DNA of 46,388 bases. It comes from Thermodesulfovibrionales bacterium. GTDB lineage: Bacteria > Nitrospirota > Thermodesulfovibrionia > Thermodesulfovibrionales > SM23-35. Of the stretch, positions 1 to 46,388 are shown piece by piece. A program made the position numbers and the translations under genes. Positions within the stretch are counted from its first letter, which is position 1. Each line of letters begins with the position of its first letter. Location of the stretch: assembly GCA_031082155.1 (NCBI GenBank), contig JAVHLL010000023.1:1-46388 (forward strand). The letters run 5' to 3'. The notes under the pieces were generated by a model. The model had not been told where the DNA came from and did not search any database. It was given only the letters and a program-made list of their open reading frames with translations.

Positions 1-225
1 ATGCTTTCAAATAAAACTCTTTTCAGAAAGGGGGTGGCTGCCGAATAGTTGACTATTAGTATTTAAGTTATTTATGGGATAGTCAATCCTACTTAAGTAG
101 GGGATCGAAAATTTTATAAAGAGAAGCCTGCGGCAGAAACCGCAGGGTGTAATATTTACAAAAATATTAATTTAGCTTACTTGTTTATTTTTGTTATAGA
201 TATACTATATTTCCCTTCACTGATC
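1..225. other. Non-coding left edge with palindrome and hairpin
   Basis: I see no credible gene here. The stretch holds a perfect 14-base palindrome, CCTACTTAAGTAGG (88-101), and a GC-rich hairpin with stem CCTGCGG (127-133) and CCGCAGG (140-146). On the minus strand, TTGACT lies just downstream of the palindrome with an AT-rich stretch after it. It may therefore be the control region of a leftward gene lying outside the window. That is inference only. Confidence 0.35.
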
Positions 226-257
226 AAAAAAAACCCACACCGTTTCCGGTGTGGGTT
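226..257 (-). terminator. Rho-independent terminator of the beta-propeller gene
   Basis: A perfect 11-base stem, AACCCACACCG (232-242) and CGGTGTGGGTT (247-257), encloses a TTTC loop. On the minus strand it is followed by an eight-base T run (complement of 226-233). It lies about 30 bases past the stop codon of the gene ending at 286, the position expected of its intrinsic terminator. Confidence 0.9.
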
Positions 258-285
258 CCCTATCGCAAATAAGTTATTCTTTCAC

Positions 286-1755
286 TTATGGGGTTGCGCT
301 AATACCCGGCACTACCGGCGCTGCTACAATCCTGTCATCCGTGGGATCAAGCGGGTCTCTCCCTGCAAGTACTTCAGAGTAGTCGTCTTCCCTCCCGCCG
401 TCCGTGTCCCTCAAAAGCGGGTCTGTGCCGTAGATCGCCTCTTCGAAATTCTTCAGCTTGTCCCCGTCTGTATCTGCCGTATCAAGATTCAGGCTGTAAA
501 CATCTGAGTAGTAGCAATAAGTAGAAGAATATGGGGTAGTACATCCCGTAAAGAGCAGCTTTGTTCCTGCCGGATTAAATTTTAAGGGACGATAACTATT
601 TCCCTGGCTGTTTACTACCGGTCCATCCACTACCACTCCCTTATATCTTCCGTTTGCAGTCATCATCCAGATGCGCCATATCCCGTCGCCATCCTCAGAC
701 CAGTACGCAATATATTTGCCGTTCGGGGTCGGCTCCGGATGGTTCGAGCAGTAACTTCTGTCGGATGAATCCGTCAGCCGGGTTTTGTTTGTCCCGTCCT
801 GGTTCATCATATAGATGTCTCCATAGCCGCCAATATCCGACATGTAGACTACTTTCCCTGTCGAGGTCGGCACAGGCATCAGTTCACACCACTCATCAGT
901 GCTGTCGGTAAGCCACGTATTTCCTCCCCACAGGGTGGTCTTCGCTATGTCCCTTGTATACTCGCCCCCGCTATGGTATCCATCCAGGTTAAGGTCAATC
1001 CAGAGCTGCTGCGATGAAAGCACCGTAGGCGCTACGGGAAGGGCGCTCCGCGAGGGAGTCGCCAGCCATTGCAGCCCGTGCTGCGGATTCGCATACGGAC
1101 GGTTGGTAAGACGCACAGGCGTCCCCGATGGATAGGCAATTGCATAGAGGTCCCTGTAGTCATGGTCAAGGACCCCCTGGGTGAATGCTATATACCTTCC
1201 GTCAGGGCTCCACTTCGGCTCATGCGCTCCGCCTACTGCGGGGTCACAGGACACAACCCTCTTCTGGTTTGTGCCGTTGATATCCATTGTCCAAAGTTCA
1301 GAACAGTAATCGCTGCCACCACCAGGATAAACAAGCCGCTGGAAAGCAATCAGGGAACCTGCAGCGTTGGCGTCGGGATGGGAATCGCATTCGCTCCCAC
1401 CGCTCCATGGGAGGACGACATTCGAAACGCCGTCCGTCTTATACAGATGATCATCATATCTATTATGGTATACCAGCCAGTTGTTGTTGATCCAGTCTCC
1501 CTGATGGCAATCATCCCAATCCCCTGTACAATTGGTCATCTGTACTACCGTGCCGGCCTGGGTCGCTCTGGGGATGTCCATTGCAGGCAGGCCCGAACGG
1601 TCCACCTCGGGTCTTTCCTTCGACATCCCTGCCTGTTTCCCCTTCTGCGGCTCTGCCGAGACTGATGAATACTTCCCGTCAATTACCAATCCACCGGACA
1701 GAAAAACAAACAAAAACAGCAGCATCAGAATCTTTACACCCCTTCCAAGCTTCAT
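286..1755 (-). CDS. Secreted TolB-like (PD40) beta-propeller protein with calcium-binding tail
   Basis: This 489-residue protein has no enzymatic motif. Residues 1 to about 33 form a Sec signal peptide (basic start, long Leu/Phe core). The middle carries repeated PD40/TolB-type blades, recognisable as WSPDGRYIAFTQG, PEPTPNGKYIAYWSEDG and FNPAGTKLLFTG. The last ~60 residues contain Asp-rich loops (DTDGDKLKNFEEAIYGTDPL, then DTDGG) of the thrombospondin type 3/EF-like calcium-binding kind. Such proteins fold as periplasmic or surface beta-propellers and usually bind partners rather than catalyse. The ATG is preceded by AGGAGG with a 5-base spacer. It has its own promoter (1837-1865) and terminator (226-257), so it is a single-gene unit. 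The exact role is unknown, and nothing suggests the TolB of a Tol-Pal cluster because no tol genes flank it. Confidence 0.8.
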   Translation of the reverse strand: MKLGRGVKILMLLFLFVFLSGGLVIDGKYSSVSAEPQKGKQAGMSKERPEVDRSGLPAMDIPRATQAGTVVQMTNCTGDWDDCHQGDWINNNWLVYHNRYDDHLYKTDGVSNVVLPWSGGSECDSHPDANAAGSLIAFQRLVYPGGGSDYCSELWTMDINGTNQKRVVSCDPAVGGAHEPKWSPDGRYIAFTQGVLDHDYRDLYAIAYPSGTPVRLTNRPYANPQHGLQWLATPSRSALPVAPTVLSSQQLWIDLNLDGYHSGGEYTRDIAKTTLWGGNTWLTDSTDEWCELMPVPTSTGKVVYMSDIGGYGDIYMMNQDGTNKTRLTDSSDRSYCSNHPEPTPNGKYIAYWSEDGDGIWRIWMMTANGRYKGVVVDGPVVNSQGNSYRPLKFNPAGTKLLFTGCTTPYSSTYCYYSDVYSLNLDTADTDGDKLKNFEEAIYGTDPLLRDTDGGREDDYSEVLAGRDPLDPTDDRIVAAPVVPGISATP

Positions 1756-1836
1756 GTCTTCCTCCTTTTTTGATATACAATGAATACTGGTGCAGAAAAT
1801 TACTACAGCTAACCCCTCAACCTCTCTTCTCCCTTC

Positions 1837-1865
1837 AATATACCTTTTAATATTTTGCTTGTCAA
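1837..1865 (-). promoter_or_regulatory. Sigma-70-type promoter for the beta-propeller gene
   Basis: On the minus strand a perfect -35 box TTGACA (1860-1865) is followed by a 17-base spacer and the -10 box TATATT (1837-1842). The predicted start near 1830 leaves a leader of about 75 bases before the ATG at 1755. Confidence 0.75.
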
Positions 1866-1979
1866 TAGAACAGTAATGTTAGCTTATCTTATAATTACAA
1901 GTTTAAGCATACAACATACCCGCGACCCTTTCTTGTTTTTTTCTGACTTTTCAATGAAACCTCCCCAGGACAGGTTGGT

Positions 1980-4900
1980 TCAGAAGAAAATATTGATCAG
2001 ATACCCGGCCACAAACGATCCGAGCCAGAAAAACATCGTGAGCCATATAGTCGTCCTGCGTCCAATGACCCCGAAGAGCAGCGCTATGGAGCTTACACAG
2101 ATGCCGTTTGCGGCAAGGGTGAAGGTAATTGCATGCCCCATTGGAAGCCCGAGGTCAAGCAGGGGTTTCAGCAGGAGGACGTCCTCGCCGGAGCAGAGAA
2201 AGACCGGGACTCCTATTGTAGCTGCAAGGAAAAGCCCAAAGAAATCCGAACCAAGGTATTTGCTGACCATAATGGTCGGCAAATATGTGCCTATTACCGC
2301 TCCGAGAAGAATCCCTATGGCGATAAAGCGGCCGAGATACAGCATAAGACGCCAGCCCGTTATCAATCCCGAGGCAGATGCTTCTGAAGCAGACGGAGAG
2401 ACACAGGAACTGCATAGTCTGCAAATGGGAGACCCTGTGTCAACTTCTTCTTTGCCGACAAAACGTTCAATGAGAATACCTGACGCAAATGCCAGAAGGA
2501 ACGCTGATGCAATCCGCAGGACAGTATATTCCAGGCCGATTACGCCGTAGGAAAAGAAAATGACGAAGGGGTTAAGGATAGGCGTTACGACCAAAAAGGC
2601 GATGACCGCCCTCCTCGGGACATCAAGAGCAAGCATGGCGCGCGTCATGGGCACGACACCACAGGAGCATAAGGGGAGCAGCGCCCCTACAGCCGTTGTC
2701 CCGAGCATGCTTTTGGGAAGAATGTTCCTCTTTGAAAAATATTTCATGACTACCCCGGAGATGAGACATCCGCCGACGAAGAAGGGGAATATTTTCAGGG
2801 TGAACAACGATACATTCGTGATAAATGCAGTGCTGGTCTCCTCCAGTGACGGCGATATCAGCCGCAGCACCGAACAGTAAATAAAATACAGAAGGGCGAT
2901 GATACCGAATAAAACGGCAAGCCACCACTGGGTACGTTCTTTACTCAGAAATTGAAAATACTGAGAGCCTGACTGCATCAGCCTGTCGAAGGGCTTTATA
3001 TATTTCCTCATCATCGGGACCACAAGAACGATGAGGACAAGGACAAAAATAATCTTATCGATCCAGGGGTATGTCATCAGGGTTGCGATGACAGGGCACT
3101 TTTCTCCGGTAATCTGTTCCAGCGCCTCTGTTGCGCTTTTTCTCACCCTTTCATTGTCATCGTCAAGGAGTTTCACCAGAGCGGCAACAGCCGTATTGTC
3201 CCCTATATTCCCCAGGGCTGAAGCCACCATCGCCCTGATGCGCCAGTCTTCTGATTTCAGTTGTTTGACAAGCGCTGACACTGCCTTGGTATATTTCAGT
3301 TTTCCCAGTGCAGTGATAGAAGCCTTCCGGACCTCAGGGTTCTGATCCTTCTCCAGAAACTCGAGGATCATTCCCGCAGCCCGTTGATCACCGATATCGG
3401 AAAGGGTATGAATTGACTGTATCCTGAGGAATGTATCTCCTGAACGGGCAGCCTCCATCAGAGGGTCGACCGACTGAGCACCGCTATATTTTAAAACAGC
3501 CCTTGCATTCATCCTGATATGCTCATCTTCATTGGTTTGTAACGCAATGAGCTGTTTTATTTCTTCCGCAGTCGCATCGACTCCTGGTCCGGTCCGCTGA
3601 GAGATCAGGTTTATCGCTATCAGGGCTTCCCTCTTTACCCCGGCGTCTCCTTCCGACAGGACCTTGAGCAGAGGGGCGACCGCTTCCTTACCGCCTGCGA
3701 GGCCGAGGGCCTGCGCGGCCGAACGGCGGACCTGCATGTCTCCTTGAGAAAGAAGCTGAAGGAGCTGTTTTGTTGCAGCCGGGTCCTTCAGCTTGCCGAG
3801 GGCAAGCGCTGCAGAAATCTGTACATCGCTGTTCCTGTCCGAGAGCAGGGGGAGCAATTTCGGAGCAGCCTTAGGGTCCCCGATTTCGCCGAGAGCCTCA
3901 GCGGTCATTGCCCTGATAAAGGGATCTCTGTCTTTGAGCGTCAAAAACAATGCGGGGAGCGCATCTTCAGTGCCTATTGCGATAAGGGTATTCAGAACAT
4001 CCGCTTTCAGTTCCGTATTGAGCAGTTTCAATACCGGTCTCACCGCACGGTAATATCGTATCTCTCCAAGAGAAAAAATCGCGGCCCTTCTGACGTTCAT
4101 ATCAGGGTCATCGAGCGCGCCGATAAGGAGGTCCCCTCCTTTTTGACCGAATGCGGCAAGGCCCTGAGCGGCATGCATGCGTATCTCCGTATCGCTATCT
4201 TCAAGGGCCTCTTTCATGAGCTTCATCGACTTTTCATCGCCCATATGACTCAACGCGGTAACCGCGCGCCCGCGTTCTTTCGGATCTTTCGACTGAAAAA
4301 GCGTATTGAGATATGCGATGGTTTTACCGCCCAGACTTACAAGCGCAAAAGCAGCTTCCTGCTTTACCATTTCGCTTTTATCCGAGACCGCTTCAACCAG
4401 GTGAGGAACAGCACGCTTGTCCGGTATTTTTCCGAGGGCCTGAGCTGCTGCAGCCCTGACTTCAGAGTCCGGGTCTTTCAATGCGGTGATCAGGGTCTCG
4501 ACTGAGTTGGTTGAGCCGATGACCCCGAGGACCTGCGCCCCTGATCTCCTGATATTTTTATTCTTGTCTTTTAAAAGCGGTTTGATCTGCGGCAGTATCT
4601 CCCCGCCGTAATTTGCTATCGCATTGACGAGATATGAATCGGTTTTCTCCGCTTCTTTCAGATACTCTATAAGAGGCCTGACAGCTTCTTTGGCCTTCAG
4701 TTCCGAGAGCGCCACCGCCGCATGTCTTCTCAACTCTTCTGCAGGGTCTTGCATGGCATTCAGAAACACGGGAACCAGTTCCCTGTTTTTCAGATAGGCA
4801 AGCGTATGGATAGCAGCGATGCGGACTCTGACGCTAGGATCTTTTGCAAGTTTTATTATTTCCTGCCGCGCCTGCGGGTCGTCAACATTGTGCAGACAGG

Positions 4901-5606
4901 CAAGAAGCTGGATTTTCATCTCAGGGGTATCCGCCTTCTTCAGGGCAGTCACAAAACCGGGGATGACGTCAGGATGACGTTTTATCCACTTCTGTGCAAT
5001 GTCTTCGGCCTTTTTACTGGTTTTCCTGTCTTTGTGGACGAGCAGTTCGATAAGCTGTGGCAGTGCCTTTTTCTCATTCAATGAAGACAGATCTTTCAAT
5101 GCGTCTGTCTGGTCATGCCCTCCCCTCTTAATTGCATCGAGAAGGACGTCGACCCCGCTCCTGTCGCCCATCTTCGCAAGAAGTGAGGCAGAAGGAAACC
5201 GGATATTCCATTCTCCGTTTTTCAGCCCTGTTTTTAACGCGTCTGTCGCTTTGGGGCCGAACCTGAGGAGAGCGTTCTGCGCCAATGAAGCGACATATTT
5301 GTCTTTGTCTGCCAGGGAATACAGGAAAGCGTCGATTGAACGCGGGTCCATCATTTCGAGGAGTATCAGTGTCGCCTGCTGCTTTGCAAAAACATTCCCT
5401 GTCCGCATGGTAACCGTCAGACCTTTCACCGCTGCAGGGTCTTTCAGTGCAAGGAGTTTTTTCGCAGCTTCATCCTGTTGCCCGCGGTTGTCGCTGTTTA
5501 ACCGGCTGATGAGTTCTTCGATACCGGACTGCTGCTCTGCAAACACGCTGAACGGCATACAGAAAAACAGGATGAGCGCTGCAGAGTAAAATGCCATTCT
5601 ACGCAA
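1980..5606 (-). CDS. HEAT-repeat array fused to ArsP/SO_0444-type permease
   Basis: This 1208-residue protein joins two modules. Residues 1-24 form a Sec signal peptide. About residues 25-835 are some two dozen ~31-residue HEAT/PBS-lyase-like repeats (recurring patterns such as VRRAAIFSLGEI, IRAMTAEALGEIGDPKA). Transmembrane helices follow from about 849. The C-terminal ~300 residues match the DUF318/ArsP_1 permease family: a CSCG motif at about 980-983 (LLPLCSCGVVP), a Cys-rich link CRLCSSC at about 1062-1068 between the two permease halves, and CSGED at about 1138. Members of this family export arsenicals or metals such as Cu/Zn. The substrate here is inferred, not shown. Topology suggests the repeat array is periplasmic. 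TTG at 5606 is chosen because AGGAG sits 6 bases before it; the in-frame ATG at 5597 is too far. The gene lies 71 bases behind the FG-GAP gene, probably in one transcript. Confidence 0.85.
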   Translation of the reverse strand: MRRMAFYSAALILFFCMPFSVFAEQQSGIEELISRLNSDNRGQQDEAAKKLLALKDPAAVKGLTVTMRTGNVFAKQQATLILLEMMDPRSIDAFLYSLADKDKYVASLAQNALLRFGPKATDALKTGLKNGEWNIRFPSASLLAKMGDRSGVDVLLDAIKRGGHDQTDALKDLSSLNEKKALPQLIELLVHKDRKTSKKAEDIAQKWIKRHPDVIPGFVTALKKADTPEMKIQLLACLHNVDDPQARQEIIKLAKDPSVRVRIAAIHTLAYLKNRELVPVFLNAMQDPAEELRRHAAVALSELKAKEAVRPLIEYLKEAEKTDSYLVNAIANYGGEILPQIKPLLKDKNKNIRRSGAQVLGVIGSTNSVETLITALKDPDSEVRAAAAQALGKIPDKRAVPHLVEAVSDKSEMVKQEAAFALVSLGGKTIAYLNTLFQSKDPKERGRAVTALSHMGDEKSMKLMKEALEDSDTEIRMHAAQGLAAFGQKGGDLLIGALDDPDMNVRRAAIFSLGEIRYYRAVRPVLKLLNTELKADVLNTLIAIGTEDALPALFLTLKDRDPFIRAMTAEALGEIGDPKAAPKLLPLLSDRNSDVQISAALALGKLKDPAATKQLLQLLSQGDMQVRRSAAQALGLAGGKEAVAPLLKVLSEGDAGVKREALIAINLISQRTGPGVDATAEEIKQLIALQTNEDEHIRMNARAVLKYSGAQSVDPLMEAARSGDTFLRIQSIHTLSDIGDQRAAGMILEFLEKDQNPEVRKASITALGKLKYTKAVSALVKQLKSEDWRIRAMVASALGNIGDNTAVAALVKLLDDDNERVRKSATEALEQITGEKCPVIATLMTYPWIDKIIFVLVLIVLVVPMMRKYIKPFDRLMQSGSQYFQFLSKERTQWWLAVLFGIIALLYFIYCSVLRLISPSLEETSTAFITNVSLFTLKIFPFFVGGCLISGVVMKYFSKRNILPKSMLGTTAVGALLPLCSCGVVPMTRAMLALDVPRRAVIAFLVVTPILNPFVIFFSYGVIGLEYTVLRIASAFLLAFASGILIERFVGKEEVDTGSPICRLCSSCVSPSASEASASGLITGWRLMLYLGRFIAIGILLGAVIGTYLPTIMVSKYLGSDFFGLFLAATIGVPVFLCSGEDVLLLKPLLDLGLPMGHAITFTLAANGICVSSIALLFGVIGRRTTIWLTMFFWLGSFVAGYLINIFF

Positions 5607-5677
5607 TGTTTTCTCCTTTCAGGGACCTGCTTTGGGCTGTTTGTGCCCCCGCAATAAACACCGGGAGGGTGTATACG

Positions 5678-7126
5678 TTACCGGACAGAAGAAAAAATAT
5701 TAAGGGTTTCTTCATGCACATTCGAAATCACTATCGACGGGAGCGCTCCGGGGGACAACCGGCAGGTATTGAGATAGAGCCCCTGTCCCTCTGCTTGCAA
5801 CGTGTCACTCAGGAAGAAACCCTCTTTGCTGTTTTGCCATATCTGGAGTGTGCTTTTATTGTCAACCGGCAGCGGGGCTGCAAAGGTGACCACAATGTCC
5901 GGGAGTCCGTCTCCATTCATATCGTCTGAAACGATCCGGACAGGGACCTTTTGGTTCGTTTCTATCGAAGTCTTCTGCAGAAGCCTGCCGTCTTTGTTTT
6001 CGAAGAGGTAGATTTTGCCGTCACGCTCACTTGATACCGCAACATCCGGCAATTTGCGGTCAGGATACCGCAGGAGCGCTATCGAGGAGAGCGCATATCC
6101 AAATTCATGGGACATGACCGGTTCAATCGGTACAGAGGTAAAATCAAAATTCCCTTTCCCGTCGTTCAGACCGATATAAATGGCGTCAAACACATAGGAA
6201 GGCGCCACGATGTCCGGGAAACCATCACCGTTGATGTCTTCTATTACGAAATCCTTGAACCCATTGTCCATCGCCTTTATGCGCCTCGCATATCGCCATT
6301 TTTGGGAACTGCTGCCGGACGTGTCCTGTATCTGTTCCGTTTTTTCAGGAGACTGCGTCCCCTCTGAGGGAGGAGCTACACTTTTGAGGTCTTCCCTCTG
6401 TATTTTAGCGCTGCTCTTTTCTACCCGGGATTTTTCCTCGGCGCTCATTTCTCTCTTCGTGGATGATATGGATGGAGTATCATCCCGCGTGGAAGTGAGG
6501 GATGACTTACGTACCGGTTCTTCAAATTCAGGCATCAGATTCATACGGTTTGGGGTGAAATTCATGTTCCCCTTGTTCATGACAATACTGAGAAAAGGTT
6601 TCGGGAGTGAAGAAATTACAAGATCAGGCAGAGAATCATTATTGAGGTCCTCACTCTCTATATGCCAGGAATAAAGCAGCGCCTGGATATCAAGATCATG
6701 CCGGGTAAAGTTCCCTCTGCCGTCATTCAGAAAGACCGGGCCAACCTTCAATTCAGTCAGAGGGACAAGGTCCGGGTCACCATCACCGTCAACATCTGCG
6801 GCGGTGAGAGAAGTGTTGTGGGGAAATGTTTCGTAGTTTACCGGCAGAGAAAAACTGCCGCTGTGGTCATTGAGCATTACCACAAGCGCCTGCTTTTTGA
6901 GTGCGACAGCTATATCCCGGTATCCGTCTCCATTCAGGTCCGCGCAGACAGGGTCAGTCGGCCTGGGGCCGATATGGTAACTCTTCATGAGATAGCGAGC
7001 ACTCCCTTCCGGAACCGGCGATATGCCGGTTGTCAGCGCGGGAGAGGGCCCTGCAGAACGTACTGAACACGCCGCTGCAAAAAATATTACGAACAGAAGA
7101 AATCTATGCATAAAATATTTTGTCAT
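5678..7126 (-). CDS. FG-GAP/VCBS repeat putative lipoprotein
   Basis: This is an exported protein of about 482 residues. The N-terminus is hydrophobic and ends in AAAC-S, a plausible lipobox, so it may be anchored to a membrane. The body holds at least five FG-GAP/VCBS blades, each with a calcium-loop signature of the DxNxDGxxD type (DLNGDGYRDIAV, DVDGDGDPDLVP, DLNNDSLPDLVI, DINGDGFPDIVA, DMNGDGLPDIVV), as in integrin-like beta-propellers. A Ser/Lys/Glu-rich linker of about 60 residues interrupts the propeller. A GTG at 7159 would extend the frame but overlaps the promoter; I chose the ATG at 7126, with an ATG at 7111 as alternative, and neither has a clear ribosome binding site. It is the first gene of a likely operon with the HEAT-permease gene. 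The function is unknown beyond a likely surface or periplasmic binding role. Confidence 0.75.
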   Translation of the reverse strand: MTKYFMHRFLLFVIFFAAACSVRSAGPSPALTTGISPVPEGSARYLMKSYHIGPRPTDPVCADLNGDGYRDIAVALKKQALVVMLNDHSGSFSLPVNYETFPHNTSLTAADVDGDGDPDLVPLTELKVGPVFLNDGRGNFTRHDLDIQALLYSWHIESEDLNNDSLPDLVISSLPKPFLSIVMNKGNMNFTPNRMNLMPEFEEPVRKSSLTSTRDDTPSISSTKREMSAEEKSRVEKSSAKIQREDLKSVAPPSEGTQSPEKTEQIQDTSGSSSQKWRYARRIKAMDNGFKDFVIEDINGDGFPDIVAPSYVFDAIYIGLNDGKGNFDFTSVPIEPVMSHEFGYALSSIALLRYPDRKLPDVAVSSERDGKIYLFENKDGRLLQKTSIETNQKVPVRIVSDDMNGDGLPDIVVTFAAPLPVDNKSTLQIWQNSKEGFFLSDTLQAEGQGLYLNTCRLSPGALPSIVISNVHEETLNIFSSVR

Positions 7127-7146
7127 GAAATTTGTGTTGAATTTAT

Positions 7147-7175
7147 AGTATAATTTCACTAAGTCTATTTGTCAA
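7147..7175 (-). promoter_or_regulatory. Sigma-70-type promoter for FG-GAP/HEAT-permease operon
   Basis: Minus-strand TTGACA (7170-7175), 17-base spacer, TATACT (7147-7152). Transcription would start near 7140, which rules out the upstream GTG at 7159 and leaves a leader of only about 15-30 bases before the ATG at 7126 or 7111. Confidence 0.75.
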
Positions 7176-7183
7176 ACCATTGA

Positions 7184-7290
7184 CCATTTGCAAATGGATA
7201 ATGAGCACAGCCGCCGGAAATCCCTGAAAGCTCGGGGGGAATAGCCCCGCTACTCCGTGGTGTTGCCCCGGATATTTTTTTCACAATAAA
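7184..7290 (+). other. Palindrome and GC-rich leader before the SurA-like gene
   Basis: A perfect 14-base palindrome CCATTTGCAAATGG (7184-7197) sits between two divergent genes and could be an operator. It is followed by a GC-rich stretch (about 7208-7272) able to form G/C pairings (CTCGGGGGG with CCCC blocks) and ending in seven T residues (7275-7281) shortly before the ribosome binding site. This looks like a structured leader or attenuator, but it matches no riboswitch class I recognise. Confidence 0.35.
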
Positions 7291-7301
7291 GGAGGTCCTT
7301 G

Positions 7302-8192
7302 ATGTACAGACTGAAGTGTTCGCTATTTTTTCTGCCGTCGCTGCTGGTTCTTCTGACGCTGCTATCCCCTGTTTTTGCAGAAGCTGAAGAAGACCGTATT
7401 TTGGCAAAAGTGGGTGATGAAACCATTACAGAAAGTCAGTTAAAAGAGTATATGACCTCAACCAATCTCGTCGGCGCTCCGCCGGCACAAGAGAAGGAAG
7501 CCCTTGAAACCCTCATAACCAGAAGCCTCATGTATAATGAGGCAAAGAAAAAGGGAATCGATACAAGGGAAGACGTACTCGGACAAATCGAAAAAGTCAG
7601 GCGCAATATTATCGTTCAGGCTCTGATGAAGGAGGAGTCAATCTTTGCCGAGCCTGTTACCGAAGAATCCGCCAGAAAATTGTATGAAGAAAACTGGATG
7701 GATTCACGATATCCGAGATGGGTGAAACTGACTCTTTTCAAGATAGCCTACAAGGACAAGGACCAGATGAAGAAGGCTGAAGAATATGCGGGGAGCATCC
7801 GTCCGAAAATAAAAAGCGAGGATTTTGACAAAGACCCGGAAGAGGCCCTGAAAAAATTAAAAGGGGAAGTCCCTCCTCCTGACGGCGTTACCATCACTGC
7901 GACTCAGTACAAGAAGGTATTCCTGCTGAAGGTCAGGCAGATGTCTGCGGTAATCGAACAAGAACCGCTGAAGATGAAAGAAGGGGAGACGAGTGCGCTT
8001 ATACCCGTACCTCAGCATCCGGAGATCGTCCTGATCAACCTTACGAAAGAATTCCCTAAAGAAGAACTGCCGTTTGAAAAAGTCAAAAGCGACCTGATGT
8101 TTGCCGGAGCCAGAATGCTTCAGCAGGAACGGCTCAAGGCCTATCTTGAAAAGCATAAGGGTGACTATAAAATCGAGTACTTCATGAAATAA
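7302..8192 (+). CDS. SurA-like periplasmic chaperone/peptidylprolyl isomerase-family protein
   Basis: This is an exported protein of 296 residues. A signal peptide covers about residues 1-27 (hydrophobic core, then VFA-EA). The next ~130 residues have the SurA N-terminal pattern: ILAKVGDETITESQLKEYM, then ETLITRSLMYNEAKKKGI. This is the chaperone fold that cradles unfolded outer-membrane proteins. The remaining part (WVKLTLFKIAY onward) sits where a parvulin (PpiC) domain belongs but is diverged, and I cannot identify the usual active-site residues. It may therefore act as a chaperone without isomerase activity. The ATG at 7302 follows GGAGG with a 6-base spacer; a TTG directly before it is less likely. 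The gene is transcribed alone, divergent from the FG-GAP operon, and ends at a strong terminator. Confidence 0.8.
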   Translation: MYRLKCSLFFLPSLLVLLTLLSPVFAEAEEDRILAKVGDETITESQLKEYMTSTNLVGAPPAQEKEALETLITRSLMYNEAKKKGIDTREDVLGQIEKVRRNIIVQALMKEESIFAEPVTEESARKLYEENWMDSRYPRWVKLTLFKIAYKDKDQMKKAEEYAGSIRPKIKSEDFDKDPEEALKKLKGEVPPPDGVTITATQYKKVFLLKVRQMSAVIEQEPLKMKEGETSALIPVPQHPEIVLINLTKEFPKEELPFEKVKSDLMFAGARMLQQERLKAYLEKHKGDYKIEYFMK

Positions 8193-8210
8193 GAAACAGA
8201 CCCTGCTCAA

Positions 8211-8249
8211 AAAAACAAAAGGGGAAAGCATTCAGCTTTCCCCTTTTTT
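8211..8249. terminator. Bidirectional rho-independent terminator
   Basis: A 12-base stem, AAAGGGGAAAGC (8218-8229) and GCTTTCCCCTTT (8235-8246), encloses a 5-base loop. A T run follows on the plus strand (8244-8249) and an A-rich run precedes it (8211-8220), so it can end both the SurA-like gene and the convergent protease gene. Confidence 0.9.
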
Positions 8250-8273
8250 ATTCTCCTGTTCGTTCTCCAGCAA

Positions 8274-9791
8274 CTACGGAGTAACCGTGAAAGTCCTTTG
8301 ATTGCTTACACAACCCACCGGCCCTTCAACCCAGACAGGTCCCGTTGTTGCTCCCGCAGGCACTCTGACTGTCAGCTGCCAGGTACTGGAAGAGGTCACG
8401 GTCGCCTGCACGCCGTTAAAAAATACCAGATACGGTGCACCGAAGTACCTCCCGTAGATGGTGATAAGCTGATTCACTCTGCCTGAAGTCGGACTCAGGA
8501 AAGTGATATACGGCGGATTTGAACACGTCGGGGGAGCAAGGACCGTGATATACCCGGCCTTTGTCTCTGTATCAGGGCCATATACGTTTGTAGCGGTCAG
8601 GGAGACGGTGTAGGTCCCCGGTGTGCTGTAGCTGTGTGAGGGGTTCTGGAGCGCAGATGTCCCGCCATCGCCGAAGTTCCATGACCACGAGGTCGGGCCA
8701 CCGGTTGAGGTATCGGTAAAGTTCACATTCAGCGGCGCGGTCCCCGAGGTCGGGCTTCCGGTGAAGTTTGCAGTTGGCGCAGTCGGTGCCAGCACAGTAA
8801 TGTACCCTGTCTTTGTCTCGGTGTCGGGACCAGACGCGTTTGTGGCAGTCAGGGAGACGGTGTAGGTCCCCGGTGTGCTGTAGCTGTGTGAGGGGTTCCG
8901 GAGCGTTGAAGTCCCGCCATCGCCGAAGTTCCATGACCACGAGGTTGGACTGCCTGTCGAAGTGTCAGTAAAATTCACGTTCAGCGGCGCGGTCCCCGAG
9001 GTCGGGCTTCCGGTGAAATTTGCCACCGGCGCCGGGTTTGTTCCGGTGACGGTAAAAGTCCTTTGATTGCTTATACAGCCTATCGGCCCTTCAACCCAGA
9101 CAGGTCCCGTTGTTGCTCCCGCAGGCACTCTGACTGTCAGCTGCCAGGTACTGGAAGAGGTCACGGTCGCCTGCACGCCGTTAAAAAATACCAGATACGG
9201 AGAGCTGAAGTACCTCCCGTAGATGGTGATAAGCTGATTCACGTCGCCTGAAGTCGGACTCAGGAAGGTAATATATGGAGGCTTTGAACATGCCATTACA
9301 GTAATATATCCTGCCTTTGTCTCTGTATCAGGGCCATATACGTTTGTAGCGGTCAGAGAGACGGTATAGGTCCCCGGTGTGCTGTAGCTGTGTGAGGGGT
9401 TCTGGAGCGCTGAAGTCCCGCCGTCGCCGAAGTTCCATGACCACGAGGTCGGCGCCCCTAAAGAGGTATCGGTAAAGTTCACATTTAAAGGCACTGTCCC
9501 TGATGTCGGACTTCCGGTAAAGTTGGCAGTCGGCGCAGTCGGTGCCAGCACAGTAATGTACCCTGTCTTTGTCTCGGTGTCGGGACCATAGGTGTTCGTC
9601 GCAGTCAGGGAGACGGTGTAGGTACCCGGTGTACTGTAACTGTGCGAGGGGTTCTGGAGTGTCGAGGTTCCGCCATCGCCGAAGTTCCACGACCACGAGG
9701 TCGGCGCCCCTGAAGAGGTATCGGTAAAGCTCACATTAAGAGGCGCTACGCCTGAAGTCGGGGTGCCGGTGAAATTCGCCACCGGGGGGAC
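8274..9791 (-). repeat. Internal tandem duplication encoding PKD-PKD-IPT twice
   Basis: Two copies of about 750 bases are offset by 765 bases. For example, the run starting CTTTGATTGC occurs at 8296 and at 9061, and long stretches after it differ at only a few positions. The PKD modules inside each copy are also near-identical at the DNA level, which implies recent duplication or ongoing gene conversion. Confidence 0.85.
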
Positions 9792-11135
9792 CTCAAGACT
9801 GCCGACAGCCGCCAGCAGGTCTATCCTCGGTTTTGTGATGCTGTTCCGCGTATCCAAAATTGAAACGCCGGTGCTTGTCATCCTGCTGATGATCTGGTCC
9901 GGAGTTTCAGAGGGATAGGCGCCTGTGCCCCTCAGCACTGCAATCGACCCTGCGATATGAGGAGCAGCCATGGAAGTGCCACAATAGCCATACTCGCCGG
10001 CTGCATCAATACTGCATCCGGGAGCCAGCATCGTAAGATAATAAGCGCTATTCGAAAAACAGGCGACTTTATCAACCACTGCTGTACATGTTGGAGAATA
10101 ATAACCGTTATACTCGAAAACTGCGCCTACTGAGACTGCCGCAGGCACACAACCGGGAGAAGATATTTTATTGGTATATGCATTATTCCCGGAAGCAATG
10201 GCTGAAAGGATCCCTGCATTCTTTGCATTGGCAACCGGAGTAGCAAGGGTATCTCCTGGGCAGGGTGCGGTATAGCCTCCGCCTCCAAGGCTCATGTTTA
10301 AAGCAACGATGTTGTAGGTACTCTTATTTGCAATGCACCAGTTGATTGCTGCGGTAAGGTCGCTGTCGTATGCATACCCGTCTGTACGGAAAACATCGAG
10401 CGCAAGGATGCGGGTGTCCGGCGCAACACCGAGCGAGATGCCCGCCACGTTCGTGCCGTGGCCGTTATCGTCCCGCTGTCCGTCGCTCGGGGCAAAGTCC
10501 TGCGCATAGAGCACTTTGCAGGATGCGGGGACGCCGGGCGAGGTGCAATATCCAAAAGCTTCGCGTATATAGTCAACCCCCGTGTCAAGAATAGCTACCG
10601 CCGTCCCTGTCCCTACCCTTCCGGAGTTTTTAACCGGAGGCTGGTTGATCAGGGGGAGGCTCTGCGCCAGAAAGTGGCGGTGCGCCCTGTTCTCGTATAC
10701 CCTCACCACATCGGGGTTATTCAGCAACTGGTTCAGGCTGCTCAGGGATTTGAACCTCAGGAACATCATCGGCAGATGGCTGTAATCTTCGAGGACCTCG
10801 ATATCTTCTGCCGGGAGGGAACCGAGCACTCCCTGTTTTATCCTGTTGTATTCCAAAGATTTGAAGGCAAGTATCTCCGGCGTATCTTCCGGGACGCCGT
10901 ACATGCCCCTCAAAACCTCTGATTGTTGCAGCACCTGTTCTTCGCTGAACAGCACAATAAGGTCCTGGGTGTTCCCGTAGGCAAGGTTATCAACCGCAGA
11001 CCGGGGAACCGTCTCCTGTTCTCCGGAAAGCTCTGCCGAAACCACGGTAAAAGAAAGAGACATACAAGCAAGGATCATAACAAGCACGATCAGACGCCGT
11101 ATGCCATATCTTTTGAAAAAATAATTATTCCGCAT
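8274..11135 (-). CDS. Secreted subtilisin-family (S8) protease with PKD and IPT/TIG domains
   Basis: This is a 953-residue secreted serine protease. A signal peptide covers about 1-34 and is followed by a propeptide-like region (about 50-150). The S8 catalytic triad is visible: Asp184 in AILDTGVDY, His226 in NGHGTNVAG and Ser388 in GTSMAAPHIAG, with the oxyanion Asn in SGNN near 317. After about residue 449 come two near-copies of a PKD-PKD-IPT block: PKD at about 451-531 and 535-615, IPT at 618-698, PKD at 703-785 and 787-868, IPT at 872-953. PKD and IPT/TIG domains are Ig-like folds that bind polymers, other proteins or the cell surface. Several Cys residues in the catalytic domain suggest disulfides. 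The ATG is preceded by AGGAGG with a 6-base spacer. The gene is monocistronic. No C-terminal sorting signal such as PEP-CTERM is present, so release or type II export are both possible. Confidence 0.92.
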   Translation of the reverse strand: MRNNYFFKRYGIRRLIVLVMILACMSLSFTVVSAELSGEQETVPRSAVDNLAYGNTQDLIVLFSEEQVLQQSEVLRGMYGVPEDTPEILAFKSLEYNRIKQGVLGSLPAEDIEVLEDYSHLPMMFLRFKSLSSLNQLLNNPDVVRVYENRAHRHFLAQSLPLINQPPVKNSGRVGTGTAVAILDTGVDYIREAFGYCTSPGVPASCKVLYAQDFAPSDGQRDDNGHGTNVAGISLGVAPDTRILALDVFRTDGYAYDSDLTAAINWCIANKSTYNIVALNMSLGGGGYTAPCPGDTLATPVANAKNAGILSAIASGNNAYTNKISSPGCVPAAVSVGAVFEYNGYYSPTCTAVVDKVACFSNSAYYLTMLAPGCSIDAAGEYGYCGTSMAAPHIAGSIAVLRGTGAYPSETPDQIISRMTSTGVSILDTRNSITKPRIDLLAAVGSLEVPPVANFTGTPTSGVAPLNVSFTDTSSGAPTSWSWNFGDGGTSTLQNPSHSYSTPGTYTVSLTATNTYGPDTETKTGYITVLAPTAPTANFTGSPTSGTVPLNVNFTDTSLGAPTSWSWNFGDGGTSALQNPSHSYSTPGTYTVSLTATNVYGPDTETKAGYITVMACSKPPYITFLSPTSGDVNQLITIYGRYFSSPYLVFFNGVQATVTSSSTWQLTVRVPAGATTGPVWVEGPIGCISNQRTFTVTGTNPAPVANFTGSPTSGTAPLNVNFTDTSTGSPTSWSWNFGDGGTSTLRNPSHSYSTPGTYTVSLTATNASGPDTETKTGYITVLAPTAPTANFTGSPTSGTAPLNVNFTDTSTGGPTSWSWNFGDGGTSALQNPSHSYSTPGTYTVSLTATNVYGPDTETKAGYITVLAPPTCSNPPYITFLSPTSGRVNQLITIYGRYFGAPYLVFFNGVQATVTSSSTWQLTVRVPAGATTGPVWVEGPVGCVSNQRTFTVTP

Positions 11136-11469
11136 CGTGTGCCTCCTTTTTTTTATTGTAAAACATCATCACCCGAATTGCCATAAGTTTATCAAAAAGA
11201 TACGGAACAACAGATATGTTCAGGATACATACTTTCAATCCGTATAAATTTACGGGATAGGGCTTAGTTTCTTAATCAAAATCACGGGTTACCTTGATGA
11301 GACCGAAGACGAAGCGGCGGGCCCGGCTTTCAATCAAAAGATTCCTTGATGCTCTGCCTCGGGGTTAATATTTCTATCGGAATGGTAATTTAACCACAAA
11401 CACTAAGAAACAAGCATACAGGTTCTTCATGTCCCGGTGATACCCTCATCTGCAATAAGAAAAGGTGTT
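11136..11469. other. Intergenic region upstream of the protease
   Basis: There is no credible gene in these 334 bases. They contain a short element (11281-11317) also found, diverged and inverted, near larB. CCTTGATG occurs twice as a direct repeat (11292-11299 and 11344-11351). No convincing sigma-70 promoter for the protease could be read, so its control signals are unassigned. A structured leader RNA on the minus strand is possible but unproven. Confidence 0.4.
11281..11317 (+). repeat. Dispersed ~37-base element, copy 1
   Basis: The sequence begins ATCACGGGTTACC and ends GACGAAGCGG. The complement of 45504-45540 matches it at about 30 of 37 positions. The shared core is GATGAG followed eight bases later by AGACGAAGCGG. 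It may be a fragment of a longer dispersed element or of a structured RNA. Confidence 0.5.
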
Positions 11470-11901
11470 TTACCATTCCCTCGTAATGCCCTTGAATATG
11501 TGGTACCAGTTGCCTTCCTTGTATACCCATTTATCTTCTATTGTACGTTCCTGTATCTGGGTGAACTTTTCAAAGCCCTGCATCGGCATCAGCCGGTATT
11601 TGAGTCGCATTTTTACCAGTGCTTCGTCTTTGCTCTCGTTCATGTCGATTGAGAGCATCTCTGCTTCAAGGTATTCCATCGGAGATTTTGCGGCATTCGT
11701 CATATATTGTTTTTCTGTGAAGTCCGGGGTGAGGCTCATGTTTTCATACCGGAACCCCTCCTTAAAATCATGCGCCGTTCTCGCCTTATAGAACGCCTCG
11801 ACCCTTTGTTTCAGGCCTGCGACATCCTGGGTTTTCTTCTGCGCTGATGCACAGGAAAACAATAGAACAACGGAAAGAAACATTACAACAATCTTCTTCA
11901 A
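11470..11901 (-). CDS. Small putative lipoprotein, NTF2-like in outline
   Basis: This 143-residue exported protein has the N-terminus KKIVVMFLSVVLLFSC-A, a lipoprotein-type signal with Cys17 as the likely acylated residue. The mature part begins with a helix (QRVEAFYKARTAHDFKEGF) and ends in strands with Trp/Tyr (KWVYKEGNWYHIFKGI). This layout is typical of NTF2/DUF4440-like small domains, but I cannot name the family with certainty. TTG is the start because GGAGG lies 9 bases before it and the next Met is at position 8 inside the signal peptide. The gene stands alone between the protease and the unknown secreted protein. Confidence 0.65.
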   Translation of the reverse strand: MKKIVVMFLSVVLLFSCASAQKKTQDVAGLKQRVEAFYKARTAHDFKEGFRYENMSLTPDFTEKQYMTNAAKSPMEYLEAEMLSIDMNESKDEALVKMRLKYRLMPMQGFEKFTQIQERTIEDKWVYKEGNWYHIFKGITREW

Positions 11902-11963
11902 ATCTCTCTTCCTCCTTGTGTTCTGAATGTAAACAATACGGAATGGTACAGAACTTTCTTTCT

Positions 11964-11969
11964 ATTATA
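11964..11969 (-). promoter_or_regulatory. Possible -10 box for the small lipoprotein gene
   Basis: A perfect minus-strand TATAAT lies about 63 bases before the TTG start at 11901. The matching -35 position (GTAAAC) is poor, so this is tentative. Confidence 0.35.
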
Positions 11970-12050
11970 TCAATTACAGAATATGCGTTTACAGAAAAAT
12001 CAACACTTGGTGTCTGTCTGTGGATAACCTATCAAGAAAATCAAAACACT

Positions 12051-12128
12051 GTTATTCCTGCAAGCAAAGCACGTCGGGAATCCTTCCCGAAAACCACAGG
12101 AAAGATTCCGGACAAGCCGGAATGACAG
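12051..12128. repeat. Dispersed palindromic repeat (GTCATTCC family), copy 1
   Basis: It runs from GTTATTCCTGC to GGCTTGTCC-type complements ending GGAATGACAG. Inner arms such as TCGGGAAT/TTCCCGA pair. It is the same family as 36498-36587, 40841-40905 and 41007-41106: short, intergenic and palindromic, with conserved GTCATTCC ends. Confidence 0.65.
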
Positions 12129-12262
12129 AATGCTCGTATTCGATTGCCGGATTAATAATTATTGAGAGTATCTTTATGTGTTCTCTTGACTTGATGAATT
12201 TTCCCTCTGCCGTACACGAAAGGCTCACCGGGAGCAAAAAGAAACCCTATTCATTTCAGGAC

Positions 12263-12294
12263 AAAAAAAAGCCCCCGTTTCCGGGGGCTTTTTT
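12263..12294. terminator. Strong rho-independent terminator
   Basis: GCCCCCG (12271-12277), TTTC loop, CGGGGGC (12282-12288), flanked by eight A on one side and six T on the other. It lies 20 bases past the stop of the minus-strand gene at 12315 and could work in both directions. Confidence 0.92.
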
Positions 12295-12314
12295 ATTCAC
12301 TATGAGATTACGGA

Positions 12315-13622
12315 TTAGTAGGTTTCCTGTACGCCGATCTCGATAACTTCTGTAACCGCGGCATCAAGCACATGGCCGGTTACGAGGAAGAAGCTGTCTG
12401 CTGCATTGATCAGCTGGTCAACTTTGATAAGAGGATACAGGTCAGCATAGTTTCCTGCTTCTGTGTAGGTGAAGCCGAGCATCGGTGCATCAACGAGGAA
12501 TCTGCACTCACCCGATGTTGCGGGTACGAGGATCTCGTTGATTGCCGGCCCGAATCCGATTCTGCCGACTTCGGGCGGTGCAACTGAGTCTGAAAGCGGG
12601 AGCTCATTGTCATCATAGCAGAATGAAGTGATGGTCCTTGAGATGAAACCGCACGCAGGGCTGAATGCAACCGGCAAGCCGCCGCTGTTGGCCGGGAATA
12701 CAACAATCAGAACGGAGGAGGAGAGTCCCGGTGTTTCATTGTATCTTCCGACATACCATGTCGGGCTGCCGACTGCCTGATAGAGTGCGTCGCCGACGCC
12801 GCCTGCATTGGTATCGTCAGCAATGACTGACCATGTTGCCCAGTTGGTGAGCATGATTTCCCATGAATCGATGTTAATCCCGACAAGCGGGTCGTCATGT
12901 GAAGGGAATGTGTCAGTAGTGTCAGCATCGCAGTTCCAATAGAACGGAACGCCAGCATCTGCGATTGAATCCCAGCCGCCTGCTGCACCTGCCGCTGCTT
13001 CAACAAGACCGGGGGCGTTGTAAATATTCACATAACCCTGGAGCATCGTTGAATTCATGGCGATTGCGCTGCCTGATACCGGGTTGAGGAGTGCGGTCCT
13101 GGCTGCGATAACATCATACAGTCTTGCGGTTGCGAAACCAAGAATCGGATCGTTTCTCGGATCTCCGTCGTTGTTACCAGTATAAAATGCTGAGTCACCG
13201 GCTGAAACTACAAAGCTCATATAGCCGGCCTGAAGTCCGTCAGAACCTGCCGGCAATGCAACGGTAACCGGCGGGAAGCAGCCGTTATTCGCACCGACAT
13301 AGAAGCACGGTGTCTGGGGAGTAATGGTGATGTTGGTGCCGTCACCGGTGATTGAGCAACCCCAGTTGTCCCAGTTTGAAAGCGGGATGCTGAAGTCAAC
13401 TATCTTGTTGCTGTTTGTGTCGTACACAGTGAGGTGAATGCGAATCGGTGTGACGTCGACGTTCTGGATATTGAACAGGGTCTGATCACCCGCTGCTGAT
13501 GCATGGAAGTAGTTAAATCCGCCGCCCCCGGGAAGATTGTCAATGGATGACGTTGCAGCCATTGCCGAACCGAACCCTAAGAGCAAAACACTTAGCATTA
13601 ATGCTAAAACCAGTTTTCTCAC
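12315..13622 (-). CDS. Unrecognised secreted protein, probably abundant
   Basis: This 435-residue protein has a clear signal peptide (MRKLVLALMLSVLLLGFGSAMA, cleavage near residue 22). The mature protein is rich in Gly, Ala, Asn, Asp and Thr, acidic and nearly free of Lys/Arg, with about a dozen Cys that could form disulfides. It begins NLPGGGGFNYFHASAAGDQT, then VDVTPIRIHLTVYDTNSN, a pattern of beta-strands seen in surface or matrix proteins. I recognise no domain. GTG is the start: AGGAGG lies 8 bases before it. Two tandem consensus promoters, an A-tract upstream element, a ~210-280-base leader and a strong terminator all argue for high and regulated expression, as for an S-layer, sheath or biofilm matrix component. 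That role is inference. It is transcribed alone. Confidence 0.75.
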   Translation of the reverse strand: MRKLVLALMLSVLLLGFGSAMAATSSIDNLPGGGGFNYFHASAAGDQTLFNIQNVDVTPIRIHLTVYDTNSNKIVDFSIPLSNWDNWGCSITGDGTNITITPQTPCFYVGANNGCFPPVTVALPAGSDGLQAGYMSFVVSAGDSAFYTGNNDGDPRNDPILGFATARLYDVIAARTALLNPVSGSAIAMNSTMLQGYVNIYNAPGLVEAAAGAAGGWDSIADAGVPFYWNCDADTTDTFPSHDDPLVGINIDSWEIMLTNWATWSVIADDTNAGGVGDALYQAVGSPTWYVGRYNETPGLSSSVLIVVFPANSGGLPVAFSPACGFISRTITSFCYDDNELPLSDSVAPPEVGRIGFGPAINEILVPATSGECRFLVDAPMLGFTYTEAGNYADLYPLIKVDQLINAADSFFLVTGHVLDAAVTEVIEIGVQETY

Positions 13623-13834
13623 TTTTAAAACCTCCTTTTACTTTAAGATGAACGAATTAAATTTTTTAGCCAAGGGCTAAGACCAGCGAAGCTCCAAAAA
13701 ACTTGACCTACCCTGTTACCTTTCCCTATCACCTCCTTCACTTTTGTAATATCTCAACAATTTTAAGTGCTATCTAATGATAGCTAATAACTATGAATTC
13801 GCTCCGTATAATCAAAGAACATCTTGTTACTTTT
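13623..13834 (-). promoter_or_regulatory. Long 5' leader of the 435-residue secreted protein
   Basis: The proximal promoter predicts about 212 untranslated bases. They contain two clean hairpins: GCTATC-TAAT-GATAGC (13769-13784) and TTAGCC-AAG-GGCTAA (13666-13680). There is also a second AGGAGG-like purine tract (13732-13737 on the minus strand) not followed by a usable open frame. This may stabilise the mRNA or control translation. I compared it with c-di-GMP (GEMM) riboswitches and do not see their conserved core. Confidence 0.5.
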
Positions 13835-13840
13835 GCGTAA

Positions 13841-13880
13841 ATTGTAAATAAAGGAGTCACCTTTGTCAAGTTTTTTTTTA
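13841..13880 (-). promoter_or_regulatory. Proximal sigma-70 promoter with A-tract for the secreted protein
   Basis: Minus-strand TTGACA (13864-13869), 17-base spacer, TACAAT (13841-13846). Nine consecutive A (complement of 13871-13879) lie directly upstream of the -35 box, like an UP element that binds the RNA polymerase alpha subunit. Confidence 0.8.
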
Positions 13881-13910
13881 GAACCAGCTCCTTTATTTTT
13901 CCAGTCTAAA

Positions 13911-13940
13911 AGTATAACCACTTACTTCTCCGACTGTCAA
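13911..13940 (-). promoter_or_regulatory. Distal sigma-70 promoter for the secreted protein
   Basis: Minus-strand TTGACA (13935-13940), 18-base spacer, TATACT (13911-13916). It lies 71 bases upstream of the proximal promoter. The inverted copy ATTAGATAGC (13962-13971) of the leader sequence GCTATCTAAT (13769-13778) sits just upstream and may be a regulator site. Confidence 0.7.
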
Positions 13941-14085
13941 GCGCTTTGAGTATGTTCTAGTATTAGATAGCAAAAAACAGGCCAGTTGTTTTTACATTGA
14001 AATCATTGTAGTTCCAATAACATCCATACGCATGAACATTGTCACCTGTGTATTTTACGGATCATTGTGTTGTATTTTTTCCACA

Positions 14086-14907
14086 TTATGCCGACGTATG
14101 ACCCAGCTCGGAATAACTGAGCCATCGGGCGATCTCCTCATTGTTCAGCGGAGTCTGCAGAGACCAGAACGCCTCAATATATTTTGTGCCTTTCACGGTC
14201 AATGTCCTGAAAATATTCACCGCAGTGATATAGTGCAGATAGTTGTTCAGCCTCAGTTGCGATTCATATTTTTTCATCGCCTTTTTTTTCCTTCCGTATG
14301 AATCCGATACATCCACGAGCAGATTCGGCCTGAGTGGTACCGTTACCTCGTAAAATATAAGGTGCCCTGCCATACCCGACTGCGCCATCGTCCTGTGCAT
14401 TGCAACCGCAAGCGCAGCCGTAGCTCTGTGATCAGGATTCAGCTCAAGAGGAGAGGGACTATAAATCGCATCGGGGACATATTCCCGGAGAATTTGAACA
14501 AGCCTGTGCAGAGCGTCCTGGGAAAAGGCATCGAGTTCCCTGTCGGGGAAGCGGAGGAATTCATACCCTCCGACGCCGAGGATTTTTAATGCCTTCACCG
14601 CTTCTTTCTCGCGCAATAAGGCATATTCGGTAAAATGCGAATTGAGTAATCCCTTCTCACTCCCCTGTGGCAAGGGGGGGGTGGGAAGATTTACGCGATA
14701 AATTTTTTTCGACAATTTATGAGACGGATCTGCCTTGTCGCCGCTCGTAAGAAAAACAACCTTAACCTGTTTCTTCGCTTTGACGAGAAGGGATATCGTT
14801 CCTCCACACCCAAGCGTCTCGTCATCAGGATGTGGTGCAAGAACAAGGATTTTCTCTCCGACGGGAGGGGAGCAATGATAGGGGATAATCTCTGATTCCT
14901 GAAGCAT
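14086..14907 (-). CDS. PIG-L/LmbE-family deacetylase
   Basis: This 273-residue metal-dependent deacetylase-family protein has PHPDDE at residues 25-30, the zinc-binding signature, followed by GCGG, and NPDH near 165, the second metal-site motif. Family members remove N-acetyl groups from GlcNAc-type sugars (GlcNAc-PI, mycothiol and bacillithiol precursors, or polysaccharide sugars). The proximity to a glycosyltransferase island suggests a sugar substrate, but this is inference. Residues about 73-86 (LPTPPLPQGSEKG) look like a translated palindromic repeat inserted in a loop. The ATG at 14907 lacks a clear ribosome binding site. The gene starts 59 bases downstream of the secretin stop, so it is probably co-transcribed with it. 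No signal peptide is present, so the protein is cytoplasmic. Confidence 0.85.
   Translation of the reverse strand: MLQESEIIPYHCSPPVGEKILVLAPHPDDETLGCGGTISLLVKAKKQVKVVFLTSGDKADPSHKLSKKIYRVNLPTPPLPQGSEKGLLNSHFTEYALLREKEAVKALKILGVGGYEFLRFPDRELDAFSQDALHRLVQILREYVPDAIYSPSPLELNPDHRATAALAVAMHRTMAQSGMAGHLIFYEVTVPLRPNLLVDVSDSYGRKKKAMKKYESQLRLNNYLHYITAVNIFRTLTVKGTKYIEAFWSLQTPLNNEEIARWLSYSELGHTSA
14650..14691. repeat. Palindromic repeat inserted in the deacetylase frame
   Basis: The plus strand reads CTCCCCTGTGGCAAGGGG and continues with GGGGTGGGAAG. Its CCCCTGTGGCAAGGGG core is a short inverted repeat of a type usually seen between genes. It keeps the reading frame and encodes a Pro/Gly-rich loop. Confidence 0.5.
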
Positions 14908-14966
14908 CAGGGAGTGTTTCAGCCGGCAGAGGAGCTACTCAGGTTCATTCTTCTGCCGCTCTGCTC

Positions 14967-17045
14967 TCAAGGGGTTTTCTCTTTGATGAAATCTTTTAGC
15001 GCCTCGTCCCCGGTGGTCCCCTGGTATCTGTCGATGTAGTCGGTAGTCACATTCCCGGCTTCTCTCTGGTTCCTTATGACATGCGGCGTGAGCAGTATGA
15101 TGAGTTCTGTTCTCTGGGTATTATCCGTTGTATTCGAAAAGAGATGTCCGATGATAGGAATTTTGCTGAGTATCGGGATGCCGTCTTTGGACTTTGTTGC
15201 ATCCTCCCGTATCAGTCCGCCGATAATAATCGTCTCACCGTCCTGCGCGACGAGGTTTGTAGTGGACTCCGTTTTGTTTATCGATGCAAAATCCTGATCG
15301 GCAACCTTCACATTATCTCCGAGCGAGGAAACTTCCTGGGTTATTTCCAGGGCAACCAGTCCGCTGTCGTTGATCTGCGGCTTCACATTCAGAATAATGC
15401 CGATATCTTTATATTGGATAGTGGAGGTTACCGTCGTCGTAGTCTCGATTCCCGTTGATGTCTGCGTAGCAAGTGGTATTTGCGACCCTACCTGAATCCT
15501 CGCTTCCCTGTTATCGGATACCAGAATATGCGGAGCTGCAAGGATCTTGGCTTTTGAATCCTTGAGCGCAGCCGCGAGGCGGGCTCTCACAATACCAGAC
15601 GGATCTGTGCCGACAAAGGTAAATCCGTCGCCCGCGCCGGTATTATAGGTTGTCCCCAATGGTTTACTGAAAAAGTCACCATCCAGGTTTATGTCGCGGT
15701 TAAATGGTTTTATTCCCGATATATTAATGTCTGAATTCAGAGACCAGGAGACGCCGAAGCTGAGGTTGTCGATCAGGTCAACCCTTGCAATAAGCCCTTC
15801 AATCACCACCTGCCTCGGCATGATATCAATCTTTTTGATCGTCTCTTCGATAAATGAATAGTCTGTAGGGCTTGCAAGGATAATCAGGGTATTCGTTATC
15901 TCATCTGCAAAAATCCGGGTATCTGCAGAGACAAAGGTCCCTCCGCTGGTCACTGTTGCTGCAGGTCCGGTTTGTGAAGCAGCTCCAGCAGGGGCAGGAG
16001 AAGGCGCAGAGGTCTTCCCGGCAGTCTTCGCAGTCTCTGTTTTTTGTGCGGTCGTTGAAGTGGTTGGAGACTGGGTCCCTGTAAAGATAGACTGGAGCAG
16101 TGAAGCGATATGGGTAGCCTTGCTGTTCTGTAAAGAATACACATAGATTTTGGGTTTGGCAACTGCAAACATGTTGTCAAATGTCACCACCCATTGTCTT
16201 ATGTATTCAAGCTGTGCTTGGGAAGATGCGACCACCAGAAGCGCATTCATGCGGAAAAAGGGGATGATCCTGACGGTGCCTCCCTTGAGGTGCAGTCCCA
16301 GAGCGTTTTCGATGTCGGGCATGGATTCCTTGATATCCAGATTCTTGAAGGTGAACATTTCGATTGCCACCTTGTCCGGATTTTTTCCCACCTGTGCATA
16401 AACGAGTTCTTTTGAAACTTCACTCAGGGGGACTATCCGGTACAAGCCTCCTTCTTCGACAAACCCTATGCCGTTGAGCCTGAAGATTATCTCCATGACG
16501 GAGAGGACTTCATCTTTCGGTATCGGGGTAACCGTGCGGAAATTCACCCTGCCCTTGACCTGGGGGTCAATAAGGTAATTCACCCTGAGCACGTCCGCGA
16601 AGATCGTCTGGGCGACTTCAAAAATATCCGCATCGTCAAAGAAGAAACTCACCGTCGGAGTTCCCGACTGCTTCTGTTCCTTTATCGGAGGAGCAGGTTC
16701 TTCTTTTATCTCGACCTGAACCGGGGCAGGCTGCTGTTCTTCTTCCTGCTCAAGTTCCTGTGGTTCTCTCACCGGCATTTCCTGCATATCTGTTTCTGTC
16801 GGCGTGCTGGTGACCGGCTTTAAACCCGAAGGTCCGGCTGTTTCCCTGCCGGGGAGCTTTTTTTTGAGTTTGTCCTGAATAGTAGAATCTATCTGCTGCT
16901 GCTTGTCCTGAATTAGTCTCCGCTGTTCCTCACCAATATCTTCTCCTGCTCCCTGTCCGGTTTCCTGAGAAAAGACAGGATAGGACATGCGCACTGAAAA
17001 GAGCATGCAAATAAGCAGGAAAACAGCAAATATCCTGAATCTCAA
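14967..17045 (-). CDS. gspD: Type II secretion-type secretin (GspD family)
   Basis: This 692-residue outer-membrane channel subunit has a signal peptide over about 1-27. A Gln/Glu/Pro-rich linker of about 100 residues follows, with helical and then low-complexity parts. Periplasmic domains: N0 at about 131-207 (VSFFFDDADIFEVAQTIFADV), N1 at about 228-290 and an N2/N3-type domain at 300-408, split by an Ala/Thr/Pro-rich loop (325-368). The secretin domain runs from about 412 to 657 and is typical: QVVIEGLIARVD, VRARLAAALKDSKAKILAAP, GSQIPL, IIIGGLIRED, IPILSKIPIIGHLF, ELIILLTPHVI. TTG is the start, with GGAGG 5 bases before it and the promoter at 17080-17108. No other gsp or pil genes are in the window, so whether it serves type II secretion or a type IV pilus-like system is open. 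The lack of an AMIN domain favours GspD over PilQ. Confidence 0.88.
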   Translation of the reverse strand: MRFRIFAVFLLICMLFSVRMSYPVFSQETGQGAGEDIGEEQRRLIQDKQQQIDSTIQDKLKKKLPGRETAGPSGLKPVTSTPTETDMQEMPVREPQELEQEEEQQPAPVQVEIKEEPAPPIKEQKQSGTPTVSFFFDDADIFEVAQTIFADVLRVNYLIDPQVKGRVNFRTVTPIPKDEVLSVMEIIFRLNGIGFVEEGGLYRIVPLSEVSKELVYAQVGKNPDKVAIEMFTFKNLDIKESMPDIENALGLHLKGGTVRIIPFFRMNALLVVASSQAQLEYIRQWVVTFDNMFAVAKPKIYVYSLQNSKATHIASLLQSIFTGTQSPTTSTTAQKTETAKTAGKTSAPSPAPAGAASQTGPAATVTSGGTFVSADTRIFADEITNTLIILASPTDYSFIEETIKKIDIMPRQVVIEGLIARVDLIDNLSFGVSWSLNSDINISGIKPFNRDINLDGDFFSKPLGTTYNTGAGDGFTFVGTDPSGIVRARLAAALKDSKAKILAAPHILVSDNREARIQVGSQIPLATQTSTGIETTTTVTSTIQYKDIGIILNVKPQINDSGLVALEITQEVSSLGDNVKVADQDFASINKTESTTNLVAQDGETIIIGGLIREDATKSKDGIPILSKIPIIGHLFSNTTDNTQRTELIILLTPHVIRNQREAGNVTTDYIDRYQGTTGDEALKDFIKEKTP

Positions 17046-17079
17046 AGAAGCCTCCTTCTTGCACTGCTATAATTTAGTA

Positions 17080-17108
17080 ACAATAATTTATTCGCAGGGT
17101 ATTGTCAA
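17080..17108 (-). promoter_or_regulatory. Sigma-70-type promoter for secretin-deacetylase operon
   Basis: Minus-strand TTGACA (17103-17108), 17-base spacer, TATTGT (17080-17085), about 35 bases before the TTG start at 17045. Confidence 0.7.
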
Positions 17109-17200
17109 GCTGCCGCTCTTCGGAAACTCATAAGAGATGAGGATTCCTGTTCATCGGGAATTTTTTTGAACACTTTCTGCATACAGGGAAAGTTACGTAC

Positions 17201-18295
17201 TCAGGAAGTTTTCCTGAAAACCACGTAATATCCATAATGGTGATACCCGATGAGCAGTTTTGAATCGATCGCTATACAGAGATCATAAAAGCAGTCAGAC
17301 ATCTGCTTGCTGACAAGCCCCGGGTATATCGAAGGTATCCAGTCGAATTTGCCGTTCGGATCGACATAGACATCCACCAGACACTCTTTGAGACCGTTCT
17401 TCCCGGCAGTGCTTTTCAGCGTTTCCAGGGAGAAATCAGCGCAATGATCATGCGGTGAAATCAGGCGGTAGACGCTATCGTAAAATCCACCGAAGCGCGG
17501 GAAAGAAAGATAAAGGTACCCGTCCTCCTTCAGAAGCCCTGCAACATGTTCAATGACATCCTGCCAGTCGCAGCAGTGTTCCAGCACATGGTGACCTGTT
17601 ATAAGGTCAAATTTTTCCCCGGGATTGAACGAGAGGATGTTGCTTTTCAGATAATTCGCTTTTTGAAAAATAGCCCCTGAGGGTTCATGGAGTTCATCAA
17701 TGGCCCAGAATGTAACGGCATCAGTATCGACGTGCTTCCCTGTAAAGAGAAACCGCCCGTTTTCTCCATACATGCCGCAAGTATGACCTGAACCGAAATC
17801 GAGAAGACTGATCTTACCCCTCCTGCTCACAAGAAATCCGATTAATCCTATAAATACATGAGAGACCATCTTCCAGAGATGTGCACGATCATAGGAATCG
17901 ATGAACTGTATGATGTCCTCCTGTTTTTTCACAGATACAGGATCTATTGCAAGCGGGAAATTACCGGGCAGAAAGTTTTTCCTGAAATAGTTTTCATACT
18001 CGGCACAGGAGACCGGGGCAACACCGGCTATTTGTTCATCAAGGTCTGTAAGATACCGGATAAGGATAAAGAAGGGATTATGCAAATGCTCTTTATTCTC
18101 GAGAATCATCCTCCGGACCGAATTGTGGAGAGGCGTGTCGATTCTCTGCCTGTCCCTGCCCGTGAGTTTATTCGCAGAGATATTGCCGCCGCTGTCCGGC
18201 GCTGCAACTCTCCCTGGCCAGCCAGGCATAAGGATTCTCAACAGGGAATCGAGAAAGGACAAGGCTGAACCTCCCACCGTGTTTCTGTCCGGCAT
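17201..18295 (-). CDS. Class I SAM-dependent methyltransferase
   Basis: This 364-residue cytoplasmic protein has a Rossmann methyltransferase domain in its C-terminal half. Motif I is LLDFGSGHTCGMYG (about 165-178), an acidic residue follows in the next strand (HVDTDAV), and motif IV is DLITGHHVLEHCCDWQDVI. Next comes LLKEDGYLYLSFPRFGG, the typical post-motif strand of the Methyltransf_11/23 group. The N-terminal ~150 residues are unassigned. As the last gene of the glycan operon, 3 bases behind another methyltransferase, it probably methylates a sugar or caps a glycan chain. The substrate is unknown. Confidence 0.82.
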   Translation of the reverse strand: MPDRNTVGGSALSFLDSLLRILMPGWPGRVAAPDSGGNISANKLTGRDRQRIDTPLHNSVRRMILENKEHLHNPFFILIRYLTDLDEQIAGVAPVSCAEYENYFRKNFLPGNFPLAIDPVSVKKQEDIIQFIDSYDRAHLWKMVSHVFIGLIGFLVSRRGKISLLDFGSGHTCGMYGENGRFLFTGKHVDTDAVTFWAIDELHEPSGAIFQKANYLKSNILSFNPGEKFDLITGHHVLEHCCDWQDVIEHVAGLLKEDGYLYLSFPRFGGFYDSVYRLISPHDHCADFSLETLKSTAGKNGLKECLVDVYVDPNGKFDWIPSIYPGLVSKQMSDCFYDLCIAIDSKLLIGYHHYGYYVVFRKTS

Positions 18296-18298
18296 TCT

Positions 18299-19159
18299 TT
18301 ACAGAGAACCTTTTTCAAGCCAGATGCTCGCGCCTACATAGTCTAACTGCAGAGGCATTTCACGGAAAAACTTTTCACGGAAAAAGTATGCCAGATATGT
18401 GTTGAAAAATTTGATCTTAAACTCGCTATTATACTGAAGAAATGCGCGGAGGATATATGCTTCATTCCATGCAAGACCTTCATAAAACCAGCTCTTCGGG
18501 TATTCGAAAGGATAAAAGATATCATGGAAATGGACATACACCCCGGACTGGAGAAGAGGCAATATGCGAAAAAAGATATGGTTCACATCGCTGTCCACTT
18601 TTGACACATGGGTGGAGTCGATGAACAGGACGTCTGACGCAGACAGAGTGGAAAAAACAGCAGGATCAACCTCCTGAAGCCTGCTCGGTATAATTTCGAT
18701 CTGCCGTTCGTCCGTATCCTTAAGAAGTGAGAGCAGCAATTCAGGATACGGCTCAATAAAAGTACACGCGGCACGGTTTCCCATGAAAATCTCATTCACA
18801 TCCAGCATGAGACACGATGAGAAGCCTGAACCTATCTCTATGATCTTCTTCGGCTTCAGATACCGCAACATGCAGTAGAGGATTAACGCATCAGAATGGC
18901 TGTAACTTGGGTTGCTGAGAGAGAAACGCAGGCCTTCCCTCCTGTGTGCTTCAAACGGAAACTCCCCATAGAATTTCCTGAATTCCTCCAGGAGTGCGAG
19001 TTGCTCTTTTATGCGCATATCGACCCCGGGAAGCGCTTCCGGCCACTGATCAAAGATATATTCTTCCCGCAGTTTAATCTCTTCTAGGGAAGGAATCGGT
19101 GAAAAGAAATGTCCGGGCGGGAATGCAAACTCACCGTTCTTGTCCTGGTCTTCCGACAT
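18299..19159 (-). CDS. Class I SAM-dependent methyltransferase (Methyltransf_24-like)
   Basis: This 286-residue cytoplasmic protein has motif I KKIIEIGSGFSSCLML at about 105-120, then FIEPYPELL. DVLFIDSTHVSKVDSDVNHI and VYVHFHDIF form the metal-assisted active site seen in CmcI/catechol-O-methyltransferase-like enzymes, where the Asp and His residues hold a divalent ion. Such proteins in glycan clusters methylate sugar hydroxyls. That use here is inferred from the neighbouring glycosyltransferases. It lies 38 bases after the GT4 gene and 3 bases before the next methyltransferase. Confidence 0.8.
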   Translation of the reverse strand: MSEDQDKNGEFAFPPGHFFSPIPSLEEIKLREEYIFDQWPEALPGVDMRIKEQLALLEEFRKFYGEFPFEAHRREGLRFSLSNPSYSHSDALILYCMLRYLKPKKIIEIGSGFSSCLMLDVNEIFMGNRAACTFIEPYPELLLSLLKDTDERQIEIIPSRLQEVDPAVFSTLSASDVLFIDSTHVSKVDSDVNHIFFRILPLLQSGVYVHFHDIFYPFEYPKSWFYEGLAWNEAYILRAFLQYNSEFKIKFFNTYLAYFFREKFFREMPLQLDYVGASIWLEKGSL

Positions 19160-19197
19160 CCTATGACTCCTGCACTCTGAAAAAGTTTTCCCCGTCG

Positions 19198-20400
19198 TTA
19201 CTGCAGGAGAGATCGATAGACAGCAAAAGTGATTTTCGACATATCATCTACTGTTTTTAACCTCCCCCTTGCCTTTTTGACCGCTTCATTGAGAAAATCC
19301 ATCACGACCGGATTGCGCTTGATATCCTCTATGATCTCGATGATCCTCGGTAAAGGGTTCTCAACAGGCACAAGAAATCCAGCGGACTCACTCGCAACTC
19401 TTTCCCGGAGGGCGCCCCCATCGGTTGCAATCACCGGGACGCTGCTCGCTATCGATTCTGACAGGGTGTATGAGAATGTTTCAGGCCAGTTTGAGAGCAA
19501 GAGGATCACATCAGGATTTACCTCGTGTATTTTTTTCACGACATTGTCTCTTGTATATCCACCTGCCACAAAAAGATTTTTACTGGAGGGAACCATCAGA
19601 GGATCAAAAATATTTCCAATAATACTGAATTTGACCGATTCTGAATTTTTATAGTATTTCACAAGTTCAGCAAAGGTCTTGTTCCCCTTATAATGCAAAT
19701 AATTGCCGAGAAAAGCCAGGCTCAATATTTCGTTTTTTTTCTCTCTTCTGGCGGTCCGGAGGATTTCCTTGTCAACACCAAATTCTACTACTTTACACCG
19801 TTCCCCCGTGAGTCCCTTATAGAGACTGAGGCAAACCTCTCTCACATAGAAAGAAGGCACAATAACCATGTCGAGCAGGCTAAAAAGATAATCAATGTAC
19901 AGCCGCCTTTCCTTCACATACCCCTGCGGGACATGGTAGTTATTCATGGTGAGACACTTGTAACACACCGTTTCATTGTCTTCGAACCAGCAGAAATCCG
20001 GTGCCAGCAATATACAATTAATGCACCAGAAATAATATTCGTGAAGGGTCGCAAGGACTTTCTTTTTTCTCTGTTTCGCTATTTCTATGAGGGACAAGGG
20101 AAGCGTCCGTATGCTCTGAAAATGCACTATGTCCGCATCGGTATCATCGAGGATTTTATGGAAAACGACCTCAGTTTCATAATCTCTGAGTCTGTGGTCA
20201 TCCAGTCTTCTCCCGTTATATTTCAGCTCCTCAATCCGGCAGTCCTTATACGACCTGAGACATATGGAATCCCTTTCAGGGAAGACGACAGAGACAGGCA
20301 TATTGTTCCTGACAAAATAACTGATTAAGTCAAGCTGATGATACTCTATGCCTCCGGGATACCCGTCAGGTTTCTGATCTATTACATACAGGACATTCAA
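19198..20400 (-). CDS. GT4-family glycosyltransferase (pair 3)
   Basis: This retaining glycosyltransferase of about 400 residues has a GT-B fold: an N-terminal Rossmann domain (NVLYVIDQKPDGYPGGIEYH) and a C-terminal nucleotide-sugar domain with LAFLGNYLHYKGNKTF, then ESIASSVPVIATDGGALRE, where the Glu of the family's ESxxxG-like motif is present. A Cys cluster near residues 140-165 (CINCILL, then CWFEDNETVCYKCL) is unusual and is paralleled in the other two GT4 proteins here. The frame is open back to 20490, but TTG at 20400 is the likely start: GGAGG lies 6 bases before it and the family N-terminus begins there. It overlaps the end of the upstream GT2-GT2 gene by 35 bases, so the two are probably translationally coupled. 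Confidence 0.85.
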   Translation of the reverse strand: MNVLYVIDQKPDGYPGGIEYHQLDLISYFVRNNMPVSVVFPERDSICLRSYKDCRIEELKYNGRRLDDHRLRDYETEVVFHKILDDTDADIVHFQSIRTLPLSLIEIAKQRKKKVLATLHEYYFWCINCILLAPDFCWFEDNETVCYKCLTMNNYHVPQGYVKERRLYIDYLFSLLDMVIVPSFYVREVCLSLYKGLTGERCKVVEFGVDKEILRTARREKKNEILSLAFLGNYLHYKGNKTFAELVKYYKNSESVKFSIIGNIFDPLMVPSSKNLFVAGGYTRDNVVKKIHEVNPDVILLLSNWPETFSYTLSESIASSVPVIATDGGALRERVASESAGFLVPVENPLPRIIEIIEDIKRNPVVMDFLNEAVKKARGRLKTVDDMSKITFAVYRSLLQ

Positions 20401-22576
20401 CTGTATCCTCCATTCGCCGTAGTCTGAAACTGATGTACGCGTGGATTGGGGCAAGATTCCCGCTGAGTGCTTTTGCAACGAGGTCGGCATATTCCGGATG
20501 GAGGGCCTTTAACGTCTCGAGATTCTTCTCAATCATAAGGTTCTTTTCCCTTAATACTTCCGGGTCCTTTACCGATTCGAAAGATACACCGCCGATATGA
20601 TAGATATAGGTTGAGTCGTCAAGAACATGAATATACCCCTTTTTCAGTGCCCTCATGCAGAAATCGGTTTCTTCAGCGTAACCCCTGCCAAAAGATTTTT
20701 CATCAAAATATCCGAGATCATTCAGTACAGACCGTTTTATATACATACAGAAACCTACTCCCGCAGGGATTTCCGGATAGTATCGCAGGGAAATCTTCTC
20801 AAGGAATTCAGCGAAGGCGCCGATGTCCATTCCATTCGGTATTGAGTTATAGTGAAAAGGCTCGGGGATGCCATTAATCGTTACATAATTGGAGAGAGGA
20901 GTCGCGGTAGCAACTCGCAGTCTCGAATAGGCGGCTCGCTGCAGTTTGCTTATCCAGTTCCTGGTAACAATGGTATCGGAGTTTAAAAGGATTACATCTT
21001 CATGGGTGGATTCCATCCCTCTGTTTACGGTTTTTGTAAAACCCAGATTACTCTCATTGTATACGATGTGTATTTTTTTCTTATCCTTCTCCCCGTCTAT
21101 TTTTTTCAGATACTTATGGATGCGGACATCTGTGCTTTTGTCATCAATAATCATCACCGTATGATACGAAAGATCTGTATTCCTGAGGATACTCTCCATA
21201 CAATCTCTGATACATTCATATCCGTTAAAAACGGGGACAATGATATGGACGGGAGCCTGGATAAAATCATATCGAACAGACATGGGGGAACCTTCAGCAA
21301 AATGTATTGACCTGAGCCTCTTGAGTTTCAGCTTGAATTTTAAAGCATCAAAATTCATGTGGCTCTTTCTCCTGACCCTGCACATGAACCCCTTCATGCC
21401 TTCATTTTTTATCACCTTGACACTCTTCAGAAACAAATCGTAAAAAAATCTTCTCCTTGTCCCTAAAGGAGCAATTTTTTCCTTTATGGTCCGGTACCGT
21501 TCTATTAAATTCCAGCCTATACTGCTTGACAACTCCATGACATAGTTCCGCAGGCCCATTAATTCATCGAAGAGAGCATTTTTATCAAATTCGATCTGCT
21601 GCATCTCTGCCCGAAGTTTCCTTTGCTCAGATTCAAGCCGTTTCTTTTCGACCTCAAGCCGTCCCTTTATGTAGTTCAGTCTCAACTTTTCTGATCTGAG
21701 ATGCCTCAGTTCATCGGTCAAGTCCAGCTTTTCCTTGAAGTACTCGGATTCCTTTTTGATAAGTTCATCGTAAAATTTCTGCCGTTCGGCTGCATTATGT
21801 ACACAGTAGGCATAAATCGTCTCAGTAGTAATTTTTTCCTTGTTTTCACTCAAAACCCTCTGATAGGCCTCTCTGCTGAAATCTTCGAGGAGAGCCCTCC
21901 TGTTGATCTGGGATTCATCACTCCATTGATTATATCTGGCTGTTATTCTGCGTATATGTTCAAACCAATATGTTTGGGATAAGGCAATGAGTAGCATCCA
22001 GTCTTCGAAAATCTCAAACCGCTCGTCAAAACGAGCCTGCGCAAGCACGTCACGGGAAAACAAAAGACACATGAAAGGGATATAATTCTGCATCAGCATA
22101 ATCTGAGGCGAATAATTGTGCGAACAATTTACCTGCTTGGATTTTTCGAAGATTTCCCCGTCTTTATCAATCTGGATAAATATGGTATCTGCGTCCGTAT
22201 AGGCAATTTTGAGTTGACTCCCTCTCAGTGTATCGGTAAGAACCAATACGTGATCAGGGTAGTATTCGTCATCGTCGTCCAGGAAACCAATGTAGTCGCC
22301 GTGAGCATTCTCTATCCCTACATTGCCTGCATGCGCCCTGCCGCTATTCTCTTCCAGCCTCACGTATGTGAGGGATATCGTGTCCAGGATGCTCTCTGTT
22401 TTTTCCATGACGAGGTCACATCCGCCGTCATTCACAAGCACCACTTCGATGGGCCGGTATATCTGCGCTGCGATGCTTTTCAGCGCCCTTTCCAGAAGAA
22501 CAGGCCTGTCTTTAGTTCTTACGATTATTGATACTAAAGGGTTCTCTGTGCTGATGTTCATCGCTTCTTTGAGCAT
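20366..22576 (-). CDS. Two-domain GT2 glycosyltransferase with central coiled coil (pair 3)
   Basis: This 736-residue protein contains two GT-A (GT2) domains. Domain 1 covers about 13-225: VSIIVRTKDRPVLLERAL, then IGFLDDDDEYYPDH, the Asp-rich metal/nucleotide-sugar site. Residues about 268-345 are a charged heptad-like coiled coil (ELRHLRSEKLRLNYIKGRL onward). Domain 2 covers about 445-700: VHIIVPVFNGYECIRDCMES, LLNSDTIV as DxD site, then GYAEETDFCMRALKKGY. Two active sites in one chain suggest it adds two sugars or polymerises an alternating unit. The coil may scaffold partners. The ATG at 22576 is used; the ATG at 22561 (MNISTENP) is an equally possible start. A Cys-x2-Cys (CPVC) stands at the very end. 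Confidence 0.87.
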   Translation of the reverse strand: MLKEAMNISTENPLVSIIVRTKDRPVLLERALKSIAAQIYRPIEVVLVNDGGCDLVMEKTESILDTISLTYVRLEENSGRAHAGNVGIENAHGDYIGFLDDDDEYYPDHVLVLTDTLRGSQLKIAYTDADTIFIQIDKDGEIFEKSKQVNCSHNYSPQIMLMQNYIPFMCLLFSRDVLAQARFDERFEIFEDWMLLIALSQTYWFEHIRRITARYNQWSDESQINRRALLEDFSREAYQRVLSENKEKITTETIYAYCVHNAAERQKFYDELIKKESEYFKEKLDLTDELRHLRSEKLRLNYIKGRLEVEKKRLESEQRKLRAEMQQIEFDKNALFDELMGLRNYVMELSSSIGWNLIERYRTIKEKIAPLGTRRRFFYDLFLKSVKVIKNEGMKGFMCRVRRKSHMNFDALKFKLKLKRLRSIHFAEGSPMSVRYDFIQAPVHIIVPVFNGYECIRDCMESILRNTDLSYHTVMIIDDKSTDVRIHKYLKKIDGEKDKKKIHIVYNESNLGFTKTVNRGMESTHEDVILLNSDTIVTRNWISKLQRAAYSRLRVATATPLSNYVTINGIPEPFHYNSIPNGMDIGAFAEFLEKISLRYYPEIPAGVGFCMYIKRSVLNDLGYFDEKSFGRGYAEETDFCMRALKKGYIHVLDDSTYIYHIGGVSFESVKDPEVLREKNLMIEKNLETLKALHPEYADLVAKALSGNLAPIHAYISFRLRRMEDTVECPVCNRSET

Positions 22577-22655
22577 GAGAGATATATCATGCGCACCATT
22601 ATATGATAATTATAGAGGTTTCTGTCCAATTTCTTCCTTCCCTGCTCGCAGCTGT

Positions 22656-23555
22656 TCACCGGAGCGCCCTGTAGCCTCTCCAGTATGCGAGATATTTCGA
22701 CAGCCTGATAACAGGGATCAGGGGCATTTTCTTTCCGTACCCTCTCATTCGAAAATACCGCACATGCATCTTGAGATCATCTATCACGGTCCTCACCTTT
22801 GCACGCATAGAGGGACAGAATTCATTGATCACGTCAATACCGTACTTGTCTTTCAATATCCTGAAAGTCTTTCCATCCCGATACGCGTAGAGGGTGGCCC
22901 TTTTGAGTGAAAAAGGATGGGTGTGGTACACTGCCGCCCTGGTATTATATTGAAAAAAATATTTATCTTTCAGTAAAAGATACCACAAATAATCCTCCCA
23001 GCTCGGCAATTCCTCATCAAATGGCTGTATCAGCCATATGTGCTTCAAAAACGCACAGTTTGCGTTCGAAAAGGGTACTCTGCCGTCTTTTTTCTCCTTT
23101 TCAGGGAAATGCTTCCAGAGTGAAACCTCTTCGAATGGATTGATTCCTTCTATCGGAACTTGTCGTCCATAAATTGCATGCGCGGTACCCGATAAAATAG
23201 GGCCCACCAGCTCTTTCAGCCATGTATTTCCCACGGGGACGCAATGGGCAGAGAGAGAACAGATGATTTCACCGCGGGCACTGGCAATTCCGCAATTAAG
23301 CGCATATCCATAGGTAAACCGTTCTGCGGGGATAGTAATAATTTTTATCGGATAGCCCCCTGCGATTGCAAGAGTTCCGTCAGTCGAACTCGAATCCACG
23401 AGGATAATCTCGAAAGGGGAAACCTGTTGCTGATTGAAAAGCACTTGAAGGGTCTTGCCGATACTTGCTTCCTCATTTTTCGTACGGATGACTATGGAAA
23501 TCTGTTTCTCAATAGGTTTCATAAAATCCGCGCAGGACCGGCACCTGCTATCCAT
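22656..23555 (-). CDS. GT2-family glycosyltransferase
   Basis: This single-domain GT-A glycosyltransferase has about 299 residues. It begins with a short Cys-containing lead and then QISIVIRTKNEEASIGKTL, followed by IILVDSSSTDGTLAIA. At the position of the usual DxD motif it has SLSAHCVPVGN. This SAH/SGHxVP variant occurs in a subset of GT2 enzymes of polysaccharide loci, but it lacks the second Asp, so metal binding may differ. PSWEDYLWYLLL supplies the catalytic-base ED. The frame is open to 23600; I favour ATG at 23555 because it overlaps the stop of the preceding GT4 gene (ATGGATAG) and follows a GGAAGG tract. ATG at 23522 (MKPIEK) is possible. Confidence 0.8.
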   Translation of the reverse strand: MDSRCRSCADFMKPIEKQISIVIRTKNEEASIGKTLQVLFNQQQVSPFEIILVDSSSTDGTLAIAGGYPIKIITIPAERFTYGYALNCGIASARGEIICSLSAHCVPVGNTWLKELVGPILSGTAHAIYGRQVPIEGINPFEEVSLWKHFPEKEKKDGRVPFSNANCAFLKHIWLIQPFDEELPSWEDYLWYLLLKDKYFFQYNTRAAVYHTHPFSLKRATLYAYRDGKTFRILKDKYGIDVINEFCPSMRAKVRTVIDDLKMHVRYFRMRGYGKKMPLIPVIRLSKYLAYWRGYRALR

Positions 23556-24789
23556 TCCCCCTTCCATAAAGACATTCAAGCATAAATGCCTCCTCCTCAA
23601 TTCGTGGCGGGGGGACTATATTCTCTCTCAGCATGCCGGGAAGTGAAGGATCAGCGGCGATTCTCCCGATTATTTCACCAAGAGTCTCAGGATGGTTCAC
23701 AGAAAAAACAAAGCCATTCACTCCGTCGCTGACATATTCGTAGGCGCTGCCTACGATATCCGATACCAGAACAGGGACAGAACATAAAAGGCTCTCAGTC
23801 ACTACAAGGCCGTAGCTTTCGAGTGTTGTGGAGGGGACTACGGTCATATCAATGCTGCTGAATATATCCTGGAGCTGGTCATGTGAATATTTTCCGAGGA
23901 ATTTTATCCGCATATCGTCTTTTATGGAATTCCGGAGTTCATGAAAAAAATCCCTCTCCCACACCCATTCCTTATAAATATCTCCGTGTATGTGCAATGC
24001 AATCTTGTCGCTCTTCACCCGTTTAAATGATTGCACAAGCAGATCGACTCCCTTGAATCGGGTGATTAATCCCGTGTATCCGAAGACAAGAGGACCATTG
24101 TGTTTTCGGTGTATCCTCCCTGAAGGAGCGGCGATACGGGCGTAATCGACCCCGTGTTTCACTAAGGCAATCTCCTTATGCCAGCCGTTCTGTTCGAAAA
24201 TTTTTCTAATAAACCGTGAGGGAGCTATAATATGATCAGCTTTTTGGAATAATGCATATGCATGAGCATACCGCTGAATCACCGAGGATTCTGCCCCGCA
24301 TTCCTCCATGCATTTCCTGCCTTCCATGGGTGAATTACATGGCGAATAATCCGGCTTGAAAAATCTGCCCCGCGGACACAAAAGCCAGAAATCGGTTAGG
24401 GTCAGAAAAAGAGGAATGTTCAGGTGATGCGCACTGTTGATTACGGAGCAGAGTTTCATGGGGTGAGCGACATGGACGATATCGATATGTTCCTGCTGAA
24501 GGAGATCGCAGAGATGTGTTTCCATAAGAGAATCGCCGGTTCTGTATCCGATATCCGGCGGTATTTCATTATGCCGGACACAGAGGACAGGCACCTGCTC
24601 ATATGAATATTTTTTCAAAAACATATCCCCCCATCGGGAATATCCGTTTTTCTTGTCATCCATTCCATACGTGAGCACCTTCACCCTGTGACCTGTCCTT
24701 TGCATCTGTTTGCTGATATTCAGGACATACCGCTCTACCCCGCCATAAAAAAGAGGGAAAAAATCATTCACGACATAGAGGATATTCAT
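23548..24789 (-). CDS. GT4-family glycosyltransferase (pair 2)
   Basis: This 413-residue GT-B glycosyltransferase has an N-terminal domain starting MNILYVVNDFFPLFYGGVERY, with the glycine-rich acceptor loop. The C-terminal domain has VFGYTGLITRFKGVDLLV and then ESLLCSVPVLVSDIVGSAYE, the donor-binding helix with its conserved Glu. It has a Cys-rich stretch near 118-145 (CPRGRFFKPDYSPC, then CMEECG). It is clearly paralogous to the 29808-31055 protein, sharing ERYVLN-SKQ and VKVLTY. Its ATG overlaps the stop of the preceding GT2-GT2 gene as ATGA, so translation is coupled. Sugar donor and acceptor are not predictable. Confidence 0.88.
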   Translation of the reverse strand: MNILYVVNDFFPLFYGGVERYVLNISKQMQRTGHRVKVLTYGMDDKKNGYSRWGDMFLKKYSYEQVPVLCVRHNEIPPDIGYRTGDSLMETHLCDLLQQEHIDIVHVAHPMKLCSVINSAHHLNIPLFLTLTDFWLLCPRGRFFKPDYSPCNSPMEGRKCMEECGAESSVIQRYAHAYALFQKADHIIAPSRFIRKIFEQNGWHKEIALVKHGVDYARIAAPSGRIHRKHNGPLVFGYTGLITRFKGVDLLVQSFKRVKSDKIALHIHGDIYKEWVWERDFFHELRNSIKDDMRIKFLGKYSHDQLQDIFSSIDMTVVPSTTLESYGLVVTESLLCSVPVLVSDIVGSAYEYVSDGVNGFVFSVNHPETLGEIIGRIAADPSLPGMLRENIVPPPRIEEEAFMLECLYGRGNG

Positions 24790-27212
24790 ACTCCTGTACC
24801 CAGTATGTCTTCGAAGGGACTGAGATCCTCTGTATTCCCGGGATGATGATGCGAGAAGACCATATAGTTGCCGATAGTCGCGCCTGCTGTCCAGGCAAAT
24901 AATTTATAGAAGGCATCGATGAATTCCTGGATATTCTCATAGGTTATCCGGACAGCCCTTTGATTCACGTATTCAGAAAAAGTATCAAGGAATGAAAAAT
25001 AGTGATGCTTAACGACATCGTCCCGGGCAGGGAATGCCGGACAGCACACATGCCATTCCTTAAGCAGCCGGTTGAAAAGGGTGTCAAGACCGGGGTCCCC
25101 GGATACATAGGGAATGCTCTCCCCCCTGTTGAGAAATGTCTTGAAGAGGGAGAAAAGCCTTTCCGATGGAGCATCCAGGAGGTCATCCATCGGGAGAGTC
25201 CTGAAAAAATAACACGCGCTTCTGTATTCCGCGCCGATTTTGGTCAATAACTGGTCAACCGAACCAATGCCTGCCCGGTTCCAGTCAACAGGCGCCTGCC
25301 CAAGCATATTCAAAAGGGCCTTTGTATCGACATACCCCCTCCGGAGAAAATATACGGGAGCTCTTGTGTGTGAATGGATGACGCCCGCAGAAGCCAGAAA
25401 CAAGAGCTTATACCCTCCCCTTACCAGTCTCATGCCAAGGTCAAGATCTTCCGCGTATGGCAGAGGTAAAAATTTGAACTCATCAAATATTTTTTTCCGG
25501 AAACAGGAGAAGACATTATCCAGTTGCATCAGCCTTCTTTTCTCGGATGAGAGAAGACGCTCGGTCTCCTCCCCGCGCATGTCACTTATTTTGTCTCTTG
25601 TATAGTCCAGTAATTTATTGTTATAAAACCAAAGCTGCCAGTTCGCAAAGAGATCCGCATCGCTTCTCGGAATCTGTTTGATGGATGCTCCGGCAATCTT
25701 CTCGTCTTTCAGCATCTCCGTGAGAATCCTGTGTATGCAGATATCATCCACAGGAACCGCATCTTGAGACATAAAAATGATGAAGTCTCCTGAGGCCTGT
25801 TCCGCACCAAGATTCCGTGTCGCGCCATGATTGAACGCAGCCGCGTCCAGAGAGATGATCTTTGCTCCATATGCCGCTGCAAACCCTGCCGTTCCATCTG
25901 ACGAACAGGAATCCATGACAATGATTTCAATATCCCGAATCCCTTTTTGTATCTTTATCTTCTCCAATACATATCTGAAATCCGTTCCCGCATTCCGGGT
26001 TGGAATTATTACAGAGACTTTGGTATCGATCGCATTCACAGTCCCAGCTTTGATTTCCGGAATGATATATTGCTCTCTTCTGATATTTTTGCGTGCCAAT
26101 GTTCTTCTTATGGTATTCTTCACTTTGGCAATGAGCACTCCGGCGCCGCTGTCAATCCCGACTGCTATGCTTTTCATAAGCAGATTATATATTCGCTCTC
26201 TTTTCGTCTCCGGCGGGACACACAGAGATTTGAGTGTTTTTCTGTAGAGGTTCAGGACTTTCCAGCCGGTGCTTTTCTCAATCTCTTCGATATATCTGTT
26301 TCGGTCCTCCAACCGGGATTCCAGGTCACGAAGCACTCCTGCACCTACTTGCCTCTCGTATTCACGCTTGCGCAAATGCGCCGGGGAATCATCTGCAGGC
26401 GGTTCTTTCCCTGGGAATGGACTTCTGTGCTCTTCCAGGGCATGACGCTGCAGTTTTTTTCTCAGGGAATAGCGATAAACTGCTTCAGAGGTTCTTCTCG
26501 CCGCGTGTTTTTGCAGCATCCTGATGCAATATTCTTTTTCCTCTAATGCAGTTTCTGTCGGCTCATCACGCATGCTCCGGCATGTAGTTTGTGCGGTACG
26601 GACAGGGCTGTGAAGAAAAGAACTTTCGGCAGCTACTCTGATAAGAAGATCCCAGTCGCTGGCATCACCGAGGGATTCATCAAACCCTCCGGCAGTCCTG
26701 AGGATTTCACCATAATACAGGAGCGAGACAGCGGGGATATAATCCTCAAAGAACAGCATTTCTGATGAGAAGTCCTGCGAAGGCAATTGATACCAGGATG
26801 TCTCGACAAAAATATCATTGTGCTGATCATACGAGAGGCTTACCGCATCCACATCCGAGTAAGCGACCTTGCAATCAGTCCCTTCAAAGACAGCCTGCAA
26901 GGTTGCGGTATGTTCAGGATACAGCACATCGCCGTCACTGAGGAATCCGATGTATTCGCCGCGCGCATGCGCGATGCCTGCATTCCCGGAATGTGCCCTG
27001 CCGGTATTTCTTTCGATCCGGACATACCTGAGTGACACCTCTCCGAGCATGCCCTTCATTGCATCGAGGGGAAGGTCGTGGGCGCCATTGTTCACCAGCA
27101 CAACCTCAATCGGTCTGTAGGTCTGCCCGGCTATGCTCTGCAGGGCGCGTCTGAGCAGCTTCTGTCTGCCCTCTGTTCTCACGACTAAGGAAATCAAGGG
27201 ATATTTAGACAT
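24786..27212 (-). CDS. Two-domain GT2 glycosyltransferase with central coiled coil (pair 2)
   Basis: This 808-residue protein has GT2 domain 1 at about 5-215 (ISLVVRTEGRQKLLRRAL; IGFLSDGDVLYPEH, where DGD keeps the DxD pattern). A charged helical linker spans about 255-300. GT2 domain 2 covers about 395-620 (VSVIIPTRNAGTDFRYVLEK; FIIFMSQDAVPVDD; YAEDLDLGMRLVRGG). A C-terminal helical tail of about 190 residues follows. Domain 2 and the tail resemble the 31056-33431 protein (HSHTRAPVYFLRRGYVDT versus HSHNRPALYFLKRSYTDT), so the two are paralogs. The SQDAVP form is common in rhamnosyltransferase-like GT2 enzymes. The start lacks a visible ribosome binding site. It overlaps the next GT4 gene by ATGA and follows the 27332-28315 gene by 119 bases. 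Confidence 0.87.
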   Translation of the reverse strand: MSKYPLISLVVRTEGRQKLLRRALQSIAGQTYRPIEVVLVNNGAHDLPLDAMKGMLGEVSLRYVRIERNTGRAHSGNAGIAHARGEYIGFLSDGDVLYPEHTATLQAVFEGTDCKVAYSDVDAVSLSYDQHNDIFVETSWYQLPSQDFSSEMLFFEDYIPAVSLLYYGEILRTAGGFDESLGDASDWDLLIRVAAESSFLHSPVRTAQTTCRSMRDEPTETALEEKEYCIRMLQKHAARRTSEAVYRYSLRKKLQRHALEEHRSPFPGKEPPADDSPAHLRKREYERQVGAGVLRDLESRLEDRNRYIEEIEKSTGWKVLNLYRKTLKSLCVPPETKRERIYNLLMKSIAVGIDSGAGVLIAKVKNTIRRTLARKNIRREQYIIPEIKAGTVNAIDTKVSVIIPTRNAGTDFRYVLEKIKIQKGIRDIEIIVMDSCSSDGTAGFAAAYGAKIISLDAAAFNHGATRNLGAEQASGDFIIFMSQDAVPVDDICIHRILTEMLKDEKIAGASIKQIPRSDADLFANWQLWFYNNKLLDYTRDKISDMRGEETERLLSSEKRRLMQLDNVFSCFRKKIFDEFKFLPLPYAEDLDLGMRLVRGGYKLLFLASAGVIHSHTRAPVYFLRRGYVDTKALLNMLGQAPVDWNRAGIGSVDQLLTKIGAEYRSACYFFRTLPMDDLLDAPSERLFSLFKTFLNRGESIPYVSGDPGLDTLFNRLLKEWHVCCPAFPARDDVVKHHYFSFLDTFSEYVNQRAVRITYENIQEFIDAFYKLFAWTAGATIGNYMVFSHHHPGNTEDLSPFEDILGTGV

Positions 27213-27331
27213 AACACATCGTATATATTACAAAAATTAACAAGGCCGAGCACTGAGAACGTTGCGTATAAGTTTCCGTCAAGTCCAAGCTGTTTCAGGG
27301 TGAAACTGACAAACGTATCAGGGAATGTCGG

Positions 27332-28315
27332 TCAGCAGAATAACTTTCTGGTCTTCGCAAGAAAAAACTCTTTGTGCCAGCAAGATGTCATAATACGAGA
27401 GAGTTGTCTGTTCCGCACTCTTTTCTGTTTCATAAGGACCCTCCGTTTCCGCATCATCCTTGGACACAGCTTTATTGCATCCCATTTTGCCCGCACATAG
27501 AGAGAAAATTTCCTGTATTTCACCGCGAAATACAGGAACTCTACCAGGTTTCCAAGAAGATAGAAAGGGAAACATCTGAAAAAAACAGCGACGGGCACAT
27601 TTTTCATCCGCACGAATTCCGAATTCCTCAGAGAATAATAAATCGCCTTGGTACTCATCTCTTTTATTGTAGACCGAACCTTGTGAAAAACGATAGCAGA
27701 AGGGACATAGAGAACCTTCCAATCCGCAAGTTGTGCCCTGAAATTCAAATCTGTGTCCTCATAAATCAAAAAAAAGTCTTCATCCAGAAACCCGATATCT
27801 TCTATCATGGCCCGTCTGTACAGTGCTGCCCCTGCACAGGCGCCGAACACAAATTCCTGTTCGTTGTACAGGTTGACAGATAGTCCCTCCCCGCGTTTGA
27901 ATCCCCGTAGTGCGGTGGAAATGCCATCTCCTGCACTGTCGATAACACCCCTGTCTGCTACGATCATCTTTGTGGCGCCGATGCCGATTCCCTGATCTGC
28001 TTCCATTGCCCGGCAGAGGTTCTGCAGGCAGTCTTTTTCAACCTTCACATCATTATTGAGGAGCATGATATAATCACCTGCCGCATGCCTGAGGCCCTCG
28101 TTATTCGCTCCGGCGAAGCCGATGTTTTGAGCCAGGGAAATGATCTTTACCCGGGGGAAAGCTTCCCGCACATACTCGAGAGAGCCGTCACGTGATGCAT
28201 TGTCAACAAGAATGACTTCGATATTGCTGAAGGATTGTTCAAACAATGATTCAAGGCAATCTCTGAGCAAATGTTTGCCATTGTAATTGACAACAATTAC
28301 CGATATCGTCTTCAA
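27332..28315 (-). CDS. GT2-family glycosyltransferase, rhamnosyltransferase-like
   Basis: This 327-residue GT-A enzyme contains ISVIVVNYNGKHLLRDCLES, VILVDNASRDGSLEY, NIGFAGANNEGLRHA and the DxD-equivalent IMLLNNDVKV. It ends its catalytic part with LIYEDTDLNFRAQLADWKV, the pattern of WbbL-type rhamnosyl- and related transferases. The last ~70 residues are basic with hydrophobic patches (VAVFFRCFPFYLLGNLVEF) and may associate with the inner membrane. The start is a TTG without a good nearby ribosome binding site, so the first residues are uncertain. It is the first gene of the long minus-strand glycan operon, divergent from the methyltransferase gene. Confidence 0.85.
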   Translation of the reverse strand: MKTISVIVVNYNGKHLLRDCLESLFEQSFSNIEVILVDNASRDGSLEYVREAFPRVKIISLAQNIGFAGANNEGLRHAAGDYIMLLNNDVKVEKDCLQNLCRAMEADQGIGIGATKMIVADRGVIDSAGDGISTALRGFKRGEGLSVNLYNEQEFVFGACAGAALYRRAMIEDIGFLDEDFFLIYEDTDLNFRAQLADWKVLYVPSAIVFHKVRSTIKEMSTKAIYYSLRNSEFVRMKNVPVAVFFRCFPFYLLGNLVEFLYFAVKYRKFSLYVRAKWDAIKLCPRMMRKRRVLMKQKRVRNRQLSRIMTSCWHKEFFLAKTRKLFC

Positions 28316-28581
28316 AATGAATAAGTCCGCTCCTTACAGAACAGAGTGCATCCGGATAAATTCTATCGCGTAGACCCTTCCGCTCTCTATACATAATATA
28401 CACCTCTCTCATAATTCACAATATATCATCTGAGCCAATTGCGCTGCAAAAAATTGCGGGTGCGCTCTTTCCTGCAAGTTTGTGCATAAAATGGGGCTAT
28501 TCAAAAACCGCATTCCCTGGATGCCGCTCCTCCAAAACTTATTTTTGTCAAATCCGGAATAAGATATAATGAAAGAGAAAC
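28316..28581. other. Divergent control region inside the glycan island
   Basis: No gene fits in this gap. It separates the leftward glycosyltransferase operon from the rightward methyltransferase. On the plus strand a perfect TATAAT (28565-28570) lies just before the methyltransferase; its -35 match is weak. On the minus strand AT-rich TATATTATG sequences (near 28393-28402) could serve as a -10 box. No operator repeat is evident. Confidence 0.4.
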
Positions 28582-28592
28582 AGGAGAACAAT

Positions 28593-29801
28593 TTGGATAC
28601 ATGGATAGCAAAAGCAGCCTCGTTATACGGAAAGCTCCTGAGGAGAGAAACCTCCCTGCTCTCTGCCCGTACCGATCCGGTTATTGAAGCGTTTGTGCGG
28701 GACCAGATTGAAAAGCCGGCCACATTCAATTCAACTATCAGCAAAAACGACGACATGTATTTGTTCGCATTGCAACATTTTAAAGGTAACAGGGACCGGG
28801 CGTGCATCGAATTGCTGACCACAGGGAAACAGGGCATGGATGTAATCCGTCAAATCATACGCTGGAACTTCAAGGGTTTTGAGAATGTCTCAGGCTTTCT
28901 TGATTTCGCGAGTGGGCATGGACGCCTTACAAGGTTTTTGACACAGGAACTCTCACCCACGCGCATATCGGTTTGTGATATTTCCGAAGACGCGGTAAAG
29001 TTTCAGAAGAAGCAGTTCGGTGTAAACGGTATAGTGTCTGTTCAGGATCCCCAGAAATTTAAAGCAGACCGCCAATATGATTGCATCTTCGTTGCCTCTC
29101 TTTTCAGTCATCTTCCGGAAAAATATTTTACCGGCTGGTTGAAGCAGTTATATGAATTGCTGACCAAGAACGGGGTGCTGGTATTCAGTGTACATGACGC
29201 TGAAGTACTCCCTGCTCACCTGACAATGAAAGGCAAGGATATTCTGTTCCTCCTCGAAAGTGAAAGCAGATCCCTCAACAAGGAGGAATATGGAACTACG
29301 TATGTAACCGAATCATTCATAAGCAGAATAATCGCGCAGATTACCGGGGGATCCCGGTATTATCGGAAGAAAAGGGGGCTCTGGTGGTTCCAGGACCTTT
29401 ATATACTCTCAAAGAATCCGGACAAAGATTTCGGTGATTTTGATATCTTTCAGGGACCCGCAGGATATGTAGACAGGGGTGTCATTACAGACAAGAATGA
29501 AATATGCTTTGACGGATGGGCTGCTGATTTCGGTACGGACACACATATAAAAGAGATACAAATAAGCGTGAAGGGGAAGATAATCCACCGGTGTATCCCG
29601 ACTTATGACCGTCCTGATATTTCCCGCGCATTCCACGATACACAAGGGCTGAAATCCGGTTTTTCGTGCTGTTTCCCGGGAGACGCGGCAGATCCTTCCG
29701 ACATAGTTATCATCAAAGCAATAAATAGCCTTACTATGGAGCATATTCTCAGAATCGGCACTTTAGCATCAATGACAGAGCCGGCATTTACACATCCTTG
29801 A
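28593..29801 (+). CDS. SAM-dependent methyltransferase with C-terminal beta domain
   Basis: This protein has about 402 residues. Residues about 95-260 are a class I methyltransferase: FLDFASGHGRLTRFL (motif I), VCDISEDAVKF (motif II), YDCIFVASLFSHLPEKYF (motif IV), LLTKNGVLVFSVH. From about 300 a separate beta-rich module follows, with FDGWAADFG, YDRPDISRAFHDT and LKSGFSCCFP. This GWA/RPD/SGF pattern recurs beside glycosyltransferases and methyltransferases and may bind glycans. TTG at 28593 is chosen over ATG at 28569 because AGGAG stands 6 bases before it and the ATG overlaps a TATAAT. It is the only plus-strand gene in the island, convergent with the 29808 gene (6 bases apart). It likely methylates a sugar of the same glycan. 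Confidence 0.8.
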   Translation: MDTWIAKAASLYGKLLRRETSLLSARTDPVIEAFVRDQIEKPATFNSTISKNDDMYLFALQHFKGNRDRACIELLTTGKQGMDVIRQIIRWNFKGFENVSGFLDFASGHGRLTRFLTQELSPTRISVCDISEDAVKFQKKQFGVNGIVSVQDPQKFKADRQYDCIFVASLFSHLPEKYFTGWLKQLYELLTKNGVLVFSVHDAEVLPAHLTMKGKDILFLLESESRSLNKEEYGTTYVTESFISRIIAQITGGSRYYRKKRGLWWFQDLYILSKNPDKDFGDFDIFQGPAGYVDRGVITDKNEICFDGWAADFGTDTHIKEIQISVKGKIIHRCIPTYDRPDISRAFHDTQGLKSGFSCCFPGDAADPSDIVIIKAINSLTMEHILRIGTLASMTEPAFTHP

Positions 29802-29807
29802 CAATAT

Positions 29808-31055
29808 TTACCCCCTGTGCAAGAGCCGCGCAAAAATACTTTCTGTATGGAATGCTTCCTCTTCAATCCTGATCGGATACTGGATATTCCTTTTGAATTC
29901 CGCAATACGCTCCGGATTTTCTGCGAGAAAAGTAATTTTTTCGGCAAGGTCGGCGGAGTCTCCGACCCTGAAAGTTAAACCATTCCACCCGTCTTTTATT
30001 ACTTCGCTCATGCCGCCGATATCAGAGGTAATGACAGGGATACCATACGCCAGGCTTGTACTAATGGTCAAAGGAGCATTTTCATACCAGATTGACGGTA
30101 CGATCACCACATCAACCGACTCGAGTATGGTCTCAATAGTGTTGAAATTGTACGATCCTCTGAAATTGATCCGGGCGTCCTTCCCCGCCATTTTGAGCAC
30201 GGTCTTCTGATAGTCGACCTCATGAAAACATCCGCCCCAGATCTCCAGATGTATATTCCTGTTTTTTGCTTTCTTGAACCCGTCTATCATAATATGGACC
30301 CCTTTATGATACTGAACAGTGCCGATGTATCCGAAGGTGATCACCTCACCGGGTTTCCTGGAAAAGTATTTCTTCTTTGTTCTGTAATCGAACCCGTGCC
30401 GTGAAAGCAGAAATTTAGCTTCAGGAATGAACCCCACATAGTTAAAAAGACTTATGAGGAACAGCGAGGGAGACAACAGGCAATCACAGCAATCCAGCAA
30501 GGCATGGGCATCCAGAATTCTTTTTTCCATTCTCTCCCTGGTAACGTTCGTAAAACAATATTTCAGGCAGTTTTTCCCTTCATCAGGCCCGTCGCAGAGT
30601 GTATTGTCGGACCTGAGCATAATACCCATCGGACACATCATAAAGTAATCAGTGACCATAAAAACAACCTTTACGCCGCAATCCCTGGCTGCTTGCATCG
30701 CGGAGGCAATTCTGAGCGGATGCGCGCAATGGTAGAGGTCAAATTTTTCTGTTTCGAAAATTTTTTTTGTTCCTTCGTAAATAACCGGGTCCAGAAAATC
30801 GAAGACAAAGGTGAGATCATCCGGATGGCTTGCATGTTGCAGGGCAATGACCGGCACCCCTTCGAATGAGTATTCCTTGTATAATAAATCTGTCTTATGG
30901 AACTTCTGGAAGTTGTCCTCGTCTCTGAACGCATACGTTAAGACCTTCACATAATGCCCCATCTTTTGAAGCTGCTTCGAAAGATTAAGGACATACCGTT
31001 CCGTCCCGGTATAATGCCGGGGGAAAAACTGGTGTACACCTATAAGAATCCTCAC
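29808..31055 (-). CDS. GT4-family glycosyltransferase (pair 1)
   Basis: This 415-residue GT-B glycosyltransferase has N-terminal domain MRILIGVHQFFPRHYTGTERY and C-terminal domain TFGYIGTVQYHKGVHIMIDG, ending in ISTSLAYGIPVITSDIGGMSE, where the donor helix normally carrying Glu reads TSLAYG. This is a real difference from the pair 2 protein (ESLLCS) and might affect activity. A Cys-rich segment appears at about 145-168 (CPMGIMLRSDNTLC, then CLKYC). GTG follows the upstream stop codon directly (TGAGTG), so it is translationally coupled to the GT2-GT2 gene. The gene ends 6 bases from the convergent methyltransferase gene with no terminator between. Confidence 0.86.
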   Translation of the reverse strand: MRILIGVHQFFPRHYTGTERYVLNLSKQLQKMGHYVKVLTYAFRDEDNFQKFHKTDLLYKEYSFEGVPVIALQHASHPDDLTFVFDFLDPVIYEGTKKIFETEKFDLYHCAHPLRIASAMQAARDCGVKVVFMVTDYFMMCPMGIMLRSDNTLCDGPDEGKNCLKYCFTNVTRERMEKRILDAHALLDCCDCLLSPSLFLISLFNYVGFIPEAKFLLSRHGFDYRTKKKYFSRKPGEVITFGYIGTVQYHKGVHIMIDGFKKAKNRNIHLEIWGGCFHEVDYQKTVLKMAGKDARINFRGSYNFNTIETILESVDVVIVPSIWYENAPLTISTSLAYGIPVITSDIGGMSEVIKDGWNGLTFRVGDSADLAEKITFLAENPERIAEFKRNIQYPIRIEEEAFHTESIFARLLHRG

Positions 31056-33431
31056 TCACACACCTCTCTGAAGTGAATGAACCTGGTCCACAGAATTTGC
31101 CGCAAGATAATGCCCGGCAGTCAGGCAAAACAGCTTGTATATGCTTTGTACCAGGTCCGTTTCTATCTCATGAACACTGCTATAGCGGGAGGTAAAGTCT
31201 GCAAAGCTCCGGGAAACCGCCTGAACCTCGGTATAGAATTCGCTGATCATTTTCTTGTGATAAACGGGAGGTATCGGCTTAAAAAATTCGTCCACCATCT
31301 GGTCTCCTTCCGGCGGCTGGGCGATTGCATGAATGCCATGAATCCGGTGGGCAAGGCAGTCGATGACCGTACTGACCGCATCAGAAGGATTCCGCATGCG
31401 CCAGTCCTCTTGCAGGAGAGGAGAGAGACAAATTTTCAATCCTGAATAGGCAAAACTGAGCGCCTCCAGAATCGCATCCGGAGGGTTCGCTCTCCTTTTC
31501 ATGTGCAGGAGATTCCAGAGGGCAGTCGTATCTGTATAACTTCTTTTCAAGAAATAGAGAGCCGGTCGATTATGGGAGTGTATTACCGCATTCGATGACT
31601 GGAAGAGAAGCGTATGGTTGTCGTGTATCAAGCGGATGCCGAGGTCAAAATCTTCTGCGTACTCTGAAATATATTTATACTCATCGAAGACCGCCTTCCT
31701 GATGCCCAGGCTGACACTATCCAATTTTGCCAATGATCTTTTTGACTGCAGGTCGAGTGCGTCAAAGTCATCGAATAATGAATTATTACTGAGACTGTCA
31801 TGGTCGCAGCCCAGATATTTTATATTGTGACTCCAGTATGACCAGCAGGAAAAGAGGTCTGCATCGGAACGGGGAATCTGTCTCGCAGAAACTGCCGAAG
31901 CCTTCCCCTGATGAATCGGGGACAGAAGCTTGAATAACCATTGGGTACTCACAGGCACAGCATCCTGAACGGTGAATACAAGGAACTCTCCTGAAGCTTT
32001 CTCTGCGGCAAAATTGCGTGTACCGGCATGATGGAAATCTCCTGAAGCGATCTGGAAAACATTATCTGTATATTCCCGGGCAATCTTTACCGTGCTGTCT
32101 TCAGAACCGGAGTCAACGATGATCAACTCTATCTCGCCGATGCCTTCCTGCTGGGTTATTTTCCGCAATACATAATCAAATTCCTCGCCGGCGTTCTTTG
32201 TCGGGATAAGAACCGACACTCTGGAGAGAAGAGGATTCCCCTCTGTTTCCTGAACCACATACGATGGGGGAGGAGGAATTTCGATCGGGATTGACGCTCT
32301 CTTCACAGACTTGTTGAACAATAACTTTTTGTTGGCTTTCCTTAACGTTGCCTTGAATCCCTGATTTTTGAATACGCTGAGTCCTTTTGCAAAAAGGCTG
32401 TCTTTGACCCTGCGGGCAGAGGGAGTGCTCAATATCCGGTTTCTCAGCCTGCGATATCTCTCGAGTACCCTCCACCCCAGGGTATCCCTCATCGCATGAA
32501 TCAGGGCATTACTCTCATGGAGAAGTGCCTGCAGTTCCCGTATCTCAGACGAAAGCATGTCTTTCCGGGAATTACTTTCTCTCAAGGCAGCGTCCTTCCT
32601 TTCTATCTCTGCTGAGAGATTCACTACCAACGATTCTTTCTCTTTCACGAGATTTCTCGTATACACATGCCGTGACATATATCTGCGGATTCTCTCGGGA
32701 GTGATCTTATCAAGATGCTTCGAAATTACTCTCATATAGGATTGTTCCAGATATTTCTGGTTCCTGTTGTCCTGGGATATCTGAAAGTCCGAGCTCCATT
32801 GATTATAGTAAGCGGTGGTTCTCTTGATATGATGAAATGGATACTTTTCGCCAATTCTGATGAGTGCATCCCAGTCTTCATAGAGATCCAGCGTAACATC
32901 AAGACCATGCAAATCAAGAAACACATCCCTGCTGAAGAGAAGACACATGAACGGGATATAGTTTTCGAAGACCAGCAGGTCGTAATCAAAATCCCGCGAA
33001 AAAGCCAGTTCTTTCCTCCTGCCTTTGAATTCACAGGCTTCGGTATCATATTCTTTAAAGACAAAAAAAGCGTCCGAATATACAACTTTGTACTCACTCT
33101 GGTTTAAAAACCCGATCAGTGTGGAAACATGATCGGGGCAGAGATCATCATCGTCGTCCAAAAAACCGATATAGTCACCGCGGGCATGTTCAATGCCCGC
33201 ATTCCCTGCGTTTGCCCTGCCGGTATTCTTTCCAAGTCTGATATAAATAAGTGAAACGTCTCCAAGGATGTTTTTTATCTCGCTGATGTCAAGGTCACAT
33301 CCACCGTCATTTACCAGGACAACTTCGATCGGCCTGTAGACCTGCCCTGCTATGCTCCGGAGAGCATCCTTAAGCAGTTTTGGCCTGTCTTTGGTTCTTA
33401 CGATAAGGGAAACTGAGGGGTTCTGTGACAT
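31056..33431 (-). CDS. Two-domain GT2 glycosyltransferase with central coiled coil (pair 1)
   Basis: This 791-residue protein has GT2 domain 1 at about 7-225 (VSLIVRTKDRPKLLKDAL; IGFLDDDDDLCPDH). A heptad-rich coiled coil follows at about 270-320 (LVVNLSAEIERKDAALRESN onward). GT2 domain 2 covers about 400-620 (VSVLIPTKNAGEEFDYVLRK; FLVFTVQDAVPVST; YAEDFDLGIRLIHD), then a helical C-terminal tail of about 170 residues ending near LFCLTAGHYLAAN. Domain 1 is closest to the pair 3 protein and domain 2 plus tail to the pair 2 protein, which suggests domain shuffling among the three. A TATAAT at 33440-33445 lies only nine bases before the ATG and no ribosome binding site is visible, so the mRNA may be leaderless. 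Confidence 0.87.
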   Translation of the reverse strand: MSQNPSVSLIVRTKDRPKLLKDALRSIAGQVYRPIEVVLVNDGGCDLDISEIKNILGDVSLIYIRLGKNTGRANAGNAGIEHARGDYIGFLDDDDDLCPDHVSTLIGFLNQSEYKVVYSDAFFVFKEYDTEACEFKGRRKELAFSRDFDYDLLVFENYIPFMCLLFSRDVFLDLHGLDVTLDLYEDWDALIRIGEKYPFHHIKRTTAYYNQWSSDFQISQDNRNQKYLEQSYMRVISKHLDKITPERIRRYMSRHVYTRNLVKEKESLVVNLSAEIERKDAALRESNSRKDMLSSEIRELQALLHESNALIHAMRDTLGWRVLERYRRLRNRILSTPSARRVKDSLFAKGLSVFKNQGFKATLRKANKKLLFNKSVKRASIPIEIPPPPSYVVQETEGNPLLSRVSVLIPTKNAGEEFDYVLRKITQQEGIGEIELIIVDSGSEDSTVKIAREYTDNVFQIASGDFHHAGTRNFAAEKASGEFLVFTVQDAVPVSTQWLFKLLSPIHQGKASAVSARQIPRSDADLFSCWSYWSHNIKYLGCDHDSLSNNSLFDDFDALDLQSKRSLAKLDSVSLGIRKAVFDEYKYISEYAEDFDLGIRLIHDNHTLLFQSSNAVIHSHNRPALYFLKRSYTDTTALWNLLHMKRRANPPDAILEALSFAYSGLKICLSPLLQEDWRMRNPSDAVSTVIDCLAHRIHGIHAIAQPPEGDQMVDEFFKPIPPVYHKKMISEFYTEVQAVSRSFADFTSRYSSVHEIETDLVQSIYKLFCLTAGHYLAANSVDQVHSLQRGV

Positions 33432-33439
33432 AGCATTTG

Positions 33440-33445
33440 ATTATA
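33440..33445 (-). promoter_or_regulatory. Possible -10 box of the pair 1 operon
   Basis: A perfect minus-strand TATAAT lies 9 bases before the ATG at 33431. The -35 position is only T-rich. If used, transcription would start within a few bases of the start codon. Confidence 0.4.
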
Positions 33446-33494
33446 CTACAAGAAACTATACAGAAAAAAGCCGTGTTTCTGGCCGCTTGTACTC

Positions 33495-33523
33495 TTGAGA
33501 TATTCCTGCTCTCATGCCATAAT
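33495..33523 (+). promoter_or_regulatory. Sigma-70-type promoter for gatAB
   Basis: TTGAGA (33495-33500), 17-base spacer, CATAAT (33518-33523). The predicted start near 33530 leaves a short leader to the ribosome binding site AGGAGG at 33557-33562 and supports the GTG start of gatA. Confidence 0.6.
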
Positions 33524-33566
33524 TAAAAATTCATTGCTGCGGAAATCAATTCTGAGAGGAGGACTT

Positions 33567-35021
33567 GTGTCCCTGTACCGCTTGACCATCTCCGAAGCGA
33601 GAGATCTCCTGCTAAAGCGCGAGATAACCGTTCAGGATATCGTAAGCTCAATTTTTACACGGATTGACGCTCTCGAGAAGAAGGTGAGCGCGTTCCTCAC
33701 TCTTACAAAAGATGAAGCGTTCAGGGGCGCAGAAGATGCGCAGAAAAGGATCGACAGGGGAGAGAACAAATCTCTTCTCGGGATTCCCTTTGCCGTTAAG
33801 GACAATATGTGTACACGGAATATCCGCACAACCTGTGCATCAAAAATATTGCATAATTTTGTTCCTCCCTATGAGAGCACCGCAACAACCAGACTCTCTG
33901 CAGAAGGTTCAGTTCTCATCGGCAAAACGAACATGGATGAATTTGCCATGGGTTCTTCAACGGAAAACTCAGGTGTTCAGATCACAAAGAATCCCTGGGA
34001 TTTGGAAAGAATTCCGGGAGGTTCCAGCGGAGGCTCTGCTGCAGCAGTCGCCGCAGACGAATGTATTGCAGCTCTCGGTTCTGATACAGGGGGATCAATC
34101 AGACAGCCGGCTTCTTTCTGCGGTGTTGTGGGATTGAAACCTACCTATGGCAGAGTCTCTCGCTACGGGCTTGTTGCGTTCGCCTCTTCTCTCGATCAGA
34201 TAGGGACCATCACAAAAAATGTAAGGGATTCCGCCATCATCATGAATGCCATTGCCGGACACGATCCGTGCGACTCCACCTCAGCACCTCTGCCAGTTCC
34301 TGACTTCACCGCAGTGCTTGGCAGGGATATTCGGGGTATGCGGATCGGCATCCCGAAGGAATATTTTATCGAGGGGATGGACAGAGAGGTTGAGCAGGCT
34401 GTCAAAGAGGCGATCCGGCATCTCGAATCAGCCGGGGCGGTCCCCGTTGAAATATCGCTTCCCCATACAGAATACGCAATCGCAACATACTATATTATTG
34501 CCACCTCGGAAGCTTCCTCCAACCTGGCACGCTATGACGGAGTCAAGTACGGCTTGAGGAATGAAGGCAAGGATTTGATGGACATGTATGTTTCGACAAG
34601 GGCGCGCGGATTCGGAGCTGAGGTGAAAAGGAGGATCATGCTTGGCACATACGCCCTTTCCTCCGGCTATTATGATGCATATTACAAAAAGTCACAGCAG
34701 GTAAGGACACTTATCAAAAAGGATTTTGAAGATGCGTTCAGGACTGTCGATGTCCTCATAACACCGACGGCGCCCACCCCTGCGTTCAGGATCGGGGAGA
34801 AAACATCTGACCCGCTCCAGATGTACCTGTCCGATATCTTCACCATATCGGTGAACCTCGCCGGCGTACCGGCTCTCTCTGTTCCCTGCGGATTTACTTC
34901 CGGGAACCTTCCGGTCGGCCTCCAGATTATCGGGAAACATTTTGACGAGGAAGCTCTGTTCAGGATCGCCTATGCATATGAACAGGGGACGGAATGGCGA
35001 ATGAGGAAACCGGCCTTATGA
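33567..35021 (+). CDS. gatA: Asp/Glu-tRNA amidotransferase subunit A
   Basis: This 484-residue amidase subunit of GatCAB hydrolyses glutamine and delivers ammonia to GatB, for conversion of misacylated Glu-tRNA(Gln) or Asp-tRNA(Asn). The amidase signature is complete: Lys78 in FAVKDNM, cis-Ser153 in [11 protein letters not shown] and nucleophile Ser177 in [11 protein letters not shown], matching the family triad. GTG at 33567 is the start because it follows AGGAGG, gives the usual family length and begins [14 protein letters not shown]. The longer frame from 33495 would begin inside the promoter. The gene overlaps gatB by ATGA. The small subunit gene gatC is not in this window. Because glnS is also present here, the main target may be tRNA(Asn). 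Confidence 0.97.
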
Positions 35022-36448
35022 AATACGAAGCTGTCATCGGGCTTGAAGTACACGCTCAGATGCGTACCGATACGAAGATATTCTGCGGCTGCTCAACCCT
35101 GTTCGGCTCAGAGCCGAACAGCCAGACCTGTCCTGTCTGCATTGGCATGCCGGGCGTACTTCCCGTTCTGAATAAAAAAGCCCTCGGGTTTGCGATCAGA
35201 ACCGGCCTGGCAACAGACTGCACCATATCCCCCTACAGCAGGTTCGCCAGAAAAAACTATTTCTACCCGGACCTTCCCAAGGGCTACCAGATAAGCCAGT
35301 ACGAACTGCCGATCTGTGAACATGGACAGATAGAAATACTCGTCGACGGACAGGCCGGAAAAATCGGCATTACAAGAATCCATATGGAAGAGGACGCAGG
35401 GAAAAATATTCATGAAGGCACCGGGGATTTCAGTTTTGTCGACCTCAACAGGGCTGGCGTCCCGCTCATGGAAATCGTTTCGGAGCCTGACCTGAGAAGT
35501 CCGCAGGAAGCAGTCGCATATATGAAAAAACTTCGTACGATTCTCATATATCTCGGGGTATGTGATGGCAATATGGAGCAGGGATCGCTCAGATGTGATG
35601 CAAACATATCGGTGCGTCCTGTCGGCCGGCAGGAATTCGGGGTTAAAGTCGAAATAAAAAACCTGAATTCATTCCGTTTCGTTGAAAAAGCCCTCGAATA
35701 TGAGATAAAACGACAGAGAAAAGTTATCGAAGAAGGCGGGAAGATCATCCAGGAGACGAGACTCTGGGATTCAGGCAGTGGGGTAACCGAATCCATGCGG
35801 GGCAAAGAGGAAGCCCACGATTACCGGTATTTCCCTGAACCTGACCTCGTACCCATGACAGTCGATCCGGCATGGATTAATGAGATACAATCTTCTCTTC
35901 CTGAATTGCCTGATGCGAAGCGGGAGCGCTTTGTCTCTGAATACGGTCTGCCCGAAGCAGACGCAGACCTGCTTACCTCGGAGAAACCTCTTTCCGAATG
36001 GTTTGAAGATGCGGTAAAAACCGGTGGGGGACCCAAGACTGTTGCAAACTGGATTATGGGCGACCTCATGAAACTGTTGAATGCCGAGAACAAAACTATA
36101 GAAGAATGTCCTCTGCAACCGCACCAGCTTGTCGATATGCTGAAACTCGTGGAGAATGGAACGATAAGCGGCAAGATAGCAAAGACTGTCTTTGAAGAAA
36201 TATTCAGAACCGGCAAAAATGCAGGGGCTATTATTCAGGAACAAGGCCTGGTTCAAATCAGCGACGCCGGAGAGATAGAAAAAATCGTTGACGAGATCAT
36301 TGCAAACCATGCAAAAGAAGCGGAGAGGTTCAAAGCCGGTGAAGAAAAACTTATGGGATTCTTTGTAGGTCAGGTCATGAAACTGACAAAAGGCAAGGCG
36401 AATCCGCAGGTCGTGAATGAGCTTTTGAAGAAGAACCTCTTGTCATAA
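35018..36448 (+). CDS. gatB: Asp/Glu-tRNA amidotransferase subunit B
   Basis: This 476-residue subunit binds the misacylated tRNA and activates its side-chain carboxylate by phosphorylation before amidation. It begins [14 protein letters not shown], then FCGCSTLFG and [17 protein letters not shown], with the structural Cys residues of the zinc-binding form. [10 protein letters not shown] and [17 protein letters not shown] complete the kinase-like core. The C-terminal third (about 330-476) contains the helical and YqeY-like tail that grips tRNA, ending [26 protein letters not shown] at 35018 overlaps the gatA stop (ATGA); an in-frame ATG at 34994 would add eight residues. No terminator is obvious before the following repeat. 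Confidence 0.97.
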
Positions 36449-36497
36449 CCTTGATTTTATACTGACTTTTTCATTAATGTTAATAAGGTATTTCTTT

Positions 36498-36587
36498 GTC
36501 ATTCCGGCTTGACCGGAATCTTTCCCTCTCCTTATTCTTAAGGGTAACCGCAAGATATTATGAAAGATTCCCGACAAGCGGGAATGA
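36498..36587. repeat. Dispersed palindromic repeat (GTCATTCC family), copy 2
   Basis: It starts GTCATTCCGGCTTGACCGGAATC and ends ATTCCCGACAAGCGGGAATGA. Each end is itself a small hairpin (TTCCGGCTTGACCGGAA; TTCCCGACAAGCGGGAA). It fills most of the gap between gatB and tRNA-Ser. Confidence 0.75.
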
Positions 36588-36644
36588 ATGGAATAGTATT
36601 GAATGTATTTGTATAAATACCATTAGTAAACAACTGTCGTGTAT

Positions 36645-36735
36645 GGAGAGATGTCCGAGCGGCCGAAGGAGCACGACTGGAAATCGTGTGTACGCTAAAC
36701 CCGTACCGTGGGTTCAAATCCCACTCTCTCCGCCA
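36645..36735 (+). tRNA. tRNA-Ser (anticodon GGA)
   Basis: Acceptor stem GGAGAGA (36645-36651) pairs with TCTCTCC (36725-36731), followed by a discriminator G and an encoded CCA. The anticodon arm CACGA-CTGGAAA-TCGTG gives anticodon GGA, which reads UCC and UCU. A long variable arm (class II) is present, as expected for serine, and the T arm reads GTGGGTTCAAATCCCAC. It lies 13 bases before the SRP RNA and may share its transcript. Confidence 0.97.
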
Positions 36736-36748
36736 TTTTGTCTTTTTT

Positions 36749-36857
<109 letters not shown>

Positions 36858-36872
36858 AAGGAAGACAAAAAT

Positions 36873-36913
36873 AACAGCCATTGGTCAACAGTCATGAAAA
36901 TTATTGACTATTG
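36873..36913 (+). repeat. Hairpin between SRP RNA and dnaX
   Basis: TGGTCAACAGTCA pairs with TGACTATTGACCA with one mismatch around an AT-rich loop. There is no T run after it, so it is not a typical terminator. It lies just before dnaX and may affect its translation. Confidence 0.5.
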
Positions 36914-36936
36914 ACCAGCGACCAATGACAACACAT

Positions 36937-38622
36937 ATGAGTTACATAGTCCTTGCAAGGAAATGGAGACCCCAGGAGTTTGAAGACCTCGTCGGTCAGG
37001 AACCTATAGTCCGTATTCTGCAAAACTCCCTCGAACAGAAAAGAATTGCGCACGGGTATCTCTTTTCCGGTCCGAGAGGAGTTGGAAAAACCTCAACCGC
37101 GCGTATACTCGCGAAAGCCCTCAACTGCAAGGAAGGACCTACGTCCGCTCCCTGCGGGACCTGTTCATTCTGCACCTCTATAACCAACGGCTCTTCCGTG
37201 GATGTTATGGAAATAGACGGTGCGTCGAATAACAGCGTGAATGATATCCGCGATCTCAGAGAACGGGTGAAGTATGTCCCTTCCGGCGGACGATATAAAG
37301 TCTATATTATCGACGAAACGCATATGCTCACTGACGCAGCGTTTAATGCCCTCCTGAAAACCCTTGAAGAGCCTCCACCCCATGTCGTCTTCGTGCTTGC
37401 GACCACGGCACCCAGAAAAATCCCCCTTACGGTTCTTTCGCGCTGCCAGCACCTGCCTTTCAAAAGGATCACGGTATCAAAAATCAGGGAGAGGCTGAAA
37501 AAAATCGCTGAGACAGAAGGCATCAGGATTTCCGCGACTGCGCTGGAAATGGTTGCACGGGCCGCTGACGGCAGTATGCGCGACTCTCTTACAATCCTCG
37601 ACCAGATATCTTCGTTTTCGACTGACATCAGCGAAGCCGATATCCGTGACCTCCTTGGTATCACAGAGACCGGTCTTTTGGTGCAGACCGCGGAGGCGCT
37701 GCTGGAGGGGAAAAGAACAGACATTCTCAGGATCACCAGCGATCTTGCGGAAAAAGGCACTGATATCAGATCATTCATGAAGGAACTCATCCAGTTTTTC
37801 AGGGATCTTCTCGTCGCATGTGTCGTGAAAAACCCTGAGGAGATACTCGAACTCGGCAATGAAGAAATGCACATATTGAAAAAAATCATACGCAGCACCT
37901 CTGAAGACCGCCTCACCCTGGTGCTTGCCGAATTGCTCAAGGCAGAAGTGGAGATACGGAGCGCCACCTCTCCCCGCATCTCCCTTGAGATGTCACTCCT
38001 GAGGATCAGTTTCCTGAGCGATATGACGCCGGTAAAAACAATCCTGGAACATCTGGATTCCCTTCTGGCCCAGGAGCCGGAGAGAGAGGGAACAGGCGAA
38101 CATCAGCAGCCGGAAGGCGATTATTCTCCCGCGAATGAGGTCCGGGAAGCCGTTGCTGAACATGATGCAGTGACCAGTGAGGAAAAGACAGACATTGAAG
38201 AAATACATACAGATACAGGAACCGGGGATTCAGATAATCGAGAAGAGATTGTACAGGAGGACATGCTCCTGACTGAAGAAATCTGGGAAAGGGCGCTCAA
38301 AAGAATGGCTGCCCCACTTGCCTCGAAGTTATTCATGGCTGAGCATACGCTCACCCGCGGCATGCTTGTGCTCACCCTGAACGGAGGAGACTCGGTCTTT
38401 GCAGATTCGATAAAGAAACAGGGTAAAAGCATAGCAGAAGTTTTCTCCGAGGAACTCGGGAGCAGGATTACTATTGAGATAGTGACGAAAAAGAAAAAAA
38501 TAACCCGGCAAAAAGACCTGAAGAATGAAATCATGGCAGATCCGGAAATCAAATCGGTGCTTGAATTGTTCGATGGAAGGGTTGTTGATGTGATACCAGG
38601 AACAGACGAAAAGGACGAATAG
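36937..38622 (+). CDS. dnaX: DNA polymerase III subunit gamma/tau
   Basis: This 561-residue clamp-loader ATPase loads the beta sliding clamp and bridges the replicative polymerases. Walker A is GPRGVGKT (45-52). The zinc module is Cys64, Cys73, Cys76 and Cys79 (CGTCSFC). Walker B is YIIDETHML, with sensor 1 near FVLATTAPRKIPLTVLSRCQ. Domain III follows to about residue 350, then an acidic linker (Glu/Asp-rich, about 370-435) and a C-terminal ~110-residue domain ending in KSVLELFDGRVVDVIPG. ATG at 36937 gives the family start MSYIVLARKWRP; upstream starts (36904, 36925) add non-family residues. No ribosome binding site is evident. I see no A- or T-rich slippery heptamer that would mark a programmed frameshift. 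SRP RNA-dnaX-ebfC is a conserved order in many bacteria. Confidence 0.95.
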   Translation: MSYIVLARKWRPQEFEDLVGQEPIVRILQNSLEQKRIAHGYLFSGPRGVGKTSTARILAKALNCKEGPTSAPCGTCSFCTSITNGSSVDVMEIDGASNNSVNDIRDLRERVKYVPSGGRYKVYIIDETHMLTDAAFNALLKTLEEPPPHVVFVLATTAPRKIPLTVLSRCQHLPFKRITVSKIRERLKKIAETEGIRISATALEMVARAADGSMRDSLTILDQISSFSTDISEADIRDLLGITETGLLVQTAEALLEGKRTDILRITSDLAEKGTDIRSFMKELIQFFRDLLVACVVKNPEEILELGNEEMHILKKIIRSTSEDRLTLVLAELLKAEVEIRSATSPRISLEMSLLRISFLSDMTPVKTILEHLDSLLAQEPEREGTGEHQQPEGDYSPANEVREAVAEHDAVTSEEKTDIEEIHTDTGTGDSDNREEIVQEDMLLTEEIWERALKRMAAPLASKLFMAEHTLTRGMLVLTLNGGDSVFADSIKKQGKSIAEVFSEELGSRITIEIVTKKKKITRQKDLKNEIMADPEIKSVLELFDGRVVDVIPGTDEKDE

Positions 38623-38687
38623 TCAGGCAGCAGGAATAATGCAAAATTCCCTATGCATGTATTATCTTAACGGACACGGAGGAAAGT

Positions 38688-39023
38688 ATGTCGAAAAAAA
38701 TGCTTGGTGATCTCATGCGTCAGGCACAGAAGCTCCAGACTGAGATGGCAAAGATGCAGGAAGAGGCGAAAAAAAAGACCGTTGAAGCGACAGCGGGCGG
38801 CGGCATGGTGACCGCAGTTGCAAGCGGCGCAGGAGAGATCATTTCTCTCAAGATCGAGAAGGATGTCGTGAATCCGGAAGACGTAGAGATGCTGCAGGAC
38901 CTCGTTATCGCGGCGGCGAACGAGGCTCTCCGCAGGGCGCAGGAAATGGTGCAGGGTGAAATGTCGAAACTCACCGGCGGTCTGCAGATGCCAGGGCTCG
39001 GAGATCTGGGCAAAATGTTTTAG
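38688..39023 (+). CDS. ebfC: Nucleoid-associated protein, YbaB/EbfC family
   Basis: This 111-residue small dimeric DNA-binding protein coats and bridges DNA. The family pattern is complete: an N-terminal helix LMRQAQKLQTEMAKMQEEAKK, a Gly-rich strand region VEATAGGGMVTAVASGAGEI, then EDVEMLQDLVIAAANEALRRAQEM and a Met/Gly-rich tail (GGLQMPGLGDLGKMF). GGAGG lies 6 bases before the ATG. It follows dnaX by 65 bases and precedes the HNH gene by 6, so the three are likely co-transcribed. recR, often next in this order, is not here. Confidence 0.96.
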   Translation: MSKKMLGDLMRQAQKLQTEMAKMQEEAKKKTVEATAGGGMVTAVASGAGEIISLKIEKDVVNPEDVEMLQDLVIAAANEALRRAQEMVQGEMSKLTGGLQMPGLGDLGKMF

Positions 39024-39029
39024 GAACCC

Positions 39030-39335
39030 ATGGAAGCATTCATTTCACCGGTTACTGAAGAAGAAATCAGGAAAGAGAAAATAAAGGCACAAACCCTCAG
39101 AAAAACACAATGGTGGAAGAGGAAGTGTTCGGCAGGGGCCTGTTATTTCTGCATGAAGCAAGTCCATCCCAAAGAATTGACCATGGAACATGTCGTTCCG
39201 CTCATTCGGGGCGGGAAATCTATAAAGGGGAATATCGTCCCTGCATGCAAGGAATGCAACACAAAAAAGAAATATCTCCTTCCCATTGAATGGGAAGACT
39301 ACCTCAAAACTTTACAGAACGACCCCTGGAGCTGA
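39030..39335 (+). CDS. Small HNH-family endonuclease-like protein
   Basis: This 101-residue protein carries an HNH zinc-finger nuclease fold. Paired Cys residues (CYFCMKQ at about 38-41 and CKECN near 73-76) hold a structural zinc. Between them, ELTMEHVVPLIRGGKS contains the catalytic His and GNIVPACKECN the Asn. The N-terminal 30 residues are charged and helical. It starts 6 bases after ebfC and ends 3 bases before tilS, so it is expressed with replication and tRNA-modification genes. There is no phage or restriction gene nearby. The biological target is unknown; repair, RNA processing or a domesticated homing-type nuclease are all possible. Confidence 0.85.
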   Translation: MEAFISPVTEEEIRKEKIKAQTLRKTQWWKRKCSAGACYFCMKQVHPKELTMEHVVPLIRGGKSIKGNIVPACKECNTKKKYLLPIEWEDYLKTLQNDPWS

Positions 39336-39338
39336 AGG

Positions 39339-40724
39339 ATGCCCCCTCAGACACTTCCCGATACAATACTGCATACGATCAATAAGTTCTCGATGCTGCT
39401 TGGCAGAGAAAGGGTGCTCGTCAGTCTTTCGGGAGGGCCTGATTCCGTATGCCTCCTCTCGGTTCTTTGTCATCTTAAAGAGAAACTGGCCCTCGAGATT
39501 CATGCCCTGTATGTTGATCATGGGATGAGACCGGAGGAGACCCCTTCTGAAATCGCCTTCTGTAAAAAATACTGCGGTACACTCTCTGTCCCATTCATGA
39601 AGAAGGGTGTTGAGGTGAGGGCCTTTGCCCGGGAGCAGGGGCTCAATATACAGGAAGCTGCGAGAGAACTCCGTTACAGGAAACTCGACGAAGCTGCCTT
39701 CGAGATAAAGGCAGATAAGATTGCAATGGCACATACGGCTGATGACCAGGTGGAGACTGTTCTGATGCGGTTTTTACGGGGTTCAGGCTCTGCAGGCCTT
39801 GCCGGTATTCCTCCGGTAAGAAAACATATCATCAGGCCCCTTATTGAAACAGCCAAGGTTGCTATAGAGCGATTTCTTGAGGAAAACCGCCTGGAGTATG
39901 TTATAGATTCTTCGAATCTGAAGAAAGACTACCTCAGAAACAGAATCAGGTTCTCCGTTGTCCCCCTGCTCAGGGAACTGAATCCCGACATTGCAGAAAC
40001 CCTGTCGCATACTGCGGAAATTTTCAGGGAAGAAGAAAAATATTTTGAACTCATTGTAACCAAAGCGCTCATGAAAATGATATGCAGAAAGACGGACCTC
40101 TCGATCGAGCTTTTTCTCGCTCCCTTCGGGATTATGGATAAGGTCATCGTACGCAGGGTGCTGCGGAGAGCGCTTAACGAGACAAAAGGCCTCAGGAGCA
40201 TAGGTTTTATCCATATCGAAGAAATCATTGAATTGGTGAAACAGGGGAACCCGGGTGACAGGGTCTATCTGCCGAAAGGGATACGGGCGATCAAAGGCTA
40301 TGCAACGATGCTCCTCACCTCGGAGGTCCCCCAGCGGATCGGCAACTATGAATTGCCCGTTCCCGGAGAAATTGTCCTGAAGGAGGCAAAATCTGTTATC
40401 AAGGCATCACTCGTGGATGAAGGAAAAGGATTTGGCGACGGTAAAATGCAGATTGTGCTGGACGCGGACAAAACTAGAGAAACGCTTACCGTTCGCGCAC
40501 GAGAGAACGGTGATTTTTTCTACCCTCTGGGATTCGGCAGAAAAAAGAAACTTCAGGATTATTTCGTCGATGCAAAAATTCCGAGGGATGAACGGGATAT
40601 CATCCCCGTTGTTGCCTCAGGAGACGACATCGTCTGGATAGCAGGTTTCAGGGGTGATGACCGCTTCAGGGTAACCGACACGACAAAGCGGTTCCTGAAG
40701 CTGGAGTTCAAAAAAGCACTGTAA
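39339..40724 (+). CDS. tilS: tRNA(Ile)-lysidine synthase
   Basis: This 461-residue enzyme attaches lysine to C34 of tRNA-Ile(CAU) using ATP, so that the tRNA reads AUA. The N-terminal PP-loop domain has SGGPDS at 31-36 (the ATP pyrophosphatase signature), YVDHGMRPEE, then ELRYRKL and AMAHTADDQVETVLMRFLRGSG, all typical of TilS. The middle domain follows, with KKDYLRNRIRFSVVPLL. The C-terminal ~75 residues (FYPLGFGRKKKLQDYFVDAKI, ending IVWIAGFRGDDRFRVTDTTK) form the TilS C-terminal tRNA-binding domain. The gene is three bases from the HNH stop and is the last gene of that run; repeats and no clear terminator follow. Confidence 0.95.
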   Translation: MPPQTLPDTILHTINKFSMLLGRERVLVSLSGGPDSVCLLSVLCHLKEKLALEIHALYVDHGMRPEETPSEIAFCKKYCGTLSVPFMKKGVEVRAFAREQGLNIQEAARELRYRKLDEAAFEIKADKIAMAHTADDQVETVLMRFLRGSGSAGLAGIPPVRKHIIRPLIETAKVAIERFLEENRLEYVIDSSNLKKDYLRNRIRFSVVPLLRELNPDIAETLSHTAEIFREEEKYFELIVTKALMKMICRKTDLSIELFLAPFGIMDKVIVRRVLRRALNETKGLRSIGFIHIEEIIELVKQGNPGDRVYLPKGIRAIKGYATMLLTSEVPQRIGNYELPVPGEIVLKEAKSVIKASLVDEGKGFGDGKMQIVLDADKTRETLTVRARENGDFFYPLGFGRKKKLQDYFVDAKIPRDERDIIPVVASGDDIVWIAGFRGDDRFRVTDTTKRFLKLEFKKAL

Positions 40725-40840
40725 GAAGTTTATAGAAAGCCCAGACACATATTTTTTCGCATGCAATTGTTTGCTTACCGAAATATAATACTATCGGCAA
40801 TTATTAAAATGTGCATAATACTATCAACATCGGCTGATCT

Positions 40841-40905
40841 GTCATTCCCGCTTGTCGGGAATCTTTCCTGCTTTGAAGAAAGATGCCGGACAAGCCGGCA
40901 TGACA
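40841..40905. repeat. Dispersed palindromic repeat (GTCATTCC family), copy 3
   Basis: It runs from GTCATTCCCGCTTGTCGGGAATCTTTC to a partner ending GCCGGACAAGCCGGCATGAC. It folds end to end with GTCAT/ATGAC outer arms and two small inner hairpins. This is the most regular copy in the window. Confidence 0.8.
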
Positions 40906-41006
40906 CAGAGAAGGTACGCAATTCAGTGTCCACACTATTATGACAACCTTAATTTCTTGGTGTCAGTACTTATTAACAGTCTCATAATAGTCTGTACATT
41001 TTCGGC

Positions 41007-41106
41007 GTCATTCCCGCTCTACGAGTCGTAGACGAAGGCGTCCCGAATGCTTTCGGGACAATTTGACCGGAAAATGGATGCCCGACTGAGGACCTCGGGC
41101 ATGACG
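41007..41106. repeat. Dispersed palindromic repeat (GTCATTCC family), copy 4
   Basis: It opens GTCATTCCCGCTC and closes CCTCGGGCATGAC. Two inner hairpins are nested in it: CTACGAGTCGTAG, and TCCCGAATGCTTTCGGGA. It is longer than copy 3, as if a second unit had inserted. Confidence 0.75.
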
Positions 41107-41206
41107 GAGAAGGAAAAGAATCCATGGATACTACGAGACAGTACTTAAGTTCGAATGACAGACTGAGGAATGAGAGAAAGATTTTTTATATGGGAAAGGT
41201 TTCGCT

Positions 41207-42619
41207 ATGGTAAGAGTGAGGTTTGCACCGAGTCCGACCGGACATCTCCATATTGGCGGGGCACGGACAGCGCTCTTTAACTGGCTTTTTGCACAACATA
41301 ACAAGGGGTCTTTCATCCTGCGGATCGAAGATACCGACAGGACCCGTTCCACTGAAGAATATATCGCTTCGATTATGGAAGGCATGCAGTGGCTCAAGCT
41401 CAACTGGAACGAGGGGCCGTACAGGCAGACTGATAGGTTTGACCTCTACAGAAGCTATGCAGAAACCCTGGTGAAAGAAGGGAAGGCATACTATTGCTTC
41501 TGTTCACCCGAAGAACTCGAAACGAGGAGAAAAGAAGCGCTCGCCCAGGGCAGGTCGCCGAAATACGACGGCAGGTGCAGGGAAAGAAAAGATCCGGTTT
41601 CCGGGAGGAGTCCGGCAATACGATTTCTGATGCCGGCAGAGGGAGAGGCGGTTGTAGAAGATCTGATCAAAGGAAGGACAGTCTTCGAAAACAGCCAGCT
41701 CGATGACCTGATTATCTTCCGCTCTGACGGGACGCCGACATATAATTTCACTGTTGTTGTAGACGACGTGGACATGAAGATCACCCATGTCATCAGGGGG
41801 GACGACCACCTGAATAATACACCGAAGCAAATCCATATCTATAGGGCCCTCGGGTATGAGGTCCCGCTCTTTGCCCATCTCCCCATGATCCTCGGGGCAG
41901 ATAAAACGAGGCTCAGCAAAAGGCATGGGGCGACATCCGTGATTGCGTACAGGGATATGGGGTATCTGCCTGAAGCCCTGGTCAATTATCTCGTCCGTCT
42001 CGGCTGGTCATACGGCGACCAGGAGGTTTTTTCGATGGATGAATTGACCGGGTATTTTTCTTTTGACCATGTGGGAAAGTCCGCTGCAGTGTTCAACCCT
42101 GAAAAACTCCTCTGGCTCAACAGTCATTATCTTATGCAGAAAACACCTGAAGAGCTTGTGGAACTGGTCATGCCTTTTCTTGTAAGCCAAAAGATCGTCG
42201 GAGAGGGAGAGCATCCCGACAGGCAATGGCTGGGCAAGGCCGCGCTTTCGCTGAGGGAACGTGCAAAGACCCTTGTTGAACTTGCGCATGGATTGCAGTT
42301 TTACCTTGCGGAAGATATAGGATACAACGAAAAGGCAAAAGCAAAATTCCTGAATGCCGGGACCCTTGCACACCTGAAGGGGATCAGGGAAGCGATTGAA
42401 TCACTTGAAAATTTTACTGCAGCTGAGATAGAAAAGATATTTGTATCATACGCCGGGCTTCATGGCCTGAAGCTCGGCATGATTGCCCAGCCTGTGAGGG
42501 TTGCCATGACAGGCAAGACTGAAAGTCCAGGAATATTCGAAGTTCTCGAAATCCTGGGGAAGGCGAAAACTCTGCAACGGTTGGAAAGAGCGATAAAAAC
42601 CATAGGGGAAGGATCATGA
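41207..42619 (+). CDS. gltX: Glutamyl-tRNA synthetase
   Basis: This 470-residue class I synthetase charges tRNA-Glu with glutamate. The HIGH-type motif is HIGGA within [16 protein letters not shown] (residues 6-21). The KMSKS-type loop is KTRLSKRHG (about 235-243). [14 protein letters not shown] and [19 protein letters not shown] are diagnostic. The C-terminal all-helical anticodon-binding domain is present ([20 protein letters not shown]). Whether it also charges tRNA-Gln cannot be told from the sequence by eye; with glnS next door a discriminating enzyme is more likely. Its stop overlaps the glnS start (ATGA). Confidence 0.97.
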
Positions 42620-44361
42620 ACGACTCCGGAGAAAAGAGAGACAAAGGGAAAGAGGCGGATCCGGCATCATCGGCTTCCGCGAAACCTTCTCATTTCATCA
42701 CAGAGATTATCGAAGCGGATATCAACGCAAAAAAATACGACAGCCGTGTGCATACCCGCTTCCCTCCTGAACCGAACGGCTATCTCCATATCGGACATGC
42801 CAAGTCCATCTGCCTGAATTTTGGTACCGCTCAAGACTTCGGCGGCCTCTGTAATATGCGGTTCGATGATACGAATCCCACAAAAGAAGAAGTTGAATAT
42901 GTCGAGTCAATACAGGAAGACGTCCGATGGATAGGGTTTGACTGGGATGACCGGCTCTTCTATGCATCGGATTATTTCGAGAAGCTTTATCAGTTCGCGG
43001 TACAACTCATTCATGCGGGCAACGCATATGTCTGTGACCTCAGTCCCCAGGAGATCAGAGAATACCGCGGCACGTTGACAGAGGCGGGAAGGGAGAGCCC
43101 CTACCGGAACCGCAGTGTTGAGGAAAACCTGAATCTCTTTGCACGTATGAGAGCGGGAGAATTTCCTGACGGCACGCGAACATTACGCGCGAAAATTGAT
43201 ATGGTTTCCGGGAACATTAATATGCGCGACCCGGTAATCTACCGGATACTCCATGCTTCCCACCACCGTACCGGTGATACATGGTGTATTTATCCGATGT
43301 ACGATTATGCACATTGCCTGTCGGATTCCCTGGAAGGCATCACCCATTCTCTCTGCACCCTCGAATTCGAAGACCACAGACCGCTCTATGACTGGATCCT
43401 TGATATACTGGATGTATATCATCCCCGCCAGATCGAATTCGCCCGTCTGAACCTCACGTATACTGTCCTCAGCAAAAGGAAACTCATAGAATTGGTCGAT
43501 GGGAACTATGTAAGCGGATGGGATGATCCGCGCATGCCAACAATCTCGGGGTTGCGAAGAAGGGGATATACTCCGGAATCGATACGGAATTTTTGCGACC
43601 GGATAGGGGTAGCCAAACGCGACAGCACAGTAGACATGGCGTTGCTTGAATATTGTCTACGGGAAGATCTCAATAAAAGCGCTCCACGGGTAATGGTCGT
43701 TTTGCAGCCCCTCCGGGTGGTTATTCTCAATTATCCGGAGGATGCAGAAGAAGAGCTGGACGCAATCAACAACCCCGAAGACCCCGGCATGGGGACGCGG
43801 AAAGTGCCATTCTCAAGAGTCCTCTATATCGAAAGGGATGACTTCCGTGAAGATCCGCCGAAGCAGTTTTACCGGCTTGCGCCAGGGCGTGAAGTGCGCC
43901 TGCGGTATGCATATTTCATAAAATGCGTCGGGATCGTAAAGGATGAAAAAACAGGGGAAGTCCTCGAAGTCCATTGCACCTATGACCCTGCAACCAGGGG
44001 CGGCGATGCTCCGGATGGCCGGAAGGTGAAATCAACCCTCCACTGGGTTTCCGCCTCTCATGCGCTTGAGATCGAGGTGCGGCTTTATGATCATCTCTTC
44101 ACCAGTCCCGACCCTGCCGATATTGGAGAAGGCGCTGACTGGAAATCCGGTATCAATCCTGATTCACTGAAAGCGTTGAAATTCTGCCGGGCTGAACCGG
44201 GTCTGTCGGGATCAGCTCCGGGGAACCGGTTCCAGTTTGAGCGACAAGGGTATTTCTGTGTTGACCCCGATTCCACTCCTGATATGTTAGTATTGAATCG
44301 TACCGTTACCCTGCGTGACACGTGGGCCAAAATAGAAAAGTCACAGAAGGAGGGACGATGA
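42616..44361 (+). CDS. glnS: Glutaminyl-tRNA synthetase
   Basis: This 581-residue class I synthetase charges tRNA-Gln directly with glutamine. The first ~45 residues are a charged lead, then [21 protein letters not shown] carries the HIGH motif. [15 protein letters not shown], the GlnRS-specific signature, is followed by the KMSKS-type [11 protein letters not shown]. The two-barrel anticodon domain follows from about 360 ([20 protein letters not shown], then [20 protein letters not shown]). It is translationally coupled to gltX and to gpsA (ATGA at both ends). Its presence means that GatCAB is not strictly needed for Gln-tRNA in this organism. Confidence 0.97.
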
Positions 44362-45353
44362 GTTATATCACAGTGATTGGCGCAGGAAGCTGGGGAACAA
44401 CACTTGCCTGTCTCCTCTCGGAGAAAGGGTTTGATGTCACCCTATGGGTGTTCGAAAAAGACCTTGCTGATGAGATCGGGCAGACACGATACAACAGCAC
44501 CTACCTGCCCGGTGTCCTCATCTCCGATTCCCTCAGGATTTCGAATGATATCAAACAGGCAGTGCACAAAGCACGCTATGTCCTGAATGCCGTCCCCTCG
44601 CAGTTCACCAGGGCCGTGTTCAGTGAAGCAGCGCCGCATCTCATGGATGAAGCGATACTCATCAGCGTCTCAAAGGGGATCGAACGGGGCACTCTCCTCA
44701 CGGTATCCTCTATCCTCCAGGAAATTTCCCGGCACCCTGTTGCGGTCCTGTCAGGGCCCAGTTTCGCGAAAGAGGTTATCAGAAAACTCCCGGCCGCTGT
44801 CACCCTTGCAATAGAGGACAAGAATGCGGGCTTTGTGCTCCAGGAACTGTTCAACACCAATGCCCTCCGTGTCTATACCCACGACGATATCGTCGGCGCA
44901 GAACTCGGGGGCGCGTTAAAAAATGTCATGGCCATCGCATCGGGGATTTGCGAGAGCCTGGGACTCGGCAACAATGCGCGGGCGTCTCTAATTACGCGGG
45001 GCCTCATAGAAATGACACGCCTTGGGGTTGCAATGGGAGCAAAAGAGAAGACATTTTCCGGCCTGAGCGGTATCGGCGACCTCGTGCTCACCTGCACAAG
45101 CCCTCTGTCGAGAAATTATACGGTCGGGATGAAACTCGGGCAGGGGATGAAGTTGAGAGAGATCCTCCAGCAGACAAAGAGTGTTGCGGAAGGGGTTGCA
45201 ACCGCGGAATCGGCATATGAGTTATCCATGAAATACCATATCGAAATGCCGATCATTGAACAGGTCTACAGGATTCTCTATGAGGACAAAGACCCGGCAC
45301 AAGCGGTGAAAGACCTCATGGAACGTTCTTTAAAATCTGAATTTTACGGATAA
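44358..45353 (+). CDS. gpsA: Glycerol-3-phosphate dehydrogenase [NAD(P)+]
   Basis: This 331-residue cytoplasmic enzyme reduces dihydroxyacetone phosphate to sn-glycerol-3-phosphate, the backbone of phospholipids. The dinucleotide-binding motif is [12 protein letters not shown] (residues 6-17). [10 protein letters not shown] and [19 protein letters not shown] hold substrate and catalytic Lys positions, and [14 protein letters not shown] and SRNY are family signatures. ATG at 44358 is the start: GGAGG is 4 bases before it, it overlaps the glnS stop as ATGA, and an upstream frame from 44322 adds non-family residues. No terminator is evident at its end; the larB inverted repeat begins about 50 bases later. 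Confidence 0.97.
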
Positions 45354-45402
45354 TTGTGACATCTCGCCCTTCCGAAACAAAAATGCTACACCATAACGGT
45401 GA

Positions 45403-45569
45403 TAACGCTGTGATGCAATTTTTCAAGCCAGCTAAACTCCCTCTGTTTCTGTATCAACCTTTTTGTGACTGGAATGTTTTTACTCAATTCATACATAAGG
45501 CTTCCGCTTCGTCTCCAGCCTCATCGGGATCACCCGTGATCTGGCTTGAAAAATCGAACCACAGCGTTA
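45403..45569. repeat. Large inverted repeat ahead of larB
   Basis: TAACGCTGTG (45403-45412) pairs with CACAGCGTTA (45560-45569), and TTTTTCAAGCCAG (45419-45431) pairs perfectly with CTGGCTTGAAAAA (45541-45553). A 6-by-6 base internal mismatch separates the two helices. The loop is 109 bases and contains copy 2 of the dispersed element (45504-45540). It ends 13 bases before the larB ATG. It could be a miniature transposable element or a structured leader. Confidence 0.75.
45504..45540 (-). repeat. Dispersed ~37-base element, copy 2
   Basis: Read on the minus strand it begins ATCACGGGTGATC and ends GACGAAGCGG, matching 11281-11317 at about 30 of 37 positions. It abuts the right arm of the inverted repeat. 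Confidence 0.5.
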
Positions 45570-45582
45570 AGCAGATTATCTA

Positions 45583-46326
45583 ATGGACAACACAACCATA
45601 AAAAAACTCCTTGAATCGGTTCAATCAGGCAGAGCAAGTGTTGAGCATGCGCTTAACCAGCTGAAACATCTTCCTTTCGAAGACCTCTCTTTTGCAAAGA
45701 TTGACCACCACCGACACATGCGACAGGGGATTCCTGAAGTCATATTCGCCGAGGGGAAAAAAGTTCAGGATGTTGTGCGCATCGCGCGGTCGATGTACAG
45801 AAGCAGCAAACGGGTGCTCATCACAAAGGCTTCAAAAAGTATTTACACAAAACTTAAAATGAAGAATGCTGTTTTCCATCCATTGTCAAGAACTATAGCG
45901 GTACAGGGAGCAAAAGAACAGAACGGGCATATCCTCATCCTTTCTGCCGGCACGTCCGATATCCCGGTTGCCGAGGAGGCAGCCGTGACCGCCTCTTTCC
46001 TTGGCAGCAGGGCCGAGACTGTCTATGATGTCGGAGTGGCAGGGATACACCGGCTTATGGAAGCAAAGGATTCACTCCATTCCGCACGGGTTATCATTGT
46101 CGTTGCAGGGATGGAAGGGGCTCTTCCCTCTGTGGTCGGAGGAATCACCGACAAACCGATCATTGCAGTGCCGACATCTGTCGGGTATGGCACAAGTTTC
46201 GGCGGTCTCACCGCACTTCTTGCAATGCTCAATTCCTGTGTGCCGGGGATCGCAGTGATGAACATAGATAACGGGTTTGGAGCAGGCTGCCTTGCCCACA
46301 AAATAAACACTCTCTCTCCCGCCTGA
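45583..46326 (+). CDS. larB: LarB-family pyridinium-3,5-biscarboxylic acid mononucleotide synthase
   Basis: This 247-residue enzyme carries out the first step of nickel-pincer cofactor synthesis: LarB carboxylates the pyridinium ring of nicotinic acid adenine dinucleotide and releases AMP. The C-terminal PurE-like domain is clear: ILSAGTSDIPVAEEAA, AETVYDVGVAGIHRL, VVAGMEGALPSVVGG, VPTSVGYGTSFGG, NIDNGFGAG. The N-terminal part has FAKIDHHRHMRQGIPEVIFAEGK, usual for LarB. Length is normal. The ATG has no ribosome binding site and sits 13 bases behind the large inverted repeat, so translation may depend on that structure. larC and larE are not in the window. Confidence 0.93.
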   Translation: MDNTTIKKLLESVQSGRASVEHALNQLKHLPFEDLSFAKIDHHRHMRQGIPEVIFAEGKKVQDVVRIARSMYRSSKRVLITKASKSIYTKLKMKNAVFHPLSRTIAVQGAKEQNGHILILSAGTSDIPVAEEAAVTASFLGSRAETVYDVGVAGIHRLMEAKDSLHSARVIIVVAGMEGALPSVVGGITDKPIIAVPTSVGYGTSFGGLTALLAMLNSCVPGIAVMNIDNGFGAGCLAHKINTLSPA

Positions 46327-46388
46327 CGCCACCGGTAGTGTCAATCTTTATGTGTAAATTCTTTTAGGGGTTTCTTTCCCCATTGCTC
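46327..46388. other. Right edge, non-coding
   Basis: There is no gene here. The sequence TGTCAATCTTTATGTGTAAATTC (46339 onward) has the look of the terminal repeat of an IS256-type insertion sequence, but the window ends before any transposase, so this is only a suspicion. Confidence 0.2.

Follow-up and report, generated by a model that had tools for sequence, protein, structure and literature searches.

Within the analysed stretch of 46,388 nucleotides from a Thermodesulfovibrionales bacterium (hereafter, the window), a single gene on the minus strand (1980..5606) encodes, as judged from its open reading frame and Pfam matches, a putative signal peptide, a HEAT superhelix and a 10-helix ArsP_1-type permease in one chain of 1208 amino acids. 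The frame comprises 1208 codons with zero internal stops (1212 codons from stop to stop) and starts with a TTG located 6 nt after an AGGAG motif, the Met at codon 4 being an alternative start. The matches to HEAT_2 (1e-115), HEAT (1e-61), HEAT_PBS (1e-49) and ArsP_1 (7.6e-35) all fall on this same chain and are far beyond chance. The coordinates, the strand and the single uninterrupted frame agree with those given in an earlier note on this DNA.

Upstream of the fusion gene, across a gap of 71 bp, lies a gene for an FG-GAP-repeat lipoprotein (5678..7159, minus strand; Pfam, synteny), which is preceded by a promoter-like site, TTGACA-17-TATACT (7147..7175, minus strand). Another such site, TTGACA-17-TATATT (1837..1865, minus strand), separates the fusion gene from a PD40 gene, so that the latter is probably a separate unit; both sites were recognised by consensus match only. 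The earlier note placed the FG-GAP and fusion genes in the same transcript; given that they share a strand and that no promoter- or terminator-like site was found in the 71 bp between them, co-transcription is plausible. The same note saw in the FG-GAP lipoprotein a candidate partner of the fusion, and this idea of a dedicated partner found no support. In a genome of the same family (G003), a syntenic FG-GAP counterpart, 65% identical, is retained without a fusion gene beside it, and no HEAT-permease was found anywhere in that genome. The synteny covers the 5' side, where GspD, LmbE, two more genes, FG-GAP, SurA-like and PKD genes stay together; in G003, the FG-GAP/SurA/PKD block is inverted, and the fusion and PD40 genes are absent. 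Since this relative has the FG-GAP gene without the fusion, the FG-GAP protein is not an obligate partner of the fusion but, at most, a facultative one. Its identification as SaoC was ruled out (24.8 of 80 bits). No sao genes were recognised beside the fusion gene in the window, and no gene for a metal regulator or chaperone was found adjoining it there.

By the usual rules, residues 1-23, LRRMAFYSAALILFFCMPFSVFA (5538..5606, minus strand), read as a Sec-type signal peptide, with a hydropathy peak at residues 4-22 and a probable cleavage site, placed by eye, between LRRMAFYSAALILFFCMPFSVFA and EQQ, where the -3/-1 rule is satisfied (V-F-A). The HEAT superhelix occupies residues 25-833 (3108..5534, minus strand; Pfam HEAT_2, AlphaFold2, Foldseek) and is predicted to contain 51 helices, that is, about 25 two-helix repeats; the first helix starts at residue 25 and the last ends at 833, so that the "about 810 residues" of the earlier note hold. 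The Pfam gathering scores are exceeded by a wide margin (PF13646, 377.6 vs 27.7 bits; PF02985, 199.2 vs 23.5; PF03130, 161 vs 20.9). In the AlphaFold2 model of the mature full chain (mean pLDDT 80.6, pTM 0.42), this part forms a superhelix with pLDDT mostly of 80-95; residues 847-896 fall below 50, and the placement of the HEAT part relative to the permease is left loose, as the pTM indicates. A Foldseek search with the full chain yielded alphaRep, karyopherins and CAND1, with only HEAT-type proteins among the matches listed, and the permease half was, therefore, modelled separately. The array contains one Cys only (C237) and no evident metal site, and no recent duplications at the DNA level were found inside it. 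Its relatives are generic HEAT proteins only, the best being 38% identical over 293 residues, and in related genomes such proteins are free, of about 440-680 aa. HEAT superhelices are flexible and serve as binding surfaces, and most HEAT/PBS-lyase proteins are cytosolic. The export of this array, which the earlier note set against the usual cytosolic location of such repeats, is supported, but it is less remarkable than it looks: two HEAT proteins from the same order (L148 and L151) also start with signal-peptide-like stretches, so that the export of HEAT proteins is nothing unusual in this group.

The permease half (residues ~844-1208) belongs to the ArsP_1 family and, within it, to a rare subfamily that has two additional helices at the N-terminus. 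The core (residues 935-1205; 1992..2804, minus strand) scores 120.9 bits against PF03773, with a cut-off of 32.3, and the match covers positions 12-293 of the 294 in the profile. All 12 invariant columns of the ArsP_1 alignment are kept, including P-x-C-x-C-x3-P and the downstream Gly/Pro. The two additional membrane helices (residues 847-917; 2856..3068, minus strand), recognised by hydropathy, alignment and model, are missing in most of the ArsP_1 relatives seen. Cysteines mark three places: C980-S-C982 (2661..2669, minus strand) at the tip of a hairpin predicted by the model, HP1, where the Cys-x-Cys is invariant in the ArsP_1 family alignments (columns P, C, C, P); C1062-x2-C1065-x2-C1068 (2403..2423, minus strand; sequence, alignment, model) in a linker that joins the two halves and is predicted to be cytoplasmic; and C1138-SGED (2181..2195, minus strand; alignment, model) at the tip of a second predicted hairpin, HP2. 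The CSCG and CRLCSSC motifs noticed earlier are, accordingly, C980-S-C982-G and residues 1062-1068. Both NCBIfam subfamily cut-offs that come into consideration are failed, the scores being 89.6 of 325 bits for SaoE (NF040736) and 77 of 300 bits for SO_0444 (NF033936).

The most informative relative is a stand-alone permease of 392 aa from another phylum (G717, L156:2615-3790, plus strand), which is 39-41% identical across the permease half (41% over residues 867-1206, E 1e-80). The two proteins have in common both extra N-terminal helices, the CSC of HP1, the CxxCxxC of the linker (CYTCKGC in the stand-alone protein vs CRLCSSC in the fusion) and CSGED, and, therefore, the fused unit is the 10-helix CSGED permease; identity drops to 22-33% for the remaining permeases found, most of which lack the extra N-terminal helices. 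The stand-alone protein has only about 12 residues before its first helix and a charge pattern like that of the fusion, and the alignment suggests that the HEAT array replaced the short periplasmic N-terminus of such a permease at about residues 834-846. No HEAT repeat was found on its 4.1 kb contig, where, by eye, the permease gene adjoins a TPR lipoprotein and a REP-type transposase.

The architecture with a HEAT superhelix and an ArsP_1 permease in one chain is so far unique to one genome. A domain search for homologs with the same order, as proposed in the earlier note, found no other protein with both modules: there was none in 149 relatives, 395 Nitrospirota genomes, 176 genomes of the order, 195 genomes from the phylum of G425, 345 from the phylum of G432, 198 among the relatives of G717 and 74 from the phylum of G423 (these sets overlap), nor in the 20 genomes of the hit loci, among the best 80 of at least 551 confirmed GTDB loci, or in the plasmids and viral contigs searched. 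The long frames examined in the phylum of G425 were high-GC open frames or carried other N-terminal membrane domains. No HEAT gene adjoined the related permeases at the loci examined, and nothing relevant on the combination of HEAT and permease was found in the literature. Thus, both modules are known, and neither a protein nor a paper with this domain order was found in these searches; because it is absent elsewhere, the fusion is probably the younger state. The gene is confirmed as a genuine, well-formed fusion of two known module kinds. The earlier argument that the frame is continuous and, hence, no artefact was sound as to the frame, which is real, but a frame by itself cannot rule out a chimeric contig. 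A chimera is unlikely for other reasons, namely, the uniform composition across the gene (GC3 of 0.555 in the HEAT part and 0.589 in the permease part, with 0.53-0.60 in neighbour genes) and the location of the join exactly at a domain boundary, where, by the alignment with the G717 relative, a complete permease begins. Of the two grounds for doubt that the earlier note had coupled, the lack of homologs was, indeed, found, but the sequence argues against an assembly join.

The permease half modelled alone with AlphaFold2 (pLDDT 79.7, pTM 0.74) has a predicted fold that resembles elevator transporters of the IT superfamily, including ArsB. A Foldseek search with this model gave no match below E 0.001, and no relatives of the permease were found in the PDB by sequence. 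Upon re-ranking of the Foldseek list with VIA, the top 42 rows (Z from 12.7 to 6.0) were all elevator-type transporters, namely, Pho90 (12.7), ArsB (11.8 over 274 residues, rmsd 5.5), CNT (11.6), MleN (11.5) and, after these, DASS (INDY/NaDC), AbgT and TRAP proteins, with the proviso that a Z of about 12 may arise between helical models without kinship and is to be taken as support, not proof. The model and these Z scores agree with an IT-superfamily layout, namely, an inverted repeat with two hairpins and broken helices, although the model is a predicted helical one and no link to that superfamily was found by sequence. The published structures of ArsB show 10 TMs, periplasmic N- and C-termini, one hairpin and one broken helix per half, and a cytoplasmic linker joining the halves (PMC13381914). 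With the N-terminus of the permease placed outside, the loops carry 18 Lys+Arg on the predicted cytoplasmic side vs 4 on the predicted periplasmic one. Since the signal peptide, these loop charges and the match to the ArsB fold, with its periplasmic N-terminus, agree, the HEAT array is predicted to be periplasmic and not cytosolic, in line with its location outside the inner membrane in the earlier note.

As to the substrate, the tree places the query within a superclade (100/100) together with SO_0444-type proteins, and members of this superclade bear C-terminal HMA metal-binding domains. The query branch is long (2.58), and its exact place beside the CEGEE clade, in whose neighbourhoods there are ArsR regulators at three loci and an RND pump at one, is weakly supported (85/37). 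SO_0444 is required for copper and zinc tolerance in Shewanella (PMC3219624). Transfer of the substrate by kinship is weak because both NCBIfam cut-offs are failed, the branch is long and its placement is weak. The ArsP_1 profile, the tree, the neighbours and the HMA-bearing relatives together favour a metal- or metalloid-type permease, as proposed earlier, and its likeliest work would be to export a thiophilic metal(loid), with Cu(I), Zn/Cd or trivalent As as candidate substrates.

The following mechanism can be envisaged. The linker cysteines C1062-x2-C1065-x2-C1068 would receive the metal(loid) from cytoplasmic thiols, and the metal(loid) would then be held between the tips of HP1 (Cys-Ser-Cys) and HP2 (Cys-Ser-Gly-Glu-Asp), a site proposed because IT transporters bind their substrates there. 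An elevator movement would carry the metal(loid) to the periplasm, the direction of transport being the presumed one. The HEAT superhelix, anchored on the first scaffold helix at its periplasmic end, could serve as a docking surface on which an acceptor from the periplasm or the outer membrane is held close to the exit; with about 25 repeats, it could span much of the periplasm. Docking seems the likeliest role of this arm because HEAT repeats are binding surfaces, because the array has a single Cys and because it is fixed to the scaffold and not to the moving part. Our best explanation of the whole, namely, a real fusion acting as an elevator-type metal(loid) exporter with a periplasmic HEAT docking arm, has, in our estimate, about an even chance of being right. 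One may go further and suggest that the superhelix in the permease chain replaces the separate adaptor that links an inner-membrane pump to an outer-membrane partner, which would amount to a new kind of exporter; we regard this extension as rather unlikely.

The main competitor of the exporter with a docking arm is a one-off fusion without a selected joint function, formed when a deletion joined a gene for an exported HEAT protein to a permease gene, where the permease acts alone and the HEAT part is a passenger or an unrelated scaffold. The absence of a second fusion across the order, the 395 Nitrospirota, parts of other phyla, the best 80 GTDB loci and the plasmids speaks for it, as do the existence of the G717 relative without HEAT and the generic exported HEAT proteins of the order. 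On the other hand, a stop-free array of 810 residues with intact repeats, a confident fold and neighbour-like codon use would be a costly passenger, and the array lacks detectable recent duplications at the DNA level; a one-off event is, thus, a possibility to be reckoned with, albeit clearly the less probable one. That the gene is an assembly or binning chimera of two genes is very improbable: the assembly is, indeed, a draft of 56 contigs, the fusion has been seen once only, one end of the contig is only about 2 kb away from the gene and a same-genus genome has no counterpart, but the frame is maintained across a join located exactly at the boundary of a complete permease, GC3 is uniform along the gene, the 3' flank has the same composition and the 5' flank is syntenic with G003.

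Two further alternatives concern the array itself. It could be a sensor or gate, as suggested in the earlier note, with a periplasmic ligand pulling the scaffold helix and so opening or closing the transporter. The short distance of only about 13 residues between the array and the first scaffold helix would fit such coupling, as would the general flexibility of HEAT superhelices, but the ligand is putative, no conserved surface is computable without homologues, and elevator transporters shift the transport domain and not the scaffold that bears the HEAT part, so that gating appears doubtful. Least probable of all, in our view, is a cytoplasmic array, in which case the N-terminal hydrophobic stretch would either not be a signal peptide or not be used as one. 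The mostly cytosolic residence of HEAT/PBS-lyase proteins is in its favour, but this stretch reads as a signal peptide with a cleavage motif, the loop charges (18 vs 4) and the ArsB topology both call for a periplasmic N-terminus, and the G717 relative has a similar charge pattern and only about 12 residues ahead of the corresponding first helix.

If the HEAT arm is, as we favour, a periplasmic docking surface, the protein would be a single-chain secondary transporter with its own periplasmic arm. More generally, the permease model would put the ArsP_1 permeases among the IT-type elevator transporters, in contrast to the published placement of ArsP in the TOG superfamily (PMC7176098). The invariant Cys-x-Cys and the second Cys, at two predicted hairpin tips, would make a metal site of the ArsP_1 family accessible to point mutants.

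Among the systems closest to the protein, the stand-alone CSGED permease of G717 shares 39-41% identity over the whole permease half and all motifs but has a short N-terminus and no HEAT part. The Cu/Zn efflux family SO_0444 (NF033936) shares the ArsP_1 core, the invariant P-x-C-x-C...P in HP1, the Cys in HP2 and the tree superclade, whereas the query reaches only 77 of its 300 bits, has two extra N-terminal helices and a giant exported HEAT array, and lacks the C-terminal HMA. SaoE (NF040736), the efflux transporter of the Sec-assisted organometallic system, is the best NCBIfam permease match at 89.6 bits, but the cut-off of 325 is missed and no sao neighbours were recognised in the window. 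The arsenite pump ArsB (PDB 10tp; PMC13381914) resembles the permease model in its two hairpins, the periplasmic N-terminus, the cytoplasmic linker and the order of elements, with a Z of 11.8 over 274 residues for the predicted fold; it differs in being 9% identical, in having three scaffold helices in the C-terminal half where the model has one, and in binding its substrate via hydrogen bonds from polar residues, whereas the permease has cysteines at its predicted hairpin tips. Finally, the HEAT/PBS-lyase proteins and the alphaRep designs share with the N-terminal part both the repeat sequence and the superhelix, but here the array is exported and fused to a transporter.

When the window is compared with the same-family genome G003 (G003:C15:30000-48000, locus L130), the block of the FG-GAP, SurA-like and PKD genes is found to be inverted relative to the GspD-LmbE side, and the breakpoint of this inversion adjoins the fusion gene.

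A non-coding segment at window 11250-11372, flanked by the PKD gene and the gene at 11470, looks like an interspersed repeat of the family to which the source genome belongs, because portions of it match, with 78-90% identity, many scattered sites in several same-family genomes, up to 15 of them in G004. A hairpin-like stretch at window 122-174, gcctgcggcagaaaccgcaggg, has matches at numerous sites in two compared genomes, G009 and G017, and is a second short dispersed repeat. Elsewhere in the window, the GspD gene and gatA are separated by a long series of genes that resemble those for glycosyltransferases and methyltransferases (19198-33431); by eye, this series appears to be an ordinary cluster of the surface-polysaccharide type. 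A tRNA and the small SRP RNA (36645-36853, plus strand), also ordinary, immediately precede dnaX.

The genome that carries the fusion gene encodes a second ArsP_1 permease (locus L001, G000:C42:2783-3823; 251.5 bits), which is of the ordinary ArsP_1 type and is devoid of HEAT repeats. The ArsP_1 permeases of loci L144 and L145, which come from large, high-GC genomes of a different phylum, combine a long N-terminal membrane domain with C-terminal, His-rich HVHGPxC repeats.
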